Source: Glutamicibacter uratoxydans (GTDB taxonomy: Bacteria > Actinomycetota > Actinomycetes > Actinomycetales > Micrococcaceae). Taken from it: 64,000 nucleotides of DNA. Shown one piece after another: positions 1 to 64,000 of the stretch. Positions within the stretch are counted from its first letter, which is position 1; each line of letters opens with the position of its first letter. The stretch is from assembly GCF_006539925.1 (NCBI RefSeq), contig NZ_BJNY01000001.1, positions 62,001-126,000 on the forward strand, given 5' to 3'. The position numbers and the translations under genes were made by a program. The notes below the pieces were generated by a model, which was given only the letters and a program-made list of their open reading frames with translations, searched no databases and was not told the origin of the DNA.

Positions 1-75
1 GGCTCCAGCGGCCGCAGGCTTTCCCTGCTTGTATGCGGGAACAGACTGCAAAGATGGGCGCTGGTGAAGGGTCAT
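1..75 (-). CDS. Aminotransferase, HisC/Pat type, N-terminal fragment
   Basis: Only the first 25 codons lie in the window; the gene runs off the left edge on the minus strand. The peptide begins MTLHQRPSLQSVPAYKQGKP. The 'VPAYKQGKP' stretch matches the N-terminal signature of the histidinol-phosphate/aromatic aminotransferase family (usually '(L/V)PAYxPGKP'). The ATG at 75-73 follows an AGAGGAA Shine-Dalgarno site with a CCC spacer. The Lrp/AsnC regulator upstream is in the same orientation, a common neighbour for amino-acid aminotransferase genes. With so little sequence, HisC cannot be told from Pat. Confidence 0.55.
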   Translation of the reverse strand, partial: MTLHQRPSLQSVPAYKQGKPAAAGA

Positions 76-246
76 GGGTTCCTCTCTGAAGACCATGGGC
101 GCAAAATCGGGGTGCGGGTAACCCCGCTCATATGCTCGCGTGGCGCGACTCACAGACTATGACTTTAGATGGCGTTAATCTGTGGTTTCAATCGCTTTCG
201 CCAGTACTGTGCAGGCTGTATAGCGATTGCGGGTCAGGCGGCCGAT

Positions 247-747
247 TTACTGGTCATTCTGTATAGCTGTTGTTGATTCTTTGGCGCAGGCTGCCACCAG
301 GGGCAGCGTCCGGCCTTGGAAGTGCTCATGCAGCGCGAAGGCTGAGGACGTGCGGGCGACACCGGGAACCGTATTGATGCGGTTGAAGATGTCCTGGAGA
401 TCTTCCGGGGTGCGGGCCACCACGCGCAGCTGCAGATCCGAGCTGCCGGTGACCGTATACATGTCGATGATCTCCGGGATCGCCGCTTCCAACGCGTTGG
501 CCACCGGGTCGTGCCCGTATTTCTGCACGATCTCCACCGCGCAGAAGGCGACCAGCGTGTAGCCGAAGCCTGCCGGCTGGATGCGAGGGACGATTCCCTG
601 GATGACTCCCGCATCATGGAGCCTTGCCAGCCGACTGGTGACGGTTCCGCGGGCTACGCCCAGGCGGCGGGCGCACTCCATCACCGGCAGCATGGGGGAC
701 TCGGTCAGCAGATCAATCAGGTCTGCGTCCAATTGGTCGATGCGCAT
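247..747 (-). CDS. Lrp/AsnC family transcriptional regulator
   Basis: A 166-aa protein with an N-terminal winged helix-turn-helix (about residues 1-60; 'ECARRLGVARGTVTSRLARL' is the recognition region) and a C-terminal RAM/AsnC effector domain (about 65-145; 'VTGSSDLQLRVVARTPEDLQ' has the family's GxxDx(Q/L) turn). Such proteins form octamer-type assemblies and sense amino acids. The start codon at 747 gives the usual family length. It lies upstream of, and collinear with, the aminotransferase at 1-75, which is a plausible target; that link is inference. The ~170 bp between them shows no other gene. Confidence 0.9.
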   Translation of the reverse strand: MRIDQLDADLIDLLTESPMLPVMECARRLGVARGTVTSRLARLHDAGVIQGIVPRIQPAGFGYTLVAFCAVEIVQKYGHDPVANALEAAIPEIIDMYTVTGSSDLQLRVVARTPEDLQDIFNRINTVPGVARTSSAFALHEHFQGRTLPLVAACAKESTTAIQNDQ

Positions 748-1016
748 GGCCTTGCTCCTTAGCCTCTGCCGCTACTTGTTGCAGGACACACGCCATTGTG
801 CGCCCTGTCTCTAAGGCTAACTCGCGTTAAAGGCGGTGGTGGCCCATGTCATGGAGAAAGATGGGATAGCTCACAGCAAACTGGTCTCGGCGGAGCGCAG
901 ACAACAAGGATTTAACTGCGGCTGAAAAGTTGATGAAGCCTATTCCGCGCCGGGCAATGCTGACGTAGCGTAGTGCTCGGCAAGCCGTGCAGCATACACA
1001 TCAAGGGGATAAGGCC

Positions 1017-1904
1017 ATGCAGCAGCTCACAGTTAATCTTTGGATGAATGGCACCGCCGAGGAAGCCGGGCAGTTCTATGCGTCAGCGCTTCCGCAGACC
1101 ACCATGGAAGTTGAATCGCGCTACCCGGAAGAAGGGCTTGCCGATTTCCAGCAACCGCTGGCAGGCCAGGCATTGACCGTCTCGGTGTGGGTGGGCGGCA
1201 CCAAGCTGACCTTGATCAATGCGGGTCCCGAATTTTCGCCGAATCCTTCCATCTCGCTGATCTTGAATTTTGATCCTTCTGCCATGGAAGACGCCGCCGT
1301 GCAGCTAGATGCCGCGTGGGAGGCCCTGCTGGACGGCGGGACGGTGCTGATGCCGCTGGGCGAGTATCCTTTCAGCCCGCGCTACGGCTGGGTGTCCGAC
1401 CGCTACGGGGTCAGCTGGCAGCTGATGCTCACCAACCCTGCAGGAGAACCTGCACCGCTGATGATTCCGAACCTGATGTTTGCCGGGGCAGCGCAGAACA
1501 AGGCGGCTGAAGCCATCGACTTCTACACGGGGCTGCTGGGCGGCGAGATCAAGGCGAAGTTCAACTACGAGCAGGCTAATGACGTGGTGAACACGCAATC
1601 GGTCATGTTCAGCGATTTCACCTTAGGCCCGGACATTGTTTCTGCGATGGACTCGGGCGTGGCCCAGGACCTGAACTTCACCCCTGGCGTCTCCCTGCAG
1701 TGGGACTGCGACGGGCAGGAGGAAATCGACAGGGTGTGGGACGCGCTTTCGGCGGTGCCCGAGGCGGAGCAGTGCGGCTGGCTGACCGATAAATTCGGCG
1801 TCAGCTGGCAAATTGTCCCTTCCAATATGGGGGAACTGATGAGTCGCCCCAACGCGTTCGAGCACATGATGGGAATGAAGAAGCTCGTCATCGACGAATT
1901 CTAG
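1017..1904 (+). CDS. Double VOC (PhnB/glyoxalase-like) protein
   Basis: A 295-aa protein made of two tandem modules of the vicinal-oxygen-chelate superfamily, PhnB/'3-demethylubiquinone-methyltransferase-like' type. Module 1 spans about residues 1-140 and ends in 'YGWVSDRYGVSWQL'; module 2 spans about 150-290 and carries the parallel 'CGWLTDKFGVSWQIVPS'. That internal repeat is the main evidence. The ATG at 1017 is chosen because AAGGGGAT lies 6 nt upstream; a GTG at 987 is possible but has no such site. Substrate unknown; these domains serve as metalloenzymes or drug-binding proteins. It stands alone between divergent and unrelated genes. Confidence 0.8.
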   Translation: MQQLTVNLWMNGTAEEAGQFYASALPQTTMEVESRYPEEGLADFQQPLAGQALTVSVWVGGTKLTLINAGPEFSPNPSISLILNFDPSAMEDAAVQLDAAWEALLDGGTVLMPLGEYPFSPRYGWVSDRYGVSWQLMLTNPAGEPAPLMIPNLMFAGAAQNKAAEAIDFYTGLLGGEIKAKFNYEQANDVVNTQSVMFSDFTLGPDIVSAMDSGVAQDLNFTPGVSLQWDCDGQEEIDRVWDALSAVPEAEQCGWLTDKFGVSWQIVPSNMGELMSRPNAFEHMMGMKKLVIDEF

Positions 1905-1996
1905 GCGGCGGGTTGCGCACCGGCGCTGTCGGGGGCACTGGGTAGGCTGGCTGGTAGTTGATCGCCAGCATTTTCAGAACTGCACACGGGAGCGCC

Positions 1997-2632
1997 ATGC
2001 CTGCACCAAAAATCCGCCATTTCGTCCTGCCGGAGCTTGCCGCTGGCCTGCCCGGGGACCTGCTGGATGCCGGCTATATCGACGCCTTGGAGTTCAGCTC
2101 CCTGAGCCAGGAATTCGAGGCCGATGGTGCCCGCTTCGAGGACTGCGCCTTCACGTCCTTGAACGCCCTGACCCTCTCGCTGCGCGCTGCGCGCTTGATC
2201 CAGTGCGAGCTCAACCAGGTCAATGCACCGGTGTTCCAGGGCACCGGGGTGCACCTGAACGATGTGCGCATCAGCCACAGCCGCTTTGGTTCGGCCGACG
2301 CTGCGGATTCGACCTGGGATTCGGTCATTGTGCAGAACTGCAAGTTCGGCTGGCTGAACCTGCGCGGTGCCAAGCTGCGAGATGTCGAATTCCGCAACTG
2401 CCAGTTCGACGAGCTGGATTTAGGCGAAGCGACGCGCGTGCGGTTCACCGACTGCCGCACCGCGGTGCTGGCCGCGCATCAGGCAAAGCTCAATTCCGTT
2501 GAGCTGCAGGGGCTGGACTTTGCATCGGTGGACGGGATTCCAGGGCTGCGCGGTGCCAGCATCAATTCTTTGCAGCTTTCGGGGCTGGCCGAGCAGCTAG
2601 CGGTCCACGTCGGGCTCAAGATAACGTACTGA
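1997..2632 (+). CDS. Pentapeptide-repeat-like protein
   Basis: A 211-aa soluble protein with degenerate pentapeptide-type repeats. Runs such as 'FEDCAF', 'LIQCELNQV', 'SVIVQNCKFGWLNLRGAKL' and 'DVEFRNCQFDELDLGEA' place F/L/C at five-residue intervals, as in a right-handed quadrilateral beta-helix. No transmembrane segment or signal peptide. The ATG at 1997 is preceded by a GGGAG site; an upstream TTG at 1958 lacks one. Its 3' end overlaps the convergent LysR gene by 17 bp. Some relatives protect DNA gyrase (Qnr/MfpA), but nothing here shows that function. Confidence 0.75.
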   Translation: MPAPKIRHFVLPELAAGLPGDLLDAGYIDALEFSSLSQEFEADGARFEDCAFTSLNALTLSLRAARLIQCELNQVNAPVFQGTGVHLNDVRISHSRFGSADAADSTWDSVIVQNCKFGWLNLRGAKLRDVEFRNCQFDELDLGEATRVRFTDCRTAVLAAHQAKLNSVELQGLDFASVDGIPGLRGASINSLQLSGLAEQLAVHVGLKITY

Positions 2633-3539
2633 TCTGCGCAAACCGCCCTGCCAGCTCGCTGGCGGTGGAAATGATCATTGCCTGCATTTCCGCTGCGGCC
2701 CGAGTGAGCGTGACATCGCGGCGGTGCGCCAAGCCGATGGTGCGCTGCAGCTGAGGATCTTCCAGCTGCACCGCACGCAACGCCGTGCTCTGGGTCAACA
2801 CGGTGGCTGGGACAACAGCCACGCCCAACCCTGCCTGGACGAAGCGCAGGACCGCGTCCATCTCTCCGCCGTCGATCACCACGTTCGGCGCCAGGCCGCG
2901 TTCGCGGTAGGCGGCCATGGTGGCGGCGCGCAGGTCATAGCCGTGGGAGAAGGCGATCTGCGGGATCGCGGAGAGCGATTTGAGGTCTATTGCCTGCCTT
3001 GGCCCAAGTACGCCGTCCGGCGAGTCGGCCACCACCAGGCGTTCGCGCAGCAGCGGGGTGTGCTCCAAGGTGGCCTCGTTCACCGCATGTTCGCTGGTGA
3101 CGATCAGCGCCAAGTCAAGCTGTCCGCCAGACAGCTGTTCGAGCAGCACCCGGGAGCCTGCCTCGGCGATGTGAAGCTCAATACCGGGATACCTGCCGCG
3201 GAACTCGGAGAGGACTTCAGCAACCAGCGAGACGCACAGCGTCGGGGGAGCGCCGAGCCTGACGCGTCCGCGGCGAAGCCCTGCCAGCTCCGCCATTTCC
3301 ACCCTGATCGACTCCTCGTCGGCCAGCATCCTTGACGCCAGCGGCAGCAATGCCTGGCCGGCGGCGGTCAGGGTGATGTTGCCGCGAGCACGGTGGAAGA
3401 GCTCCGATCCCAGATCGTGTTCAAGGGTGGCGATCTGGCGGCTGAGCGAAGGCTGCGTGAGGTGCAATTCTTCGGCTGCGCGTGTGAAGTGGCCCACGCG
3501 GGCGATCGTGGCAAAGCCCCGCAATTGCTCTAGATTCAT
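2616..3539 (-). CDS. LysR family transcriptional regulator
   Basis: A 307-aa LysR-type regulator: N-terminal HTH (residues 1-60, 'MNLEQLRGFATIARVGHFTRAAEELHLTQPSLSRQIATLE') and a periplasmic-binding-fold effector domain (about 90-295). The start at 3539 gives the canonical N-terminus; codons further upstream would run into the divergent gene. It is divergent from the FAD-oxidoreductase gene at 3618, with 78 bp between the two starts, and a dyad fitting the T-N11-A LysR box lies in that gap. The usual arrangement would have it control the oxidoreductase and itself. The ligand is not evident. Confidence 0.93.
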   Translation of the reverse strand: MNLEQLRGFATIARVGHFTRAAEELHLTQPSLSRQIATLEHDLGSELFHRARGNITLTAAGQALLPLASRMLADEESIRVEMAELAGLRRGRVRLGAPPTLCVSLVAEVLSEFRGRYPGIELHIAEAGSRVLLEQLSGGQLDLALIVTSEHAVNEATLEHTPLLRERLVVADSPDGVLGPRQAIDLKSLSAIPQIAFSHGYDLRAATMAAYRERGLAPNVVIDGGEMDAVLRFVQAGLGVAVVPATVLTQSTALRAVQLEDPQLQRTIGLAHRRDVTLTRAAAEMQAMIISTASELAGRFAQISTLS

Positions 3540-3544
3540 ACTGC

Positions 3545-3559
3545 ATAGCATATCGCTAT
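3545..3559. promoter_or_regulatory. Putative LysR-box dyad
   Basis: ATAGC-ATATC-GCTAT: two 5-bp arms around a 5-bp spacer, containing the T-N11-A spacing typical of LysR-type sites. It sits in the 78-bp gap between the divergent LysR regulator and FAD-oxidoreductase genes, just upstream of the regulator's start. Confidence 0.5.
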
Positions 3560-3617
3560 GGAAATCATGATGATTATTCATTGGACGTATTGTTCTTGCG
3601 GCGTGAAGCTGGACAAC

Positions 3618-5345
3618 ATGAGAAAACAACGTCAGATTTCCACATCAGTCCTCGTCATCGGCACCGGCGGATCCGGCCTGCGCGCAGCCATCGAACTGGC
3701 CGAAGCCGGCGTCGACGTCCTGGCAGTAGGCAAGCGCCCGCGCAGCGACGCCCATACCTCGCTGGCTGCCGGCGGCATCAATGCGGCGCTGGGCACCATG
3801 GATGAAGAAGACTCCTGGCAGCAGCATGCCGCCGACACCCTGAAGGAAAGCTACCTGCTGGCGGATCCGCGCACCGTCCAAGTGGTGGCCCAGGGCGCGC
3901 AGCGCGGCATCGAGGACCTCGAACGCTACGGCATGAACTTCGCCCGCGAAGAAGACGGCCGCATTTCGCAGCGGTTCTTCGGCGCGCACAAGTTCCGCCG
4001 CACTGCCTTCGCCGGCGACTATACCGGGCTTGAAATCCAGCGGACCCTGATTCGCAGGGCCGAGCAGCTGGACGTACGGATCCTGGACACCATGTATGTG
4101 ACCCGGCTACTGGTCGAGGACGGGAAGATCTTCGGCGCCTACGGATTCGACGTCAACGACGGCACCGGCTACCTGATCTACGCCGACGCCGTGATCCTCG
4201 CGGCTGGCGGCCATACGCGCATCTGGCGCCGCACCTCTTCGCGGCGCGACGAGAACACCGGCGACTCATGGCGCCTGGCCGTCGAGGCAGGAGCCCGGCT
4301 GCGCGACCCGGAGCTGGTGCAGTTCCATCCATCAGGCATTATCGAACCGGAGAATGCTGCGGGAACGCTGATCTCCGAGGCGGCCCGCGGCGAGGGGGGC
4401 ATCCTGACCAACGCGGCCGGTGAACGCTTCATGCAGCGCTATGATCCGCAGCGCATGGAGCTGTCCACCAGGGACCGCGTCGCACTGGCTGCCTACACTG
4501 AAATCCAGCAGGGGCGCGGCACCGAAAAGGGTGGAGTCTGGCTGGATGTTTCGCACCTGCCGCGCAAGGTGATCATGGAGCGCCTGCCGCGCGTCTACCA
4601 GACGGTGATGGAATTGCAGATGCGGGACATTACCGAGCAGAAGATCGAAATTGCGCCCACCGCTCACTATTCAATGGGCGGCGTCTGGGTGGACCCGCTG
4701 ACCCATGCCACCGAGGTGCCGGGCTTGTTTGCCATTGGCGAGGCTTCCTCCGGTCTGCACGGAGCCAACAGGCTGGGCGGCAATTCACTGATCGAGCTGC
4801 TGGTCTTCGGCCGGATTGTCGGTCAGGAAGCGGCGGCCTACTCCCGTTCGCTGGTCAGCCAGCCTCGTTCGGCCGCCGCGGTCGCGGCCGCCCGCGATGA
4901 GGTCGACGGGCTGCAGGCAGCCCAGGGGCACGAAAACGTCCGTGCCCTGCAGCGCGCCATCCGCGACGTGATGACCGAACACGCCGGGGTGCTGCGCGAT
5001 GAAGCAGGGCTGTTGGCGGGGCTGGCCAAGCTGGAGCAGATCGAGGAGCGGATCAAGAATATCGGCATCCATCCTGACATTGCAGGTTTCCAAGACCTCA
5101 GCCACGCCTTCGACCTGAAGTCCTCGGCACTGGCAGCGCGGGCCACCTTGGAAGCCGCGCTGGAGCGCCGCGAAACCCGCGGCTGCCACAACCGCAGCGA
5201 CTACCCGCTGACCGATCCGCAGCTGCAGGTGAACCTGGTGTGGTCAGCGCAGGGCGGCGTCGTGCGCGAAGCGATCCCTCAGATCCCTGAAGAGATTGCA
5301 CAATTGATGACCGAAGTATCCCAGGAGGGCAAGCTGGTGGAGTAG
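3618..5345 (+). CDS. FAD-dependent oxidoreductase, fumarate reductase/L-aspartate oxidase-like flavoprotein
   Basis: A 575-aa flavoprotein of the succinate dehydrogenase/fumarate reductase/L-aspartate oxidase family. The dinucleotide-binding motif 'GTGGSGLRAAIELAEAG' is near residue 15, followed by 'HTSLAAGGINAALG'. The substrate-domain signature 'RDPELVQFHPSG' and C-terminal 'GLFAIGEASSGLHGANRLGGNSL' (FAD contact) are intact. The helical C-terminal domain (about 430-575) is present. No iron-sulfur or membrane-anchor subunit gene is nearby, so it is not an ordinary complex II operon member; nadA and nadC are also absent. Start 3618 (MRKQRQ) leaves room for a promoter; the longer ORF from 3558 would overlap the LysR dyad. 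Regulation by the divergent LysR protein is likely. Confidence 0.8.
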   Translation: MRKQRQISTSVLVIGTGGSGLRAAIELAEAGVDVLAVGKRPRSDAHTSLAAGGINAALGTMDEEDSWQQHAADTLKESYLLADPRTVQVVAQGAQRGIEDLERYGMNFAREEDGRISQRFFGAHKFRRTAFAGDYTGLEIQRTLIRRAEQLDVRILDTMYVTRLLVEDGKIFGAYGFDVNDGTGYLIYADAVILAAGGHTRIWRRTSSRRDENTGDSWRLAVEAGARLRDPELVQFHPSGIIEPENAAGTLISEAARGEGGILTNAAGERFMQRYDPQRMELSTRDRVALAAYTEIQQGRGTEKGGVWLDVSHLPRKVIMERLPRVYQTVMELQMRDITEQKIEIAPTAHYSMGGVWVDPLTHATEVPGLFAIGEASSGLHGANRLGGNSLIELLVFGRIVGQEAAAYSRSLVSQPRSAAAVAAARDEVDGLQAAQGHENVRALQRAIRDVMTEHAGVLRDEAGLLAGLAKLEQIEERIKNIGIHPDIAGFQDLSHAFDLKSSALAARATLEAALERRETRGCHNRSDYPLTDPQLQVNLVWSAQGGVVREAIPQIPEEIAQLMTEVSQEGKLVE

Positions 5346-5381
5346 CCGCCACCAGCGAGCGTGCTGAAAAATCTTGAGATC

Positions 5382-5427
5382 AAGGAGGGCCGAGCCCCGC
5401 CAACTGTGGCGGGGCTCGGCTCTCCTT
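5382..5427 (+). terminator. Strong stem-loop terminator
   Basis: A 20-bp stem (5382-5401 with 5408-5427; one G-U pair) closing a 6-nt AACTGT loop, 36 nt after the oxidoreductase stop codon and followed by TATACT. It separates that gene from the urease operon. Confidence 0.8.
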
Positions 5428-5728
5428 ATACTCCGGGTTGTTACGCCGACCGATTTTCTGTATGACCCGAACGAAAATCTGCACGGGCATCCTGAAAAAT
5501 CCGCGTGATTCCGGGGCAGAAAGAGCTTTTGGTGCGGGAGCAATTCGCCACTTGACTGAAGAACTGGATTGGAGGTTGACATCTTAGACCACCCCTGGGC
5601 TGTTTGGGCAAATATCAGCTGTGACGTCTGCTATTCTTGCCTTAGCCACAGGCTTCCCGGCACCTTCTGGCCGGTTGTAAAGATCGATGTGGACACCCAA
5701 AAAGCTCTGTTAATCAAGGGGACTCTCG
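5428..5728 (+). other. Intergenic region upstream of the urease operon
   Basis: About 300 bp with no convincing ORF. It must hold the urease promoter. The only sites I can point to are a TTGACA at 5576-5581 and a TATTCT at 5632-5637, but their spacing does not make one promoter. An AAGGGGA ribosome-binding site at 5717-5723 serves ureA. I saw no copy of the 10-bp palindrome arm found at the nickel-transporter promoter. Confidence 0.5.
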
Positions 5729-6031
5729 ATGTATTTAACTCCGCGTGAGCATGAAAAACTCATGATCGTTGTGGCCGCCGATCTAGCGCGCCGCCGCCAA
5801 GAACGTGGACTAAAGCTGAACTTTCCTGAATCGGTAGCCATCATCACCTACGAAATCATCGAAGGCGCCCGCGACGGACGAACCGTTGCCGAAATGATGA
5901 GCTACGGAACCACCATTCTCAAGCGCGAAGATGTCATGGACGGCATCCCGGAAATGATTGACCAGGTTCAGGTAGAAGCAACCTTCCGTGATGGCACGAA
6001 GCTCGTGACCATCCACAATCCGATCCGTTAA
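5729..6031 (+). CDS. ureA: Urease gamma subunit
   Basis: A 100-aa protein of normal family length with the conserved start '[13 protein letters not shown]', the '[20 protein letters not shown]' core and the end '[12 protein letters not shown]'. UreA is the smallest structural subunit of the cytoplasmic (alpha-beta-gamma)3 nickel enzyme that hydrolyses urea to ammonia and carbamate. It is the first gene of ureABCEFGD, with ureB 30 nt downstream. AAGGGGA precedes the ATG at good spacing. Confidence 0.98.
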
Positions 6032-6061
6032 AACGTCTGAATCAAGCACCCAGGAGACCCG

Positions 6062-6634
6062 ATGATTCCCGGTGAATACATCCTTCGCGATGAACCGATT
6101 CTGTGCAACGAACAACAGCAGACTCGCATCTTGAACCTCGTCAACCGCGGCGACCGCCCCATCCAGGTCGGTTCGCACTACCACTTCGCAGAAGTGAACA
6201 ACGACCTGGAGTTCGACCGCGTCGCCGCCCGCGGCTTCCGGCTGGACATTCCCGCCGGCACCGCCGTGCGCTTCGAGCCGGGCGATGCACGCACCGTGCA
6301 CCTGGTCGAATACGCCGGCTCCCGCGAGGTCTACGGCTTCCAGAACCGCGTCAACGGCCCGCTGGGCAAGCCGGTTCCCGTCGTGGAAACCGAAGCCATT
6401 GGCGGCACCGCAGGCATCGACTTGGACCGCGAACCAGAAGTCGTGCAGGACTACGACATCGACCTGCCCAACGAGGCGGAAGACGATTCGATCGGCTTCA
6501 GTACCAGCTTCGGCGTGGACCCGGTGGACGAGACGCTGCCGCCGCAGCCCCACGAGGCACGCCTGGCCGCAGAGGCAGAAGAAGCAGCCGAGGCGCAGGC
6601 CGACGGCGGCCAGAAGAATGAGCAGGAGCACTAA
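6062..6634 (+). CDS. ureB: Urease beta subunit with long acidic C-terminal extension
   Basis: Residues 1-105 are a normal UreB ('[13 protein letters not shown]', '[19 protein letters not shown]', '[12 protein letters not shown]', '[13 protein letters not shown]'). Family members usually end near residue 100-120, but this one runs to 190. The extra ~85 residues are acidic, rich in E/D/A/P and predicted disordered ('[19 protein letters not shown]', then an Ala/Glu tail). There is no frameshift: the frame is continuous and ureC starts 2 nt after its stop. UreB completes the structural enzyme with UreA and UreC; the role of the tail is unknown. Confidence 0.95.
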
Positions 6635-6636
6635 GC

Positions 6637-8352
<1,716 letters not shown>

Positions 8353-8374
8353 ACCTGTAATTCAAAGGAAGACA

Positions 8375-8848
8375 ATGATCATCGAAGAGCTCGTGGGCAA
8401 CCTCCACGAGATGCCAGAAGAAGCCTACGCCGGAAGGCACCACGAAAAAGTGGTGCTTCCCAGCTCTGCCTTGGTCAAGCGCATCCAGCGGCTGACCAGC
8501 GACCACGACCGCGAGCTGGGCCTGCGCCTGGCTCCGGGCCCGGACCTGCGCGACGGGGACATCCTGTACCTGTCGGACACCGAATTGATCACCGTCGCGG
8601 TGCTGCCCACCGATGTGCTGGTCATTGCCCCGCGCAGCATCTACGAGATGGGCACGGTGGCCCATGCGCTGGGCAACCGCCACCTGCAGGCCCAGTTCTT
8701 CGACGCCGATTCCGAATACCAGGCCGAAGTGATGGTGGTGCAATACGACCACACCGTCGAGGACTTCCTGATCCACCACCAGGCGCCGTACAACCGCCAA
8801 GAGCGCGTCATGCCGGTGCCGTTCCGCCATGCCGAACACACCCACTAG
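8375..8848 (+). CDS. ureE: Urease accessory protein UreE (nickel chaperone)
   Basis: 157 aa. UreE delivers Ni2+ to the UreDFG-apourease complex. The N-terminal peptide-binding-like domain (1-75) and C-terminal metal-binding domain (80-145, with 'LGNRHLQAQFF') are visible. The tail has only a short His cluster ('FRHAEHTH') rather than the long poly-His of Klebsiella UreE. AAAGGAAG precedes the ATG. It overlaps ureF by 20 bp, which implies translational coupling. Confidence 0.95.
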   Translation: MIIEELVGNLHEMPEEAYAGRHHEKVVLPSSALVKRIQRLTSDHDRELGLRLAPGPDLRDGDILYLSDTELITVAVLPTDVLVIAPRSIYEMGTVAHALGNRHLQAQFFDADSEYQAEVMVVQYDHTVEDFLIHHQAPYNRQERVMPVPFRHAEHTH

Positions 8849-9524
8849 TTCGGCCCACCTGCTCACGCTGTTGCAGCTTGCCGATTCGGCGCTGCCCACG
8901 GGAGCTTTCAGCCATTCCTTCGGGCTTGAAAGCTACCTGGAAGCGGGGCAGGTGAGCGACGAGGAGAGCTTTCAGCAGTGGCTGAAGCATTTCCTGGCCC
9001 AATCGCTGGTATTCACCGACGGGCTGGTGGTCCGCCTGGCCTATGAAGCCGTAGAGATGGAAGAGGTCTTCTATCTGGACCAGCTGTCCAACGCGTCGGC
9101 GCTGCCGCGGGAACTGCGCGAGGCAGCGGTGAAGATCGGCGCCCGGATGCTTTCGGTGGCGCAGATGGTCTTTTCCAATCCTGAACTGGAACAGTACAGC
9201 CAGGCCGTTGCCTCGGGGCGCTGCTTCGGCCACCCGGGCATCGGCTTTGCACTGGCTGCCAAGTCCGCCGGGGCGACGCTGGCCGATGTGCTTGGCAGCT
9301 ACCTGTTCTCCACGCTGACCAGCCTGACCCAGAACGCCATCCGCGCCATCCCGCTGGGGCAGAACGCCGGACAGCGGGTGCTCGCTGCCATGCATGGGCC
9401 GGTGGCACAGGCGGTGGAGACGATCTTCACCCTGGACCTCAAGGATGTCGGGGCCGCGGCGCCGGGGCTTGAAATCGCCCAGATGCGCCACGAACACCAG
9501 CGCGCCCGCATGTTCATGTCCTAG
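8829..9524 (+). CDS. ureF: Urease accessory protein UreF
   Basis: 231 aa, all-helical GTPase-regulating accessory protein. The family signature 'LLQLADSALPTGAFSHSFGLESYL' is at residues 13-36. UreF links UreD to UreG and gates nickel insertion into the active site. Its start lies inside the end of ureE, and a 45-nt gap follows before ureG. Confidence 0.95.
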   Translation: MPNTPTSSAHLLTLLQLADSALPTGAFSHSFGLESYLEAGQVSDEESFQQWLKHFLAQSLVFTDGLVVRLAYEAVEMEEVFYLDQLSNASALPRELREAAVKIGARMLSVAQMVFSNPELEQYSQAVASGRCFGHPGIGFALAAKSAGATLADVLGSYLFSTLTSLTQNAIRAIPLGQNAGQRVLAAMHGPVAQAVETIFTLDLKDVGAAAPGLEIAQMRHEHQRARMFMS

Positions 9525-9569
9525 AACCGGACGGACGCGCACACTTTCAAGAATTTTAGGGAGTAAAAC

Positions 9570-10181
9570 ATGGAACCAATTCGCATTGGCATCGGCGGAC
9601 CAGTAGGCGCCGGCAAGACCCAGCTCGTGGAGCGCATCACCCGCGCTCTGGACGGCGAAATCTCGATGGCCGCGATTACCAACGACATCTACACCATCGA
9701 GGACGCCAAGATCCTTGCAGCCAACGGCGTGCTGCCGCTGGACCGCATCGTCGGCATCGAGACCGGCGGCTGCCCGCACACCGCCATCCGCGAGGACACC
9801 TCGATGAACTCGGCAGCCATTGAAGAGCTGAAAGCCAAGCACCCGGACCTGCAGATCATCTTCGTCGAATCCGGCGGAGATAACCTCTCTGCCACCTTCT
9901 CGCCTGAACTCGTCGACTTCTCCATCTACATTATCGACGTGGCCCAGGGCGAGAAGATCCCGCGCAAGGCAGGCCAGGGCATGATCAAGTCTGACCTGTT
10001 CATCATCAACAAGACCGACCTTGCACCCTATGTTGGCGCCAACTTGTCGATCATGGAGTCGGATTCCAAGGAATTCCGCGGGGACAAGCCGTTCTGCTTC
10101 ACCAACCTGAAGACCGATGAAGGCCTGGAGAAGGTCATCGAGTGGCTCAAGCACGACGTGCTGATGACGGACCTGGGCTAG
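9570..10181 (+). CDS. ureG: Urease accessory GTPase UreG
   Basis: 203 aa SIMIBI GTPase. Walker A 'GGPVGAGKT' is at residues 9-17, the nickel-binding Cys-Pro-His motif at 68-70 ('GGCPH'), and the base-recognition '[10 protein letters not shown]' near 147. GTP hydrolysis by UreG drives delivery of nickel to carbamylated urease. GGGAG precedes the ATG. The stop codon overlaps the GTG start of ureD (TAGTG). Confidence 0.97.
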
Positions 10182-11062
10182 TGGCAGCCCAATCCACCTA
10201 CATTGAACCGGCCGGCAGCGCCTTCACCAGCGAGCTGGTGGGGGAGCTGCGGCTGGATATCGGCCGGCGGGCCGGCAGGGACATCGCGGTGTCGCAGTAC
10301 AGCCGCGGCGCCCTGCGGGTCTTCCGCCCGCATTACCTGGATGCCAGCGGGCAGGTCTGCTACACCGTCATCAACCCGGGCGGCGCCTACCTCGGGGCTG
10401 ACCGCTATGGGATTCAGATCACCGTGCGCTCGGGCAGCAGCCTGCTGCTGACCACGCAGTCCGCGACGAAGATCTACAAGACCCCGCAGGGCCCTGCCGA
10501 GCAGCATATGGTGATCGACCTGGAAGACGATGCGGTCTTGGAATACATCCCGGACCAGCTCATCGCCTACCGCGATGCCACCTATGAGCAGGACACCGTG
10601 GTCAGGATGGGTAAGCGCGCATCATTTGTCATGTGCGAAGTGCTCACCCCCGGGTGGAGTCCCGACGGCCGGCAGTTCAGCTACGACAAGCTGCGCCTGC
10701 GCACCGAAGTGCTGGTTGACGGCAAGCTGGCGGCTCTGGACAACCTTTGGATCGAACCTGCCGAACAGGCCATCGACTCTTCGCTGTACTTCAACGAGGC
10801 CACCCACGTGGGCATGCTCCTGGCGGTGGATGCGCGCATCGACGCCGCCATGGTCGCCGAGCTGCGCGAGCTGAGCTACCAGGCGGCTGCCGAGCAGCGC
10901 GACCCGGTGCAGGTGGGCATTTCGCTCACCGCCCTGCACGGGGTGGCGGTGCGCACCCTGGGCACCTCGACCGAGTCGGCCAATGCAGTGCTGATGTCGG
11001 TGGTGGACTACCTGCGCGCCCGGCTGCGCGGCCAGGAGCCGATGAACCTGCGCAAGAACTAG
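10181..11062 (+). CDS. ureD: Urease accessory protein UreD (UreH)
   Basis: 293 aa with the UreD family features 'RVFRPHYLDASGQVCYTVINPGGAYLGAD', 'TTQSATKIYK' and 'YIPDQLIAYRDATYEQDTVV'. UreD is the scaffold that contacts apourease and channels nickel from UreG. The start is taken as GTG at 10181, which overlaps the ureG stop; an upstream ATG in frame at 10142 would lie inside ureG. It is last in the operon, as in other actinobacterial ureABCEFGD clusters, and is followed by a terminator. Confidence 0.94.
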   Translation: MAAQSTYIEPAGSAFTSELVGELRLDIGRRAGRDIAVSQYSRGALRVFRPHYLDASGQVCYTVINPGGAYLGADRYGIQITVRSGSSLLLTTQSATKIYKTPQGPAEQHMVIDLEDDAVLEYIPDQLIAYRDATYEQDTVVRMGKRASFVMCEVLTPGWSPDGRQFSYDKLRLRTEVLVDGKLAALDNLWIEPAEQAIDSSLYFNEATHVGMLLAVDARIDAAMVAELRELSYQAAAEQRDPVQVGISLTALHGVAVRTLGTSTESANAVLMSVVDYLRARLRGQEPMNLRKN

Positions 11063-11084
11063 GGTTTTTCGCCGCGAAGCATAC

Positions 11085-11117
11085 TTGGCCCGGCCGCGTT
11101 CAACGCGGCCGGGCCAG
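11085..11117. terminator. Hairpin between ureD and the convergent ABC genes
   Basis: A GC-rich 12-13 bp stem ('GGCCCGGCCGCG' with its complement, loop TTCAA), 22 nt after the ureD stop and 20 nt before the end of the convergent ATPase gene. There is no T-run, so it may act on both strands or be Rho-assisted. Confidence 0.6.
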
Positions 11118-11137
11118 TGCCTTAACTGGCCGGCGCC

Positions 11138-11788
11138 TTAGCTGCCGCCCAGCTGGTCCAAGCCCACCACGCTGGTGCAGTATTCCTGCAGGGTGTCCAC
11201 ATCATGCGAGGCAACCAGCACCGCAGCCCCCTGCTCGGCGCGGCGACAGAGGGTGGAGAAGATCATCTTGGTGGTTTCGTAGTCCAACTGGGCGGTGGGC
11301 TCGTCGGCGATGACCACCAGCGGATCGGTGATCAGCGTCCGTGCCATCAGCGCACGCTGCAGCTGGCCGTCGGACACCTCGTCCGGTTTTCGGCCCAGCA
11401 GCCGCGGATCCAGCTCGGCCTGTGCGCAGGCGGTCGCCAGCTGGCGGCTGAAGCGCTTCGGCCGCGGACGCAGGCTGCCCTGGGCGAAGGACAGCGGCGC
11501 GGTGATGGTCGCAGCCAAGGTCAACCGGGGATCCGCGTAGGCCCTGGGGCTCTGGGGCAGGTAGCCGATGGTCAAGGCGCCGCGCTCAGCGGCCGCATCA
11601 ACCTGCACCTCGCCGCTCACTGGGATGGTCAATCCTGCGGCAATGGACAGCAGGGTTGATTTGCCTGCTCCCGAGGGGGCGGCCAGTCCCAGCATCTGGC
11701 CCGAGAGGACTTCCAGGCTGACGTTGTGCAGGACGTTGCCTGCAGCATCGCCATAGTTGTGGGTGATATTCCGCAGTGCTAGGCCCAT
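11138..11788 (-). CDS. ABC transporter ATP-binding protein (nickel/peptide type, second ATPase)
   Basis: 216 aa. Walker A 'APSGAGKST' near residue 38, Walker B 'LVVIADEPT', H-loop 'ASHD'. The signature loop is 'VSDGQLQR', departing from the usual LSGGQ, so this may be the weaker ATPase of an asymmetric pair. It is short for a DppF/NikE protein and lacks the C-terminal oligopeptide-transporter extension. Its start overlaps the end of the fused permease-ATPase gene by 10 bp. Last gene of the importer operon. Confidence 0.88.
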   Translation of the reverse strand: MGLALRNITHNYGDAAGNVLHNVSLEVLSGQMLGLAAPSGAGKSTLLSIAAGLTIPVSGEVQVDAAAERGALTIGYLPQSPRAYADPRLTLAATITAPLSFAQGSLRPRPKRFSRQLATACAQAELDPRLLGRKPDEVSDGQLQRALMARTLITDPLVVIADEPTAQLDYETTKMIFSTLCRRAEQGAAVLVASHDVDTLQEYCTSVVGLDQLGGS

Positions 11789-13392
11789 GACTCAGCCTCC
11801 TGGAACAGTTCTTTCTCCACCGCTGGGACTTCCATGCCGCCGCCTGCAACGAGTTTGCCGTCCTTGAGGCAAACCGCCTCGGCGGCAAACCGGGCGCCGA
11901 GCTGCGGATCATGGGTGGTCATCACGATGGTGCGGCCGTCCGCTGCCAGATCCTGAAGTATTCCGATCACCAGGTCCCTGGTCTCATGGTCCAGGGCGCT
12001 GGTCGGTTCATCAAGCAGAATCGCCGGCGCCTGCGAGATGAGCGCCAGGGCCAGTACCACGCGTTGGGCCTGACCACCGGAGAGCTCATGCGGGTAGCTT
12101 CCGAGCAGCTGCGCATCCAGGCCGACCTGGTTCAAGGCCTCGGCCAAGACCTGGAAGCTGCGCTCCCGGCGATTCCGGCGCAGCTCCTGCTTGAGCATGC
12201 TGTTCACCGTCTTCACCGGGTTCAGCGCGGTAGCGGCCGAGCTGGGCACGAACACCAGGTTGCGGCCGCGCAGTCGGGCAAGCTGTCGTGGGGGCACCGG
12301 CTTGCCGTCTACAAATATATTGCCGTTACTGTGCAGGGTGTCGGGAAGCAGGCCCGCCAGCGATTTGAGCAGCAGGCTCTTGCCTGCCCCTGATTCGCCC
12401 ATGACCACGGTGATCTTCCCCGGGGCCGCGCTGAAATGCAGGTCGTGCAGCAGCTGCACTGTATTTCCTGAGGCGTCGAGCTTGCAGACGTTCAGCCCTT
12501 GGGCTGCCAACGCGGCCTCGGGGTGATCTTTGGTGATCGAGTCAGGGCCTGCCATAGTGCTGGATTTCGAACGCCCAAGCTTCCCGGCCCTTCGGGACTT
12601 TGGCGGCTGGCTGTGAGCGAAGACCGCCACCGACCAGCTGACCAACACCAGTAGCGCCGCCGGGAAGACCAGCAGCCACCAAGCGCCCAGCAGGATTCCT
12701 GCGCGGGCATCTTCCAGCAGCAGCCCCAGGGAAGCCGACTGTGGAGGCAGGCCCACGCCCAGGAAGGACAGCGCCGATTCATGCCAGATGGCATGCGGCA
12801 GCTGCAGGACCAGGGCGATGCCAGCCTGCGGGATGACCGCTGGAATCAAATGAGTAAACCAGATCGAGGGGGCCGAGGCGCCGGAGGCCTTGGCGAGCTT
12901 GACGTAGCCGCCTTCACGTTCGGCGACCAGCCGGGAGCGGATGATGCGGGCCACCTGCGTCCAGTGCGTGAGCGCGATCGAAAGCACGATGGCCCAGCCC
13001 ATGCCCGGCCACAGCGCCAGCACCACCACACCGAGCAGCAGGTGCGGCACCGCGTTCAGGGCGTCCACCGAGCGCATGATGATCCTGTCCACCAGACCGC
13101 CGAAGCTTGCCGCCAGCATGCCGCCTGCCACGCCGAGCACGGTGGAGAAGAACGTGGCTGCAGCCGCCAGCAGCAGCGACATCCGCAGCGCCTGGGCGCC
13201 GCGGGTGAACACGTCGCGGCCCAGCTGGTCGGTGCCGAAGAAATGCTCGGCCGAGGGCGGCTGGTAGACGGAGCCCAGGTCCACCTGGTGCACCCCGGCA
13301 GGGTTCAGCGCCGGGACGAACAGCGCGTAGGCGGCGGCCAGCAGCAGAAGCAGCACCGGCAGGGTGCGGCGCGAATCGAGTTTCTTAAACAT
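11779..13392 (-). CDS. Fused ABC permease/ATPase (NikC/DppC-NikD/DppD type)
   Basis: 537 aa with two parts in one frame. Residues 1-265 are a DppC/NikC-like permease: N-terminal membrane helix, 'FGTDQLGRDVFTR', EAA-type loop 'AKASGASAPSIWFTHLIPAV', several transmembrane segments. Residues ~295-537 are an ABC ATPase: Walker A 'GESGAGKS', signature 'LSGGQAQR', Walker B 'AILLDEPTSAL', H-loop 'TTHD'. A Ser/Lys-rich linker joins them. Such fusions exist in other actinobacterial peptide/nickel importers. Context (urease operon tail-to-tail, His-rich ArsR regulator) favours nickel over peptides, but this is inference. It overlaps the upstream permease gene by 8 bp. Confidence 0.9.
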   Translation of the reverse strand: MFKKLDSRRTLPVLLLLLAAAYALFVPALNPAGVHQVDLGSVYQPPSAEHFFGTDQLGRDVFTRGAQALRMSLLLAAAATFFSTVLGVAGGMLAASFGGLVDRIIMRSVDALNAVPHLLLGVVVLALWPGMGWAIVLSIALTHWTQVARIIRSRLVAEREGGYVKLAKASGASAPSIWFTHLIPAVIPQAGIALVLQLPHAIWHESALSFLGVGLPPQSASLGLLLEDARAGILLGAWWLLVFPAALLVLVSWSVAVFAHSQPPKSRRAGKLGRSKSSTMAGPDSITKDHPEAALAAQGLNVCKLDASGNTVQLLHDLHFSAAPGKITVVMGESGAGKSLLLKSLAGLLPDTLHSNGNIFVDGKPVPPRQLARLRGRNLVFVPSSAATALNPVKTVNSMLKQELRRNRRERSFQVLAEALNQVGLDAQLLGSYPHELSGGQAQRVVLALALISQAPAILLDEPTSALDHETRDLVIGILQDLAADGRTIVMTTHDPQLGARFAAEAVCLKDGKLVAGGGMEVPAVEKELFQEAESWA

Positions 13393-14392
13393 CTTTCACC
13401 CGGGGATCGATCAGCAGGTAGCAGGCATCGGCCAGCGCATTGCCGGCGAACACGGCCAGGCAGGAGGCCATGGTGACAGCCGCCAGCAGCGGGAAATCTC
13501 CCGCCTTGGCGGCCTCTACCGTGGCGGAGGCAATCCCGGGCCAGGAGAACACCGACTCGATCAGCAGCGCACCGGTCACCAGCTCGCCCAGGCGGGAGCC
13601 GATGACCGTGACAAAGGGAAGCAGAGCCAGCGGCAGCACCTCGCGGACCATGATCTGTGCCTCGCCGGCGCCGCGGCCGCGGGCTGCCAGCACCGCGTCG
13701 GATTCCAAGGCCTCGAAGATCGATGCCCGCAGGTTCAGCACCAGCCAGGGGATCAGGGTGAATGCCAGCACGCAGGCAGGCAGCACCAGATGCCAGGCGA
13801 TGGAGGCGGCGGTGGGGCTGTGCCCGGGCGCGGCAACACCGGAGGCCGGCATGCCAAGGCGCAGGGCGAACACCGCCACGGCAACCAGTGCCAGCACAAA
13901 GGGCGGCAGTGACTGGGCCAGTTGGGCCAGCAGCGTGGTCGCCTTGTCCGCCAGGCCGCCGGGCCTCCTGCCGGAGGCGATGGCCAGGGCGATGGACAGG
14001 AGAATGGCGATGGCCAGCCCGCACCCTGCCAGCAGCAGGGTGTAGGGAAGCCGTTCGGCCATCACCTGCGTGACGGGCCGCGCGTAGAGGATAGAGGTGC
14101 CCCAGTCGCCCTGCAGCGCCCCGGTCAGCCAGTGCGTCCAGGTGGCGAACCAGCCCTGGTCCAGCCCCAGCTGGCCTGCGAGCTCGGCCCGCTGCTCCAG
14201 GCTCAGCTGCTGGTAGCGCGAGCCGACGTAGGCGGCCAGCGGGTTGAAGGGAGCAATGGAGGCCAGCGCGAAGACCACCGCGGTGATGGCGAGGGTGACA
14301 GGCACGCCCAGCAGCATGCGCCGCCCGAGCAGCCTGCCGGCGGCCTTCCAGCGCGGTGCCCTGCGCACGGCGTCCGGGGCGGTCAGGCTCAC
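13385..14392 (-). CDS. ABC transporter permease (NikB/DppB type)
   Basis: 335 aa with the family's N-terminal helix after a basic stretch ('GRLLGRRMLLGVPVTLAITAVVFALASIAPF'), 'RLPYTLLLAGCGLAIAILLSIALAIASGRR' and the EAA loop 'AARGRGAGEAQIMVREVLPLALLPFVTVIG'. The GTG at 14392 overlaps the stop of the binding-protein gene (GTGA), so coupled translation is likely; a start at 14425 would lie inside that gene. Forms the transmembrane pore with the permease half of the fusion protein. Confidence 0.9.
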   Translation of the reverse strand: MSLTAPDAVRRAPRWKAAGRLLGRRMLLGVPVTLAITAVVFALASIAPFNPLAAYVGSRYQQLSLEQRAELAGQLGLDQGWFATWTHWLTGALQGDWGTSILYARPVTQVMAERLPYTLLLAGCGLAIAILLSIALAIASGRRPGGLADKATTLLAQLAQSLPPFVLALVAVAVFALRLGMPASGVAAPGHSPTAASIAWHLVLPACVLAFTLIPWLVLNLRASIFEALESDAVLAARGRGAGEAQIMVREVLPLALLPFVTVIGSRLGELVTGALLIESVFSWPGIASATVEAAKAGDFPLLAAVTMASCLAVFAGNALADACYLLIDPRVKDV

Positions 14393-16002
14393 TGGACCTT
14401 GGTCCAGTCGCCGATCTTGACCCATGGGCCCCAGGCAGTGCCGTGGTCATGCGGTTCAAGCAGCATGCCGCTGGTGTTCCAGTGCTCGTGCACGCTGCTT
14501 GACTGGACATAGGTATGGTCGATGAACGCGATCAGCAGCATCGAGGGCTGCTGGATGTACAGGTCCTGGACCTTTTGGTAGGCCTTGTTGCGTTCTGCCT
14601 GATCGGTGCTGACCCGTCCGGCGTGCAGCGCCTGGTCCATCTGGGTGCTGGCGTACTGGCTCGGGTTGTCCCAGTAGGAACCGGCCCCCGGGTAAGAGGA
14701 GTGCAGCATCTTGTACAGCTGGGTGTCCACATCGTACGGGGTGTCACCGCCGCCGAGCATGATCGCATCAGTGTCGACGCGCGGCTCAGCCTGGTCGAAG
14801 GTCGCCGCCTCCACCGTGGTTTTCACGCCCAGGGCTTCAAGCTGGGCCGAGAGCGCCACCGACAGGTCGCGGCGCAGCGTGTCCCCGGGGTTGTACATGA
14901 TCGCGAAGCTTGCGCTCTTGCCGTCCTTGGTCCGCTGGCCGCTGCCATCCAGCTTCCAGCCGGCCTCGTCCAGCAGCGCCTTGGCCTGCTCGACGTCGTA
15001 GTCGAACGCCGCCGCCGGCTGGTACGCATCGCCGTACTGCGGCGGCACAAAGCTATAGGCGGGGCGTCCGGAACCTGCCAGCACGGCGTCGATCATCGCC
15101 TGCCGGTCGATACCCAGGTTCAGCGCCAGCCGCACCTTCGGGTCGCTGGTGAAGGGGTTGTCCGCCGGCAGGGAGATGCCGCGCCAGTCGGCCGAGGTGG
15201 CTTTCAGCACCTCAAAGCCCGGCTTGTCGCCAAAGCTGTCGGCCAGCTTGGGCGGCAGCACGGTGCCGGTGTAGCCGCCGCCTGCCAGGGCCTGGGCGCG
15301 GGCGTTGTCATCGGCCGACTGCTCGTAGACCACCCGGGCGACATCGGGGGCGCCGCCGGCGTAGTGTTCATTGGCTGCCAGCACCAGCTGCGTCGGTTCG
15401 TAGCTCTGGACGGTGTACGGCCCGGTGCCCACCGGATGCTGGTTGAGCACCGAGTCACTGACCTTTTGGCCGGGCACAATCAGTTCGGAGGGAGCGATGC
15501 CGATCAGCAGCAGGGTTTTGAAGGATGTCTGCGGCTCCGTAAGCTCGAACTTCACCGTGTGCTCATCAATCTGGGATACCGACTTCAGATTTTCCAGGGT
15601 CGCGGCGATGGGGGAGACGGTCTTTGGATCCATGATTGCCCGGTAGCTGGCCACCACGTCCGCGGCGTCGAAGCTGCTGCCGTCGGTGAAGGTAATGTCC
15701 TTGCGTAGCGAGACCGTCCAGGTGCGCCCGTCCTTCGAAATCTGCGGTTCGGCGGCGGCCAGCAGCGGCGTAATTTCAGGCAGGTCCTGCGCGTCGCCGG
15801 AAAGGGTGAACAGCGACTCGTTGATCTTTCCTGTGCCGTTCATATCGAAACCAGCCAGAGGGTTTAGGGTTTCCGGCAATGCCGGGGTTAATAGCACCAC
15901 ATCGTCTTGTGCTTGGCCGTTCACATTTGCTTGGCAGGCCGAGGTTGCAAGTACGATGGGAAGCACGACGAATGTTGCAGTGCGTCGTACTATTTTGTTC
16001 AT
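14389..16002 (-). CDS. Extracellular solute-binding lipoprotein, family 5 (candidate nickel-binding)
   Basis: 537 aa. Signal peptide with lipobox 'LATSAC' (Cys23 is the lipidation site), then a SBP_bac_5 domain: 'LPETLNPLAGFD', 'LRKDITFTDGSSFDAADVVASYRAI', 'HPVGTGPYTVQSYEP', 'VRLALNLGIDRQAMIDAVL'. This is the DppA/NikA family, which binds peptides or nickel chelates (NikA binds Ni-(L-His)2). The true start is ATG at 16002, with AAGGACC upstream; the open frame extends further only by chance. First gene of the importer operon, 52 bp from a perfect palindrome. Ligand cannot be read from sequence. Confidence 0.92.
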   Translation of the reverse strand: MNKIVRRTATFVVLPIVLATSACQANVNGQAQDDVVLLTPALPETLNPLAGFDMNGTGKINESLFTLSGDAQDLPEITPLLAAAEPQISKDGRTWTVSLRKDITFTDGSSFDAADVVASYRAIMDPKTVSPIAATLENLKSVSQIDEHTVKFELTEPQTSFKTLLLIGIAPSELIVPGQKVSDSVLNQHPVGTGPYTVQSYEPTQLVLAANEHYAGGAPDVARVVYEQSADDNARAQALAGGGYTGTVLPPKLADSFGDKPGFEVLKATSADWRGISLPADNPFTSDPKVRLALNLGIDRQAMIDAVLAGSGRPAYSFVPPQYGDAYQPAAAFDYDVEQAKALLDEAGWKLDGSGQRTKDGKSASFAIMYNPGDTLRRDLSVALSAQLEALGVKTTVEAATFDQAEPRVDTDAIMLGGGDTPYDVDTQLYKMLHSSYPGAGSYWDNPSQYASTQMDQALHAGRVSTDQAERNKAYQKVQDLYIQQPSMLLIAFIDHTYVQSSSVHEHWNTSGMLLEPHDHGTAWGPWVKIGDWTKVQ

Positions 16003-16054
16003 TAATGGTCCTTCAATTGGGGTTTGAGCTGTGAGAGGCGTCATCCCAACAGTA

Positions 16055-16076
16055 CATCTGTCTGACCAGACAGATG
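16055..16076. promoter_or_regulatory. Perfect 10-2-10 palindrome, predicted ArsR-family operator
   Basis: Arms CATCTGTCTG and CAGACAGATG around a 2-nt AC spacer, 22 bp in all, with no mismatch. It lies between the divergent binding-protein gene (start 16002) and the ArsR regulator (start 16132). On the minus strand a TTGTCA element 17 nt before a TCATCT that overlaps the palindrome could be the importer promoter. A repressor bound here would block it. Confidence 0.75.
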
Positions 16077-16131
16077 AAATTGATGAAGAGCTGTTGACAA
16101 GAGTGACCGTGCCCTGATTCTGGAGGCTGAC

Positions 16132-16479
16132 ATGGCGGAGGCTGAACGCCAAGAGATCGCTGCCAATGCGGTTTCTGCTGTGCGCAAGAAGATTCCCGAG
16201 TGGATCGACGTGTTCTCGTTGTGCGCCGATGAAACACGGATGAAGATCCTTGTGGCCCTCCACGCCGCGCCGAATTCTTCGGTGAGCCAGATCGCGCAGG
16301 CCACCGGCCTCGCGCCAAATACCGTCTCCCAGGCATTGGCCACGCTGCACAAGTCCGACGTGGTCCAGGTGGAACAAGACGGGCGGTTCCGCCGCTGGCG
16401 CTTGGAGCACCCGGAAGTGCACCGCTTATTGCATCAAGTTGATGCGCCTCACTCTGCACTGCACCCGGACCACCACTAG
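16132..16479 (+). CDS. ArsR/SmtB-type metalloregulator with His-rich C-terminus (NmtR/KmtR-like)
   Basis: 115 aa. Winged-helix DNA-binding domain (about 25-95): 'VFSLCADETRMKILVALHAAPNSSVSQIAQATGLAPNTVSQALATLHKSDVV'. The C-terminus 'HPEVHRLLHQVDAPHSALHPDHH' holds eight His in 23 residues, the arrangement expected for Ni/Co sensors of the NmtR/KmtR group. A CTGGAGG site precedes the ATG. It is divergent from the ABC importer with the palindrome between, so it probably represses the importer (and itself) when metal is bound. Exact metal is inference. Confidence 0.85.
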   Translation: MAEAERQEIAANAVSAVRKKIPEWIDVFSLCADETRMKILVALHAAPNSSVSQIAQATGLAPNTVSQALATLHKSDVVQVEQDGRFRRWRLEHPEVHRLLHQVDAPHSALHPDHH

Positions 16480-16554
16480 CATTCAATTTCGTCGAGATGA
16501 AGCTCGGCGGGCCGGATGGGATAACTGTCCGAAGCAGGGGATATATTCTCCAGC

Positions 16555-17100
16555 ATGAGCAACAACCAGTCATCGCGGCCGGTCGAAGCAGCAAATTTTG
16601 AGGACCGATACACACCAACTTTGTGGGACTACCTCAAAGCGAACTACAAGCTGGTGCTAATAGGGCTCGGCCTGCTGATTGCCGGGGCTGTTATTGGACG
16701 CATGTTTCCTCCATTTGTGCTCGATTCTGACTTCTGGCGAGACTTTTTCACCGGGCCACCCATCGCGGGTCTTTTTGCGGTCATCGCGGCTTTCGTTGCT
16801 TTTTCCACCGCACGGTCAGGTAATAGGACAGCGCGAAAACATGCCGAAGAGGAAGAATGGTGGAATCGAGCCGAATGGGGCATCGGCCTAGCCTTATCGA
16901 AAGAAGAACAAGAAAAATTGGTCGGGCTCAAAGCGATTTCAGTGTTGCTGGATGGCGCTGATAAGCGCGAGGATGCATTGATTCGTGAAGTCGCCGAGGA
17001 AATTCTCCTGCACAACACGGCCGTGGACAACTCGACGCAAAAAGACGAGAATTTACTTAATCGACCACAGGACGGTGAAGACCATGGCCAAGAGCACTGA
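16555..17100 (+). CDS. Membrane protein of unknown function
   Basis: 181 aa, not recognised. Two hydrophobic segments (about residues 33-55, 'LVLIGLGLLIAGAVIGRMF', and 68-86, 'IAGLFAVIAAFVAFSTA') are followed by a charged cytoplasmic domain (90-181) with 'EEEEWWNRAEWGIGLALSKEEQEKLVGLKAISVLLD'. There is no Shine-Dalgarno site; TATATT lies 7 nt before the ATG, so translation may be leaderless. Its end overlaps the next small ORF by 17 bp, which suggests the two are co-expressed. Confidence 0.75.
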   Translation: MSNNQSSRPVEAANFEDRYTPTLWDYLKANYKLVLIGLGLLIAGAVIGRMFPPFVLDSDFWRDFFTGPPIAGLFAVIAAFVAFSTARSGNRTARKHAEEEEWWNRAEWGIGLALSKEEQEKLVGLKAISVLLDGADKREDALIREVAEEILLHNTAVDNSTQKDENLLNRPQDGEDHGQEH

Positions 17101-17266
17101 GAACGCATCGGGTGCCTCCCCGTTTGCCGTCAAGTCCGTCAAGGTTCAACGCGCTGCTGAAAGCGTACTGCGTAAATACGAAGCAAAGTACGATCGGCCC
17201 AAAAGCTTCAAGGACAAAAACCTCAGCTGGGTAAAGACACCAAGAGCTGGCAGAAAGTCTGCATAG
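17084..17266 (+). CDS. Small basic protein of unknown function
   Basis: 60 aa, rich in Lys/Arg/Ser ('KSVKVQRAAESVLRKYEAKYDRPKSFKDKNLSWVKTPRAGRK'). The ATG at 17084 lies inside the end of the preceding membrane-protein gene and follows GGTGAAG. An intrinsic terminator directly downstream supports a two-gene unit. No recognisable domain; basic composition would suit nucleic-acid or protein binding, but that is speculation. Confidence 0.6.
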   Translation: MAKSTENASGASPFAVKSVKVQRAAESVLRKYEAKYDRPKSFKDKNLSWVKTPRAGRKSA

Positions 17267-17272
17267 GATCAC

Positions 17273-17305
17273 GAAAGCCCTCCTCACAATGGGAAGAGGG
17301 CTTTC
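17273..17305 (+). terminator. Intrinsic terminator
   Basis: A 10-bp stem GAAAGCCCTC / GAGGGCTTTC with a 13-nt loop, then TTTC, 6 nt after the small-protein stop codon. Confidence 0.85.
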
Positions 17306-17559
17306 TTTCATTCGAACTATGGATCAGCACACGAGCAGTGCACTTTATTGCTTGCAGGCACCCAAAGCGGCGTTTTCCTCTCGAAGAGAATCTGGCACCA
17401 ATCAGGGAAGTGTGCGGGCCTGCTCGACGAGTTATTCAAAGATGCCTTGTCGTCTTGCCGGATCCAGTTGCTACAGCGCTCCGCCACTCTGCTTTAACCT
17501 CGTGCACCATTCGGCATAGCCACTAGTATGCCTGCCGTTGGCATAATCGACTATTGCTT

Positions 17560-19242
17560 TTAGCGTTCGCGCACCACGCGGCTTTCATCCCAGACTGGTT
17601 CGGCCGACTCGTAGACCTTGCCATCCGAGCCGAAGACTAGGAAGCGGTCAAAGCCGCGGGCAAACCAGCGGTCGTGCGTGACAGCCAGGACGGTTCCTTC
17701 GAATGCATCGATGGCACGCTCCAGCGCCTCGCCCGAATGCAGATCGAGGTTATCGGTCGGCTCGTCAAGCAGCAGTAGTGTGGCGCCGGAGAGCTGCAGC
17801 AGCAGGATCTGGAAGCGCGCCTGCTGGCCGCCGGAGAGCGAGTCAAATTTCTGCTCGGATTGTGCCGCCAGTCCGTAGCTGTCCAGCGCACCGGCCGCGG
17901 CCTCGCGGGGAAGGCCCGAACGGTGTTCGTCGCCTCGGTGCAGGATGTCAAGCAGCGTACGGCCAAACAGATCCGGGCGCGAATGAGTCTGCGCAAAGTA
18001 GCCTGGGCGGATGCGTGCGCCGAGCTTGACGCTGCCTTCATGTGGCACCGGCTCTATCACTACATCGGAAACCGGCAGATGCTCCTTGTCCGGGTCGCTG
18101 CCGCCGGAAGCGAGCAGGCGCAGGAAGTGCGACTTGCCCGAGCCGTTGGAACCCAGCACGCCGACGCGGTCGCCGAACCATACTTCTGTTGAGAACGGCT
18201 TCATGAGACCGGTGAGCTCAAGCTTTTCAGCAACGATGGCTCGCTTGGCGGTGCGCCCGCCTTTCAGGCGCATGGTCACGTTCTGCTCCAGCGGGATGGC
18301 CTGGGGAGGGCCGGCTTCCAGGAACTTTTCAAGGCGCGTCGTCGCCGCCTGGTAGCGGTTGGCCATATCGGAGCGGAACGCCGCCTTGGTCTTGTACATG
18401 TTCACCAGCTCTTTGAGCTTTGCATGTTCTTCGTCCCAGCGCTTGCGCAGCTCTTCGAAGCGCTCATTGCGCTCCTTGCGCGCCTCGACATAGGAACCGA
18501 ATGCGCCGCCGTGCACCCAAGCGGTAGCTCCGCCGTGGCCCGGTTCAAGCGTCACGATGCGGGTTGCGGCATTGTTCAGCAACTCGCGGTCGTGGCTGAT
18601 GAACAGCACGGTCTTGGACGAGCGCGTCATGGTTTCCTCAAGCCAGCGCTTGCCCGGAACATCCAAGTAGTTATCCGGCTCGTCGAGCAGCAGCAGTTCG
18701 TCGTTGCCCTCGAACAATGCCTCCAGCACCAGGCGCTTCTGCTCGCCGCCGGAGAGCGTGCGGGCCAGGCGGTCGCCAGCCTTGTCGAACTCCACGCCAA
18801 GAGCCGCCATGCAGACCTTGTCCCAGGTGGTTTCCAGCTCGTAGCCTCCTGCGTCGCCCCATTCGATGATGGCTTCCGCATAGCGCATGTGGACCTTCTC
18901 ATCCTCGCTGGTCAGCATCTGCGCTTCGTACTTCGCCACCTTGGCCGCGGCGGCCGCAAGCTGGGGCGCGGCGGTGGACAGCAAGAGATCCTTCACCGTC
19001 GAATCATCGCGCACCTGGCCGACGAACTGGCGCATGATGCCCATGGTGCCGGTGCGGTTGATCGAGCCTTCGTCGGCCTTCAGATCTCCGGCGATGATCT
19101 TGAACAGGGTTGTCTTGCCAGTGCCGTTTGGTCCGATCAATGCAGTCTTGGACCCGGCGGTGACCTTGAAGGTCACTCCGCCAAGCAGCTGCGTGCCGTC
19201 GGAAAGGAAATATTGGATGTCGGTAACGTCAATGTGTGCCAC
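17560..19242 (-). CDS. ABC-F family ATPase (ribosome-associated)
   Basis: 560 aa, two ABC domains and no membrane segment, as in ABC-F translation factors/antibiotic-resistance proteins. Domain 1: Walker A 'GPNGTGKTT', signature 'LSGGEQKR', Walker B 'LLLLDEP'. Domain 2: Walker A 'GSNGSGKSH', signature 'LSGGQQAR', 'LLLLDEPTDNLD'. The linker (about 245-330, 'EARKERNERFEELRKRWDEEHAKLKEL') is the charged P-site tRNA interaction motif region. I prefer the GTG at 19242 (MAHIDV...) because TAGGAT lies 6 nt upstream on its strand; the adjacent GTG at 19245 is the alternative. Whether it is housekeeping or protects against a drug cannot be decided here. Confidence 0.9.
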   Translation of the reverse strand: MAHIDVTDIQYFLSDGTQLLGGVTFKVTAGSKTALIGPNGTGKTTLFKIIAGDLKADEGSINRTGTMGIMRQFVGQVRDDSTVKDLLLSTAAPQLAAAAAKVAKYEAQMLTSEDEKVHMRYAEAIIEWGDAGGYELETTWDKVCMAALGVEFDKAGDRLARTLSGGEQKRLVLEALFEGNDELLLLDEPDNYLDVPGKRWLEETMTRSSKTVLFISHDRELLNNAATRIVTLEPGHGGATAWVHGGAFGSYVEARKERNERFEELRKRWDEEHAKLKELVNMYKTKAAFRSDMANRYQAATTRLEKFLEAGPPQAIPLEQNVTMRLKGGRTAKRAIVAEKLELTGLMKPFSTEVWFGDRVGVLGSNGSGKSHFLRLLASGGSDPDKEHLPVSDVVIEPVPHEGSVKLGARIRPGYFAQTHSRPDLFGRTLLDILHRGDEHRSGLPREAAAGALDSYGLAAQSEQKFDSLSGGQQARFQILLLQLSGATLLLLDEPTDNLDLHSGEALERAIDAFEGTVLAVTHDRWFARGFDRFLVFGSDGKVYESAEPVWDESRVVRER

Positions 19243-19420
19243 CACGTCATCCTATCGGTGCGGTGCAAATCCGCGCAGTTCTCTGCTGGCTGGCAACGGT
19301 GCCCGACGAAGAACTGCTCATCTCCTTGTTGCTTCAAGTTCACCAGCCGGCAGGAATAGTTTGTGACAGTTGCTAGGTCGTCTCAAGCACATTGCACGCT
19401 ACTTCTAGGGGACCAATATC

Positions 19421-21955
19421 GTGTTACACACCGCGAAGAAATCAGCGGGAATCCTGGCCGCGGCCATCATGGCAGGCTCGGCCGGGTTGATTCCGGCGGC
19501 CGCTGCGCCGCCGGCGAGCACCGAGTCCGGCCAGTACTTCGAACGCACCGCAACCTATCCGGTGTATCAAAACCATCCGCAGGGCGAGTCTGCGGTGAGC
19601 GCCGCCGAAATCTCCACCGTCTCCGCCGACGGCAAGACCTTGGTTTATACCGATGCGCTGGCCCGCCAGGTCGGGTTTGTGGATATTTCCGATGCTGCGC
19701 ACCCAAAAGGTCTTGGCAGCCTGCCGCTGCACCAGCTGGGCAGCGCCGAGGATGAGCCGACCAGCGTGGTCGCCTTCGGCGAGTATGTTTTCGTGGTGGT
19801 CAATACCTCGGAAAGCTATTCCAATCCTTCGGGGCGCGTGGATGTGGTGCGCATTGCCGACCGCAGCCTGGTGCGCAGCATCAAGCTGTCGGGACAGCCC
19901 GATTCCATTGCGCTGTCGCCGGATGGAAAGTACGCGGCGATAGCCATCGAAAACGAACGCGACGAGGATGCAGGAGACGGCGGCCTGCCGCAGGCTCCTG
20001 CCGGTGCGGTGGCAATTCTGGATCTGATCGGCAAGACCCCCGCCGATTGGTCCCTGCGCGAGGTGCCGCTGACCGGCGGCACGGCGGCCAAGCCTGTGGC
20101 GCTTGATGTATTGAAGAAGGCTGGACTCGACACCCCCGAAGATCCAGAGCCTGAGTATGTTGCGATCAACGCAAAAAACCAAGTGGCGGTAACCCTCCAG
20201 GAGAATAATGGCGTCGTGGTCATCGACCTGCCTTCGGGCAGGATCAAGAAGGCCTTCAGCACCGGCAGCGTCGACCTTGACGGCGTTGATACGAAGGACG
20301 ACGGGAAGCTGAACCCCACAGGGTCGCTGCGCGGCGTGCCGCGCGAGCCGGATGCCATCGCATGGATCCAGGACAAGTACCTTGCCACCGCCAATGAGGG
20401 GGACTGGAAGGGCGGCAGCCGCGGCTTCACGGTCTTCAACGCCAACTCCGGCAAGCCGGTATGGGATGCGGGAAGCAGCCTGGAGCAGATGGCGCTGTCC
20501 CAGGGGTTGTTCCCTGAAAAGCGCGCCGGCAAGAAGGGTATTGAGCCTGAAGGCCTGGCGGTGGCGAAGTTCAACGGGGTCGACTATGCGTTTGTCGCCG
20601 CCGAACGCGGCAACTTCGTCGCGGTGTACGACATGGGCAACCCCAAGCAGCCCAAGTATCTCCAGACGCTGCCGACCACCAATGGGCCGGAGGGTGTGCT
20701 CCCGATCCCGCAGCGCAACCTGCTGGCGGTCTCCTCGGAGACCGACGAGGCGGAGAACGGCGTGCGCTCCTCGATCAACCTGTTCGCCTTCGGTGCGGAC
20801 AATCCGCAGTTCCCTACGCTGTCCGCGCGTGGCGACAAGCTGGTTCCGTTTGGGGCCTTGAGCGGGCTGAGCCCGGATCTGGATCATCCGGAGAAGCTCT
20901 TCGCCGTCAGCGACAGCGCCTATGAGCCAATGATCTACTCCATCGATGCGGCCAGCGGAACTGTTGAGCAGTCCATGCCCGTCACCGACCAGGGCAAGGC
21001 CGCAGAGCTTGACCTTGAGGGGATCTCGCATCGCGAGGACGGCGGCTTCTGGGCTGTGAGCGAAGGCAAGAAGGGCCCGGAGAACAAGTTGGTACGGATC
21101 GACGGCGCTGGCGCCGTGCAGCAGGAAGTAGCGCTGCCTGCTGAGATCGCCGGCAAGCTGGGCAAGCAGGGGCTTGAAGGAGTGGCCAGCTACGGCAGCT
21201 GCGCGTCGGAAGAAGTGGTGTTCACCCTGCAGCGCGAAGCCGAGTGCGAGGACTTCGTGCGCATCGGCAAATACCTGCCGGCCAGCGGTGAATTCAACTG
21301 GTACGGCTACCGGCTTGAAGCTCCTGCCAATGAGCAGACATGGAATGGGCTGTCGGAGATCACCAGGTTGTCGGACGGCTCCTTCGCGGTGATTGAACGC
21401 GACAATGCGGTGGGCGAGCACGCGCAGCTCAAGGCGGTCTACCAGTTCCGGCTTCCCGAGGCGTCCTCGAAGCGGGTGCAGATGCTTGAGAAGACGCTGG
21501 CCGCAGATGTGCTGCCGGTGCTTGAGCAGGGCCATGGCCGCACGCAGGAGAAGCTGGAGGGGCTTGCCGTGGCCGGCAACTCGCAGGTCTATGTGGTCAC
21601 CGACAATGACGGCGTCGACGATGCCACCGGAGAGACGGTCTTCTCCGCGCTCGGTGCAGAGTCCGAGGTCTTCACCCTCGGCGGCCAGAACGCCGTGCCC
21701 ACCGATGAAGCTGAGGAATCCAGCGCATCGGCGTCGCCGAAGGCTGAGGCGTCCTTCTCTGCCGAGCCGGCCGCCCAGATACGGCCGCAGCGGTCGGGCG
21801 AGTCGGATCCAGCTGCCCAGGCAGAAAGCGCAACCGAGGCTGTCGGCCTTGCCGATACCGGCGTGAACAGCCTGTGGCTGCTGCCGGTGGGTCTGCTGGT
21901 CGCGGCGCTTGGCGCAGCCGCCGCGGTCAAATCCAAGCGCGCCAGCAAGGGCTGA
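19421..21955 (+). CDS. Sortase-anchored, esterase-like phytase-domain surface protein
   Basis: 844 aa. Signal peptide (1-30, 'KKSAGILAAAIMAGSAGLIPAAAA'), a beta-propeller of the choice-of-anchor-I type (about 40-465; 'KGIEPEGLAVAKFNGVDYAFVAAERGNFVAVYDM'), then an esterase-like phytase domain (about 470-760; 'LDLEGISHREDGGFWAVSEG', 'KLEGLAVAGNSQVYVVTDNDGVDDATGETVF'). A Ser/Ala/Glu linker leads to a cell-wall sorting signal: LADTG at 810-814, a hydrophobic helix and a basic tail (KSKRASKG). LAXTG is the motif of class E sortases. GTG start after AGGGG. Likely an extracellular phosphoesterase or a divalent-metal-binding surface protein; activity unproven. Confidence 0.85.
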   Translation: MLHTAKKSAGILAAAIMAGSAGLIPAAAAPPASTESGQYFERTATYPVYQNHPQGESAVSAAEISTVSADGKTLVYTDALARQVGFVDISDAAHPKGLGSLPLHQLGSAEDEPTSVVAFGEYVFVVVNTSESYSNPSGRVDVVRIADRSLVRSIKLSGQPDSIALSPDGKYAAIAIENERDEDAGDGGLPQAPAGAVAILDLIGKTPADWSLREVPLTGGTAAKPVALDVLKKAGLDTPEDPEPEYVAINAKNQVAVTLQENNGVVVIDLPSGRIKKAFSTGSVDLDGVDTKDDGKLNPTGSLRGVPREPDAIAWIQDKYLATANEGDWKGGSRGFTVFNANSGKPVWDAGSSLEQMALSQGLFPEKRAGKKGIEPEGLAVAKFNGVDYAFVAAERGNFVAVYDMGNPKQPKYLQTLPTTNGPEGVLPIPQRNLLAVSSETDEAENGVRSSINLFAFGADNPQFPTLSARGDKLVPFGALSGLSPDLDHPEKLFAVSDSAYEPMIYSIDAASGTVEQSMPVTDQGKAAELDLEGISHREDGGFWAVSEGKKGPENKLVRIDGAGAVQQEVALPAEIAGKLGKQGLEGVASYGSCASEEVVFTLQREAECEDFVRIGKYLPASGEFNWYGYRLEAPANEQTWNGLSEITRLSDGSFAVIERDNAVGEHAQLKAVYQFRLPEASSKRVQMLEKTLAADVLPVLEQGHGRTQEKLEGLAVAGNSQVYVVTDNDGVDDATGETVFSALGAESEVFTLGGQNAVPTDEAEESSASASPKAEASFSAEPAAQIRPQRSGESDPAAQAESATEAVGLADTGVNSLWLLPVGLLVAALGAAAAVKSKRASKG

Positions 21956-22045
21956 CCCGAAGAGGCAGATTCAACTCAACTTCAACTCAACGGCGGCAGC
22001 TGGTCTTTGGACTGGCTGCCGCCAGCTCTTGCTAGGATCGCGACT

Positions 22046-22810
22046 ATGAAGATCAACGTGCACATTGCTGCGTGGGAATACGGCTGCTGCGGCGAAGACC
22101 TATGGCTCGGAAAACGGGTTTCTTGGCCGATAGCGCTGGTGCGCGAAGATGAATCCCAGATACTCATCCAAGACAATCATGACCAGTGTTCCGAGCACGG
22201 GGCAGACGTCGTTGCGATGACGGGAACGGTGGAAAAGATCCGTGTGCTGCACAAGCAGCACGGAGCCGAAGTGTGGACTGAGCTGGATCAGCTGAAGCAG
22301 AGCATGGACTTTGACGGCGACGAATTGGACGTTGAGTTGCAGGTGCCCGACGGGCAGCGGATTCCCGCGTCGTTCAGCTGGTCTGAGGTTGACTATGAGG
22401 CCCGCGCTCAAGAGTCCCAACGAATTGACGATGCCTACCGCAAGGCTGAGGAAGCATTCATCGGCACCGAGCTGCACGGACGGCTCATGGCGCTGGGACG
22501 AGATGCCTCCGACCTTCTAGGTCCCCAGATGCAGGCCCGCGCAGATCATCTGGGAGGGCTGTCCATTTCCGGGCCGGGAAGCAATGGAACCTGTTGGCGG
22601 ATCGGGGTTGCCGGCGGAATCGACCAAGATGTTGAAGACATTGTGCTGTTGGAGGTCGGCAGCCAGGAGTGGGAGCTGAAGCTCAGTGGCGCAGCCGTTG
22701 ACCAGCTGGCGGGAGTGGTGGACGCCCTGGCCGCGCAGCGAACCCGCCGCCGAACGCAGGACACTCCGCCGGATCAAATTCTTGATGACGACGGAGTGCT
22801 CTGGGTCTAG
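22046..22810 (+). CDS. Conserved hypothetical protein, possibly DUF6578-like
   Basis: 254 aa, soluble. The N-terminus 'MKINVHIAAWEYGCCGEDLWLGKRVSW' resembles the small actinobacterial family that opens with a '(W/E)xxCCGxxxxxGxxVxW' pattern (DUF6578 as I recall it). The middle (100-150) is acidic and helical; the end ('DQILDDDGVLWV') is an acidic tail. No catalytic motif recognised. No Shine-Dalgarno site; TAGGAT ends 7 nt before the ATG, so it is probably leaderless. Convergent with the next gene at 7 bp. Confidence 0.7.
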   Translation: MKINVHIAAWEYGCCGEDLWLGKRVSWPIALVREDESQILIQDNHDQCSEHGADVVAMTGTVEKIRVLHKQHGAEVWTELDQLKQSMDFDGDELDVELQVPDGQRIPASFSWSEVDYEARAQESQRIDDAYRKAEEAFIGTELHGRLMALGRDASDLLGPQMQARADHLGGLSISGPGSNGTCWRIGVAGGIDQDVEDIVLLEVGSQEWELKLSGAAVDQLAGVVDALAAQRTRRRTQDTPPDQILDDDGVLWV

Positions 22811-22817
22811 GTAATAG

Positions 22818-23669
22818 CTAGTTGTACTTGTAGAAGCCCTCGCCGGTGGCCTGTCCCAGTTTGCCCTTGTCGATGTATTCGGTCTTCAGCAGCTGCGCGA
22901 ACTTCTTGTTCGTCTCGTCTCCCATGGAAGAGATGTTGTAGGCGGTGTTCAGGCCCACGATGTCATAGATTTCGAAGGGGCCCTTCGGTGCGCCGGTGGC
23001 GATTTTCCAGGTCTTGTCGATGGTCGGGGCATCTGCCACGCCGTTGACCAGCAAGCCGCTGGCCGCCTGCAGGAAGGGCACCAGCAGGGAATTCAGCACG
23101 TAGCCGGGCTGTTCCTTGAGCACGCGGATTGCCACCAGTCCGGTGCGCTCGGCGAAATCCACCACCGCTTCATAAGCTTCCTCGCCGGTCTGGGCGGTGC
23201 CCATGACTTCGCCGGTGTTGTTCTTCCACACCTCGTTGGCATAGTGCAGGGCCAAGAACTTGTCCGGACGTCCGGTATGCGGGGCGATCATCGAAGGCAG
23301 TAGCGTCGAAGAATTCGTCGCAAACACCGAGTGTGCAGGTGCCACCTTGGCCAGCCGCTCGTAGGTGTCCTGCTTGATGGCCAGCGCTTCGGGAACTGCT
23401 TCGATGACCAGATCGGCGTCTTTGACAGCGTCGGCCAAATCGGAGGAGAGGCGGATGGAATCGCGGGCCGCCTGTGCCTTGGTGCGGTCCCCGCCGTCGA
23501 AGAAGTCTGCATAGCGTTGGACCAGCAGGTCAAGGCGCTGCGCGGCCGCGGCCAGCGCTTCGTCGCTGATGTCATAGCCGACCACTGGCAGCCCGTGATA
23601 CGCGGTTTGGAAGATGATCTGCGAGCCCAGGATGCCGGTGCCGAGGACTGTGGTGTTGTTCAAGTTCAT
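22818..23669 (-). CDS. 3-hydroxyacyl-CoA dehydrogenase (3-hydroxybutyryl-CoA dehydrogenase-like)
   Basis: 283 aa, standard single-domain family length. NAD-binding 'VLGTGILGSQIIFQTAYHGLPVVGYD' at residues 7-32; catalytic-loop region 'FATNSSTLLPSMI' and 'LALHYANEVWKNNTGEVM' (the 'HF(F/A)NP' region here reads HYANEV, divergent). The C-terminal helical domain has 'QPGYVLNSLLVPFLQAA'. Oxidises 3-hydroxyacyl-CoA with NAD in beta-oxidation or butyrate-type metabolism. ATG at 23669 follows AGGAAAG. It is isolated from other fatty-acid genes. Confidence 0.88.
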   Translation of the reverse strand: MNLNNTTVLGTGILGSQIIFQTAYHGLPVVGYDISDEALAAAAQRLDLLVQRYADFFDGGDRTKAQAARDSIRLSSDLADAVKDADLVIEAVPEALAIKQDTYERLAKVAPAHSVFATNSSTLLPSMIAPHTGRPDKFLALHYANEVWKNNTGEVMGTAQTGEEAYEAVVDFAERTGLVAIRVLKEQPGYVLNSLLVPFLQAASGLLVNGVADAPTIDKTWKIATGAPKGPFEIYDIVGLNTAYNISSMGDETNKKFAQLLKTEYIDKGKLGQATGEGFYKYN

Positions 23670-23841
23670 GATGTCGCTCTTTCCTGCCGGCACATGTCGG
23701 CATATCCCGAAGGCCGCGGCCGCGCCGCGGACCATGCTTGTTACTATCTAGTAATAAGAGTCTGCTCCTGGTTGCTCGCGGATGCAATGAACTGTGAGCA
23801 GGGGAACTTTGTCCTCCGCTTTTGCCCGACCCGTTAAGCAG

Positions 23842-23874
23842 GAGGAGGGAACACCATGGCGGTGTTCCCTCCTC
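23842..23874 (-). terminator. 14-bp perfect hairpin
   Basis: GAGGAGGGAACACC (23842-23855) pairs perfectly with 23861-23874 around ATGGC. It lies 28 nt beyond the stop of the minus-strand gene at 23902 and is followed on that strand by TGCTTAA. The likely role is termination of that gene. Confidence 0.65.
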
Positions 23875-23901
23875 GAGCTGATTCAGCTGCCGCTGTAGAA
23901 C

Positions 23902-24243
23902 TTAGGCGCTCTTCTTCTTGGCTACCGCTGCGGCGACTGCGGCAGCGATCAGGGAGAAGATCACGAAGTTGCGGAACTTGTGCGACTTCTTAGGCGCCAG
24001 GGACTTCTGCGCATTCTTCACTGCGCTCTGCACCGATGAACGGGTGCGCTTGGCCGCCTTGGACTTGCCGGTGACGCCCTCGATCAGGCTGGCTCCAGCG
24101 TTGCCGATGGCCTCGGCATTCACGCCGGAAATTGCGGAGTTCCAACCTTCGCGAAGCTCTGCAGGCAGCTCTTCCTTGGCAGACTTGGCCAGCTTGGCTA
24201 GTGACTTCTCAACTTCTTTGAAGCTCTTGCTAGTCTTCGACAT
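23902..24243 (-). CDS. Small Lys/Ala-rich protein with C-terminal membrane helix
   Basis: 113 aa, function unknown. The N-terminal half is helical and Lys/Glu-rich ('SKTSKSFKEVEKSLAKLAKSAKEELPAEL'), the middle is basic ('KSKAAKRTRSSVQSAVKNAQKSLAPKKSHKF'), and the end has one hydrophobic segment (about 92-108, 'NFVIFSLIAAAVAAAVA') before KKKSA. This resembles small DivIVA- or nucleoid-linked tail-anchored proteins only in composition. ATG at 24243 follows GAGAGGAAGAA. Monocistronic with its own terminator. Confidence 0.7.
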   Translation of the reverse strand: MSKTSKSFKEVEKSLAKLAKSAKEELPAELREGWNSAISGVNAEAIGNAGASLIEGVTGKSKAAKRTRSSVQSAVKNAQKSLAPKKSHKFRNFVIFSLIAAAVAAAVAKKKSA

Positions 24244-24385
24244 TTCTTCCTCTCGGTTTCCCGCATCCATGATTAGAACGCTGTGGGGTCACAATTCCAC
24301 CCTATCCACCATGATGACCGCGCTCAAGCACGACTCGGGAGGCTCGGAGCGAACTTTCAGCACTTGCTGGGCAGGAGCTTAGCCC

Positions 24386-25189
24386 TCAGCGTCCGGCTAG
24401 CCAGCGCAGCCGGGTGCGCAGCGCGCTGACCAGGCACAGCAGCAACAGCAGGGTGGCGATCGTGGCGACCGAGGCGAACAGGGGAGAAGCAACCTGCCAG
24501 GTGATGCGGTCAATGGTGATCCAGAAAACCACCCACAGTGCGCCGGCGTTGATATAGATCCCCATTGCCTGCTTGAACGTGGCCACGCACAGCACCAGGC
24601 AGGCGATCAGCAGAATGAATGCGGTGACGCCCTTGAACATGAGCCGGTGCGGGTCAAAGCCCAGCACGGCAATCCAGGTCACCGCCTCGGCCAGCACAAT
24701 GATCCCCAGCCAGCCGGTGAACAGCCCGAAGCTGGCCCGGGTAATCCAGCGGTCCATGTTGTTGTGCAGCGTGGCCCTGCCGATCATCACGTCGATCAGG
24801 ACCAGCACCGCAAGGAGCAGCAGAGCACACACGAGGCTCGGGCCGATGCGGTCGCGCTGCAGCAGCTGCAGCCAGAGGGCATTGAGCACCACGACGAGCA
24901 GCACCCAAGGCCGCAGCCTGCCGTGCACGTCGGTATGCCTTGCGGTGGGCGTGCATTGCCACAGCGCATAGAGCGCCAGGCCCAGCATGAGCCCGAACCA
25001 CGGCAGCTGGCCGGCCACCGGGATGGACATGACCGTCGCATCGCGTTCCAGCAGCCCCTGGGCGGTGGGGCCCAGATGCGAACCGCGCATGATTCCAGTG
25101 CCGAAAACAGCCCATCCGAGGCCCGCGAAAACCACCAAGGCATAGAGAATCGACACTAGTGGCGTCACATTTTGATGCGCCTTGGCCAT
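24386..25189 (-). CDS. Multi-pass membrane protein, possibly TspO-related
   Basis: 267 aa with about eight hydrophobic segments, from 'VSILYALVVFAGLGWAVFG' to 'VATIATLLLLLCLVSAL'. Trp-bearing helices ('ALYALWQC', 'VLNALWLQLL', 'ALWVVFWITIDRITW') resemble the longer actinobacterial tryptophan-rich sensory (TspO/MBR-related) proteins, but the match is weak. AAAGGGA precedes the ATG. Divergent from the cysteine desulfhydrase gene. Treat as a membrane protein of unknown role. Confidence 0.7.
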   Translation of the reverse strand: MAKAHQNVTPLVSILYALVVFAGLGWAVFGTGIMRGSHLGPTAQGLLERDATVMSIPVAGQLPWFGLMLGLALYALWQCTPTARHTDVHGRLRPWVLLVVVLNALWLQLLQRDRIGPSLVCALLLLAVLVLIDVMIGRATLHNNMDRWITRASFGLFTGWLGIIVLAEAVTWIAVLGFDPHRLMFKGVTAFILLIACLVLCVATFKQAMGIYINAGALWVVFWITIDRITWQVASPLFASVATIATLLLLLCLVSALRTRLRWLAGR

Positions 25190-25284
25190 GAGATCCCTTT
25201 ACGTGAGCGGTGCTGACGATTCTGAACCTACCACGCGCTGTGAGCTAAAGCTTGTCGGCGCGTCGCAGGCGATAAGCTGGATGG

Positions 25285-26364
25285 ATGAAGCAAACAGCAC
25301 ATTGGGTCCGCAACGCCATCTCTCTACTGGACGCGGATGCCAACCGCAGCGCCGACACCCACCTGCACCGCTTCGAACTGCCCAAGAGCTGGGGGATCGA
25401 ACTGTACCTGAAGGACGAGTCGGTGCATCCCACCGGTTCGCTCAAGCACCGGCTGGCGCGTTCGCTGATTCTCTACGGCCTGGTCAATGGAAAGATCGTC
25501 GAGGGCACCACGCTGGTCGAGGCGTCCAGCGGCTCCACCGCGGTGTCGGAAGCCTACTTTGCCCGCATGCTGGGACTTGAATTCATTGCCGTCGTTCCAA
25601 AGTCGACCAGCACCGAGAAGATCGAGCTCATCGAGTTCTATGGCGGACACTGCCACCTGGTCGACGAGGCCGGACAGGTCAACCAGGCGGCGCGAAACCT
25701 GGCCGCGGAGCGCAACGGCTACTACCTCGACCAGTTCACCTTTGCCGAACGCGCCACCGACTGGCGCGGGAACAACAACATCGCCGAATCCGTGTTCGCC
25801 CAGATGAGCGCCGAACGCTACCCGATCCCCAGCTGGATCGTCGTGGGCGCCGGTACCGGCGGCACCAGCGCCACCTTCGGACGCTTCGTGCGCTACAAGC
25901 AGCACGACACCCAGGTAGCAATCGCCGATCCGGAAGGATCCTCCTTCTATGAAGGATGGCGCACCGGCAACATGGACTACGCCACCGGCAAGGGTTCGCG
26001 CATCGAGGGCATCGGCCGCCCCACGGTGGAGCCCTCCTTCGTGCCTGGCGTGATCGACCACATGATCCAGGTCCCGGACGCCGGATCGCTGGCGGCCATG
26101 AGGCTGCTGCGCGCCAAGACCCGCTACTATGCCGGCGGCTCCACCGGCACCAACCTCTATGCGGCCTTTGAAATCATCGCCGGCATGCTGGCCCGCGGCG
26201 AGAAGGGCAGCATCGTCACTCTGATCTGCGACTCCGGCGAGCGCTACGCCAACACCTATTACAACGACGCGTGGCTTGAGGCCCAAGGTCTGGATCTCGC
26301 CCCGCATACCGCGGCGCTGGAAAAGTTCCTGGCCGAGGGCGTCTGGGTGCCCGCTGCCAAGTAG
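25285..26364 (+). CDS. PLP-dependent cysteine desulfhydrase/cysteine synthase-like protein (Cds1 type)
   Basis: 359 aa fold-type II PLP enzyme. The PLP lysine lies in '[15 protein letters not shown]' (about residue 54); the phosphate-binding loops are '[16 protein letters not shown]' and '[15 protein letters not shown]'. '[17 protein letters not shown]' and '[18 protein letters not shown]' are typical of the mycobacterial L-cysteine desulfhydrase Cds1 group rather than of CysK. It would split L-cysteine to H2S, pyruvate and ammonia, contributing to redox balance. TAAGCT ends 6 nt before the ATG and there is no Shine-Dalgarno site: probably leaderless. Confidence 0.87.
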
Positions 26365-26406
26365 GGGCCCGGATTTCCCAAGCAGGGACTTTGACGGCTG
26401 GTTGCA

Positions 26407-26444
26407 GTGCCGTGCCGAGGCTGGATGACAGCCCGGCGCGGCAC
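26407..26444. terminator. Bidirectional hairpin between convergent genes
   Basis: An 11-bp outer stem GTGCCGTGCCG / CGGCGCGGCAC (one U-G pair), continued by an inner GGCT/AGCC pair. It lies between the ends of the desulfhydrase and cupin genes. Confidence 0.6.
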
Positions 26445-26462
26445 ATGCATTTAATCGGACCG

Positions 26463-26834
26463 CTAGGATCTGTGCAGCGTGGGCATCAGGCCTGTGGTCT
26501 TCTTGCGCTGGTGGACCGAGAAGTAGGAGAGCCCCTGTTCCCCAGCGGTGAAGCGGCGGCGCGAGCGCGCCGGCAGGTAGATGATGTCGCCCGGTTCCAG
26601 AAGGATCTGCCCTTCTTCGGTGTGCAGGGTGCCTGCGCCGGCGAAGACGTGCAGCAGCACGTCGAGGTCTGCTCCGACGTGTTCGCCAATCTCACTGCCG
26701 GCCGCCAAATGGATCACATTGGCGTCCAGGTCCCGCTGCTCGGGTTCAAGGCGCCACTGCGCGCCGTTGCCGGTGGCGGCGGCCAGCACTCCGGTGTTCG
26801 CCATTTTTGCTGGATACTGCTGCGGCTGGTTCAA
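26463..26834 (-). CDS. Cupin domain protein
   Basis: 123 aa single-cupin fold. Motif 1 region 'LAAGSEIGEHVGADLDVLLHVFAGAGTL' and motif 2 'LLEPGDIIYLPARSRRRFTAG' form the beta-barrel. Of the usual metal ligands, only some (His-Val-Gly-Ala-Asp; His of LLHVF) are kept, so metal binding is uncertain. The start is TTG at 26834 with an excellent GGAGGAACA site. The C-terminus is basic. Possibly a small-molecule sensor or detoxifying protein; the target is unknown. Confidence 0.8.
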   Translation of the reverse strand: MNQPQQYPAKMANTGVLAAATGNGAQWRLEPEQRDLDANVIHLAAGSEIGEHVGADLDVLLHVFAGAGTLHTEEGQILLEPGDIIYLPARSRRRFTAGEQGLSYFSVHQRKKTTGLMPTLHRS

Positions 26835-26919
26835 TGTTCCTCCTGGAATCGGAATGCTGCCTGATCATCTACGAATTTATCCCAGTGCCGGGCGCCGGGC
26901 CGCGTCGTAGGATGGATTT

Positions 26920-27684
26920 ATGACCGATCAGCATCCTTCCGCAGCACTGCACGCCCAAACCCAGGCGGACTTCGCCGCCAACCTTGCCTCCGTCCGCGCC
27001 CGCATCGCCGCGGCGGAAGCCGCCGCCGGCCGCGAGCCGGGAAGCGTGCGCCTGCTGCCGGTAACCAAGACGGTGCCTTCGGAAAGACTGCGCCTTGCCA
27101 TTGCCGCCGGCGTGGACTGGCTGGGGGAGAACAAGGTCCAGGAGGCCGCACAGAAGTCCGAGGAGCTGGCTGACATTCCGGGGCTGAAATATTCGGTGAT
27201 CGGCCACCTGCAGACCAACAAGGCCAAGTACGTGGCCCGCTTCGCCGACGAGTTCCAGGCGCTGGATAATCTGCGCCAGGCCGAGGCGCTGCAGCGCCGG
27301 CTGGAGATCGAGGACCGCACGCTGGATGTCTTCGTGCAGGTCAACACCTCGGGGGAAGAATCGAAGTTCGGCATGCCGCCGGAAGCCGCCGCCCAGTTCG
27401 CAGCCCAGCTGCCCGCCTACGACCGGCTGAACGTGAAGGGGCTGATGACCCTTGCGATCTTCTCCAGCGACCACGATGCGGTGCGCCGCTGCTTCCGCAA
27501 GCTGCGCATGGTGCGCGATGCGGTGCGCGAACAGGACGAACGCATCGCAGAATTGTCCATGGGCATGAGCGGGGACTTCGAGCTGGCCATTGCAGAAGGC
27601 GCCACCGTGGTGCGCGTGGGCCAGGGGATCTTCGGCGCCCGCGCCCTGCCGGACTCGCACTACTGGCCCGGGTTCGCGCAGTGA
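26920..27684 (+). CDS. YggS/PLPBP family PLP-homeostasis protein, copy 1
   Basis: 254 aa, alanine-racemase-like TIM barrel. The PLP lysine is in 'RLLPVTKTVPSERL' (about residue 50), followed by 'WLGENKVQEA', 'VIGHLQTNKAKYV', 'VQVNTSGEESKFG' and 'LSMGMSGDFELAIAEGATVVRVGQGIFGAR', the full family pattern. These proteins buffer pyridoxal phosphate in the cytoplasm rather than catalyse. TAGGAT lies 6 nt before the ATG: leaderless. A second copy lies at 29614 beyond the pyruvate oxidase gene. Typical actinobacterial YggS genes sit in the ftsZ cluster; these do not. Confidence 0.93.
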   Translation: MTDQHPSAALHAQTQADFAANLASVRARIAAAEAAAGREPGSVRLLPVTKTVPSERLRLAIAAGVDWLGENKVQEAAQKSEELADIPGLKYSVIGHLQTNKAKYVARFADEFQALDNLRQAEALQRRLEIEDRTLDVFVQVNTSGEESKFGMPPEAAAQFAAQLPAYDRLNVKGLMTLAIFSSDHDAVRRCFRKLRMVRDAVREQDERIAELSMGMSGDFELAIAEGATVVRVGQGIFGARALPDSHYWPGFAQ

Positions 27685-27804
27685 GCCAAGCGGTGCAAAG
27701 TGAGAATTCCGCCACGCTGGTTGATCTGATAGAACACGTAGCCAGCGGAGAATAAGCCAAGTAGTCTGACAAGTGTTACAGCCACCGTTATTTCAGGAGA
27801 CGCC

Positions 27805-29529
27805 TTGCCTAACGTTGCAGAACACATTATTGACCAGCTCGATGTCCAAGGAGTCCGCCGCATCTACGGCGTCCCGGGCGACTCGCTCAACGGCTTGACC
27901 GACGCGCTGCGTGAAAACGGAAACATCGAATGGGTGCACCACCGGCATGAGGAGGGCGCGGCCTTCGCGGCCGCGGCCGAGGCGGAGATCACCGGAGAGC
28001 TTGCCGTGTGCGTGGGCTCCTGCGGCCCGGGCAACCTGCACCTGATCAACGGGCTCTACGACGCCAACCGCTCGCGCGTCCCAGTCCTTGCCATCGCCGC
28101 GCACATCCCCACCGAGGAAATCGGCTCGAACTACTTCCAGGAGACCCACCCGGTAGAGGTCTTCCGCGGCTGCTCGGTCTACGCCGAGCAGGTCTCGGAC
28201 CCCAAGCAGATGCCGCGCCTGCTGCGCATTGCGATGCGCGAAGCCATTGAGAAGCGCGGCGTCGCGGTGCTGGTCATCTCCGGCGACGTGGCCCTGGCGG
28301 ACATGGCGCGGACGCAGGCTCAGGCCATCGTCAAGGCAAACCCGCGGATCCTGCCCAGCGAGGCGGAGCTGGACCGGGTCGCCGAGGTCCTCGAAGGCTC
28401 CAGCAAGGTCACCATCCTCGCTGGCGCCGGCGTGGCAGGGGCCCACGACGAGGTCGTTGCGCTGGCCGACAAGCTGGCGGCCCCGATCGTGCACGCCCTG
28501 CGCGGCAAGGAGCACATCGAGTACGACAACCCCTTCGACGTGGGCATGACCGGCCTGCTGGGCTTCGCCTCCGGCGCCAAGGCCATCGACGAATGCGAAG
28601 TCCTGCTGATGCTGGGCACTGACTTCCCCTACCAGCAGTTCTACCCGCAGCAGGCGACCATCATCCAGGTGGACATCCGCGGCGAGCAGATCGGCAAGCG
28701 CACCAGGGTGGACATCCCGCTGGTGGGCACCGTCAAGGACACCGCCGCCGCGCTGGTCGAGATGCTGCCCACCCAGACCAAGCGCAAGCACCTTGAGAAC
28801 GCGCTGGAGCACTACCGCAAGACCCGCACCAAGCTCGACGAGCTGGCCACACCGTCCCGCGACGGTGCAGCCATCCACCCGCAGTACCTGGCGCGGCTGA
28901 TCGACGAGGCCGCCGATGAGGACACCATCTTCACCGCAGATGTGGGCTCCCCGGTGATCTGGGCCGCCCGCTATCTGACCATGACCGGCAAGCGGCGGGT
29001 GCTGGGGTCCTTCAACCACGGCTCCATGGCCAACGCCCTGTGCCACGCGCTGGGCGCCCAGGCTGTCGACCGCAAGCGCCAGGTCGTGGCCTTCGCCGGC
29101 GACGGCGGGTTGACCATGATGCTCGGCGAGCTGCTGACCGCCACCCAGAACAAGCTGCCGGTCAAGGTGGTGGTCTTCAACAACTCCTCGCTGAACTTCG
29201 TTGAGCTGGAAATGAAGGCCGCCGGCTTCGTCACCTACGCCACGGACCTGCAGAACCCTGACTTCGGCGCGGTGGCCACCGCCTCCGGGCTCAAGGGCTA
29301 CCGTGTGACCAATGCATCACAGCTGCCGGACACCATCAAGGAGTTCCTGGCCCACGACGGACCAGCGGTCCTGGACGTCGTCACCGACCGCCAGGAGCTG
29401 TCCATGCCGCCGGCCATCAAGCTGGAGCAGGCCAAGGGCTTTGCGCTCTACGCCATCCGCACCGTACTCTCCGGGCGCGGCGACGAGCTGCTGGATCTGG
29501 CCAAAACCAACTGGCGCCAGATGTTCTAG
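27805..29529 (+). CDS. poxB: Pyruvate:quinone oxidoreductase (pyruvate oxidase, PoxB/Pqo type)
   Basis: 574 aa thiamine-diphosphate enzyme. Residues 1-180 are the PYR domain ('GVPGDSLNGLTDALRE', catalytic Glu in 'HHRHEEGAAFAAAAEA'), 190-330 the FAD-binding middle domain, 355-530 the PP domain ('GDGGLTMMLGELLTATQNKLPVKVVVFNNSSL', the GDG-NN motif). The C-terminal ~25 residues ('YAIRTVLSGRGDELLDLAKTNWRQMF') are amphipathic, as in the membrane-docking tail of PoxB. It turns pyruvate into acetate and CO2 with electrons to quinone. TTG start with CAGGAGACGCC upstream. Flanked on both sides by YggS genes. Confidence 0.93.
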   Translation: MPNVAEHIIDQLDVQGVRRIYGVPGDSLNGLTDALRENGNIEWVHHRHEEGAAFAAAAEAEITGELAVCVGSCGPGNLHLINGLYDANRSRVPVLAIAAHIPTEEIGSNYFQETHPVEVFRGCSVYAEQVSDPKQMPRLLRIAMREAIEKRGVAVLVISGDVALADMARTQAQAIVKANPRILPSEAELDRVAEVLEGSSKVTILAGAGVAGAHDEVVALADKLAAPIVHALRGKEHIEYDNPFDVGMTGLLGFASGAKAIDECEVLLMLGTDFPYQQFYPQQATIIQVDIRGEQIGKRTRVDIPLVGTVKDTAAALVEMLPTQTKRKHLENALEHYRKTRTKLDELATPSRDGAAIHPQYLARLIDEAADEDTIFTADVGSPVIWAARYLTMTGKRRVLGSFNHGSMANALCHALGAQAVDRKRQVVAFAGDGGLTMMLGELLTATQNKLPVKVVVFNNSSLNFVELEMKAAGFVTYATDLQNPDFGAVATASGLKGYRVTNASQLPDTIKEFLAHDGPAVLDVVTDRQELSMPPAIKLEQAKGFALYAIRTVLSGRGDELLDLAKTNWRQMF

Positions 29530-29548
29530 GGATAAATTGCCTATGCTT

Positions 29549-29580
29549 AATGCTGGCGCCGTGCCAACGGCGCCAGCATT
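29549..29580 (+). terminator. Intrinsic terminator after poxB
   Basis: A 13-bp perfect stem AATGCTGGCGCCG / CGGCGCCAGCATT, loop TGCCAA, then GGCTTTT. It lies 19 nt after the poxB stop and 33 nt before the second yggS start. Confidence 0.85.
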
Positions 29581-29613
29581 GGCTTTTAACTTTCAGAAAG
29601 AGGCGTAGAGGCT

Positions 29614-30360
29614 TTGACTTCGCAAGCTGCCGCGGCACACGCGGCGACCACCGAAGATTTCTCCCATAATCTGGCTGCTGTGCGTCAGCGAATCAATGCT
29701 GCCGCGGCTTCGGTGGGCCGCGATCCGTCGACCGTGCGCCTGCTTCCGGTGACCAAGACCATTCCTGCAGAACGCCTGCGCCTGGCGATTGCCGCGGGAG
29801 TCGACACGCTGGGGGAGAACAAGGTCCAAGAAGCCCTGGCCAAGCACGAAGAGTTCAAGGCCGACTACCCGCACCTTCGCTACGCCGTGATCGGCCCGCT
29901 GCAGACCAACAAGGCCAAGTTCGTTGCCCAGTTCGCCGACGAGTTCCACGCGCTGGACTCGCTGAAGCTGGCCGAAACCCTGCAGCGCCGACTCGAAGCA
30001 GAAGACCGCCGATTGGAAGTCTTCATCCAGGTCAATACCTCGGGGGAGGAATCCAAATCGGGCATCCAGGCCTCAGAAGCCGCCGCGCTGCTTGAAGCCA
30101 TTGAGCCGCTGGACCGGCTGATTCCGGTCGGGCTGATGACCATGGCTGCCAACACCACCGACGAGGCGAGCATCCGCGCAAGCTTCCGCCTGCTGCGCGG
30201 CACACTGGAGGAGCTGCAGGCCGCGGGAGCGCCGGCGCAGTTCACCCAGCTGTCGATGGGCATGAGCGGCGACTTCGAGCTTGCCATTCAGGAAGGCGCC
30301 ACGGTGGTGCGTGTGGGCCAGGGTATCTTCGGCGCGCGGCAATACCCAACTACCGCCTAG
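29614..30360 (+). CDS. YggS/PLPBP family PLP-homeostasis protein, copy 2
   Basis: 248 aa. Same architecture as the copy at 26920, with long shared runs ('RLRLAIAAGVD', 'LGENKVQEA', 'LQTNKAK', 'VNTSGEESK', 'LSMGMSGDFELAI', 'EGATVVRVGQGIFGAR') and the PLP lysine in 'RLLPVTKTIPAERL'. The copies differ in their N-termini and between residues 160 and 215. A TTG start at 29614 follows GTAGAGGC. The arrangement looks like a local duplication that now brackets poxB. Both copies keep all recognisable motifs, so neither is an obvious pseudogene. Confidence 0.93.
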   Translation: MTSQAAAAHAATTEDFSHNLAAVRQRINAAAASVGRDPSTVRLLPVTKTIPAERLRLAIAAGVDTLGENKVQEALAKHEEFKADYPHLRYAVIGPLQTNKAKFVAQFADEFHALDSLKLAETLQRRLEAEDRRLEVFIQVNTSGEESKSGIQASEAAALLEAIEPLDRLIPVGLMTMAANTTDEASIRASFRLLRGTLEELQAAGAPAQFTQLSMGMSGDFELAIQEGATVVRVGQGIFGARQYPTTA

Positions 30361-30495
30361 AAGCCGCTCGGCGGGGCTCTCCGTGCCCTGGGCGCGCCTT
30401 CGCAGCTCAGAGGGACCGGTACCAGATAGGCGCCAAGCCCCAAGTTCCGCTTGTACACAGTTTGCGCAGGACGAGCCCTAAATGTCGGTTGCTCG

Positions 30496-30529
30496 GCGGA
30501 CACTACCTGTAGGCACAGGTAGTGTCCGC
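30496..30529. repeat. Perfect 15-bp inverted repeat with AGGC loop
   Basis: GCGGACACTACCTGT (30496-30510) and its exact complement (30515-30529). It lies 136 bp past the second yggS stop and 181 bp before the nrd -10 box. There is no T-run after it on either strand, so it is either a Rho-assisted terminator for yggS or a protein/RNA structure of unknown role. Confidence 0.6.
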
Positions 30530-30609
30530 GGCACAAGTTGAAGGGCGCAAAACACACCGACGAACATCTCACAAAACTATTTTTAAACCCGGTGCACAAT
30601 CGGCAAAGC

Positions 30610-30683
30610 TGTGGACAAACACGGCTCCTCCGCGAGAAATCGCGGTTTAAACGAGGTCGAATATCCACAGTTCCTGTGGACTG
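30610..30683. promoter_or_regulatory. Cluster of three DnaA-box-like sites
   Basis: TGTGGACAA at 30610-30618 is the complement of TTGTCCACA, the actinobacterial DnaA box. ATATCCACA at 30661-30669 and TGTGGACTG at 30676-30684 are one- to two-mismatch versions arranged as a palindrome (TCCACAG-TTC-CTGTGGA, 30664-30680). DnaA control of ribonucleotide reductase genes is known in E. coli and Bacillus; binding here is inference. Confidence 0.5.
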
Positions 30684-30709
30684 GCCGGTGCATGAATGAG
30701 ATACTGGTA

Positions 30710-30757
30710 ATACATCATGTAGTGGTTGCTTGACCGGGCAAGCACAAGATGTAGTAT
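30710..30757 (+). promoter_or_regulatory. nrdHIE promoter with two NrdR boxes
   Basis: Two 16-bp elements resembling the NrdR consensus ACACWATATATWGTGT: ATACATCATGTAGTGG at 30710-30725 and GCACAAGATGTAGTAT at 30742-30757. Their starts are 32 bp apart, three helical turns, as is usual for paired NrdR boxes. A promoter TTGACC (30730-30735), 16-nt spacer, TAGTAT (30752-30757) lies between and under them, so NrdR would cover the -10. Confidence 0.72.
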
Positions 30758-30789
30758 TGAACCCGACGGCGCGACCAACGCCGAAAACA

Positions 30790-30849
30790 CCTCAAGAAGC
30801 ATTTTTGAGGCATCCGAAAGGACGGTTCTCCCCGCGGCGAAAGCTGCGG
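30790..30849 (+). other. Structured nrdH leader
   Basis: The predicted 5' untranslated region can form two hairpins in a row: CCTCAA/TTGAGG (30790-30795 with 30805-30810) and CCGCGGC-GAAA-GCTGCGG (30832-30849, one G-U). A small TCC-GAAA-GGA stem lies between them. No known riboswitch class recognised. Confidence 0.35.
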
Positions 30850-30893
30850 GTCGATGAACTGAAACAAGGACTTTTTAAAGGGGATCAGGGACT

Positions 30894-31124
30894 ATGTCCA
30901 TCACGGTTTACACGAAGCCTTCCTGCGTACAGTGCAACGCAACCTACCGCGCGTTGGACAAGAAGGGTGTCGAGTACAACAAGGTCGACATCTCGCAGGA
31001 TGCAGCTGCGCTGGAGCACGTGCGTGGCCTGGGCTACATGCAGGCACCCGTTGTGGTCACCGACAATGATCACTGGTCGGGATTCCGCCCAGACAAGATC
31101 GCACTGCTGGCCCCAGCCAACTAA
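30894..31124 (+). CDS. nrdH: Glutaredoxin-like protein NrdH
   Basis: 76 aa. Redox motif C11-V-Q-C14 ('KPSCVQCNAT') and the NrdH C-terminal signature 'DHWSGFRPDKI'. NrdH has a glutaredoxin-like sequence but is reduced by thioredoxin reductase, and supplies electrons to the class Ib ribonucleotide reductase NrdEF. AAGGGGAT lies upstream of the ATG. First gene of nrdH-nrdI-nrdE. Confidence 0.97.
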   Translation: MSITVYTKPSCVQCNATYRALDKKGVEYNKVDISQDAAALEHVRGLGYMQAPVVVTDNDHWSGFRPDKIALLAPAN

Positions 31125-31178
31125 TCAAGCGTTAAAAAATAGATTCAATTCCCTCGCTTTGTAGTGGAGGCGAAGACA

Positions 31179-31664
31179 ATGCCACCAACAGCTCTTGCCG
31201 ACAGGCAATATGCTGAGGCACATGAACCGCTGGTGTTCACCGATTCGAAGTTGGTTTTCTTCTCATCGGTATCGGAGAACACCGCGCGGTTCGTAGAAAA
31301 ACTTCAGATGGACTCGGCTCGAATCCCGCTTCACGCGCACGAGCCGAAGCTCATCACTACTGCTCCGTACATCCTGCTGATTCCGACCTACGGGGGAGAA
31401 CGCGGGAAGCGTTCGATCCTGCCCCAGATTATGAAATTTCTGGGGTATGAAGAAAACCGCAAGAACCTACGCGGCGTCATCGGAGCGGGCAACACCAACT
31501 TCGGCGAGTTCTACTGCATCGCGGCCAAGCGCATTGCAGAGAAATGTAATGTGCCGGTACTTTATACATTCGAACTTATGGGGACGCCTGAAGATGTCCT
31601 CCGAGTTAGGGAAGGGCTAGAAACCTTTTGGACACCAGCGTCGCAGAAGCAGCAGAAACCATGA
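31179..31664 (+). CDS. nrdI: Flavodoxin-like protein NrdI
   Basis: 161 aa with the FMN-binding segments '[18 protein letters not shown]', '[18 protein letters not shown]' and '[18 protein letters not shown]'. NrdI supplies the oxidant that assembles the Mn(III)2-tyrosyl radical in NrdF. ATG at 31179 is favoured (GTGGAGG upstream) over the in-frame GTG at 31164. Its stop overlaps the nrdE start (ATGA). Confidence 0.95.
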
Positions 31665-33799
31665 CGGACTCAAAAGAGCTCCCAGCCCAGTTCCAGGGCC
31701 TGAGCTATAACGACCTGAACGCCATGCTGAACCTGTATGGCCCAGACGGCAAGATCCAGTTCGAGGTGGACCGCTACGCGGCTCGCCAGTACTTCCTGGA
31801 TCACGTGAACAATAACACCGTCTTCTTCCATGATCTCGATGAGAAGCTGGAATACCTGGTCAAGCACGACTACTACGAGCGTGAAACCCTCGACCAGTAC
31901 TCCATGAACTTCATTCGCGATCTGTTCAAGCATGCCTTCTCGAAGAAGTTCCGCTTTGAGACCTTCCTTGGCGCCTTCAAGTTCTACACCTCGTACACGC
32001 TGAAGACCTTCGACGGCAAGCGTTACCTGGAGCGCTACGAAGACCGCGTCTGCATGGTTGCCCTGCACCTAGCCCGCGGCGACGAGAACCTGGCCAAGAA
32101 CCTTGTTGACGAGATCATCGAAGGACGCTTCCAGCCGGCAACTCCAACCTTCCTCAACGCCGGCAAGGCCCAGCGCGGCGAATTGGTTTCCTGCTTCCTG
32201 CTTCGCATCGAAGACAACATGGAATCCATCGCCCGTGCAGTGAACTCCTCTCTGCAGCTGTCCAAGCGCGGTGGCGGCGTGGCATTGGCCTTGACCAACC
32301 TGCGTGAGCACGGCGCTCCGATCAAGCAGATCGAGAACCAGTCCTCCGGCGTCATCCCAGTCATGAAGTTGCTGGAAGATTCCTTCTCCTACGCCAACCA
32401 GCTGGGTGCACGCCAGGGCGCCGGTGCTGTGTACCTGAACGCACACCACCCGGACATCTACCGCTTCTTGGACACCAAGCGCGAGAACGCCGACGAGAAG
32501 ATCCGCATCAAGACCCTCTCGCTGGGCGTTGTCATTCCAGACATCACCTTCGAACTGGCTCGCAAGAATGAGGACATGTACCTCTTCAGCCCGTACGACG
32601 TGCAGCGCGTCTACGGCAAGCCATTCAGCGACATCTCGGTCACCGAGAAGTACTACGAGATGGTCGACGACTCGCGCATCAAGAAGTCGAAGATCAACGC
32701 CCGCGAGTTCTTCCAAACTCTGGCAGAGATCCAGTTCGAGTCCGGCTACCCGTACATCATGTTCGAAGACACCGTGAACAAGGCCAACCCAATTGAAGGC
32801 CGCGTCACCATGTCGAACCTGTGCTCGGAAATCCTCCAGGTTTCCTCGGCCTCCGAATACAACGACGACCTGACCTACAAGACCGTGGGCAAGGACATCT
32901 CCTGCAACCTCGGTTCGATGAACATTGCCAAGGCAATGGACGGCAAGAACCTCGCCCAGTCGGTGGAGATCGCTATCCGCTCGCTCAGCGCAGTGTCGGA
33001 CATGTCCTACATCGCTTCGGTTCCATCGATCGCTGATGGCAACCGTAAGTCCCACGCCATTGGCCTGGGCCAGATGAACTTGCACGGATACCTCGCCCGC
33101 GAGCACGTCCGCTACGGTTCTGAAGAAGGCATCGACTTCACGAACATCTACTTCTACACGATCCTGTTCCATGCATTGACCGCATCGAACAAGATTGCCA
33201 TCGAACGCAACGAAACCTTCGTGAACTTCGAGAACTCGAAGTACGCATCCGGCGAGTTCTTCGACAAGTACACCGAACAGGAATGGGCTCCAGCTACCGA
33301 GCGCGTCCGCGAGCTGTTCGACGGCATCGAGATCCCTACCCAGGCTGACTGGCTGGCTCTGAAGGCTTCGGTCATGGAGCACGGCCTGTACAACCAGAAC
33401 CTGCAGGCAATTCCGCCAACCGGTTCGATCTCGTACATCAACAACTCCACTTCGTCGATCCACCCAGTGGCCGCCAAGATCGAAATCCGCAAGGAAGGCA
33501 AGATCGGCCGCGTCTACTACCCGGCTCCATACATGAACAATGAGAACATCGAGTTCTACGAGGATGCCTACGAGATCGGCTACGAGAAGATCATCGACAC
33601 CTACGCAGCTGCTACTCAGCACGTTGACCAGGGCCTGTCGCTGACCCTCTTCTTCAAGGACACCGTCACTACCCGTGACATCAACAAGGCTCAGATCTAC
33701 GCATGGAAGAAGGGCATCAAGACCCTTTACTACATCCGACTGCGCCAGTTGGCTCTTGAAGGCACCGAGGTTGAGGGTTGCGTTTCCTGCATGCTTTAA
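31661..33799 (+). CDS. nrdE: Ribonucleoside-diphosphate reductase alpha subunit, class Ib
   Basis: 712 aa, the usual NrdE length, without the N-terminal ATP cone of class Ia enzymes. The active-site cysteines are visible in '[14 protein letters not shown]', '[11 protein letters not shown]' and the C-terminal shuttle 'EGCVSCML'. '[18 protein letters not shown]' and '[20 protein letters not shown]' are family signatures. Reduces NDPs to dNDPs with NrdF. The ATG at 31661 overlaps the nrdI stop. Confidence 0.98.
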
Positions 33800-33814
33800 T
33801 GCCAAAGAAATGGA

Positions 33815-33882
33815 GCTGACTAGAACCTTAGTCAGCCTGAGCAACTAGCCGCCGAACCCCTCGTGGGATTGGCGGCTAGTTG
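33815..33882 (+). terminator. Two hairpins ending nrdHIE
   Basis: First stem GCTGACTA/TAGTCAGC (33815-33836), then a 12-bp perfect stem CAACTAGCCGCC/GGCGGCTAGTTG (33842-33882, 17-nt loop) followed by TATTTAAA. They lie between nrdE and nrdF, so nrdF probably has its own promoter in the remaining 165 bp. Confidence 0.75.
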
Positions 33883-34035
33883 TATTTAAATGCCTAGTCA
33901 GATATGGTTTGTGATCTTCCTCTTTGTGGTGTTCCGACACGTCTTGACGGTAGGTTAAGCACGTTTTTAGGGGTAGAGTTGATTGCGAAGATAGGGCTGC
34001 AGGCGGTGTTGCTATGCGGCTGAGTAAGTTGCTAA

Positions 34036-35022
<987 letters not shown>

Positions 35023-35045
35023 TCCGGTTGTCTAGATAGAGGCTT

Positions 35046-35081
35046 TGGCCCGGTTCTGCGAAATTTCGCAGAACCGGGCCA
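35046..35081 (+). terminator. Very strong terminator after nrdF
   Basis: A 36-nt perfect palindrome: a 15-bp stem TGGCCCGGTTCTGCG closing an AAATTT centre, then TTGTTTT. 23 nt after the nrdF stop. Confidence 0.88.
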
Positions 35082-35115
35082 TTGTTTTCATATGAGTGCG
35101 AGCCGCAGCAGTCTG

Positions 35116-35790
35116 CTAGGCATTCACGTTCGACAGAGGGCGCTTAGCCTCAGGGGCCGGAACAATCTCCCGCAGATCCTCAATTGGCAGATTGGCACCG
35201 AACGCAGGGGTTCCAGGCTGGAGGCTGGATCCAGCCGACAAATTTCCGATCACCAGCGGATCAAAACCTAAGGCATCGACAAAAGCGGAAACCTGGGCAA
35301 CGTCGTCCCTGCTGTCACCAGCAATGGCAATGGCTTTGCGCCCGGTAGTTCCTGCAGGACGTGCTTCATCTTCAAGGTCGTGATAGCCCATGTGGTTCAA
35401 TGCTTTGACGAGGCGTGGGTTGCCTATGAAGTCTTGCACTAGTTCACTGGTGGATGTTGGCGGGTCGCTTAGATCCTCGCGGAAGCCATCGGTTTCCCAC
35501 CAGTAGTTCATGGTGTCGATGACGAGCTTATCTTTCAAAAGTGCAGCGGGAATTGTCTGGTATTTGCCGAGGGGCAACGCGAGAATGACTAAATCTGCTT
35601 CTCGGGCTGCTTCGTCCGGGTGTACGGCAATGGCGCCCGGGGTGAGGATTTCAATGGTGAGCGCGATCTTTTCAGGGTCGCCTGAACCTGCAATAAGCAC
35701 ACGGAAGCCAGCTGAAACTGCCAGGCGAGCAAGTGCTGTACCGACTTTTCCTGCTCCCAAGATTCCAATGGTGCGGATGCTCTGGTTCAT
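35116..35790 (-). CDS. NADP-binding oxidoreductase of the F420-dependent NADP reductase family
   Basis: 224 aa. Rossmann motif '[28 protein letters not shown]' at residues 8-35 and the family feature '[12 protein letters not shown]'. '[13 protein letters not shown]' and '[19 protein letters not shown]' are found in 'NADPH-dependent F420 reductase' (NPD/Fno-like) proteins. Whether it really uses F420 is uncertain; many relatives use other substrates. Start ATG at 35790 with GAGAGCC upstream. Monocistronic, convergent with nrdF. Confidence 0.82.
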
Positions 35791-35979
35791 TTTTCGGCTC
35801 TCATTTCAATAGATACCCAGTTGACGCAGCCTCGTGGCTGAGCCTTCAGTGCTGGTCAGCAGTGCGGCTTTGCTCTATATTCCTGCTAGGAGCCACGCCG
35901 CACTAATTGACGTGTCATCTACTGCAACAACTTCAATGGGATTTCAATTCCCTGAGCGGTTTTCGGGAAAAGGGGAGTC

Positions 35980-36264
35980 GTGAGCAACGAGCAGAACATG
36001 CCAACGGGTGCGAATGAAAACAAGAGCAAAATTCGCGAATATGCGGCGTCGGAGGTCGTCATTACCTGGGAAGCTTCACGCTGTCAGCATGCTAAAGAAT
36101 GCGTCAATGGACTTCCTAGAGTCTTCAAGTTTGGAGAACGGCCGTGGATTGATCCGGCCGCCGCCTCTGTGGATGAAATTGTTGAGGTAATTGACCGATG
36201 CCCGAGTTTTGCCTTGGGCTACCGTACCGAAGACGGCCTGAATCGCGTCGCGCCAGCCGACTAG
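35980..36264 (+). CDS. Divergent 4Fe-4S mono-cluster (Fer4_19-like) protein
   Basis: 94 aa. The pattern 'RCQHAKECVNGLPRVFKFGERPWIDP...VIDRCPSFALGYR' is that of the small (4Fe-4S)-binding/'divergent mono-cluster' domain family: two Cys near residues 35-42, one at about 75, with Pro after it. Likely a small electron carrier or metal-binding protein. GTG start at 35980 after AAGGGGAGTC. The first ~18 residues are polar and poorly conserved. Stands alone; partner unknown. Confidence 0.8.
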   Translation: MSNEQNMPTGANENKSKIREYAASEVVITWEASRCQHAKECVNGLPRVFKFGERPWIDPAAASVDEIVEVIDRCPSFALGYRTEDGLNRVAPAD

Positions 36265-36343
36265 AGCTATGAGATAGAGGCGGCGCAATCTGCGCCTCTC
36301 TAAAAGTTATGCGGCCTCTCGGGACGGCTGTTAGACCTAAGCG

Positions 36344-36375
36344 GCCTGCCTGCTGCTTGTTTGCAACAGGCAGGC
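36344..36375 (-). terminator. Hairpin downstream of the convergent hypothetical gene
   Basis: A 9-bp stem GCCTGCCTG/CAGGCAGGC with a 14-nt loop, 61 nt beyond the stop of the minus-strand gene at 36436. A weaker AGAGGCG/CGCCTCT hairpin at 36276-36299 serves the plus-strand gene. No long T-runs. Confidence 0.45.
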
Positions 36376-36435
36376 TTGCATGACCCCAAACGCCGCGCCC
36401 AAGGTATGAGTTGCGACATTGGGCCAGCTGCAAGC

Positions 36436-36996
36436 CTAGAGGTTTTGAAGCCTGTCGAAACGGTAACCCAACTCTGAACTAATCTCTCCATTGAGTACTT
36501 GATCCACATCCTCGCGGCTCGGCGGAAGCGAGATGGAATCGTCGTTGGCAATGGCCCACAAGGAGGTGAAAAGCGTCGATTCACCAATTGCGTCCTTCAG
36601 CTCGCGGGCAACTTCTCTCGTGCGATCTAGTACAGCTTCATTGGCGGCACGCGAAGCGCTGGGAAACCCGTCACTGTCGTAGGGGTCGATGCCGTTGCGC
36701 TCGACATACCTGCCAAGTGCAAATTCAGACAGCTGGACTTTCGGCATCAAGATATCGCATGAAGCTTCGAAATCTGACAGGTCGTCGTCGTAGTCAAACC
36801 ATTCGGCAAGCGTTGACAGTGCAGCCATGGTGATGATGTGGTCGACGTAGTCGTCTTCGTCCGGGTCATACAGGTCTGTCGGAACCTTGCCTGCGGCTGC
36901 CAGAGCGAACCACGCGTATTCGCCCCACTTTTTGGACTGCCCGCTGAAAAGGTGGCTGATGAGTTCTTGGGTCTCGGGGTGCTCGCTTAATGTCAT
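36436..36996 (-). CDS. Acidic hypothetical protein
   Basis: 186 aa, not recognised. It is strongly acidic with Asp clusters ('DLYDPDEDDYVDHII', 'WFDYDDDLSDFEA') and no signal peptide or membrane segment. 'GEYAWFALAAAGKV' and the 'DRTREVARELKDAIGE' helix suggest a folded helical domain. ATG at 36996 has only a weak ribosome site. Divergent from the phosphotransferase operon, with the operon's palindrome in the shared 126-bp gap. Confidence 0.7.
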   Translation of the reverse strand: MTLSEHPETQELISHLFSGQSKKWGEYAWFALAAAGKVPTDLYDPDEDDYVDHIITMAALSTLAEWFDYDDDLSDFEASCDILMPKVQLSEFALGRYVERNGIDPYDSDGFPSASRAANEAVLDRTREVARELKDAIGESTLFTSLWAIANDDSISLPPSREDVDQVLNGEISSELGYRFDRLQNL

Positions 36997-37081
36997 GGCT
37001 CTTGTCTAGCAGTGGGCCCCGACACTTTGCTGATGCATCATCCTTGGGTGGATTCAAAATCCAGAAAATTTCCTTCGAGAA

Positions 37082-37116
37082 AATAGTGTACGAACCGTAC
37101 ACTATTGCGCTACTGT
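37082..37116 (+). promoter_or_regulatory. TetR-type operator and leaderless promoter of the phosphotransferase operon
   Basis: A perfect 11-3-11 palindrome: AATAGTGTACG (37082-37092), AAC, CGTACACTATT (37096-37106). A -10-like TACTGT follows at 37111-37116 and ends 6 nt before the ATG at 37123, with no Shine-Dalgarno site. The operator thus spans about -41 to -17 of a leaderless start. The natural ligand-binding repressor is the TetR protein encoded second in the operon. Confidence 0.78.
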
Positions 37117-37122
37117 GAACTT

Positions 37123-39522
37123 ATGATTCTTCCAGATGTGGTTGCACTTTCTTCTGCAGAGGCGGGCAGCCTCGCGGCAGTCGGCGGCAAAGCCTTCGGG
37201 CTGAACAAGCTCATCAAGCTTGGGGAGAACGTGCCCCAAGGGTTCGTTGTCACCACCCAGGCCTACAGATCTGCCCTGCAGCAGGGAGCGCATCGTGCAG
37301 TGGTGGGGGAAGAACTGGGCCGCGAATTGCGCGAAGCCTACCGAAAGTTGGAGAGCTCATTGGTCGCGGTGCGTTCCAGTGCGACGGCTGAAGACTTGCC
37401 AGGCGCTGCTTTTGCAGGGCAGCAGGAAACTTACCTCGGTATCTCCAGCGAAGATGAGCTGATCCAAGCCGTCGAAGATTGCTGGGCCTCCCTGTATAGT
37501 GAACGAGCTCAAAGCTACCGGCAGGAACGCCGCATTGACGAGGCTGATGTCTCCATTGCCGTAGTCGTCCAAACCATGGTGGACGCCGAGTTTGCAGGGG
37601 TGATGTTCACCGCTGACCCGATAGCCGGGTATCGGGACCGCTCAGTGGTTGAATCAAACCTTGGACTCGGCGAAGCTGTCGTCTCCGGCATGGTCACCAC
37701 CGATCGTGCGGTGATCGGTGAGGACGGGCGCATCATTGAGCGGCGTACAGGGCAGGCAGGTGCAGTAATTCGGCTGAAGTCCGATGGCGGGACCGTGACG
37801 GAGCAGGGGGACGGCACGCTGCAGCTGCCAGAATCCATGCTGTTGGAAATTGCGCGTGCCGGCAGGAGAATTCAAGACGGATTCGGCGTGCCTATGGACA
37901 TTGAATGGGCAGTGTGCGGGGAGCAGCTGTCAATACTGCAGGCCCGCCCCATGACTGCGCTGCCTCCAGCCCCGCGCAAGCTCAATGTATTGGAACGCAA
38001 AACTGCTCCGATGCTCTTTGAGCTGATGCCGCTACGCCCCACGATCCTGGAGGCCGAAGCATGGATCGATTCTGGCATCAATCCTCTGGTCCGCGGAATG
38101 CTTGCGGGAATCACCGGTGTCCAGGTGGACTATTCGGCATCATTGCAACGAGTCGACGGAGTGATCACCGAATTCATTCCGGCAAGCCCCCGCCCGAGCC
38201 TCCAAACTCCGGGCAGACTGCTGTCAACTTTGATCTGGAAGGCACCGGAAGGAACGTGGAATGAAGACCCGCTCTACAAGCAGTACCTTCAGCAATGCGC
38301 AGAGCTGGATAACGAAGACCTGCGACAGCTGCCCTTCGCCCGCTTGGTGAGCATTCCGGCTCGGGCCTGCGAAGCAATGCAGCTGGTGACGCAGCTGCGG
38401 GTCAAGTACCTGAGGCCAATGATTCCCGCTGCGGCTAAGATGCTGGCGGCTTTGGCCTTGAGTGGGCAGCTTTCGAAATTCTCCGCGCTGAGCATTACCA
38501 ATGACACCGTCACCCATCGAATCAATCGAGAACTGCAGTCAATAGCCTCGGCGTTCAACCTCGTCCCGGGTGCTGTTGATTTGATTGGGAATAGTTCAGG
38601 GCAACAAGCTCTCGAACTTCTGCATGCCACGGAGGGCATGGAAGAGCTCGCCCGACTAGTCGATGAATTTCTATCCGAATATGGCCACAGGGAAACTGCC
38701 AGCCTGCTGCTTCCCAAGGCGCCAACATGGCGGGCGGACCCGACCCCGGTCTTTGACGTCATCAAGCTTTTGGCGGCGGGCCATGCGCCCGGCGAGCAGG
38801 AAAACCACGTGCTGGAGCAGATCCTCGAATCTCCAGTGCTCCGGCTGCCATTCATTGCCCCGAGGGTGCGCCGCTGGGCGCAGTTGGTTCAGAAGTTCAC
38901 CTCTGTCAGGGAAGATACGCACTTCGAAATCACCCGCACCATGCCTGTGTTCCGTTCGGCAATCGTTGAAATCGGCCGAAGGCTGCATGAGGCCGGAGGG
39001 TTAGAAGATCCGGAAGACGTTTGGTTCCTGAACTACCGGCAGCTATTGGACGCCACAAGTCTTGAATCATTGAGCACAGCAGTGGTGGCAGCGACGGCCG
39101 CTGGACGCCGGCGGCGCAATCAGGAACTGGCTGCGGCTCCGATGATCTCTCCGGCCACGCTGTACGACCTTTCTCCGGTACCCGGCGCCTTGCTTCACGG
39201 AACCGGATCAGGCGGAGGCCAAGCGGTTGGCACAGTAAGAATCATCAACAGCCCGGCAGAATTCGACAAGCTTCTGCCAGGTGAAATTCTCGTGTGCCCG
39301 GCGACCAACCCTTCGTGGACGCCCCTGTTCGCCCGGGCCAGTGCAGTGGTGGTAGATCACGGGTCTGCTGCCTCGCACGCCGCCATCGTTGCCCGCGAGT
39401 ACCGCATTCCAGCGGTGATGGGCTGCGCGAACGCCACAACCACTTTGCGCGACGGACAGAAAATCCGCGTTGACGGCGACCGCGGCCTAGTCTTCGAGGC
39501 ATCCGATGCCAGCGACGCCTGA
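37123..39522 (+). CDS. Rifampin-phosphotransferase-like (PEP-synthase-related) enzyme
   Basis: 799 aa. Residues 1-310 are a PEP/pyruvate-binding ATP-grasp domain ('LAAVGGKAFGLNKLIKLGENVPQGFVVTT', 'VAVRSSATAEDLPGAAFAGQQETYLGI', 'AGVMFTADPIAGYRD', 'DIEWAVCGEQLSILQARPM'). Residues ~315-690 are a variable, mainly helical substrate domain. Residues ~690-799 are the swivelling His domain with catalytic His752 ('HGSAASHAAIVAREYRIPAVMG'). It ends 47 residues after that His, so the TIM-barrel of PEP synthase/PPDK is missing; this is the Rph architecture (ATP-dependent phosphorylation of rifamycins). Co-transcription with a TetR regulator and MFS exporter supports drug inactivation. True substrate unknown. 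Confidence 0.83.
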   Translation: MILPDVVALSSAEAGSLAAVGGKAFGLNKLIKLGENVPQGFVVTTQAYRSALQQGAHRAVVGEELGRELREAYRKLESSLVAVRSSATAEDLPGAAFAGQQETYLGISSEDELIQAVEDCWASLYSERAQSYRQERRIDEADVSIAVVVQTMVDAEFAGVMFTADPIAGYRDRSVVESNLGLGEAVVSGMVTTDRAVIGEDGRIIERRTGQAGAVIRLKSDGGTVTEQGDGTLQLPESMLLEIARAGRRIQDGFGVPMDIEWAVCGEQLSILQARPMTALPPAPRKLNVLERKTAPMLFELMPLRPTILEAEAWIDSGINPLVRGMLAGITGVQVDYSASLQRVDGVITEFIPASPRPSLQTPGRLLSTLIWKAPEGTWNEDPLYKQYLQQCAELDNEDLRQLPFARLVSIPARACEAMQLVTQLRVKYLRPMIPAAAKMLAALALSGQLSKFSALSITNDTVTHRINRELQSIASAFNLVPGAVDLIGNSSGQQALELLHATEGMEELARLVDEFLSEYGHRETASLLLPKAPTWRADPTPVFDVIKLLAAGHAPGEQENHVLEQILESPVLRLPFIAPRVRRWAQLVQKFTSVREDTHFEITRTMPVFRSAIVEIGRRLHEAGGLEDPEDVWFLNYRQLLDATSLESLSTAVVAATAAGRRRRNQELAAAPMISPATLYDLSPVPGALLHGTGSGGGQAVGTVRIINSPAEFDKLLPGEILVCPATNPSWTPLFARASAVVVDHGSAASHAAIVAREYRIPAVMGCANATTTLRDGQKIRVDGDRGLVFEASDASDA

Positions 39523-40102
39523 ACACAAGCCCGCCACCCGCCGACGAGGACAGGAACTTGTTGATGCTATTCTTCAAGCCGCCAGTGTCGAACTGCTGGA
39601 ATCCGGGTACACAGGATTGAGCGTTGAAGCTGTTGCCCGGCGTTCGGGCGCTTCCAAGGTATCGATCTACCGGCGGTGGCCTACCAAAGAAGACTTGGTT
39701 CGCGCCGCGGCAGCACAGAAAGCAGACATCCCTGAGCTGCCAGCCGAGCCTTCGTCATTGCGTGAAGATTTCTTGGTGATCTTCCAATCGATGGCGGCGC
39801 AGATTCACCAGCCGCCCGGACAGCTGGTCCGCAGCCTGCTGGCTGCCTCCCTGGCCCAGCAGGCACCCAGCATGGCTGAACTGTCGTGGGGGATGGGGTC
39901 AAACATGATGCAGGCTGTCGCCTCCCGGGCCGTATCCCGCGGAGAACTACAAGCCGCACCCGCACCGCTGGCCCTGCGTGCGCCGGTGGACCTTTTCAAG
40001 CAGCGGTTTATCAGCCATGGGCAGGTGGAGGACGAATTCATCAGGCAGCTGGTTGATCAAATTGCGGTGCCCTTGTGGACGGCTGCCACGAGGAAGGAAT
40101 GA
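39506..40102 (+). CDS. TetR family transcriptional regulator
   Basis: 198 aa. N-terminal HTH at about 15-60 ('ILQAASVELLESGYTGLSVEAVARRSGASKVSIYRRWPTKEDLV'), C-terminal ligand domain. It begins inside the last 17 bp of the phosphotransferase gene, so the two are translationally coupled and the regulator controls its own operon. The perfect palindrome at 37082-37106 is the likely site. Relatives respond to a drug by releasing DNA. Confidence 0.93.
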   Translation: MPATPEHKPATRRRGQELVDAILQAASVELLESGYTGLSVEAVARRSGASKVSIYRRWPTKEDLVRAAAAQKADIPELPAEPSSLREDFLVIFQSMAAQIHQPPGQLVRSLLAASLAQQAPSMAELSWGMGSNMMQAVASRAVSRGELQAAPAPLALRAPVDLFKQRFISHGQVEDEFIRQLVDQIAVPLWTAATRKE

Positions 40103-40186
40103 CACAGAGCATCCAGGAATCTGTTTAGTTGAAGTTCTGCAATAACCTTGGGCGTAGTAGTTTTGCCTCGAGGAAGCGAGCTTGTC

Positions 40187-41452
40187 ATGGCTGAAGTACC
40201 AGCAAGTCCCTATACCGATGAGCAGGTGCAGTCGTTTCGGCGGCGCTCCATTTCGGTGCTGGCACTGGGGCAGATTCTCGGAGGGCTCGGCGGTGGCGCG
40301 ACCCTGACGCTGGGTTCGCTGCTGATCGTCAAGCTGTCAGGACTTGATTCCCTGGCAGGCATGCCAGCGACCATGAATACGCTCGGCGCCGCGGCCATGG
40401 CCATTCCGCTGGCAATGCTTGCCCACAAATACGGGCGTAGGGTGTCCTTGTCGACCGGTGCGCTGATCGCGGCCCTTGGCTCGGCGGTCATCGTGACCGC
40501 GGCGGTCGTGGAATCTGTTCCCCTGCTCTTTGTGGGCATGCTCGTGCTCGGCACCGCCTCTGCCATGAACCTGCAATCGCGCTTTGCCGCCACCGACCTG
40601 TCAAGCGATGCCACCCGGGGCAGGGATCTTTCCCTCGTTGTTTGGACAACCACCATAGGTGCTGTGATTGGCCCTAATCTCTTTGCCCCTGGCGAAGTGA
40701 TTTCGCGGGCATTCGGCCTCCCTGAATACACCGGCGGGTTCCTGATCGCGATGACCGCTCAATGCGCAGGCATGATCATCTACTTCACTGGATTGCGTCC
40801 GGATCCAATGAAGGTTGCATTGGGGCGGTCGAAGCTTCCCGCACATAAGCCCAGGCGCGGCGGAGGGTTTAGGCTCTTGAAGGAAATCCCTGCAGCCCGC
40901 AGGGCGGTGATCACCGTGGCGTTGAGTCATGCATACATGGTGTCGCTGATGTCCATGACGCCGGTCCACATGCAGCATGGTGGTGCGACATTAACCTTGA
41001 TCGGCCTGACCATTTCGCTTCATGTTTTGGGCATGTATGCCTTGTCGCCGGTCTTTGGCTGGCTGACCGATAAATTCGGCGGCCGAATGGTTGTGCTGTC
41101 CGGCCAGGCTTTGCTGATCGCAGCGAGTATCAGTGTCTGGTCGAGCCCGGAAAGCCACGTAGTGGTGACTATCGCCCTGAGCCTCTTGGGCCTGGGCTGG
41201 TCTGCTTCTACCGTTGCCGGTTCCACGATGGTTTCTGGTGCGGTGCCAGTTCAAGAACGCACCAGCCTGCAGGGAGCCAGCGACCTTCTGATGAACTTGG
41301 CTGGAGCCGCAGGGGGACTGAGCGCTGGTCCCGTGCTGGCGGCCTTTGGCTTCCACGGGCTGGCGCTTGGACTGCTAATATTGGCAGCCATCGTAATCTA
41401 TGTAAACCGTTCTTCGCAGGCCAAGACACCCCTGGAACCGGCCTTGGGATAG
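40187..41452 (+). CDS. MFS transporter (probable drug exporter)
   Basis: 421 aa with about 12 hydrophobic segments. The loop 2-3 motif A reads 'MLAHKYGRRVSLSTGALI', and its second-half copy 'WLTDKFGGRMVVLSGQALL'. GAGGAAG precedes the ATG at 40187; the upstream start at 40148 lacks a site. It lies 84 bp after the TetR gene in the same orientation with no terminator between, so it is probably the third gene of the cassette. Confidence 0.88.
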   Translation: MAEVPASPYTDEQVQSFRRRSISVLALGQILGGLGGGATLTLGSLLIVKLSGLDSLAGMPATMNTLGAAAMAIPLAMLAHKYGRRVSLSTGALIAALGSAVIVTAAVVESVPLLFVGMLVLGTASAMNLQSRFAATDLSSDATRGRDLSLVVWTTTIGAVIGPNLFAPGEVISRAFGLPEYTGGFLIAMTAQCAGMIIYFTGLRPDPMKVALGRSKLPAHKPRRGGGFRLLKEIPAARRAVITVALSHAYMVSLMSMTPVHMQHGGATLTLIGLTISLHVLGMYALSPVFGWLTDKFGGRMVVLSGQALLIAASISVWSSPESHVVVTIALSLLGLGWSASTVAGSTMVSGAVPVQERTSLQGASDLLMNLAGAAGGLSAGPVLAAFGFHGLALGLLILAAIVIYVNRSSQAKTPLEPALG

Positions 41453-41612
41453 TTCGGCCGCCGTCGAGCTCTACGCCAGTGGATGCCTAGAATGGTCAGA
41501 ATTCACAGTTAGTGGAACAACACCGACGGAGCGGATAGTCGATCGGTGGGTTGGGGCTATCGAGAGCGACTGCTCAAAGTTGCTGCCGTACTGTTCTTGC
41601 TGCGAGTACGAC

Positions 41613-41655
41613 AATGGCGTGTTTCGCATCCACGATGGATGCGAAACACGCCATT
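41613..41655 (-). terminator. 20-bp stem terminator of cspA
   Basis: 41613-41632 pairs perfectly with 41636-41655 around a CGA loop (arm AATGGCGTGTTTCGCATCCA). It begins 8 nt after the cspA stop. The gap 41453-41612 before it shows nothing else. Confidence 0.8.
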
Positions 41656-41663
41656 ATTTCAGA

Positions 41664-41867
41664 CTACTTAGCCTGGATGTTGGTAGCCTGTGGGCCCTTT
41701 GGACCTGCTTCCAGGGTGTACTCAACAGTCTGGCCTTCTTCCAGCGAACGGTAGCCGAAGCTCTGGATTGCGCTGTAGTGTGCGAACACGTCAGCGGAGC
41801 CGTCCGAAGGTGCGATGAAGCCGAAGCCCTTTTCCGAGTTGAACCACTTTACGGTGCCAGTTGCCAT
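41664..41867 (-). CDS. Cold-shock protein (CspA family)
   Basis: 67 aa, single OB fold. RNP1 'KGFGFI' and RNP2 'VFAHYS' (usually VFVHFS) are present, with the family start '[18 protein letters not shown]'. Binds single-stranded RNA/DNA and melts mRNA structure in the cold or in growth transitions. AAGGA lies 9 nt before the ATG. The leader runs through 41868-41944, as expected for csp genes with long 5' UTRs. Confidence 0.97.
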
Positions 41868-41944
41868 TATGATATTTCCTTATTATTGGTCGGCCACGAC
41901 AGTGGCCTAGGTACCGATCCGTAGTTTCGCATCGGAAAATTTGG

Positions 41945-42318
41945 GGTTACCTCAGGCAGTATTCTCAAAAGGATTCGCCTGCCGTCGATACGGTCAATCG
42001 ATTACTGATTTTGCCGGTATCGGCCAAAACGGATGTCGCTGCACTAGCTGAAGTGTCTAAGAAATCCGAGGGACCAGCCGGTAATGAGCCATGGCTAGTG
42101 GAGTAGAGCAAGGAATCAGGTGCTGATGCGTTGAGCGGCATCGAGCGAGACGTGCTGAGTGAAGAAGAGAAGATGAAGAATTCGTTTCGATTGAAGCAAG
42201 CCTTGTCGGTGACTGGGCCTGCCGATTTGTGTTCTACAGACGATTTGCTGACTGTTTTACAAATCCGACTGCTCGCGTTCTCGGTGATATCAAAACGCCG
42301 GAGAACTCTGAGGTAACC
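41945..42318. repeat. 374-bp low-GC element with inverted-repeat ends (MITE- or decayed-IS-like)
   Basis: The ends are perfect 11-bp inverted repeats, GGTTACCTCAG at 41945-41955 and CTGAGGTAACC at 42308-42318. Similarity continues inward (GCAGTATTCTC against the complement AGTTCTC). By hand count the interior is about 50% GC, against clearly higher GC in flanking genes. A plus-strand frame runs from end to end with one TAG at 42104-42106 and stops in the right repeat; it has no start signal. I saw no obvious target-site duplication. The rest of the 698-bp gap (41868-42565) holds only the cspA leader and a low-GC stretch without a supported gene. Confidence 0.45.
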
Positions 42319-42565
42319 ATTCAATCCTAGCATTGACGATCACTGAATTGCGCGTGATGTTGATTACTGACGGCAAAAAGCACTCTTTATTAAGGGCTGC
42401 CACCGGAGCAGCCGAGGTCTCAATCGGCAGAAAAAAGACAACTCGGCGAGCGCATCGCCATGATTTAGACGTTCAATATCCAGCTGCTGAAATTTGGTGT
42501 TACGGCTCACACGTTGGATACGCTGGGGACTACTACGTGTCACAAATAGTGCCAGGAGGGCAGCA

Positions 42566-43384
42566 ATGACGCACCAGCTCACAGAAGACCTGGACAAGAT
42601 CCTTGCCAGCGGAGACTTCTATTTTGAATCTTTGGGTGACGGCAAGTACCGCTCATCGTGGCATACCCAAGGTGCATGGAATGCCCATGAGCAGCATATG
42701 GCTCCCGCTTCAGGAATCTTGACCTATGAGTTGGAGAAGTTCCAGCCCCGCGACGATATGCGAATTGCCCGGTTGAGCTTCGAAATTCATGGGTTGATCC
42801 ATGCGGGCGAGTTTGAAGTAACCACGCGCATGATCCGCCCAGGGCGCACCATTGAGCTCATTGAAGCGGAGATGACGGCTAAGGGAAGAACCAGCATTGT
42901 TGCCCGGGCCTGGCGAGTGATCACTGGTGATTCTTCCTCGGTGCACGGGATTGAAGATGCAAGGGTGCCAGGTCCGGACGAGTGCGCGCCGGAGGACATC
43001 ACCCGTTTCTGGCCAGGGGGATACATCAGGTCCATCGAGATGCGCGTTGCCCCCGGCCATCGTCCAGGCAGGGGCATCGCATGGCTGCGTACGCCGTATT
43101 CGCTGGTTGACCTCAAGGATGCTTCGAGGCTTGCCAGTTTGATCGGCTTGGTGGATACGGCCAATGGCGTAGCACCGCGTGTTCAGCCGGGGGACGGAAC
43201 ATGGATGTTCCCCAACCTAGATCTGCAGATTCACATGTACCGGATTCCCAGCGGGGAGTGGCTCGGCCTGGATGTTCAGCAAAGCTACGGTGATGACGGC
43301 ATTGGCCTGACTTCCTCCGTGCTGCACGATGAGCACGGGCCGTTCGGCCGCGCCGAACAGATTCTAACGGTCCGTTCCCGCTAG
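42566..43384 (+). CDS. Acyl-CoA thioesterase family protein (TesB-like double hotdog)
   Basis: 272 aa. The N-terminal half has 'YRSSWHTQGAWNAHEQHMAPASGILTYELEKF' and 'FEVTTRMIRPGRTIELIEAEMTAKGRTSIVARAWRV', the pattern of 'thioesterase family protein' hotdog enzymes; the C-terminal half has 'WMFPNLDLQIHMYRIPSGEWLGLDVQQSYGDDGIGLTSSVLHDEHGPFGRAEQILTV', where Asp/Ser/Gln of TesB-like sites occur. Probably hydrolyses acyl-CoAs. GGAGGG precedes the ATG. Its stop abuts the stop of the convergent kinase gene with no gap. Confidence 0.85.
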   Translation: MTHQLTEDLDKILASGDFYFESLGDGKYRSSWHTQGAWNAHEQHMAPASGILTYELEKFQPRDDMRIARLSFEIHGLIHAGEFEVTTRMIRPGRTIELIEAEMTAKGRTSIVARAWRVITGDSSSVHGIEDARVPGPDECAPEDITRFWPGGYIRSIEMRVAPGHRPGRGIAWLRTPYSLVDLKDASRLASLIGLVDTANGVAPRVQPGDGTWMFPNLDLQIHMYRIPSGEWLGLDVQQSYGDDGIGLTSSVLHDEHGPFGRAEQILTVRSR

Positions 43385-44002
43385 CTAGGCTTGCCGGTTG
43401 AGCGAAGCGAGCAGTTGTTTGAGCTCTGGCTTTGGCATGATGGTGAAGCCCTTGCCACGGTAGTTTTCGCGCCCTGCACTGTGCGCTCGGAACAGTGCGT
43501 AGCCTCGTTTGATCAGGAATAGCAGCGGCTTGCGGCGTTCTGAAACATCTCGGATGAACCGGCGGATGGTGGTGACCAACGCCGGTTCATCGACGTAGTA
43601 GGCCTGAACGTTGATGCCTCTGGCTCGCAGCGGCTCGAGGATTTCCGAGAGGAAGATGCCCTCGGCGATGATCGGCCCGTTCTCGCAGCGCACTTCACGG
43701 TGCCCGCTGTAGCTGGACGTAGAGATCGAATAGTTGGGGACCATCGTGTGTCCCTGGGATAACAGCTCTTCGATTGCTTGCAGCGCTGCGTCCATGTTCC
43801 AGGTGCCGGGGTGGTCCCAGTCGATTTCGCCGTAGTCGGTACGCGGAAAGTCGTCAGGGTTGCCGTCTTCGCTGATCTGCCGGTAGAACTCGTCGAGCGG
43901 CAAATGAGGGTTGCCGAAGCGGGCAGCAAGGTAGGACTTTCCCGAACCTGAAGGTCCGCCGATAAGAATGACAGGTGTGGATGAAGAAGGCACGCTTTTC
44001 AT
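43385..44002 (-). CDS. Uridine kinase-like P-loop protein
   Basis: 205 aa. Walker A 'GGPSGSGKSYLAARFG' near residue 15, 'LPLDEFYRQISEDGNPDDFPRTDYGEIDWDHPGTWN' (substrate/magnesium region), and 'GPIIAEGIFLSEIL'. This is the AAA/uridine-kinase-like family. I chose the ATG at 44002 because the family usually begins just before Walker A; the open frame extends to 44329 and an ATG at 44233 is possible, but that extra segment has poor coding character and overlaps the divergent promoter. No strong ribosome site for either start. Confidence 0.82.
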   Translation of the reverse strand: MKSVPSSSTPVILIGGPSGSGKSYLAARFGNPHLPLDEFYRQISEDGNPDDFPRTDYGEIDWDHPGTWNMDAALQAIEELLSQGHTMVPNYSISTSSYSGHREVRCENGPIIAEGIFLSEILEPLRARGINVQAYYVDEPALVTTIRRFIRDVSERRKPLLFLIKRGYALFRAHSAGRENYRGKGFTIMPKPELKQLLASLNRQA

Positions 44003-44237
44003 TATCGCCCATATTCTGCTGCCGGAAGCACCTGGCAGAGGCCTCCCTGAACCCAGCTGTCCTTTGCTTTGGGCTCCTTTGCCTAGCAGTAGCTTGTGGA
44101 CCTTTGATGCGGGAAGAGGGCACGCCTTTGATAGTGTCTGACATTTTTGCTTGAAGAAGCCAAGTGCGTACTCATAGCTGTCGCGTGGATCGCCGACATA
44201 TTCGTCGCGAAGATTCACCTGTTTTAGACTCATTACT

Positions 44238-44984
44238 ATGAGCTTGTGGAATCCCCAATCAGATGCGCCTCTTTCATTCCTTTGGGAGGAGCCCAGCGGG
44301 GATCCCGGCGCTGACCTCGACCGCGGCATCTCGCTGCTGCGTGAAGTGCAGTCCGGTTCGCGCGGGCCGCTGTTGAGGTTCTACCGTCCCGACCCAACGC
44401 TTGCCTTTGGCCAGCGTGATGTGCGCCTGCCTGGGTTTGAGGCGGCCAGCAAGACGGCGGTAGACAATGGGTTTGCTCCCTTAGTCCGCAAAGCCGGCGG
44501 CAGGGCAGCGGCCTACCACCGGGGGACCTTGATTGTGGACCATATCGAGGCGCAGAGCGAGGCGGTCATGGGACACCAAACCCGCTTTGAAGTCTTCGCC
44601 AAGCTTTATGCCGATGCCTTCCGCCGCCTCGGAGTGCAGGCCGAAGTCGGCCCGATTCCCGGTGAATACTGCCCAGGAGACCACTCTGTGCACGGCGTCC
44701 CGACGGCGGCCTCGCCGATTTCCCACCCGGTGAAACTTGTAGGCACAGCGCAGCGCGTCATAGCCGGCGCGTGGCTGTTCTCCAGCGTCTTCGTCGTCGA
44801 GGACTCCGCACCGCTGCGCAAGGTGCTCGACGAGGTGTACCAGGCCATGGAAGTGCCGATGGACCCCTCCACGGTGGGCGCCGGCGACGACCTGGTCCCG
44901 GGACTGGACACCGAATCCTTTATCGATGCACTGCTCGAGGAGTACCAGCAGCACATCCCGATCTCCGGGCTTCCAGTGCGCTAG
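44238..44984 (+). CDS. Lipoate-protein ligase A-like (BPL/LplA family) protein
   Basis: 248 aa. 'SGSRGPLLRFYRPDPTLAFGQRDV', 'FAPLVRKAGGRAAAYHRGTLIVDHI' (the RRxGGG(R)xxxH lipoyl-binding loop) and 'HPVKLVGTAQRVIAGAWLFSSVFVV' (the catalytic K region) match the family. Either attaches lipoate to dehydrogenase subunits or is an octanoyl-transferase relative. TAGACT lies 7 nt before the ATG; no Shine-Dalgarno site. Ends at a strong bidirectional terminator. Confidence 0.87.
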   Translation: MSLWNPQSDAPLSFLWEEPSGDPGADLDRGISLLREVQSGSRGPLLRFYRPDPTLAFGQRDVRLPGFEAASKTAVDNGFAPLVRKAGGRAAAYHRGTLIVDHIEAQSEAVMGHQTRFEVFAKLYADAFRRLGVQAEVGPIPGEYCPGDHSVHGVPTAASPISHPVKLVGTAQRVIAGAWLFSSVFVVEDSAPLRKVLDEVYQAMEVPMDPSTVGAGDDLVPGLDTESFIDALLEEYQQHIPISGLPVR

Positions 44985-44988
44985 AACC

Positions 44989-45025
44989 AAAAAATGCCTG
45001 GCACCAAAGGTGCCAGGCATTTTTT
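44989..45025. terminator. Bidirectional terminator
   Basis: A 17-bp perfect stem AAAAAATGCCTGGCACC / complement with an AAA loop. Runs of A and T on both sides make it work for both the ligase gene and the convergent mycoredoxin gene. Confidence 0.93.
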
Positions 45026-45033
45026 GCGAGGTC

Positions 45034-45312
45034 TTACGCGCCGACGCGCTCCACGACTTCCTCGATCCGCGGGTTGGTTGCCGCGGTGCCATCAGGGAAG
45101 ATCAAGGTTGGAACGGTCTGGTTTCCGTTGTTGAACGACTCGACGATTTCCGCGGTGCCCTCAACTTCTTCGATGTTGACCTCGGTGTATGCCACACCCT
45201 TCTGATCCATCAGGCGCTTGAGGTTGCGGCAGTAGCCGCACCAGCTGGTGGTGAACATGGTGACCCCGCCGGCAGCAGGAACATACTTTTCAAGGTTTAG
45301 CTCAGTACTCAT
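45034..45312 (-). CDS. Mycoredoxin/glutaredoxin-like protein
   Basis: 92 aa thioredoxin fold. 'TMFTTSWCGYCRNLKRLMDQKGVAYTEVNIEEV' with the C-G-Y-C active site (about residues 25-28) and 'NQTVPTLIFPDGTAATNP' (cis-Pro). This is the Mrx1 group that reduces mycothiol-mixed disulfides with one or both cysteines. The S-(hydroxymethyl)mycothiol dehydrogenase gene 2 kb away fits a mycothiol-using cell. Confidence 0.92.
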   Translation of the reverse strand: MSTELNLEKYVPAAGGVTMFTTSWCGYCRNLKRLMDQKGVAYTEVNIEEVEGTAEIVESFNNGNQTVPTLIFPDGTAATNPRIEEVVERVGA

Positions 45313-45434
45313 ACTTCATATAACCATGCGACCTGTACCTTTGTTCCCATCGAGGCGGCAATGAGTCGCTGAATTCCACATGCCCCCGGGCTACACTGGT
45401 ACAAAAATCCCACCGACGTTCTAGGGGCGAGAGT

Positions 45435-46160
45435 ATGTGCGGGCGATACGTTATGGCCAAGGCCATCGGAGACCTTGTGGCCGAGGCAGAAGCCGAAGCC
45501 GACGCAAACCTCGAGCTGCGCCAATCATGGAATGTCGCCCCGACCACCGATGTGCCGATCGTGCTCGAGCGCCTGATCGACGGCCAGCTGCACCGCCAAG
45601 TCCATGTGGCCCGCTGGGGCCTGGTGCCGGGCTGGGCCAAGGACCTGTCGGTCGGGGTTCGCGCATTCAACGCCCGCAGCGAAACCGCGGCGGGAAAGCC
45701 AACGTTCCGTTCAGCAGTGAAGAAGCGCCGCGCAGCGGTCCCGGTAGAAGGCTACTACGAGTGGAAGAAGGAAGGCAGCAAGAAGCGTCCGTTCTTCGTC
45801 CATCGCGAGGACGGCCAGCTGATCTTCTTCGCAGGCCTCTACGAATGGTGGAAGGACGAGGACGGCAGCTGGATCCTGTCCACCTCGATCATGACCATGG
45901 ATTCGCCCTCTGCCGAGGAACCGGGCGTGCTTGGAGAACTTGCCGGGCTGCATGACCGCCTGCCCATTCCCTTGGACCGCGACACCATGGCGCAGTGGCT
46001 GGACCCCGAGAACGAGGACGCGCCGGAGCTCATCGAGCAGGTGCGCGCCGAAGCCTTCGACGTGGCATCCACCTGGAGCATGTACGAGGTGGACCCGGCA
46101 GTGGGCAACGTCCGCAATAACGGCCCAGAACTGCTCGAGCCGCACCAGTCGCTGTTCTAG
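45435..46160 (+). CDS. SOS response-associated peptidase family (SRAP/YedK) protein
   Basis: 241 aa. Starts MCGRYV, where Cys2 becomes the N-terminal nucleophile that forms a thiazolidine cross-link with abasic sites in single-stranded DNA. 'WNVAPTTDVPIV' (Asn), 'NARSETAAGKPTFRSAVKKRRAAVPVEGYYEW' (catalytic Glu in EGYYEW) and 'HDRLPIPLD' (His) complete the family set. GGGGCGAGAG lies before the ATG. Its stop overlaps the convergent stop (CTAG). No SOS box seen just upstream. Confidence 0.95.
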   Translation: MCGRYVMAKAIGDLVAEAEAEADANLELRQSWNVAPTTDVPIVLERLIDGQLHRQVHVARWGLVPGWAKDLSVGVRAFNARSETAAGKPTFRSAVKKRRAAVPVEGYYEWKKEGSKKRPFFVHREDGQLIFFAGLYEWWKDEDGSWILSTSIMTMDSPSAEEPGVLGELAGLHDRLPIPLDRDTMAQWLDPENEDAPELIEQVRAEAFDVASTWSMYEVDPAVGNVRNNGPELLEPHQSLF

Positions 46161-46669
46161 CCCTCGGCCCGCGCCTTCAATTCCCACTTCAGCCCGCCGC
46201 TGAAGCCCAGGGCGCCCAAGCCGGCGCCGATCAGCAATTTTCCGGCGATCAGCGCAAAGGTCGCCGGGGGAGGAGCCGGCGCGTCGCCAATCCACCCGAA
46301 GGTGTGCACCTGGGTTGAATCCCAAACCGCCAGCCCGACACCGGCGGCCAGCAGCAGGATGCTGAACGCCAAGGAACCGATGAAGACCAGCTGGCCCTGG
46401 GCCATTTGGCGTATTCTCCGCCCCAGGATCAAACCCAAGCGTGCGCACAGCGCGGCAATTCCCAGTGCCAGCAGAACTTCTCCCACCATCTGGGTCGCCG
46501 AAGGGCCGAAGTAGAACGTGTCCTGCTCCAACAGTTCAGAGGACCCGGTGGAGATGACAAATTCATTCATGCTGTCGATCCAGAGCAGGACCGCCCCGGC
46601 CACGATGAACAAAGCGCTGAACAATCCTGCAAGCCGCGGTGCAAGGGGACGCTGAGGCAAATCTGACAT
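46157..46669 (-). CDS. Hypothetical membrane protein
   Basis: 170 aa with four hydrophobic segments (about 14-32, 58-80, 93-113, 130-152), e.g. 'LFSALFIVAGAVLLWIDSM' and 'QLVFIGSLAFSILLLAAGVGLAVW'. A 'FYFGPSATQMVGEVLLALGIAALCARLGLILGRR' stretch is notable but not diagnostic. ATG at 46669 is chosen because upstream codons do not look coding. Orientation matches the metallo-hydrolase/MscR pair behind it, but an 83-bp gap follows that pair. Confidence 0.68.
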   Translation of the reverse strand: MSDLPQRPLAPRLAGLFSALFIVAGAVLLWIDSMNEFVISTGSSELLEQDTFYFGPSATQMVGEVLLALGIAALCARLGLILGRRIRQMAQGQLVFIGSLAFSILLLAAGVGLAVWDSTQVHTFGWIGDAPAPPPATFALIAGKLLIGAGLGALGFSGGLKWELKARAEG

Positions 46670-46752
46670 GGGAACATTCTTCCACAGGCGCCGCTTAAAA
46701 AGCTGCGCCGGGAAACCCCGTGGGGCCTCCCGGCGCATGCTGGCGGCGGTGC

Positions 46753-47382
46753 CTAGTGACCTCGGTCGATCCACTCCTGCAGATGCGGCGCCTCGGCGCC
46801 AATGCTGGTGGAATCCCCGTGCCCGGTGTTCACCACGGTGTCGGCAGGCAGCGTCAGCAGCTTGGTGCGGATCGATTCGATGATCGTCTCAAAGCTGGAG
46901 TAGCTGCGGCCGGTGGCTCCCGGCCCGCCGTTGAACAGGGTGTCCCCGCTGAACAGCACGCCGAGGTCTTCTGCATAGAAGCAGGTGGAACCCGGCGAAT
47001 GCCCAGGGGTGTGCAGCGCGGTGAAGCTGGTGCCTGCCACGGTGAAGCTGTCGCCCTCGTGGATCTCGGCGTCGATCTCGCGCTCCGGATACACCGCATC
47101 CCACAGCATCTGGTCTTCAGGATTCAAGAACAGCGGCGCGTCCACCTCGTCGGAGAACTGCGCGGCGGCCCGGATATGGTCGTCGTGTCCATGGGTGAGC
47201 AGCACTGCCATCACCTCGCGCTCGCCGACCGCCTCGCGGATCTTTGCCACATCGTGGGCCGGGTCGATCACCATGACCTCGTTCTCGTCGCCGATGATCC
47301 AGACATTGTTATCCACCTCCCAGGTGCCGCCGTCGAGGCTGAAGGTGCCGGAGGTGACGACGTTTTCTACGCTCACGCTCAT
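46753..47382 (-). CDS. MBL-fold metallo-hydrolase, partner of MscR
   Basis: 209 aa metallo-beta-lactamase fold. '[13 protein letters not shown]' (HxHxDH), '[11 protein letters not shown]' and '[16 protein letters not shown]' supply the dinuclear metal ligands. It overlaps the end of the MscR gene by 4 bp (ATGA), so the two act together. The likely job is hydrolysis of the S-formylmycothiol product of formaldehyde oxidation, or of a related mycothiol thioester; that is inference from context. Confidence 0.88.
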
Positions 47383-48467
47383 GCGATCTCAACCACCGAA
47401 CGCAGCACGGTACCCTCGTGCATCTTGTGGAAGGCTTCCTCGATCTGGTCGAGCTTGATGCGCTCGGTGACGAACGCGTCGAGGTCCAGGCGGCCGAGCT
47501 TGTACTGGGAGACGAGCATCGGGAAGTCGCGGCTTGGCAGGCAGTCGCCGTACCAGGAGCTCTTCAGCGATCCGCCGCGGCCGAAGACATCCAGCAGCGG
47601 CAGCTCGAGCTTCATCTCGGGGGTCGGTACGCCCACCAGTACCACGCGTCCGGCAAGGTCGCGGGCGTAGAAGGCCTGCTTGTAGGTTTCGGGGCGGCCC
47701 ACGGCGTCGATGACGACGTCTGCGCCGAAGCCTCCGGTCAGCTCCTGGATCGCCGCCACCGCGTCGACCTCGGCCGAGTTTACGGTGTGGGTGGCTCCCA
47801 GTTCCTTGGCCTTTTCAAGCTTGGCTGGGTTCACGTCTACCGCGATGATGGTGGTGGCACCGGCCAGCTGAGCGCCGGCGATGGAGGCGGCGCCTACGCC
47901 GCCGCAGCCGATTACTGCCACGGATTCACCGCGCTTGATCTCGCCGGTGTTCATGGCCGCTCCAATGCCTGCCATGATGCCGCAGCCCAGCAGGCCTACG
48001 GCGGCTGCGTCGGCGTCCTCGTCCACCTTGGTGCACTGCCCGGCGGCCACCAGGGTCTTCTCGGCGAAGGACCCGATGCCCAGTGCAGGGGAGAGCTCGG
48101 TGCCGTCCTCGAGGGTCATCTTCTGGGTGGCGTTCGCGGTGTTGAAGCAGTACTGCGGCTGGCCCTTTTCGCAGGCGCGGCACTGGCCGCACACGGCGCG
48201 CCAGTTCAGGATCACGCGGTCGCCGACCTTGACGTTGGTGACGTTCTCGCCGATCTGGCTGACTACCGCTGTGGACTCGTGGCCCAGCAGGTAGGGGTAG
48301 TCGTCGCCGATGCCGCCCAGCTTGTAGTGCAGGTCGGTATGGCAGACGCCGCAGGTCAGTACGTCGACCACGACCTCTCCCGGGCCCGGATCGGGCACAA
48401 TGATGTCGACGAGCTCGACGTCTGCATTCTTGGCGCGTGCAATAACTGCTTTTACCTTATGAGGCAT
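47379..48467 (-). CDS. mscR: S-(hydroxymethyl)mycothiol dehydrogenase / S-nitrosomycothiol reductase
   Basis: 362 aa zinc-dependent medium-chain alcohol dehydrogenase. Catalytic zinc: Cys in 'CGVCHTDLH', His in 'GHESTAVV', Cys in '[10 protein letters not shown]'. Structural zinc: '[15 protein letters not shown]'. NAD-binding '[14 protein letters not shown]'. The overall sequence is that of actinobacterial AdhE2/MscR, which oxidises the formaldehyde-mycothiol adduct and reduces S-nitrosomycothiol. Promoter upstream not resolved. Operon with the metallo-hydrolase. Confidence 0.93.
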
Positions 48468-48599
48468 CTGTTTCGTGTCCCCTTGCTGAAATATATGAGT
48501 TGTAGGTCATCACGATGCTATCGGGGAAGACCGCTGGAATCTAGCCTACGCGTGCAATGTTCCATATAAGGCAGGGTTGGTCAGCAGATCTCAGCGGGA

Positions 48600-49544
48600 T
48601 CAGGCGTGCTGCGAGGTGATTTCACGTTCGGCTTTGATGATTTCCAGTCCCTCGCGGTATTTCGTGATGCTGAAATCGGGGAAGTGCGTGGTGAACTTCG
48701 TCGAGTCAAAAATGTTGTCCGCCGCATAGCGGGGCAGCAGCTCATCAAGTTCTGCGATGCGCGCAGAGATCCGACCGCCGGCTGCCAGCACCCACCGGGG
48801 CAGAATCATGGGGCGTGAATTGCTGTCGAAAACTTCGTTCGCGAGGCTGGCGAACTGGCGGTAGGTGAGCCTGTCTGGGTCAGTGGGCAGATGCCATGTC
48901 TGTCCGTAGGCGGTGGAAGTATTGGCCAAGGTTGCCAGGGCGCGGCTGGCGTCCGGGGTCCAGATCAACGAGCGCAGATACCGGTCGGCCACCGGAATGA
49001 AGGGCTTCTTGCCTTGGGCGATTCTGTCGAGGATCAAGGCATTGGTGAAGCTCTGGGTGCGCCCCGGCCCGTAGAACTCTGGCGCCCGGCCAATAAGTAC
49101 GGGGATCTCGCCGCGCTGCATCTCCTCGAGCACCATCTGCGCCATGAGGGCTCGAACTGTGCCCTTCCTTCCAGCGGGGGCAAAGGCGGTTTGCTCATCC
49201 TGCACCCTGGAATCCTGCGGGTACATATAGGTGTTGTCGAAATATACGAACTTTGCTCCGGCTGATCGTGCGGCGGTCAGTGCATTGTCAAGCATGGTGG
49301 GGAACTGCCGCTCCCACAGTTCAGTATCAGCCGGCAGGCCGGCGGTGAAGTAGATAACCTCGCTGCCACTTGCCGCCGCGAGGGTCTGGTCCAGATCCAG
49401 CAGGTTGGCGGAGGCTAGCTCATCGCCCGGGTTGATGCGTTGCGGGTTTCTGCTGGCAAGGCGGATGTCTGTGGTGAAACTGCGATGCAATTCACGGGCC
49501 AGCTCGTTGGCGATCTGGCCCCCGCTTCCCAATATTGTCTGCAT
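48600..49544 (-). CDS. NAD-dependent epimerase/dehydratase family protein
   Basis: 314 aa short-chain extended fold. 'ILGSGGQIANELARELHR' (GxGGxxA, altered from GxxGxxG) binds the nucleotide; 'FVYFDNTYMYPQD' holds the YxxxK-region Tyr in modified form. 'VLIGRAPEFYGPG' is typical of atypical SDRs. ATG at 49544 after AAGGAATGG. Divergent from a TetR regulator with a half-site pair in the 135-bp gap; substrate unknown. Confidence 0.83.
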   Translation of the reverse strand: MQTILGSGGQIANELARELHRSFTTDIRLASRNPQRINPGDELASANLLDLDQTLAAASGSEVIYFTAGLPADTELWERQFPTMLDNALTAARSAGAKFVYFDNTYMYPQDSRVQDEQTAFAPAGRKGTVRALMAQMVLEEMQRGEIPVLIGRAPEFYGPGRTQSFTNALILDRIAQGKKPFIPVADRYLRSLIWTPDASRALATLANTSTAYGQTWHLPTDPDRLTYRQFASLANEVFDSNSRPMILPRWVLAAGGRISARIAELDELLPRYAADNIFDSTKFTTHFPDFSITKYREGLEIIKAEREITSQHA

Positions 49545-49583
49545 GATCTTTCCATTCCTTGGTTGAGCCCATCTGGGCAACCA

Positions 49584-49630
49584 GATGTTTACAGTGATTA
49601 CATTTGAGGCTAGGCTATAAAGTAAACATC
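49584..49630. promoter_or_regulatory. Inverted GATGTTTAC/GTAAACATC half-sites between TetR and epimerase genes
   Basis: GATGTTTAC at 49584-49592 and its exact complement at 49622-49630, 29 bp apart, with a TATAAA (49616-49621) beside the second. The first half-site is itself part of a looser palindrome (TGT-N3-CA-N-TG-N3-ACA). Consistent with a TetR regulator acting on both divergent genes. Confidence 0.5.
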
Positions 49631-49679
49631 GTCAACATTGATTTGGCGGCAGCAGGAATGCCGGCAGGAGGAGTGGGCT

Positions 49680-50255
49680 ATGAGCGAGGGACGGGAAGCC
49701 AGGTCATATCACCATGGCGATCTTCGCGAGGCGCTGGTGAGCGCCGCAACAAAGATTCTAGAAAGCGGAGAGAGCTTCTCGCTGCGCGCGGTCGCCCGCG
49801 CCGTGGGGGTCTCAGCCGCGGCGCCATATCGCCATTTCAGCGACCGCGAGCAATTGGAATCAGCCATTGCGGTATCCGGGTTTGAACAACTAGCGCGGGA
49901 GCTGGAGCCTGCGGTTGATGCGGCATGCTCTAAAAGCGACATTGCTTCATTTGCCATCATCTACGTCCGCTTTGCGCTTGCGCACCCGGCGGTTTTCGGG
50001 CTCATGTTCGGGCAGGAATGCGATGATTCCAACGATGCGCGCGTGCTGGCCGCCGCGCGACTGAGCGAACTTTTGAGCCGAGGCGTCAAGGCCGCACTAG
50101 GGCCGGGCGCCGCGGACTCCCTCTCCATAGCCCTATGGAGCATGGCCCACGGTTTGGCTTCGCTGCACATGGATGGGAAATTCTCCTACTCCACGGTGCA
50201 GGAAGTTGATGAGCGAGTCAGGAGCTCATTTAGCGCAGTACTGCAGGGCCTCTAA
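49680..50255 (+). CDS. TetR family transcriptional regulator
   Basis: 191 aa. HTH at about 8-55 ('SYHHGDLREALVSAATKILESGESFSLRAVARAVGVSAAAPYRHFSDREQL'), C-terminal TetR_C domain with 'FALAHPAVFGLMFGQE'. GGAGGAGTGGGCT precedes the ATG; the longer frame from 49638 lacks a site. Divergent from the epimerase gene and 18 bp before the DJ-1-like gene, so it likely controls both. Confidence 0.93.
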   Translation: MSEGREARSYHHGDLREALVSAATKILESGESFSLRAVARAVGVSAAAPYRHFSDREQLESAIAVSGFEQLARELEPAVDAACSKSDIASFAIIYVRFALAHPAVFGLMFGQECDDSNDARVLAAARLSELLSRGVKAALGPGAADSLSIALWSMAHGLASLHMDGKFSYSTVQEVDERVRSSFSAVLQGL

Positions 50256-50273
50256 GAACTGACAAGGAGCAAG

Positions 50274-50978
50274 GTGAAAATGACAAGTGTTTTGATGGTT
50301 CTTTCCGCAGCAAGATTTTGGACGCTGAGTGACGGCGAAAAGCATCCAACAGGCTTCTGGGCCGAGGAATTTTTGGTGCCCTATCAGCAGTTCACTGCCA
50401 GCGGCTACGAGGTCACTTTGGCTACGCCACAGGCAAAGGTTCCCATAGTGGACCAGTTGAGCCTGGGAGTGGCTGGCGGTGCGCCATGGACAACGAAACG
50501 GTACCGGCGGCAGCTGCAAGCACTGGCGCACCAGCTTGAAAATCCAGTGGATCTGCACGCGGTGGATATTTTGGACTACGACTTAGTCTTCTATCCTGGC
50601 GGACATGGCCCCATGGAAGACCTCGCTGTCGACGAGATCTCCGGACAGAAGCTTAATCAGCGTCTGAAATCCGGAAAGCTGCTGGCCCTGCTGTGCCACG
50701 CGCCGGCCGCCCTGCTGGCAACCCAAAGTGAGCACTCCGTTTCAGCCTTCGCCGGCCGCAAGCTCACCGGGTTGTCGAATAGGGAGGAGCTGTTGAACTT
50801 ATTTGCGCGCAAGGCTCCTTGGCTGCTGGAAGATCGACTGAAACAGCTGGGCGCGGAATACAGCAAGGGGCTTATTCCTCTGCGGCCGCACGTAGTGGTC
50901 GACGGAAATCTCTACACCGGGCAAAATCCCCAGTCATCCAAAAAGCTGGCTCAGGCACTGATTGCCGCCCTCGGGTAA
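50274..50978 (+). CDS. DJ-1/PfpI family protein (Hsp31-like glyoxalase/chaperone type)
   Basis: 234 aa. The nucleophile elbow 'LLALLCHAPAALLA' carries the catalytic Cys, with 'FWAEEFLVPYQQF' supplying the conserved Glu and 'VFYPGGHGPMEDL' the oxyanion loop. This is the Hsp31/YajL side of the superfamily: glutathione-independent glyoxalase, deglycase or chaperone. GTG at 50274 lies 4 nt after AAGGAG; an ATG at 50280 is an alternative. In an apparent unit with the TetR gene. Confidence 0.88.
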   Translation: MKMTSVLMVLSAARFWTLSDGEKHPTGFWAEEFLVPYQQFTASGYEVTLATPQAKVPIVDQLSLGVAGGAPWTTKRYRRQLQALAHQLENPVDLHAVDILDYDLVFYPGGHGPMEDLAVDEISGQKLNQRLKSGKLLALLCHAPAALLATQSEHSVSAFAGRKLTGLSNREELLNLFARKAPWLLEDRLKQLGAEYSKGLIPLRPHVVVDGNLYTGQNPQSSKKLAQALIAALG

Positions 50979-51044
50979 ATTTTCCACGCCAGCCTCCGAT
51001 GCCCGGGCATGCTGTCGGCATTCCGGCGGGGTGCAGGCAATGCA

Positions 51045-51091
51045 GAAAAGCGGCTCCGCTTCAGTTTGCGCTGAGACGGAGCCGCCTTTTC
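51045..51091 (+). terminator. Terminator of the TetR/DJ-1 unit
   Basis: GAAAAG-CGGCTCCG (51045-51058) pairs with CGGAGCCG-(C bulge)-CTTTTC (51077-51091), 66 nt past the DJ-1 stop. Confidence 0.75.
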
Positions 51092-51161
51092 ATGCCCGGC
51101 CGCCAGCGGCAAGGCGGCCTGTCTGCAAACTGTCTGTTGCGATGACTAGTGTAACTATCGT

Positions 51162-51177
51162 TCGAACATAGATTCGA
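51162..51177 (+). promoter_or_regulatory. SOS (LexA) box
   Basis: TCGAAC-ATAG-ATTCGA: 11 of 12 defined positions match the actinobacterial LexA consensus TCGAAC-N4-GTTCGA. It lies 33 bp before the small gene at 51210 that opens the dnaE2 unit. Confidence 0.82.
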
Positions 51178-51209
51178 ATAGAATGAGTTTGCAAGTAAGG
51201 AGTTCACCC

Positions 51210-51524
51210 ATGGGCATGTTCACCGAGTCGATCGAGGTTTCCCGCGCCGCGAATGGAATGCCGCTGCGCGTGAAATGGCGGGGGCGGGAGTATCGACTCG
51301 TGGCCGAGCCTGAGCGTTGGTTCGAACGCCGCAAGTGGTGGGATGAAAACCTGAGAATCCCGCGGGGAATCGGCGCCGGAATGGCCGACTATGAGATGTG
51401 GAGGCTGCAGTTGGCCCCCGCCACGGGCGGCGGTGCCCCGCAAAGCGTGGATGTGAGTTTCGATCCGCAGTCAGAGCGCTGGCGCCTGGTGCGCATCCAC
51501 GTGGAACTTGCCCGCAGCGCCTAG
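51210..51524 (+). CDS. Small mutasome-associated protein (DUF6504-like)
   Basis: 104 aa, basic/aromatic ('LRVKWRGREYRLVAEPERWFERRKWWDENLRIPRG'; 'YEMWRLQLA'). In related actinobacteria such a protein sits between the ImuB-type Y-family polymerase and DnaE2 genes; I believe the family is DUF6504. ATG at 51210 is chosen for AAGGAG 7 nt upstream. Controlled by the SOS box at 51162. Probably a translesion-synthesis accessory factor; function not established. Confidence 0.72.
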   Translation: MGMFTESIEVSRAANGMPLRVKWRGREYRLVAEPERWFERRKWWDENLRIPRGIGAGMADYEMWRLQLAPATGGGAPQSVDVSFDPQSERWRLVRIHVELARSA

Positions 51525-51574
51525 CGCTTCGGAAAAATGTTCGAACCCTAAAAACCGCGCAATGAAAGGTTGAA

Positions 51575-51590
51575 ACGAACATACTTTCGA
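51575..51590 (+). promoter_or_regulatory. Second, weaker SOS box before dnaE2
   Basis: ACGAAC-ATAC-TTTCGA: 10 of 12 positions fit the LexA consensus. It ends 9 nt before the dnaE2 ATG, so LexA could act on dnaE2 directly as well as from the upstream box. Confidence 0.6.
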
Positions 51591-51599
51591 AAATCTGCC

Positions 51600-54500
51600 A
51601 TGAGCTTCACCCACCTGAACGTCACATCATCCTTTAGCGCCCACTATGGCGTCTCGCACCCTGCGGTGCTGGCTGCGGCGGCCAAAGCGCAGGGCGCCCA
51701 CATGCTTGCGCTCACCGACAGAGATGGGCTGTATGGCGCGGTCAAGCATGTGGCGGCATGCCGGGACGAGGGCATCACGCCGATCCTCGGAGTCAACCTT
51801 GCAGTGCTGGACGACAGCGGGCAGAGCACCGGGCGGATCATCCTGCTGGCGCGAGGACACAGCAACGGCGCTGGCTACGCCGCCCTGTGCCGAACCATCA
51901 CCCTGGCCAACCAGGCATCACGAGGAAGCATCGGGCTGACCCAGCGGCAGATCGCCCACCGGGCGGCCGACGGAAACCTCATGGTGCTCGTCGGCGGTGA
52001 GTCGGACGCCGCCAGGGCCCTGGCCCAAGGGCGCTACGCCCAAGCCAGAGCCCTGCTGGCCAACTGGAAACACCACATCGGCAGGATGCTGCGCGTGGAA
52101 ATCACCACCCACCTTTCAGCCCCCGGAGCCCGCTACAGCCTGGGCGAAGCGGGAAAAATGCTGCGCTATGCCGATGAACTGGGGCTGCGCGCTGTACTGA
52201 GCAACGCTGTACGCTATGCCGATCCCGACGGGGCAGTCACCGCAGACCTGCTCGACTCAGCCCGGGCCCTGCACCAGCTCAAAGACCTGCACTCCTTCCA
52301 GCCCAATGGACAGGGGTGGCTCAAATCCCCGCAGGAAATGCAGCAGCTCGCCGCCGCCATCTCCCGCGCCACCGAACGCTCATGGAAGCACCGACTGCTG
52401 AAGGAAACCGAAGCCACCGCACGCTTCGCAGCCCTCGACCCCCTCACCGACCTGGGCTGGAAACAGCCGGTCATCCCGGAAGCCACAGTGCTGGGCCTGC
52501 ACCGTCCAGCCATGCAAGAACTCACCGAGCGCGTCTACAGCGCAGTGCCCAAACTCATCCCCAATGAAGACCCGAGCCTAGTGGAAGAACGCCTGGCGTT
52601 GGAATTGGGAACCATCAACCGGCTGGACTTCGCCGGATACTTCCTCACCGTGGCGGAAACGGTCAAAATCATCACCGGCATGGGAGTGCGCGTCGCCGCC
52701 CGAGGTTCCGGCGCCTCCTCTCTGGTCAACCACCTGCTGGGCATCAGCCAGGTCAACCCGCTGCAGCACGACCTGGTCTTTGAGCGCTTCCTCTCCGAAA
52801 CCCGCACCACCCTGCCGGATATCGATATCGACGTGGAATCGGCTCGACGCCACGAAATCTACCGCAAAATCTTCACCAGCTTCGGCGAAGAACGCGTCAG
52901 CCTGATGAGCATGCAAAACGCCTACCGCGCCCGCGGAGCAGTGCGCGACGCGGGAACCGCCCTGGGCATAGAAGAGACCCAGATCGACGAGATCGCCAAA
53001 CAGCTCTGGCGCTTCTCCGCCTCATCCTTCCGCGAAGCCCTCGCCGAAAAACCCGAACTCGCGGCCCTGGCCTCCAACATCACCGAGGACTCCCAGCTCG
53101 ACATCCTCATCGACGCCACTGAACGCCTGGACCGGCTGCCGCGGCACATCTCCATGCACCCCTGCGGAGTCATCCTCTCCGACGCCACACTGCTGAACCG
53201 CACCCCGGTCCAGCCCTCGGGCATCGGGCTGCCCATGAGCCAATTCGACAAGCACGACATGGACCTCATGGGACTGATCAAACTTGACGTGCTCGGCGTG
53301 CGCATGCAGTCGGCCATCGCCTACACCCTGGAAGAAATCGCCCGCATCCATGGAGACAAGCCGGCCGTCGCCCGCGCAGGAGGACACCAAGAGACCGGCT
53401 ACATCAACGAAGACGGACACATCGAGCTGTCCAAGGTGCCGCTGGATGACGCGGCGACCTTCGCCCTGATCCGCTCCACCCACACCCTGGGATGCTTCCA
53501 AATCGAATCCCCGGGACAGCGCGAACTGGTGGGCAAGCTGGCACCCCGCGAATTCAACGACCTGATCATTGACATCTCCCTCTTCCGCCCCGGGCCCATG
53601 CAGTCAAATATGGTCAAGCCCTACCTGGAACACCGACATGGCTTCGCTCCGGCCCGCTACCTGCACCGCGACTTCGTCCCGGCGCTCGCCGAAACCCACG
53701 GCGTCACCGTCTTCCACGAGCAGGTGCTGCGGATCATCGACACCCTCACCGACTGCGGACTGGGCATGGCAGATGTCTACCGCCGGCACCTGGGCAATCC
53801 GGAAAAAGAACCAATCGTCGAAAACATCGTGCGCACCAAAGCAGCGGAGAAGGGATACACCCAAGAAGTCATCGACAAGACCTGGGAAGTGCTCGCAGGC
53901 TTCGGCTCCTTCGGCTTCTGCAAAGCCCACGGGGCGGCCTTCGCCGTACCCACCTACCACTCAGCATGGCTCAAGGCCCATCACCCCGAAGCCTTCCTCG
54001 CCGGCATCTGGGAGCACGATCCGGGCATGTACCCCAAGCGGCTGCTGGTCTCCGAAGCCCGCCGCATGGGCGTTCCCATCCTCCCGCTGGATATCAACCG
54101 CTCCACCGGACACTACCGAGTCGAACGCATCTTCGAATACGCGCAGCCGGCGGCACCTGTGGTGCCCCGCGCCCCGGGAAGCCAGCGCCCAGGCCGCTAC
54201 GGCATCCGCCTGGCCTTCCGCGACATCCACCAAATGAGCGAAAGCGAAGTAGAACGCCTTGTCGCCGGCCAACCCTACGACTCCCTCGCAGACATCCGCG
54301 ACCGCGCAGGCCTGTCCCGCCGCACCTACCAAAACCTCGCGGCCCTCGGAGCCTTCGACTCCCTGCTCACCGGAACCACCAGGGCAGACACCATCGCACA
54401 TACCCAATCCATGGCCCGCAGCACCCTGCCCGCCAAATACCAGCCCGGCCCCGGACAGCTCACCTTCGACCTGGGGCAGATCGAACCCATCAAAAACACC

Positions 54501-55055
54501 GGCAACATCCTGGAACCGGCAGAAGTAGTGCGCACAGAACTAGACCTCATGCACCTAGATGCCACCGAACACCTGATCAGCTCCTACCAAAAACTCCTCA
54601 GCCACCTGCCCATCACCCAGGCAATAGAACTGCTGCACCTGCGCAACGGCGCCGAAGTGCTTGTGGCCGGGGTGCGCGTGGCCACCCAGACCCCGCCCAT
54701 GCGCGGAGGCAAGCGCGTCGTCTTCATCTCCATAGATGACGGCACCGGCTGCATCGACGCCACCTTCTTCGACGACACCCAGCAGCGCACCGGCCCGCTG
54801 CTCTTCTCCACACGCATGCTCCTCATCCACGGAGTCACCCGGCGCACCGGACCGCGCGGCATCTCGCTGCAGGCCTTGAACGCCTGGGACCTGCACCAGC
54901 CAGAAACCCTGCCGCACGCCGGCTACCTAGACAACGCCTCACGCCCGCAGCCCAGCTACCGCCCAAAACTCGGCAACGCAATACCAGGAAAAGAAAGCGT
55001 CGCAGAACTCGCCCAGCGCATGAACGCCGAAGGATTGGACCAGAGAGGTGCATGA
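51600..55055 (+). CDS. dnaE2: Error-prone DNA polymerase III alpha subunit DnaE2
   Basis: 1151 aa. PHP domain (about 1-270, 'MSFTHLNVTSSFSAHYGVSHPAVLAAAAKAQGAHMLALTD'). Polymerase core with the catalytic 'LPDIDIDVESARRHEI' (Asp triad) near 410, 'DLMGLIKLDVLGVRMQSAI', 'LFRPGPMQSNMVKPYLE' and 'HGAAFAVPTYHSAWLKAHHPEAFLAGIWEHDPGMYPKRLLVSEARRMGVPILP', the DnaE2-type C-terminal region. The end carries an OB fold ('RVVFISIDDGTGCIDATFF'). It makes mutagenic lesion bypass after DNA damage. ATG at 51600 has no clear ribosome site; a TTG at 51570 is the alternative. Neither imuA nor imuB is adjacent. Confidence 0.95.
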   Translation: MSFTHLNVTSSFSAHYGVSHPAVLAAAAKAQGAHMLALTDRDGLYGAVKHVAACRDEGITPILGVNLAVLDDSGQSTGRIILLARGHSNGAGYAALCRTITLANQASRGSIGLTQRQIAHRAADGNLMVLVGGESDAARALAQGRYAQARALLANWKHHIGRMLRVEITTHLSAPGARYSLGEAGKMLRYADELGLRAVLSNAVRYADPDGAVTADLLDSARALHQLKDLHSFQPNGQGWLKSPQEMQQLAAAISRATERSWKHRLLKETEATARFAALDPLTDLGWKQPVIPEATVLGLHRPAMQELTERVYSAVPKLIPNEDPSLVEERLALELGTINRLDFAGYFLTVAETVKIITGMGVRVAARGSGASSLVNHLLGISQVNPLQHDLVFERFLSETRTTLPDIDIDVESARRHEIYRKIFTSFGEERVSLMSMQNAYRARGAVRDAGTALGIEETQIDEIAKQLWRFSASSFREALAEKPELAALASNITEDSQLDILIDATERLDRLPRHISMHPCGVILSDATLLNRTPVQPSGIGLPMSQFDKHDMDLMGLIKLDVLGVRMQSAIAYTLEEIARIHGDKPAVARAGGHQETGYINEDGHIELSKVPLDDAATFALIRSTHTLGCFQIESPGQRELVGKLAPREFNDLIIDISLFRPGPMQSNMVKPYLEHRHGFAPARYLHRDFVPALAETHGVTVFHEQVLRIIDTLTDCGLGMADVYRRHLGNPEKEPIVENIVRTKAAEKGYTQEVIDKTWEVLAGFGSFGFCKAHGAAFAVPTYHSAWLKAHHPEAFLAGIWEHDPGMYPKRLLVSEARRMGVPILPLDINRSTGHYRVERIFEYAQPAAPVVPRAPGSQRPGRYGIRLAFRDIHQMSESEVERLVAGQPYDSLADIRDRAGLSRRTYQNLAALGAFDSLLTGTTRADTIAHTQSMARSTLPAKYQPGPGQLTFDLGQIEPIKNTGNILEPAEVVRTELDLMHLDATEHLISSYQKLLSHLPITQAIELLHLRNGAEVLVAGVRVATQTPPMRGGKRVVFISIDDGTGCIDATFFDDTQQRTGPLLFSTRMLLIHGVTRRTGPRGISLQALNAWDLHQPETLPHAGYLDNASRPQPSYRPKLGNAIPGKESVAELAQRMNAEGLDQRGA

Positions 55056-55070
55056 CCTAGGCTGAATGGC

Positions 55071-55679
55071 ATGGACACAGATCCACAAAAACCGTTCCAG
55101 CGACAGCGAACCGATGTACCACTGACGCTGAACCCAGCCCTCGTAAGTGCACTGCAGCAAGCGGACCTAGGGTTGCGCAGGGAAGCGGTACACTTGGCAA
55201 AATACTCGCCGCACTGGGAACCTGCATTCAACAAAGTCCGTGCCGTGCTCAACGCCAGCAAACCCAGAAACGTGCAAGCCATCGAACATATCGGCTCCAC
55301 CGCAGTGCCAGGGCTCGATGCTAAGCCGATCATGGACATCGCCATCGGCACCGCCGAAAACGCTGACCCGGACGAAATCCACACTTGGCTGACCCGCGAA
55401 GGCTTCCTCTACCGAGGCGAAACCGATGCCATCCGGCCAGACACCATGTACGGATTCGAAATCGAACCACACATCAGGCTCGTCAACGTCCATGTGATCA
55501 CCTACGGGGACACGGCATGGGAACACTACCTCAGCTTCAGGAACCATTTGCGAGGCAATCCCTCAGACCGGGAAGCCTATCAAGAACTCAAGGAACTCCT
55601 CGTTCAGCAGAACGGCAGCAATCGCAGCACCTACCTGAACGGGAAAACCGACTTCATCACCCTCAGGCGAAACCGCTAG
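55071..55679 (+). CDS. GrpB family (UPF0157) protein
   Basis: 202 aa. 'IEHIGSTAVPGLDAKPIMDIAIGTAE' is the nucleotidyltransferase-like GrpB signature (GSTAVxGLxAKPxxD); the end has 'HEHYLSFRNHLRGNPSDREAYQELK'-type motifs. N-terminal ~45 residues are an added polar segment. Members are sometimes fused to CoaE; function is unknown. TAGGCT ends 7 nt before the ATG (leaderless), 16 bp after dnaE2. Confidence 0.88.
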   Translation: MDTDPQKPFQRQRTDVPLTLNPALVSALQQADLGLRREAVHLAKYSPHWEPAFNKVRAVLNASKPRNVQAIEHIGSTAVPGLDAKPIMDIAIGTAENADPDEIHTWLTREGFLYRGETDAIRPDTMYGFEIEPHIRLVNVHVITYGDTAWEHYLSFRNHLRGNPSDREAYQELKELLVQQNGSNRSTYLNGKTDFITLRRNR

Positions 55680-55698
55680 CGCTTGCTATCTTCAATAC

Positions 55699-56148
55699 AT
55701 GGCCAAGGTACTCATCACTGGAATGTCTGGGGCAGGCAAAAGCACAGTACTCGCCGCATTGCAGGCGCGAGGATACGAAACCATAGATACCGACTACGGG
55801 ACCTGGACACTGGCCGACGGCACATGGGATGAACAACGCATGACCGAGCTCCTGGCTACAGAACAAAACGTCATCGTCAGCGGAACAGTAGAAAACCAAG
55901 GCAACTTCTACCAGTGCTTCGAACACATCGTCCTCTTGAGCGCGCCGCTACATGTACTCCTTGAACGCGTCAGGAACAGAACGAACAACAGCTACGGCAA
56001 AACACCAGAACAACAATCGCAAATTGCCGCATACAAACAGTCCATTGAACCCCTGCTTAGAGAAGGCGCAACCCTAGAACTCGACTCGCAAGCACCAATC
56101 GAGGAAATTGCCGACTGCATCGAAAAGCTCCTGAAATCATCAAAGTGA
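55699..56148 (+). CDS. Small AAA/shikimate-kinase-like P-loop kinase
   Basis: 149 aa. Walker A 'GMSGAGKSTVLAAL' at residues 8-21, a 'DTDYGTWTL' substrate/Walker-B-like strand and a lid with 'ERVRNRTNNSYGKTPEQQ'. This looks like a small nucleotide/sugar-type kinase of unknown substrate. TATCTT lies 6 nt before the ATG with no Shine-Dalgarno site. It follows the GrpB gene by 19 bp, so the two may be linked. Confidence 0.82.
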   Translation: MAKVLITGMSGAGKSTVLAALQARGYETIDTDYGTWTLADGTWDEQRMTELLATEQNVIVSGTVENQGNFYQCFEHIVLLSAPLHVLLERVRNRTNNSYGKTPEQQSQIAAYKQSIEPLLREGATLELDSQAPIEEIADCIEKLLKSSK

Positions 56149-56161
56149 TGCAGCGAGCAGA

Positions 56162-56602
56162 TTAGACGGATGAAACATGTCCGTCGGCATCAATGACAAA
56201 CGACGGATTATGCACAAAATCCCAACGGAACCCATCGGGATCGGCCACACAGGCGCTCATCCCACCCCACGGCTGCACCGTCGGCGCAGAAATCGACGTA
56301 GCACCAGCATCCAGCGCTCGCCGGTAGTGGTGTTCGACTTCTTCATCGTTGTGGACGTTGTGACCGAGGGAGATCGGCGGGGCCAGTGTTCCATGGCCGA
56401 CATTGCCGTACTCGCTGGGCATCTGCTTGACGTCCCACAGCGCTAGCATGAGGCCGTGCCCGGCGCGGACGAAGGCGATCTCGGGGTGGGCTGGCTGTAT
56501 CAACTCGAATCCCAGTCCTTCGGTGTAGAACTTGGCGGCAGCGTCGACATCACGAACACCGAGGGTGATGGCGCTGATGGTTGGCGGGGCTGGCTTGTTC
56601 AT
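56162..56602 (-). CDS. VOC/glyoxalase family protein
   Basis: 146 aa with one VOC module: 'ISAITLGVRDVDAAAKFYTEGLGFELIQP' at the start and 'DPDGFRWDFVHNPSF' (C-terminal metal/substrate loop). Could be a glyoxalase, dioxygenase-like enzyme or a bleomycin-resistance-type binder; no context pins it down. TAGGCT lies 6 nt before the ATG on its strand (leaderless). Confidence 0.85.
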   Translation of the reverse strand: MNKPAPPTISAITLGVRDVDAAAKFYTEGLGFELIQPAHPEIAFVRAGHGLMLALWDVKQMPSEYGNVGHGTLAPPISLGHNVHNDEEVEHHYRRALDAGATSISAPTVQPWGGMSACVADPDGFRWDFVHNPSFVIDADGHVSSV

Positions 56603-56675
56603 GGCTTCAGCCTAAGTACCCCGAGAAGCGATTGCTAGGGTTGGAGTTCAACTCCATGCGAGCAGATAGGAAGTC

Positions 56676-57203
56676 ATGCAGCCGCAGGCTAGGCATCGTC
56701 CAGAGCGTACCTATAAGACCGGCGCGGTCACTCGGATGCTTCGATGGTTCTCATTGGCGGTAGCGCTGACGGCTTCTGCGCTTCTGCTGGTCGGCTATCC
56801 GCAGATGCCCAATGAAGTACCAATACACTTCGACGCGGCAGGGCAACCAGATGCATATGGCGACAAGATGGTCGTTCTCGGAGTGGCGTGCGGCATCATC
56901 CTCGTTCAGCTGGCGATGTATTGGGCTTCCAAAAAGCCGCAGATCATGGATTATCCAGCAAGAGTGACAGATGAAAACGCACAGCGCCTCTATCGTGAAG
57001 GCGAACGCTTCTTCGTTTACTTGGGACTGTCGATCAGCACCATGACGGCTGGGGTCGGTGAACTCTATTCCACCGATGGCTCAACTGTCGGCAGCTATCT
57101 GGTCAGGATATCGCCGGCAGCAATGGCTGTGATTGCCATAACCGGCGTGGTTCGAATGCGCCATGCATCAAAGCCGGAAAGCGAAAGCGGTTTCCACGGG
57201 TAG
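56676..57203 (+). CDS. DUF1648-domain membrane protein
   Basis: 175 aa. 'WFSLAVALTASALLLVGYPQMPNEVPIHFDAAGQPDAYGDKM' is the DUF1648 pattern (first helix, YPxLPxxVPxHFxxxGxPD) seen in SdpI-type and related proteins. Three or four hydrophobic segments: about 22-42, 65-83, 115-130, 145-165. Function unknown. Followed by a strong hairpin terminator. Confidence 0.78.
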   Translation: MQPQARHRPERTYKTGAVTRMLRWFSLAVALTASALLLVGYPQMPNEVPIHFDAAGQPDAYGDKMVVLGVACGIILVQLAMYWASKKPQIMDYPARVTDENAQRLYREGERFFVYLGLSISTMTAGVGELYSTDGSTVGSYLVRISPAAMAVIAITGVVRMRHASKPESESGFHG

Positions 57204-57217
57204 GCCGGCCCAGGATT

Positions 57218-57259
57218 TCGCGGCAAAAGGCCACTTGAGTGAAGTGCCTTTTGCCGCGA
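57218..57259 (+). terminator. Strong hairpin terminator
   Basis: TCGCGGCAAAAGGC-(C bulge)-ACTT pairs with AAGTGCCTTTTGCCGCGA around a GAGTG loop. 15 nt after the DUF1648 stop. Confidence 0.82.
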
Positions 57260-57443
57260 AGGGGCCTTACAGGAAAATCCATTGTTCGTTGCGCGTCGTC
57301 GAACGCTTGCGTTCAACAAGCTTCGCCGAGCTGTCTTGAGCGTTGAATGGCAGGTGGTGCTCCCGTTGCTGTGTACTAAATTGACGACGAATTTCAGTCT
57401 GTTTGAACATGCCGGATCCTCCTTTCTGATAGGTGCCGGGAAA

Positions 57444-58760
57444 CTAGGAGTTTTCCGAATCCCGCGTTTGCTCGACCCACTGGGCCGGAGCAGGGATGCT
57501 GCGGATATGCGGCGACAGCCACGCTGCAATCGCTGAGACCGCAACCAGCGAGCCGAAGAAGACCAGGATGGGGCCCATGGGGAAGATTTGCAGGCCGAAT
57601 CCTGTCAGCAGCGGCGCCAGCGGCAGCGCTGCCAACGCCATGAAAACAATCAAGGAGTTTGCGCGGCCTGCCATCTCCCGGGGGATGACTGCCATGAAGT
57701 ATCCGCCGACCCCTGCATTCAGCGCGGGCACGCTGAAGAAGGCAAGGAAAAGCATGGCCCCAAGCCAGTAGAGGCTGGTGTTCGCGCCCATGAGGATGAT
57801 GGATCCGCCAAGAACGCACAGGCAGGTGCATGCCAGGACGCCGGTTCGGAACCTGTCGATCAGCGGTGTTGAAACCAATGATCCTGCGAGCATGCCAAGC
57901 CCCATGAACGTAGAGACCAGGCCGATGACCCAAGCAGGCTCACCACGCTGCTGCAGCCCGTAGGTCAGGGTGGTCATCATTCCGTTGGAGCCGACATTGA
58001 TCGTTGTGACAAGTATCAGCAGGCTGCGCAGCTGTGGTTTGGTGAAGCACCAGCGCATGCCTGCCATAATTCCATGAGCCACGGGTTGGTTCTCTTGGCC
58101 GTCCGCTTTTTCGCGGCGCTGCCTGGTTTCCTCTTCTGCCGCCCGCAGTGGACGGCGCAGCGCAAGGCCGCAAGCCGCTCCCAGCACCTGCAGGCCGCTG
58201 ACGACCAGCAGGGCTGCGCCAGCGCCCAACCCGAGCAGCGTTCCAGCCAGGGGAGCGGAGCCCAGCATCAGCACCGAATCCCTGCCTTGGTTCGCCGCCA
58301 TGGCCCGGCCCAACTGCTGGGGATGCACAATGTCTTTCAGTGCGGCATCTGTTGTCGAGCCAAAGTAGCCGCCGCGCAGCTCCATGAGCACGTGGGCAAT
58401 GCACAACAGCGTCGCGCTCAAGGAGCCGGTGAAGCTTGCCAGCGCCAGCGCGGAGGTCAAGGCGGCTCCGCACAGGCCTCCGAGCAGGATCATTCGCGCG
58501 CGGTCGGAGCGATCCACTTTGGAACCGCCTGCCAGCGTCAAACTTGCGCGGGCCGCCAGCCCGACGGCGGACAAAGTGCCCGCTTGCGCAGGGGAGCCGG
58601 TGACGGCCAGCAGGATCAGCGGCAGTGCGAAACTGTACATGCCGCCGGCCATCAATGCCGAAGAGTCGGCAAGCCACCAGATGCGGTAGTTCCGCTGGCG
58701 GCGCAGGGGAGGCAGCTTGACGTTATCAAGCTGCGCCGCCGGGGCTGGGTTCGTGGTCAT
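57444..58760 (-). CDS. MFS transporter
   Basis: 438 aa, about 11-12 transmembrane segments; N-terminal 'RNYRIWWLADSSALMAGGMYSFALPLILLAVTGSPAQAGTLSAVGLAARAS' is typical of the enterobactin/macrolide-exporter-like MFS subgroup. 'GGSKVDRSDRARMILLGG' is the degenerate motif A. Its ATG at 58760 has TATGGT 6 nt upstream and a TTGCGC -35 at 17-nt spacing, so the mRNA is leaderless and the promoter contains one of the TTGCGCAA sites. Divergent from the ArsR regulator, which probably represses it. Confidence 0.9.
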   Translation of the reverse strand: MTTNPAPAAQLDNVKLPPLRRQRNYRIWWLADSSALMAGGMYSFALPLILLAVTGSPAQAGTLSAVGLAARASLTLAGGSKVDRSDRARMILLGGLCGAALTSALALASFTGSLSATLLCIAHVLMELRGGYFGSTTDAALKDIVHPQQLGRAMAANQGRDSVLMLGSAPLAGTLLGLGAGAALLVVSGLQVLGAACGLALRRPLRAAEEETRQRREKADGQENQPVAHGIMAGMRWCFTKPQLRSLLILVTTINVGSNGMMTTLTYGLQQRGEPAWVIGLVSTFMGLGMLAGSLVSTPLIDRFRTGVLACTCLCVLGGSIILMGANTSLYWLGAMLFLAFFSVPALNAGVGGYFMAVIPREMAGRANSLIVFMALAALPLAPLLTGFGLQIFPMGPILVFFGSLVAVSAIAAWLSPHIRSIPAPAQWVEQTRDSENS

Positions 58761-58787
58761 GCATCAACCATAGACTCGCAAATAAAG

Positions 58788-58809
58788 TTGCGCAATAGAA
58801 CTTGCGCAA
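58788..58809. promoter_or_regulatory. Twin TTGCGCAA operators in the MFS/ArsR divergon
   Basis: Two copies of the 8-bp palindrome TTGCGCAA at 58788-58795 and 58802-58809 (as direct repeats TTGCGCAATA), 14 bp start to start. The first includes the -35 hexamer (TTGCGC on the minus strand) of the MFS gene. The ArsR gene has its -10 (TATGCT, 58828-58833) 6 nt before its start, so both divergent transcripts would be leaderless and blocked together. Confidence 0.65.
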
Positions 58810-58839
58810 TATTTTTTGGGGGATTGTTATGCTGTGCAT

Positions 58840-59475
58840 ATGACTCAAGCCAAGTCCAACGTCACGCTGACCACCCCCATGCTCAAGGCGATGGCCAACC
58901 CGCTGCGACGCCAGATTTTCGATGCGCTCGGCGCTATGCAAACCGGCAGGGCTGCGGACATTGGAGAGCTGCTGGGCATTGCGCCGAATAAGGTGAGCTT
59001 CCACCTGCGCGAACTGGCCAAGGCGCAGATGATCGAAGAGGCACCGGAGCTGGCACGCGACAAGCGAGACCGCGTCTGGAAGCCCGCCGCCGCCGCATAT
59101 ACAACTGGACAGCCGGAGGAGCGGCGCGGGGACGAGTCGCCCAGCGCCATCAACGCCTACCTGGGGCAGGTAATCCATGACGAACAGCGCCGGCTTGAGG
59201 CAACCTTGCAGCACGCGCAGCGCTGGTATGAAGCGGGGGAGGCGCCCATTGACTTGGCCCAGCTGAGCACCAGCAACCTGATGATGACCGAGGACGAGCG
59301 CCAGGAGCTGCAGCGCCGCTTCGACGCGGTGATCCCTGGCTTCAGGGCCGACCAGAAAGCCGGAAAGATTCCCAGCTCGCAGCCGCTGAATGAGCGAAAG
59401 CTGTGGCACTATTCAGGACTGCTCTCCGCCGACGAACTGTTGAACGGATCACACCAGGGCGATCAATCCGCCTAA
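58840..59475 (+). CDS. ArsR-type winged-helix regulator
   Basis: 211 aa. HTH at about 12-65 ('MLKAMANPLRRQIFDALGAMQTGRAADIGELLGIAPNKVSFHLRELAKAQMIEEAPE'), longer C-terminal helical region than metal-sensing ArsR proteins, without a Cys cluster. Similar to 'helix-turn-helix/ArsR' regulators of exporters. ATG at 58840 (MTQAKSNV); the in-frame start at 58816 would place coding sequence over the -10. Probable repressor of the divergent MFS gene. Confidence 0.87.
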   Translation: MTQAKSNVTLTTPMLKAMANPLRRQIFDALGAMQTGRAADIGELLGIAPNKVSFHLRELAKAQMIEEAPELARDKRDRVWKPAAAAYTTGQPEERRGDESPSAINAYLGQVIHDEQRRLEATLQHAQRWYEAGEAPIDLAQLSTSNLMMTEDERQELQRRFDAVIPGFRADQKAGKIPSSQPLNERKLWHYSGLLSADELLNGSHQGDQSA

Positions 59476-59595
59476 AACCCGAAGTGAACACGGCGGATGC
59501 CCGGGCGCTGAACTAAACTGGATTTTGGCTGGCTGTGGCCAAGGTATGCCACAAGCTATGAAGCCATCCCAGATTGAAAGGTAGAACCCGATCTC

Positions 59596-61611
59596 ATGAG
59601 CGAGCAGCTGACTCTCACCATCGACGGCGAGCAGGTACAGGTTGACGCGGGAACCACCGGTCTACAGCACTACGCCGATCAGAAAGACGTGGTTGTCATG
59701 CACGTCGACGGCGTGCTGCGCGACCTGTCCCGCGCACTGGAAGCCGGAACCACCGTCACCCGTGTGACCATCAACGACCCGGAGGGGTTGGAGGTGCTGC
59801 GCCACTCGACAGCCCACGTCATGGCCCAGGCCGTGCAGCAGCTGCGCCCAGATGCCAAGCTCGGCATCGGCCCATACATCACCGACGGCTTCTACTTCGA
59901 CTTTGACGTCGCCGAACCGTTCACCCCTGAAGATCTCAAGCAGCTTGAAAAGATGATGCTGAAGATCGTCAACCAGAACCAGCTCTTCGGCCGCCGCGAG
60001 GTCACCCCGGATGAGGCCAAGGCAGAGATGGCCAACGAGCCGTACAAGCTGGAACTGCTGGCCAAGGCGGACTCCGCCGACACCTCCGGCGAGGGCGTGA
60101 CCGTCGAGGTCGCCGCCGGCGAAACCACCATCTACGACAATGTTGACCGCAAGTCCGGCGACATCGTCTGGAAGGACCTGTGCCGCGGCCCGCATCTGCC
60201 GAACACCAAGCTGATCAAGAACGCGTTTGCGCTGACCCGTTCGGCCGCAGCCTACTGGCTGGGCAGCGAGAAGAACAAGCAGCTGCAGCGCATCTACGGC
60301 ACCGCCTGGCCGACCAAGGAAGACCTCAAGGCCTACCAGGAACGCCTAGCCGAGGCCGAGCGCCGCGACCACCGCAAGCTCGGCGCCGAGCTGGACCTCT
60401 TCTCCTTCCCTGACGAGCTGGGCTCGGGCCTGCCGGTGTTCCACCCCAAGGGCGGCATCATCAAGCGCGAGATGGAAGACTATGTGCGCGACCGCCACGT
60501 GGAAGAGGGCTTCCAGTACGTGGGCACCCCGCACATCTCCAAGGACGGGCTGTTCCACACCTCGGGCCACCTGCCGTACTATGCGGACACCATGTTCCCT
60601 GCGCTGCACATCGACGAAGAGCGCGATGAAGACGGCAACATCACCAAGCAGGGCCAGGAATACCGCCTGAAGGCCATGAACTGCCCGATGCATAACCTGA
60701 TCTTCCGCGGCCGCGGACGCAGCTACCGCGAACTGCCTTTGCGCCTGTTCGAATTCGGCCACGTCTACCGCTACGAGAAGTCAGGCGTGGTGCACGGCCT
60801 GACCCGCGTGCGCGGCTTCGCCCAGGACGACTCCCACTCCTATGTCACCAAGGAGCAGGCGCCTGCGGAAGTTGAGCACCTGCTGAACTTCATGCTCTCC
60901 CTGCTCAAGGACTTCGGCATGGACGACTTCTACCTGGAGCTGTCCACCCGCGATCCAGAGTCGGACAAGTTCATCGGCACCGATGAGCAGTGGGCGGAAG
61001 CCACCGAGGTTTTGGAGCGCGTGGCCACCGAGTCCGGCGTTGAGCTGGTTGCCGACCCGGGTGGAGCTGCCTTCTACGGCCCGAAGATCTCGGTCCAGGC
61101 CAAGGACGCCATCGGCCGCACCTGGCAGATGGGCACCGTGCAGTACGACTTCAACCAGCCTGCACGCTTCGGCCTTGAATACCAGGCAGCCGACGGCTCC
61201 CGCCAGGAGCCGGTCATGATCCACGCCGCCAAGTTCGGCTCGATCGAACGCTTCCTGGGCGTGCTCACCGAGCACTACGCCGGCGCGTTCCCTGCCTGGC
61301 TTTCGCCGGTGCAGGTCCGCGCCATCCCGGTGGCCGAGGCCTTCAACGACTACCTGGCAGAGGTCGTCGCCAAGCTCAAGGCTCAGGGCGTGCGCGTGGA
61401 GCTGGACGATTCCTCGGACCGCTTCCCGAAGAAGATCCGCAATGCGTCCAAGGACAAGATTCCGTTCGTGCTCATCGCCGGCGGCGAGGATGCCGATGCG
61501 AATGCAGTGTCCTTCCGCTTCCGCGACGGCAGCCAGGACAACCAGGTTCCTGTGGACGAAGCAGTAGAGCGCATCGTCACCGCCATCAAGAACCGCGACA
61601 ACAACAACTAA
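59596..61611 (+). CDS. thrS: Threonyl-tRNA synthetase
   Basis: 671 aa. TGS domain (1-62), editing/second-additional domain (65-230, '[14 protein letters not shown]'), class II catalytic core (about 250-545; motif 2 '[35 protein letters not shown]', zinc Cys in '[12 protein letters not shown]') and anticodon-binding domain (550-671). Charges tRNA-Thr. I found no T-box leader in the 120-bp upstream gap. A weak AAAGG lies 15 nt before the ATG. Together with the HIT gene, 27 nt later, it forms a unit. Confidence 0.98.
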
Positions 61612-61638
61612 GCACACCGGCCCAGGGAGTCCACCAGC

Positions 61639-62199
61639 ATGCAGTATTCACAGGACGAGAATGTCACCGACGATTTTGAACTCGCCGGCGTCCCGGACTC
61701 GTTCCAGCGCTTGTGGACTCCCTACCGGATGGCTTATATCAAGGGCGGCCAAGGCCAGGTCAAGGACGAGGCAACCTGCCCCTTCTGCGCCGGGCCGAAC
61801 CGCACCGACGAAGAAGCACTGATTGTCCACCGCGGCAAGACCTGCTTCGTCATCCTGAACCTCTTCCCGTACAACCCCGGCCACCTGCTGATCTGCCCCT
61901 ACCGCCACGTGCCGAACTACACGGACATCACGCTGGAGGAAACGGCGGAGATGGCGGCGCTGGCCCAGCATTCAATGCGGGTGTTGCGCAAGGTATCAAA
62001 CCCCAGCGGCTTCAATCTGGGGATGAATCAGGGCGAGTCCGGGGGAGCCGGCATCGCGGCCCACCTGCACCAGCATGTGGTGCCGCGTTGGGGCGGCGAC
62101 GGGAACTTCTTCCCGATCATCGCCCAGACCAAGGCCATCCCGCAGACCCTCTCCGAGGTGCGCGAGACCATCGCCGAGGTCTGGGACGAAGTTGAGTAG
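61639..62199 (+). CDS. HIT family hydrolase/Ap4A phosphorylase-like protein
   Basis: 186 aa. The His-triad 'HLHQHVVPRW' (about residue 142) is the nucleotide-transferase active site; 'CPFCAGPNRTDEEALIVHRGKTCFVILNLFPYNPGHLLICPYRHV' with its CxxC is the N-terminal HIT part. In mycobacteria the homologue (Rv2613c) is an Ap4A phosphorylase; the same thrS-HIT order is found there. AGGGAG before the ATG. Confidence 0.92.
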   Translation: MQYSQDENVTDDFELAGVPDSFQRLWTPYRMAYIKGGQGQVKDEATCPFCAGPNRTDEEALIVHRGKTCFVILNLFPYNPGHLLICPYRHVPNYTDITLEETAEMAALAQHSMRVLRKVSNPSGFNLGMNQGESGGAGIAAHLHQHVVPRWGGDGNFFPIIAQTKAIPQTLSEVRETIAEVWDEVE

Positions 62200-62245
62200 C
62201 CCCGCTCTTTCGCCGCTTCAGCACGGCTGACGCACAGGAGGCTCA

Positions 62246-62287
62246 AGCGCGCCGCCGACCGGTATCACTACCGGCCGGCGGCGCGCT
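62246..62287 (+). terminator. Intrinsic terminator of thrS-HIT
   Basis: A GC-rich 19-bp stem (12 bp AGCGCGCCGCCG, an A/C mismatch, CCGGTA) with a TCAC loop and TTTTT after it. Confidence 0.93.
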
Positions 62288-62566
62288 TTTTGCTGCCCAA
62301 AAACCATGGGCCAGGTGATCAGCGCAGGCTGGAGGGGTGATTGCCCCGCGCCACTGGCTCCTTGCGCTGGTAAGTGCCGCGGCACCAATCAACCCGGGTT
62401 CGGCGGGTCCAGCATCTGCCTCTCAAGCCGCGTGCAACGGCTCGAATTTTTCCCGACATGCTGGGGATTCTAGGCGAGTTCAGCGCCGATGGCAGCCGCC
62501 TGCCTGGCGACGGCCGTGCCTAGCGCTGATTTCCCGGGCTGGCAAGAGTGGCTTCCGGACACGCGC
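62288..62566. other. Intergenic stretch before the biotin promoter
   Basis: About 280 bp without a gene I can support. A plus-strand frame at 62337-62570 has no ribosome site and Arg/Ala-rich composition typical of random high-GC frames. Nothing else seen. The whole gap between the HIT gene and bioB is 511 bp and also contains the terminator and two operators. Confidence 0.5.
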
Positions 62567-62637
62567 TTGAACAGTGTTCAAAAATGGCCTGAGATGGGTG
62601 TACTGTCTGTAAACAACATACATTGAACACCGTTCAA
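62567..62637 (+). promoter_or_regulatory. Two BioQ-type operators around the bioB promoter
   Basis: TTGAAC-AGT-GTTCAA at 62567-62581 and TTGAAC-ACC-GTTCAA at 62623-62637, both perfect 6-3-6 palindromes, 56 bp apart. This is the TGAAC-N3-GTTCA pattern I associate with BioQ, the TetR-family biotin regulator of actinobacteria. A likely -10 TACTGT at 62601-62606 lies between them. bioB starts 73 bp after the second. Confidence 0.78.
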
Positions 62638-62710
62638 GAACTTCTGGCAGCCAGATTCAACTGCGCACAGAAGGTCTTGGCAACGGCGTCCCAGTTGGAA
62701 AGGCACACCC

Positions 62711-63925
62711 ATGACCTTGAACATCGCAGCCGCCGCCGAATCCTCCTCGGCGGCCCCCGTCAACGCCGAAGAGCTCGCCGCCAAGGTGCTGGAAGGCCAC
62801 AAGCTCACCGAAGCTGAAGCACTGGGAATCCTGGCCACCCCCGACTACGCCACCCTGCCGCTGGTCGGCGCCGCCGGCACCCTGCGCCGCAAGTACTTCG
62901 GCAATAGCGTCAAGGTCAACTACCTGGTCAACCTGAAATCGGGCCTCTGCCCCGAAGACTGCACCTACTGCTCCCAGCGCCTGGGCTCCACGGCCGAGAT
63001 CCTCAAGTACACCTGGCTCAAGGCAGATGAAGCTGTAGCCCAGGCCGGGTACGGCATCGCCGGGGGCGCCTCCCGAGTCTGCATGGTGGCCTCCGGCAAG
63101 GGGCCGACGGACCGCGATGTGGACCGCGTGGCCACCATGGTCGAACAGCTCAAGGAAGAGCACCCGCAGGTCGAGGTCTGCGCCTGTCTGGGCATCCTCA
63201 AGGACGGGCAGGCCGCCCGACTCAAGGACGCCGGAGCCGACGCCTACAACCACAATCTGAACACCTCCGAATCTCTCTACCCCGAAATCTGCACCTCGCA
63301 CAGCTACCAGGACCGCGTCAACACCGTGCAGCAGGCCCAAGCCGCCGGGCTTTCCTCCTGCTCCGGCCTGATCGTCGGGCTTGGCGAAACCCCCGAGCAG
63401 CTGGTGGAGGCGGTCTTCGCGCTGCGCGAGCTGGGCTCGGAGTCCATCCCGGTGAACTTCCTCATGCCATTTGACGGCACCCCCATGGAAGGCACCTGGC
63501 TGCTGACCCCACTGGCCTGCCTGCGCATCCTCGCCCTAGTGCGCATGGCCTGCCCTGACAAGGAGCTGCGTATCGCCGGAGGACGCGAAATGCACCTGCG
63601 CTCGCTGCAGTCCACCGCGCTGGAAGTTGCCAATTCGATCTTCCTGGGCGACTACCTGACCAGCGAAGGCCAGGGTGCCAAGAAGGATCTGGAGATGATC
63701 GCCGACGCAGGCTTCGTGGTGCTGGGGCAGGAAGCTTCCAGCCCGGCCGAGGTGGCCCGCCGCTTGCAGGAAGCCGCCCATGCCGCAGGCCACCAGGAAG
63801 CTGCTCCCGACGCAGCGGGCGGAGGCTGCGGCACCGGCTGCTCCACCGGGTGCGGATCCGGCGCCCAGCGCGAGCCCGTGCTGCGCCGCCGCGGGGCCGG
63901 CACCAAGGAAGACCCGAACGCATGA
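62711..63925 (+). CDS. bioB: Biotin synthase with Cys-rich C-terminal tail
   Basis: 404 aa radical-SAM enzyme. The 4Fe-4S motif is CxxxCxxC in '[13 protein letters not shown]' (about residues 80-87); later '[29 protein letters not shown]' and '[12 protein letters not shown]' complete the BioB set. It inserts sulfur into dethiobiotin. The usual family length is 320-350; here ~50 extra residues end in '[15 protein letters not shown]', four Cys within a Gly-rich run, then a basic end. ATG has GGAAAGG upstream. Overlaps bioA (ATGA). Confidence 0.95.
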
Positions 63926-64000
63926 AAACCGCAGCAGAATCCCTGCTGGACAGGGATGCGGGGCTGCTCTGGCACCCCTACGCATCGTTGGATTCGGGCG
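63922..64000 (+). CDS. bioA: Adenosylmethionine-8-amino-7-oxononanoate aminotransferase, N-terminal fragment
   Basis: The first 26 codons before the right edge: '[20 protein letters not shown]'. 'WHPYA' near residue 17 is the conserved BioA start (substrate-binding Trp and Tyr). Its ATG overlaps the bioB stop, so a bioB-bioA operon is clear. BioA converts 7-keto-8-aminopelargonate to 7,8-diaminopelargonate with SAM as amino donor. Confidence 0.85.

Follow-up and report, generated by a model that had tools for sequence, protein, structure and literature searches.

Does a gene resembling that for rifampin phosphotransferase (RPH), followed by genes for a TetR-family repressor and an MFS exporter, belong with them to one repressed resistance cassette, and which compound would its product act upon? 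The locus that raises these questions lies in the window, by which we mean the whole stretch of 64,000 nucleotides analysed (Table 1). According to the accessible part of one study (PMC4844700), the rifampin-specific clade is the only one among these dikinases with an established role against antibiotics, and other substrates are called unexplored there. On balance we read the locus as a TetR-repressed inactivation cassette, with an antimicrobial natural product outside the rifamycins as its most likely substrate.

Table 1. Features of the locus, with positions in the window
Feature	Position	Strand	Remarks
Proposed TetR operator, perfect 11-3-11 palindrome	37082..37106	.	core 37084-37104 fits TAGWGWAC-N5-GTWCWCTA
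Rph-like small-molecule dikinase (predicted)	37123..39522	+	799 aa; ATG at 37123, stop ends at 39522
TetR-family repressor (predicted)	39506..40102	+	198 aa; TetR_N and TetR_C_11 in Pfam
MFS exporter (predicted)	40187..41452	+	421 aa; ATG at 40187; facultative member

Domains and residues of the enzyme

The arrangement given in a preliminary description proved accurate: the palindrome, AATAGTGTACG-AAC-CGTACACTATT, is perfect and ends 16 bp ahead of the dikinase start codon, the TetR gene overlaps the 3′ end of the dikinase gene by 17 bp, and the MFS gene follows, with 84 bp between the TetR stop and its start codon. The enzyme is a single chain with an ATP-grasp domain (residues ~1-286), a substrate domain (~290-690) and a swivelling His domain (~691-790, with His752), which is the architecture of a small-molecule dikinase of the RPH superfamily and agrees with the likeness to rifampin phosphotransferase proposed earlier. 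Across the whole protein Pfam finds PPDK_N and PEP-utilizers (residues 719-788) and no further family, so the barrel of PEP synthase is absent, as had also been claimed. The middle domain had been called divergent, and this too held: taken alone, it gave no Pfam match even with E values as high as 10 allowed, and its best profile model scores 49 bits (cut-off of that model 883), so that the proposed check against metabolic enzymes gave no close match.

These results bear on whether the protein is a metabolic enzyme related to PEP synthase or pyruvate phosphate dikinase, a reading that we find hardly credible. It shares ATP-grasp and phospho-His domains with them, PEP-synthase-named models reach 397 bits (TIGR01418, 329 bits), and a PEP-carboxykinase-like gene lies upstream in 15 of the relatives that lack TetR. 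The model scores, however, derive from the ATP-grasp and swivel domains that these enzymes have in common, the middle domain contributes little when scored alone, and the enzyme occurs sporadically; moreover, PEP synthase and pyruvate phosphate dikinase have a central His domain followed by a PEP/pyruvate barrel, whereas the His domain here is C-terminal and the barrel is missing. For these reasons we rejected pyruvate as the best candidate substrate. The prodigiosin and undecylprodigiosin ligases PigC and RedH are likewise homologous over conserved domains (318.7 and 340.7 bits), but their cut-offs of 1300 and 1350 are not reached.

The residues on the ATP side and the swivel His are all present: in an alignment with Listeria RPH (5fbs), Lys22, Arg117, Thr136 and His825 correspond to K23, R84, T103 and H752, and equivalents of Thr523, Arg666 and Glu667 are also kept, the latter two as Arg596-Glu597. 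Among 46 window-type enzymes (called P-type), R84, T464, R596, E597, H600 and H752 are identical in all, T103 is found in 44 (Ser in two) and K23 in 41, with gaps in the other five. Against the other P-type proteins, 42 in number and compared together with three of the same genus, the median identity is 49% in the ATP-grasp and 63% in the swivel domain, and 27% and 30% in the two halves of the substrate domain. Over the whole gene dN/dS ranges from 0.15 to 0.39 (five pairs). Alignment A1 covered 33 of 37 loci, with L045, L055, L058 and L064 left out and our own locus entered as P0001. AlphaFold2, given P0001 and five distant relatives, reached a mean pLDDT of 50.9, and most of the substrate domain fell below 50.

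Relation to rifampin phosphotransferase

The domain order is identical to that of RPH (NF041857; RPH-Lm, PDB IDs: 5FBS, 5FBT, 5FBU), and the NCBIfam Rph model matches across the conserved domains, so the enzyme might be a true rifamycin phosphotransferase that has merely diverged. We regard this as very unlikely. The match amounts to 361.5 bits, against an equivalog cut-off of 999, and identity to 12 Rph proteins, used as a proxy for RPH-Lm, has a median of 30.3% and a best value of 31.6%, whereas clade A of RPH is described in the accessible part of PMC4844700 as more than 42% identical to RPH-Lm. Of the clade A residues Arg666-Glu667 and Lys670, the Arg-Glu pair is kept and the Lys is replaced by His600, as it is in all 46 P-type enzymes. 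Though the C-terminal half of the substrate domain can be aligned to RPH (hhalign probability 98.5%, 21% identity), the N-terminal, or arm-1, half gave no alignment, including the region of block-1 Gln337 and the rifampin-contact blocks.

Window-type enzymes form a clade separate from Rph in a quick tree with SH-aLRT support only, for which long branches were warned of; it held 46 P-type rows, 12 of the 17 Rph, 12 of the type we call mid600 and five others. Ten of these 12 Rph lie above the NCBIfam cut-off, and the other two (L088 and L089) are annotated rph. The surroundings of the genes differ as well. The window-type operator is found at none of the 17 Rph loci, and a site like the RAE (at most two mismatches to a pattern that we take to be that of the element) is found at 11 of them and at none of the 46 P-type loci, which have the proposed TetR operator instead where TetR is present. 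Two genomes (G380 and G424) carry both a true Rph and a window-type enzyme. The earlier suggestion that the drug may not be rifampin is thus in keeping with these comparisons, which place the enzyme outside the rifampin-specific family; on the same grounds we rejected rifampin as the best reading of the substrate.

Repressor and proposed operator

The motif that the core of the palindrome fits, TAGWGWAC-N5-GTWCWCTA, lies ahead of the first cassette gene in all 21 relatives with TetR and in none of the 25 without it. In the family set it is present at 13 of 13 TetR-positive loci (at most one mismatch) and at 0 of 24 TetR-negative loci even at three mismatches, the chance control being one letter shuffle per locus, and among loci outside those from which the motif was derived it is present at 8 of 8 with TetR (at most two mismatches) and at the one locus without TetR it is absent. 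Here TetR-negative means that the stretch examined holds no tblastn relative of the window TetR (P0002) at E ≤ 1e-3, other regulators falling outside the definition. At one mismatch or fewer all 13 genomes searched have a single site for the motif, and the reversed control pattern occurs in 3 of the 13. In our own genome the 9-3-9 core has one site at three mismatches or fewer, as does its reversed control; 100 dinucleotide shuffles of the window gave no match to the palindrome at that tolerance. At six loci where the MFS gene lies 5′ of the enzyme gene (L069, L087, L111, L113, L114 and L116), the motif lies ahead of the MFS gene.

Because the motif co-occurs so consistently with TetR and is unique in each of the 13 genomes at that tolerance of one mismatch, a regulatory reading is strongly supported: TetR and the palindrome would be one dedicated unit, the palindrome being the putative operator, and the TetR gene is tied to a conserved palindrome before its own operon, as in an autoregulated cassette. 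The palindrome had also been said to cover the promoter; a sigma-70 scan found no match there, despite its closeness to the start codon.

The exporter

TetR-controlled drug-efflux operons of the tetR-tetA type have a local repressor and a palindromic operator. The present locus resembles them in both, and in a subset of loci has an exporter too, but differs in that TetR has an inactivating-type dikinase as its conserved partner and the exporter is facultative. An intact MFS gene adjoins on the same strand at 11 of the 21 TetR-positive loci (7 of 17 outside our genus); ten have none, one of these (L118) with a remnant, and an MFS gene is also found at 2 of the 25 TetR-negative loci. Within the TetR-positive set the adjoining exporters fall into at least three types that tblastn does not connect with one another, six of them being one upstream type. 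The MFS proteins upstream of the enzyme in other lineages appear unrelated to that of the window and drug-efflux-like; those of L069, L087, L111 and L113 have OtrB, Tcr3 or EmrB as best MFS models, with scores below the cut-offs, and in L113 MFS and enzyme share a single frame of 1403 codons. Adjacency as a proof of membership is further weakened by a looser hydropathy count of start-less reading frames (in flanks of about 1.5 kb for most loci), which found membrane ORFs at 5 of the 12 loci from the mid600 sister clade and at 1 of 17 Rph loci.

It is quite conceivable, and compatible with our reading of the pair, that the unit consists of enzyme and TetR only, and that in this genus the MFS gene is a bystander with its own promoter. 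A relative of the MFS is present in 18 of 18 genomes of the genus, and one of TetR in 4 of 18; seven congeners have a close MFS near the same place and neither enzyme nor TetR, and in six of the seven, where nrdF is within the stretch, it lies 0.17-1.4 kb after nrdF. However, the MFS proteins of the carriers fall on one side of a branch (99/98) although a DnaE2+ThrRS tree speaks against a single clade of carriers (p-AU 0.041), as if the MFS had travelled with the enzyme-TetR pair; a NrdF tree of 9 of the 11 genomes (NrdF lying outside the stretch in two) gave no resolution of the genus. Additionally, no terminator-like site was found in the gap between TetR and MFS. Of the single repressed cassette first proposed, enzyme, TetR and operator therefore stand together, and the exporter is not fixed; in these comparisons it is a looser, facultative member.

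Proposed substrate and mechanism

A repressor of the drug-sensor type and an Rph-like enzyme with a different substrate pocket, at times joined by a pump, suggest a defence against a small molecule. The enzyme probably belongs to an uncharacterised clade of small-molecule dikinases, with TetR as the sensor, and would inactivate a toxic natural product outside the rifamycins.

The main rival is a detoxifying or catabolic kinase for aromatics and phenolics (plant phenolics, flavonoids or hydroxyphenyl ketones), with the aromatic itself inducing through TetR. HpeHI, CreHI and PpsAB, which share the superfamily and the swivel mechanism, phosphorylate aromatics, as the accessible part of PMC12167813 describes them, and YvkC of B. 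subtilis is named flavonoid phosphate synthetase in the accessible part of PMC13099321, which cites another paper for it. Nevertheless we think this unlikely, though clearly less so than the rifamycin reading: HpeHI, CreHI and PpsAB, which serve aromatic catabolism, have the ATP-grasp and the swivel/substrate parts on two polypeptides, whereas the window enzyme is one chain, no aromatic-catabolism family appeared among the selected adjoining genes scanned with Pfam, and the upstream exporters scanned look drug-efflux-like.

For inactivation of a toxic natural product, the following mechanism may be envisaged. A TetR dimer on the palindrome at the operon start would block transcription of enzyme and repressor, with read-through into the MFS gene possible, until TetR is released by a small toxic molecule bound to its TetR_C_11 domain. 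At the ATP-grasp domain His752 would receive the beta-phosphate from ATP, with AMP and Pi as products, and the swivel domain would carry the phosphate to the middle domain. There Arg596-Glu597, together with Thr464 and His600 (Lys670 in RPH), might hand it on to a hydroxyl group on the substrate. The exporter, where present, could remove drug or product.

Somewhat more tentatively, we propose a new family of antibiotic-inactivating dikinases, in which TetR senses a non-rifamycin, the operator is their own, and exporters have been recruited repeatedly, once in frame with the enzyme; the compound might be an aromatic polyketide, since the upstream exporters scanned are most like OtrB and Tcr3. 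Among the papers listed in a literature search, in which subscription papers were thinly covered, none is on such a cassette, judging by titles and the beginnings of abstracts. Because this clade has a TetR of its own and a defined operator, there is a direct route to its substrate, as the inducer is likely to be the substrate; should this be an antibiotic, it would add a second resistance specificity to a class of kinases known for a single drug class.

Distribution

The enzyme is sporadic: with our own genome included, it is present in 4 of the 18 genomes from the genus, in 37 of 295 from the family (searched at E ≤ 1e-100) and in 10 of 394 from the class (E ≤ 1e-120). Where both occur, enzyme and TetR are a conserved pair of overlapping or closely spaced genes. 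In the 25 of 46 relatives that lack a TetR relative, the enzyme would work without this sensor. Flanks were short at two loci, L054 having about 0.2 kb upstream of the enzyme and L059 comprising 10 kb in total. Upstream neighbours of loci outside our genus were taken from a gene caller whose training loci were mostly of high G+C; the same caller called no enzyme in L037-L039, L051, L063 and L073 of our genus and was not used there. Among the viral contigs searched there was one partial relative. In two relatives from Bacillota, a MATE gene or two ABC exporter genes come after the enzyme gene.

A candidate operator linked to the TetR gene

The cassette is real and well conserved, and its layout is as the preliminary description had it, with the enzyme and TetR genes overlapping, the MFS gene following and a perfect palindrome in front (Table). 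A small-molecule dikinase and a TetR-controlled cassette are both already known kinds; in the literature searched we found no publication on the clade of relatives of the window enzyme (P0001-type) or on its operator, and one may exist beyond it. The palindrome had no match at up to three mismatches in 100 dinucleotide shuffles of the window, and its 9-3-9 core has one site at that tolerance in the 3.79-Mb assembly, as has the reversed control pattern.

Features of the window and of related loci
Feature	Locus	Position	Details
Rph-like enzyme gene	window	ATG 37123 to 39522	799 aa; Pfam PPDK_N, PEP-utilizers
TetR gene	window	39506-40102	17-bp overlap with enzyme gene; Pfam TetR_N, TetR_C_11
MFS gene	window	ATG 40187 to 41452	Pfam MFS_1
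Palindrome	window	37082-37106	perfect over 11-3-11
Interval, nrdF to cassette	window	35023-37081	about 2 kb; three ORFs (224, 94, 186 aa)
Inverted repeat	window	41616-41652	downstream of MFS gene; perfect 16 bp, 5-base loop; terminator-like by eye
Enzyme, then MATE gene	L002 (Lachnospiraceae)	5989-9847	MatE
Rph-like dikinase, then two ABC exporter genes	L003 (Clostridiales Family XIII)	672-7034	
MFS running into enzyme	L113	5631-9842 (- strand)	no MFS stop before enzyme; one uninterrupted 1403-codon frame
Decayed upstream MFS	L118	5951-6385	145-aa remnant
Beta-lactamase-family gene (PF00144) adjoining cassette	L112 (f24)	3647-5170	
Beta-lactamase-family gene (PF00144) adjoining cassette	L113 (f24)	10106-11395	
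607-613-aa cluster upstream of enzyme	L043, L047, L048, L050, L052, L055, L057, L058, L061, L064, L065, L066, L067, L069, L070, L072		

A TetR relative (tblastn, E <= 1e-3) lies directly downstream of the enzyme in 13 of the 37 family loci, the window's own included, and these 13 TetR+ loci span five genera. Their palindromes share the motif TAGWGWAC-N5-GTWCWCTA, which precedes the cassette at no more than one mismatch in all 13 and is absent at up to three mismatches from the 24 family loci lacking TetR. The motif having been derived from family loci, further loci served as an independent test; it occurs at up to two mismatches in 8/8 TetR+ loci (Nonomuraea and seven loci of another family, f24) and not in the single TetR- locus. 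Combined, 21/21 TetR+ and 0/25 TetR- loci carry it, though because the rows are related these 46 loci are not 46 independent trials. This association strongly supports the palindrome as a site tied to TetR, in line with the preliminary description.

When the letters of the 539-kb family set were shuffled once, the motif matched nowhere at up to two mismatches and three times at three; extra three-mismatch matches also lie away from the cassette in L037, L039 and L073, and one lies beside the operator of L113. Across whole genomes, exactly one site at up to one mismatch is present in each of the 13 TetR+ family genomes, and the reversed control pattern was found in 3 of them. The motif precedes the first gene of the cassette, be that the enzyme or an MFS. 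TetR starts, estimated from alignment, fall -17 to +50 bp from the enzyme stop in 19 of the 21 loci, and at +104 and +150 bp in the remaining two. Since four changes suffice for the TetR label on the tree, an early presence followed by loss in some lineages would fit, but is not proven. The motif is found in none of 17 Rph (rifampin phosphotransferase) loci. A pattern that we take to be that of the rifamycin-associated element matches at up to two mismatches in 11 of these Rph loci and in none of the 46 P0001-type loci.

Exporters beside the cassette

All 18 genomes of the genus, the window's own included, hold a relative of the window MFS, and 11 hold a close one (at least 66% identity); only 4 have the enzyme and TetR. 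In six of the seven congeners with the close MFS and without the pair it lies 0.17-1.4 kb after nrdF, and in the seventh (L136, nrdF outside the stretch) it precedes the same downstream gene. It follows that the enzyme and TetR either came in next to an MFS that was already resident or were lost from its side. What speaks against a pure bystander is that the MFS copies of the carriers group on one side of a branch (99/98), while the DnaE2+ThrRS phylogeny of the 18 genomes puts carrier G005 away from the remaining three and argues against a single carrier clade (p-AU 0.041). The exporter is not a fixed member of the proposed cassette. In L037 about 0.2 kb separates the nrdF match from that of the enzyme, as against about 2 kb in the window. 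The inverted repeat downstream of the window MFS was not among the sites of the terminator/promoter scan.

Outside the genus another MFS adjoins in 7 of 17 TetR+ loci, downstream in L117 and upstream in L069, L087, L111, L113, L114 and L116, where the motif lies before the MFS of an MFS-enzyme-TetR operon. The best MFS models for the four upstream genes scanned (L069, L087, L111, L113) were OtrB, Tcr3 and EmrB, below cut-offs. At the L113 junction AAGGAGG and an ATG would also permit a separate enzyme start. L118, whose MFS is decayed, retains matches to operator, enzyme and TetR; in the class search the enzyme match of its genome holds one in-frame TAG. An MFS was found in two of 25 TetR- loci (L055 and L059), which share a tree subgroup with L069. 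Both Bacillota relatives have exporter genes after the enzyme gene, a MATE gene at a 10-bp gap in one and two ABC genes in the other, and for three proteobacterial relatives no exporter was seen among three scanned neighbours of two loci. By a looser membrane-ORF count, such an ORF is nearby in 5/12 control loci of a second Rph-like clade (mid600) and 1/17 of Rph.

The enzyme and its substrate domain

The NCBIfam models of RPH, PEP synthase and prodigiosin ligase all match the window enzyme far below their cut-offs (RPH, 361.5 bits against 999), and its top-scoring PDB sequences (5hv1, 5fbs, 5hv2) are deposited as 'phosphoenolpyruvate synthase', 5fbs being the Listeria RPH (RPH-Lm) according to PMC4844700. 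A quick tree of 75 rows unites the 46 P0001-type rows (SH-aLRT 100) and separates them from the 12 Rph (SH-aLRT 100) and from mid600, which is placed as sister to Rph (SH-aLRT 99). The window enzyme is 30.3% identical to Rph (median of 12) and 32.1% to mid600. A true Rph and a P0001-type enzyme occur together in genomes G380 and G424. The Rph model scores the 12 mid600 loci used (L074-L085, from family genomes) at 582-615 bits, and its 999-bit cut-off is exceeded by no genome among 295 of the family; the one member inspected, L074, retains Arg-Glu-x-x-Lys.

We read residue equivalences from the alignment to 5fbs, with RPH residues as named in PMC4844700. Lys22, Arg117, Thr136, Thr523, Arg666, Glu667, Lys670 and His825 correspond to K23, R84, T103, T464, R596, E597, H600 and H752. 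Six are invariant in 46/46 aligned relatives (R84, T464, R596, E597, H600, H752), T103 is kept in 44 (Ser in two) and K23 in 41 (gaps in five), and since these equivalents are kept, both half-reactions look intact. Unlike RPH with its Lys670, P0001-type enzymes have His there throughout (46/46).

The middle domain, described beforehand as divergent, bore this out: searched alone it reached 49 bits with a PEP-synthase-named model, 42 with RedH and 37 with RPH, none near its cut-off. Between P0001-type and RPH profiles its C-terminal half aligns (194 columns, 98.5% probability, 21% identity), and the comparison gave no alignment of the RPH half holding arm 1 and the block-1 Gln. In comparison with the other P0001-type proteins, the window enzyme has 27% and 30% identity in the two halves of the substrate domain, 49% in the ATP-grasp and 63% in the swivel (medians of 42). 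Whole-gene dN/dS is 0.15-0.39 in five pairs, and that of the substrate-domain C-half exceeds both ATP-grasp and swivel in all five, marginally for the window/L037 pair (0.132 vs 0.120, dS > 2). For the pair L056/L062 one substrate half reached 2.7, a value that we leave uninterpreted since dS is 0.014 there.

Most likely, a TetR dimer on the palindrome would repress the operon, perhaps co-transcribed with the MFS gene, until a small-molecule ligand released it; the enzyme would phosphorylate that molecule in two steps through the swivel mechanism described for RPH in PMC4844700, and an exporter may clear it. The authors of that paper consider that distant members probably kept phosphotransfer and changed substrate, and a clade-N member conferred no rifampin resistance. 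A Glutamicibacter genome paper (PMC8082909) lists a 'rifampin phosphotransferase' family match, which may or may not be a P0001-type enzyme, and reports no resistance of that strain to 12 antibiotics tested, rifampicin among them. Rifamycin is an unlikely substrate, and so is pyruvate. An aromatic or phenolic compound is the serious rival, because phenols, hydroxyphenyl ketones and flavonoids are among the substrates of other superfamily members.

Other neighbours

Upstream of the enzyme, 16 loci (15 TetR-, one TetR+) have a called protein of one cluster, mostly 607-613 aa; in L067 it lies several ORFs away. Judged by eye from a single member (L064), this protein is probably a GTP-dependent PEP carboxykinase.
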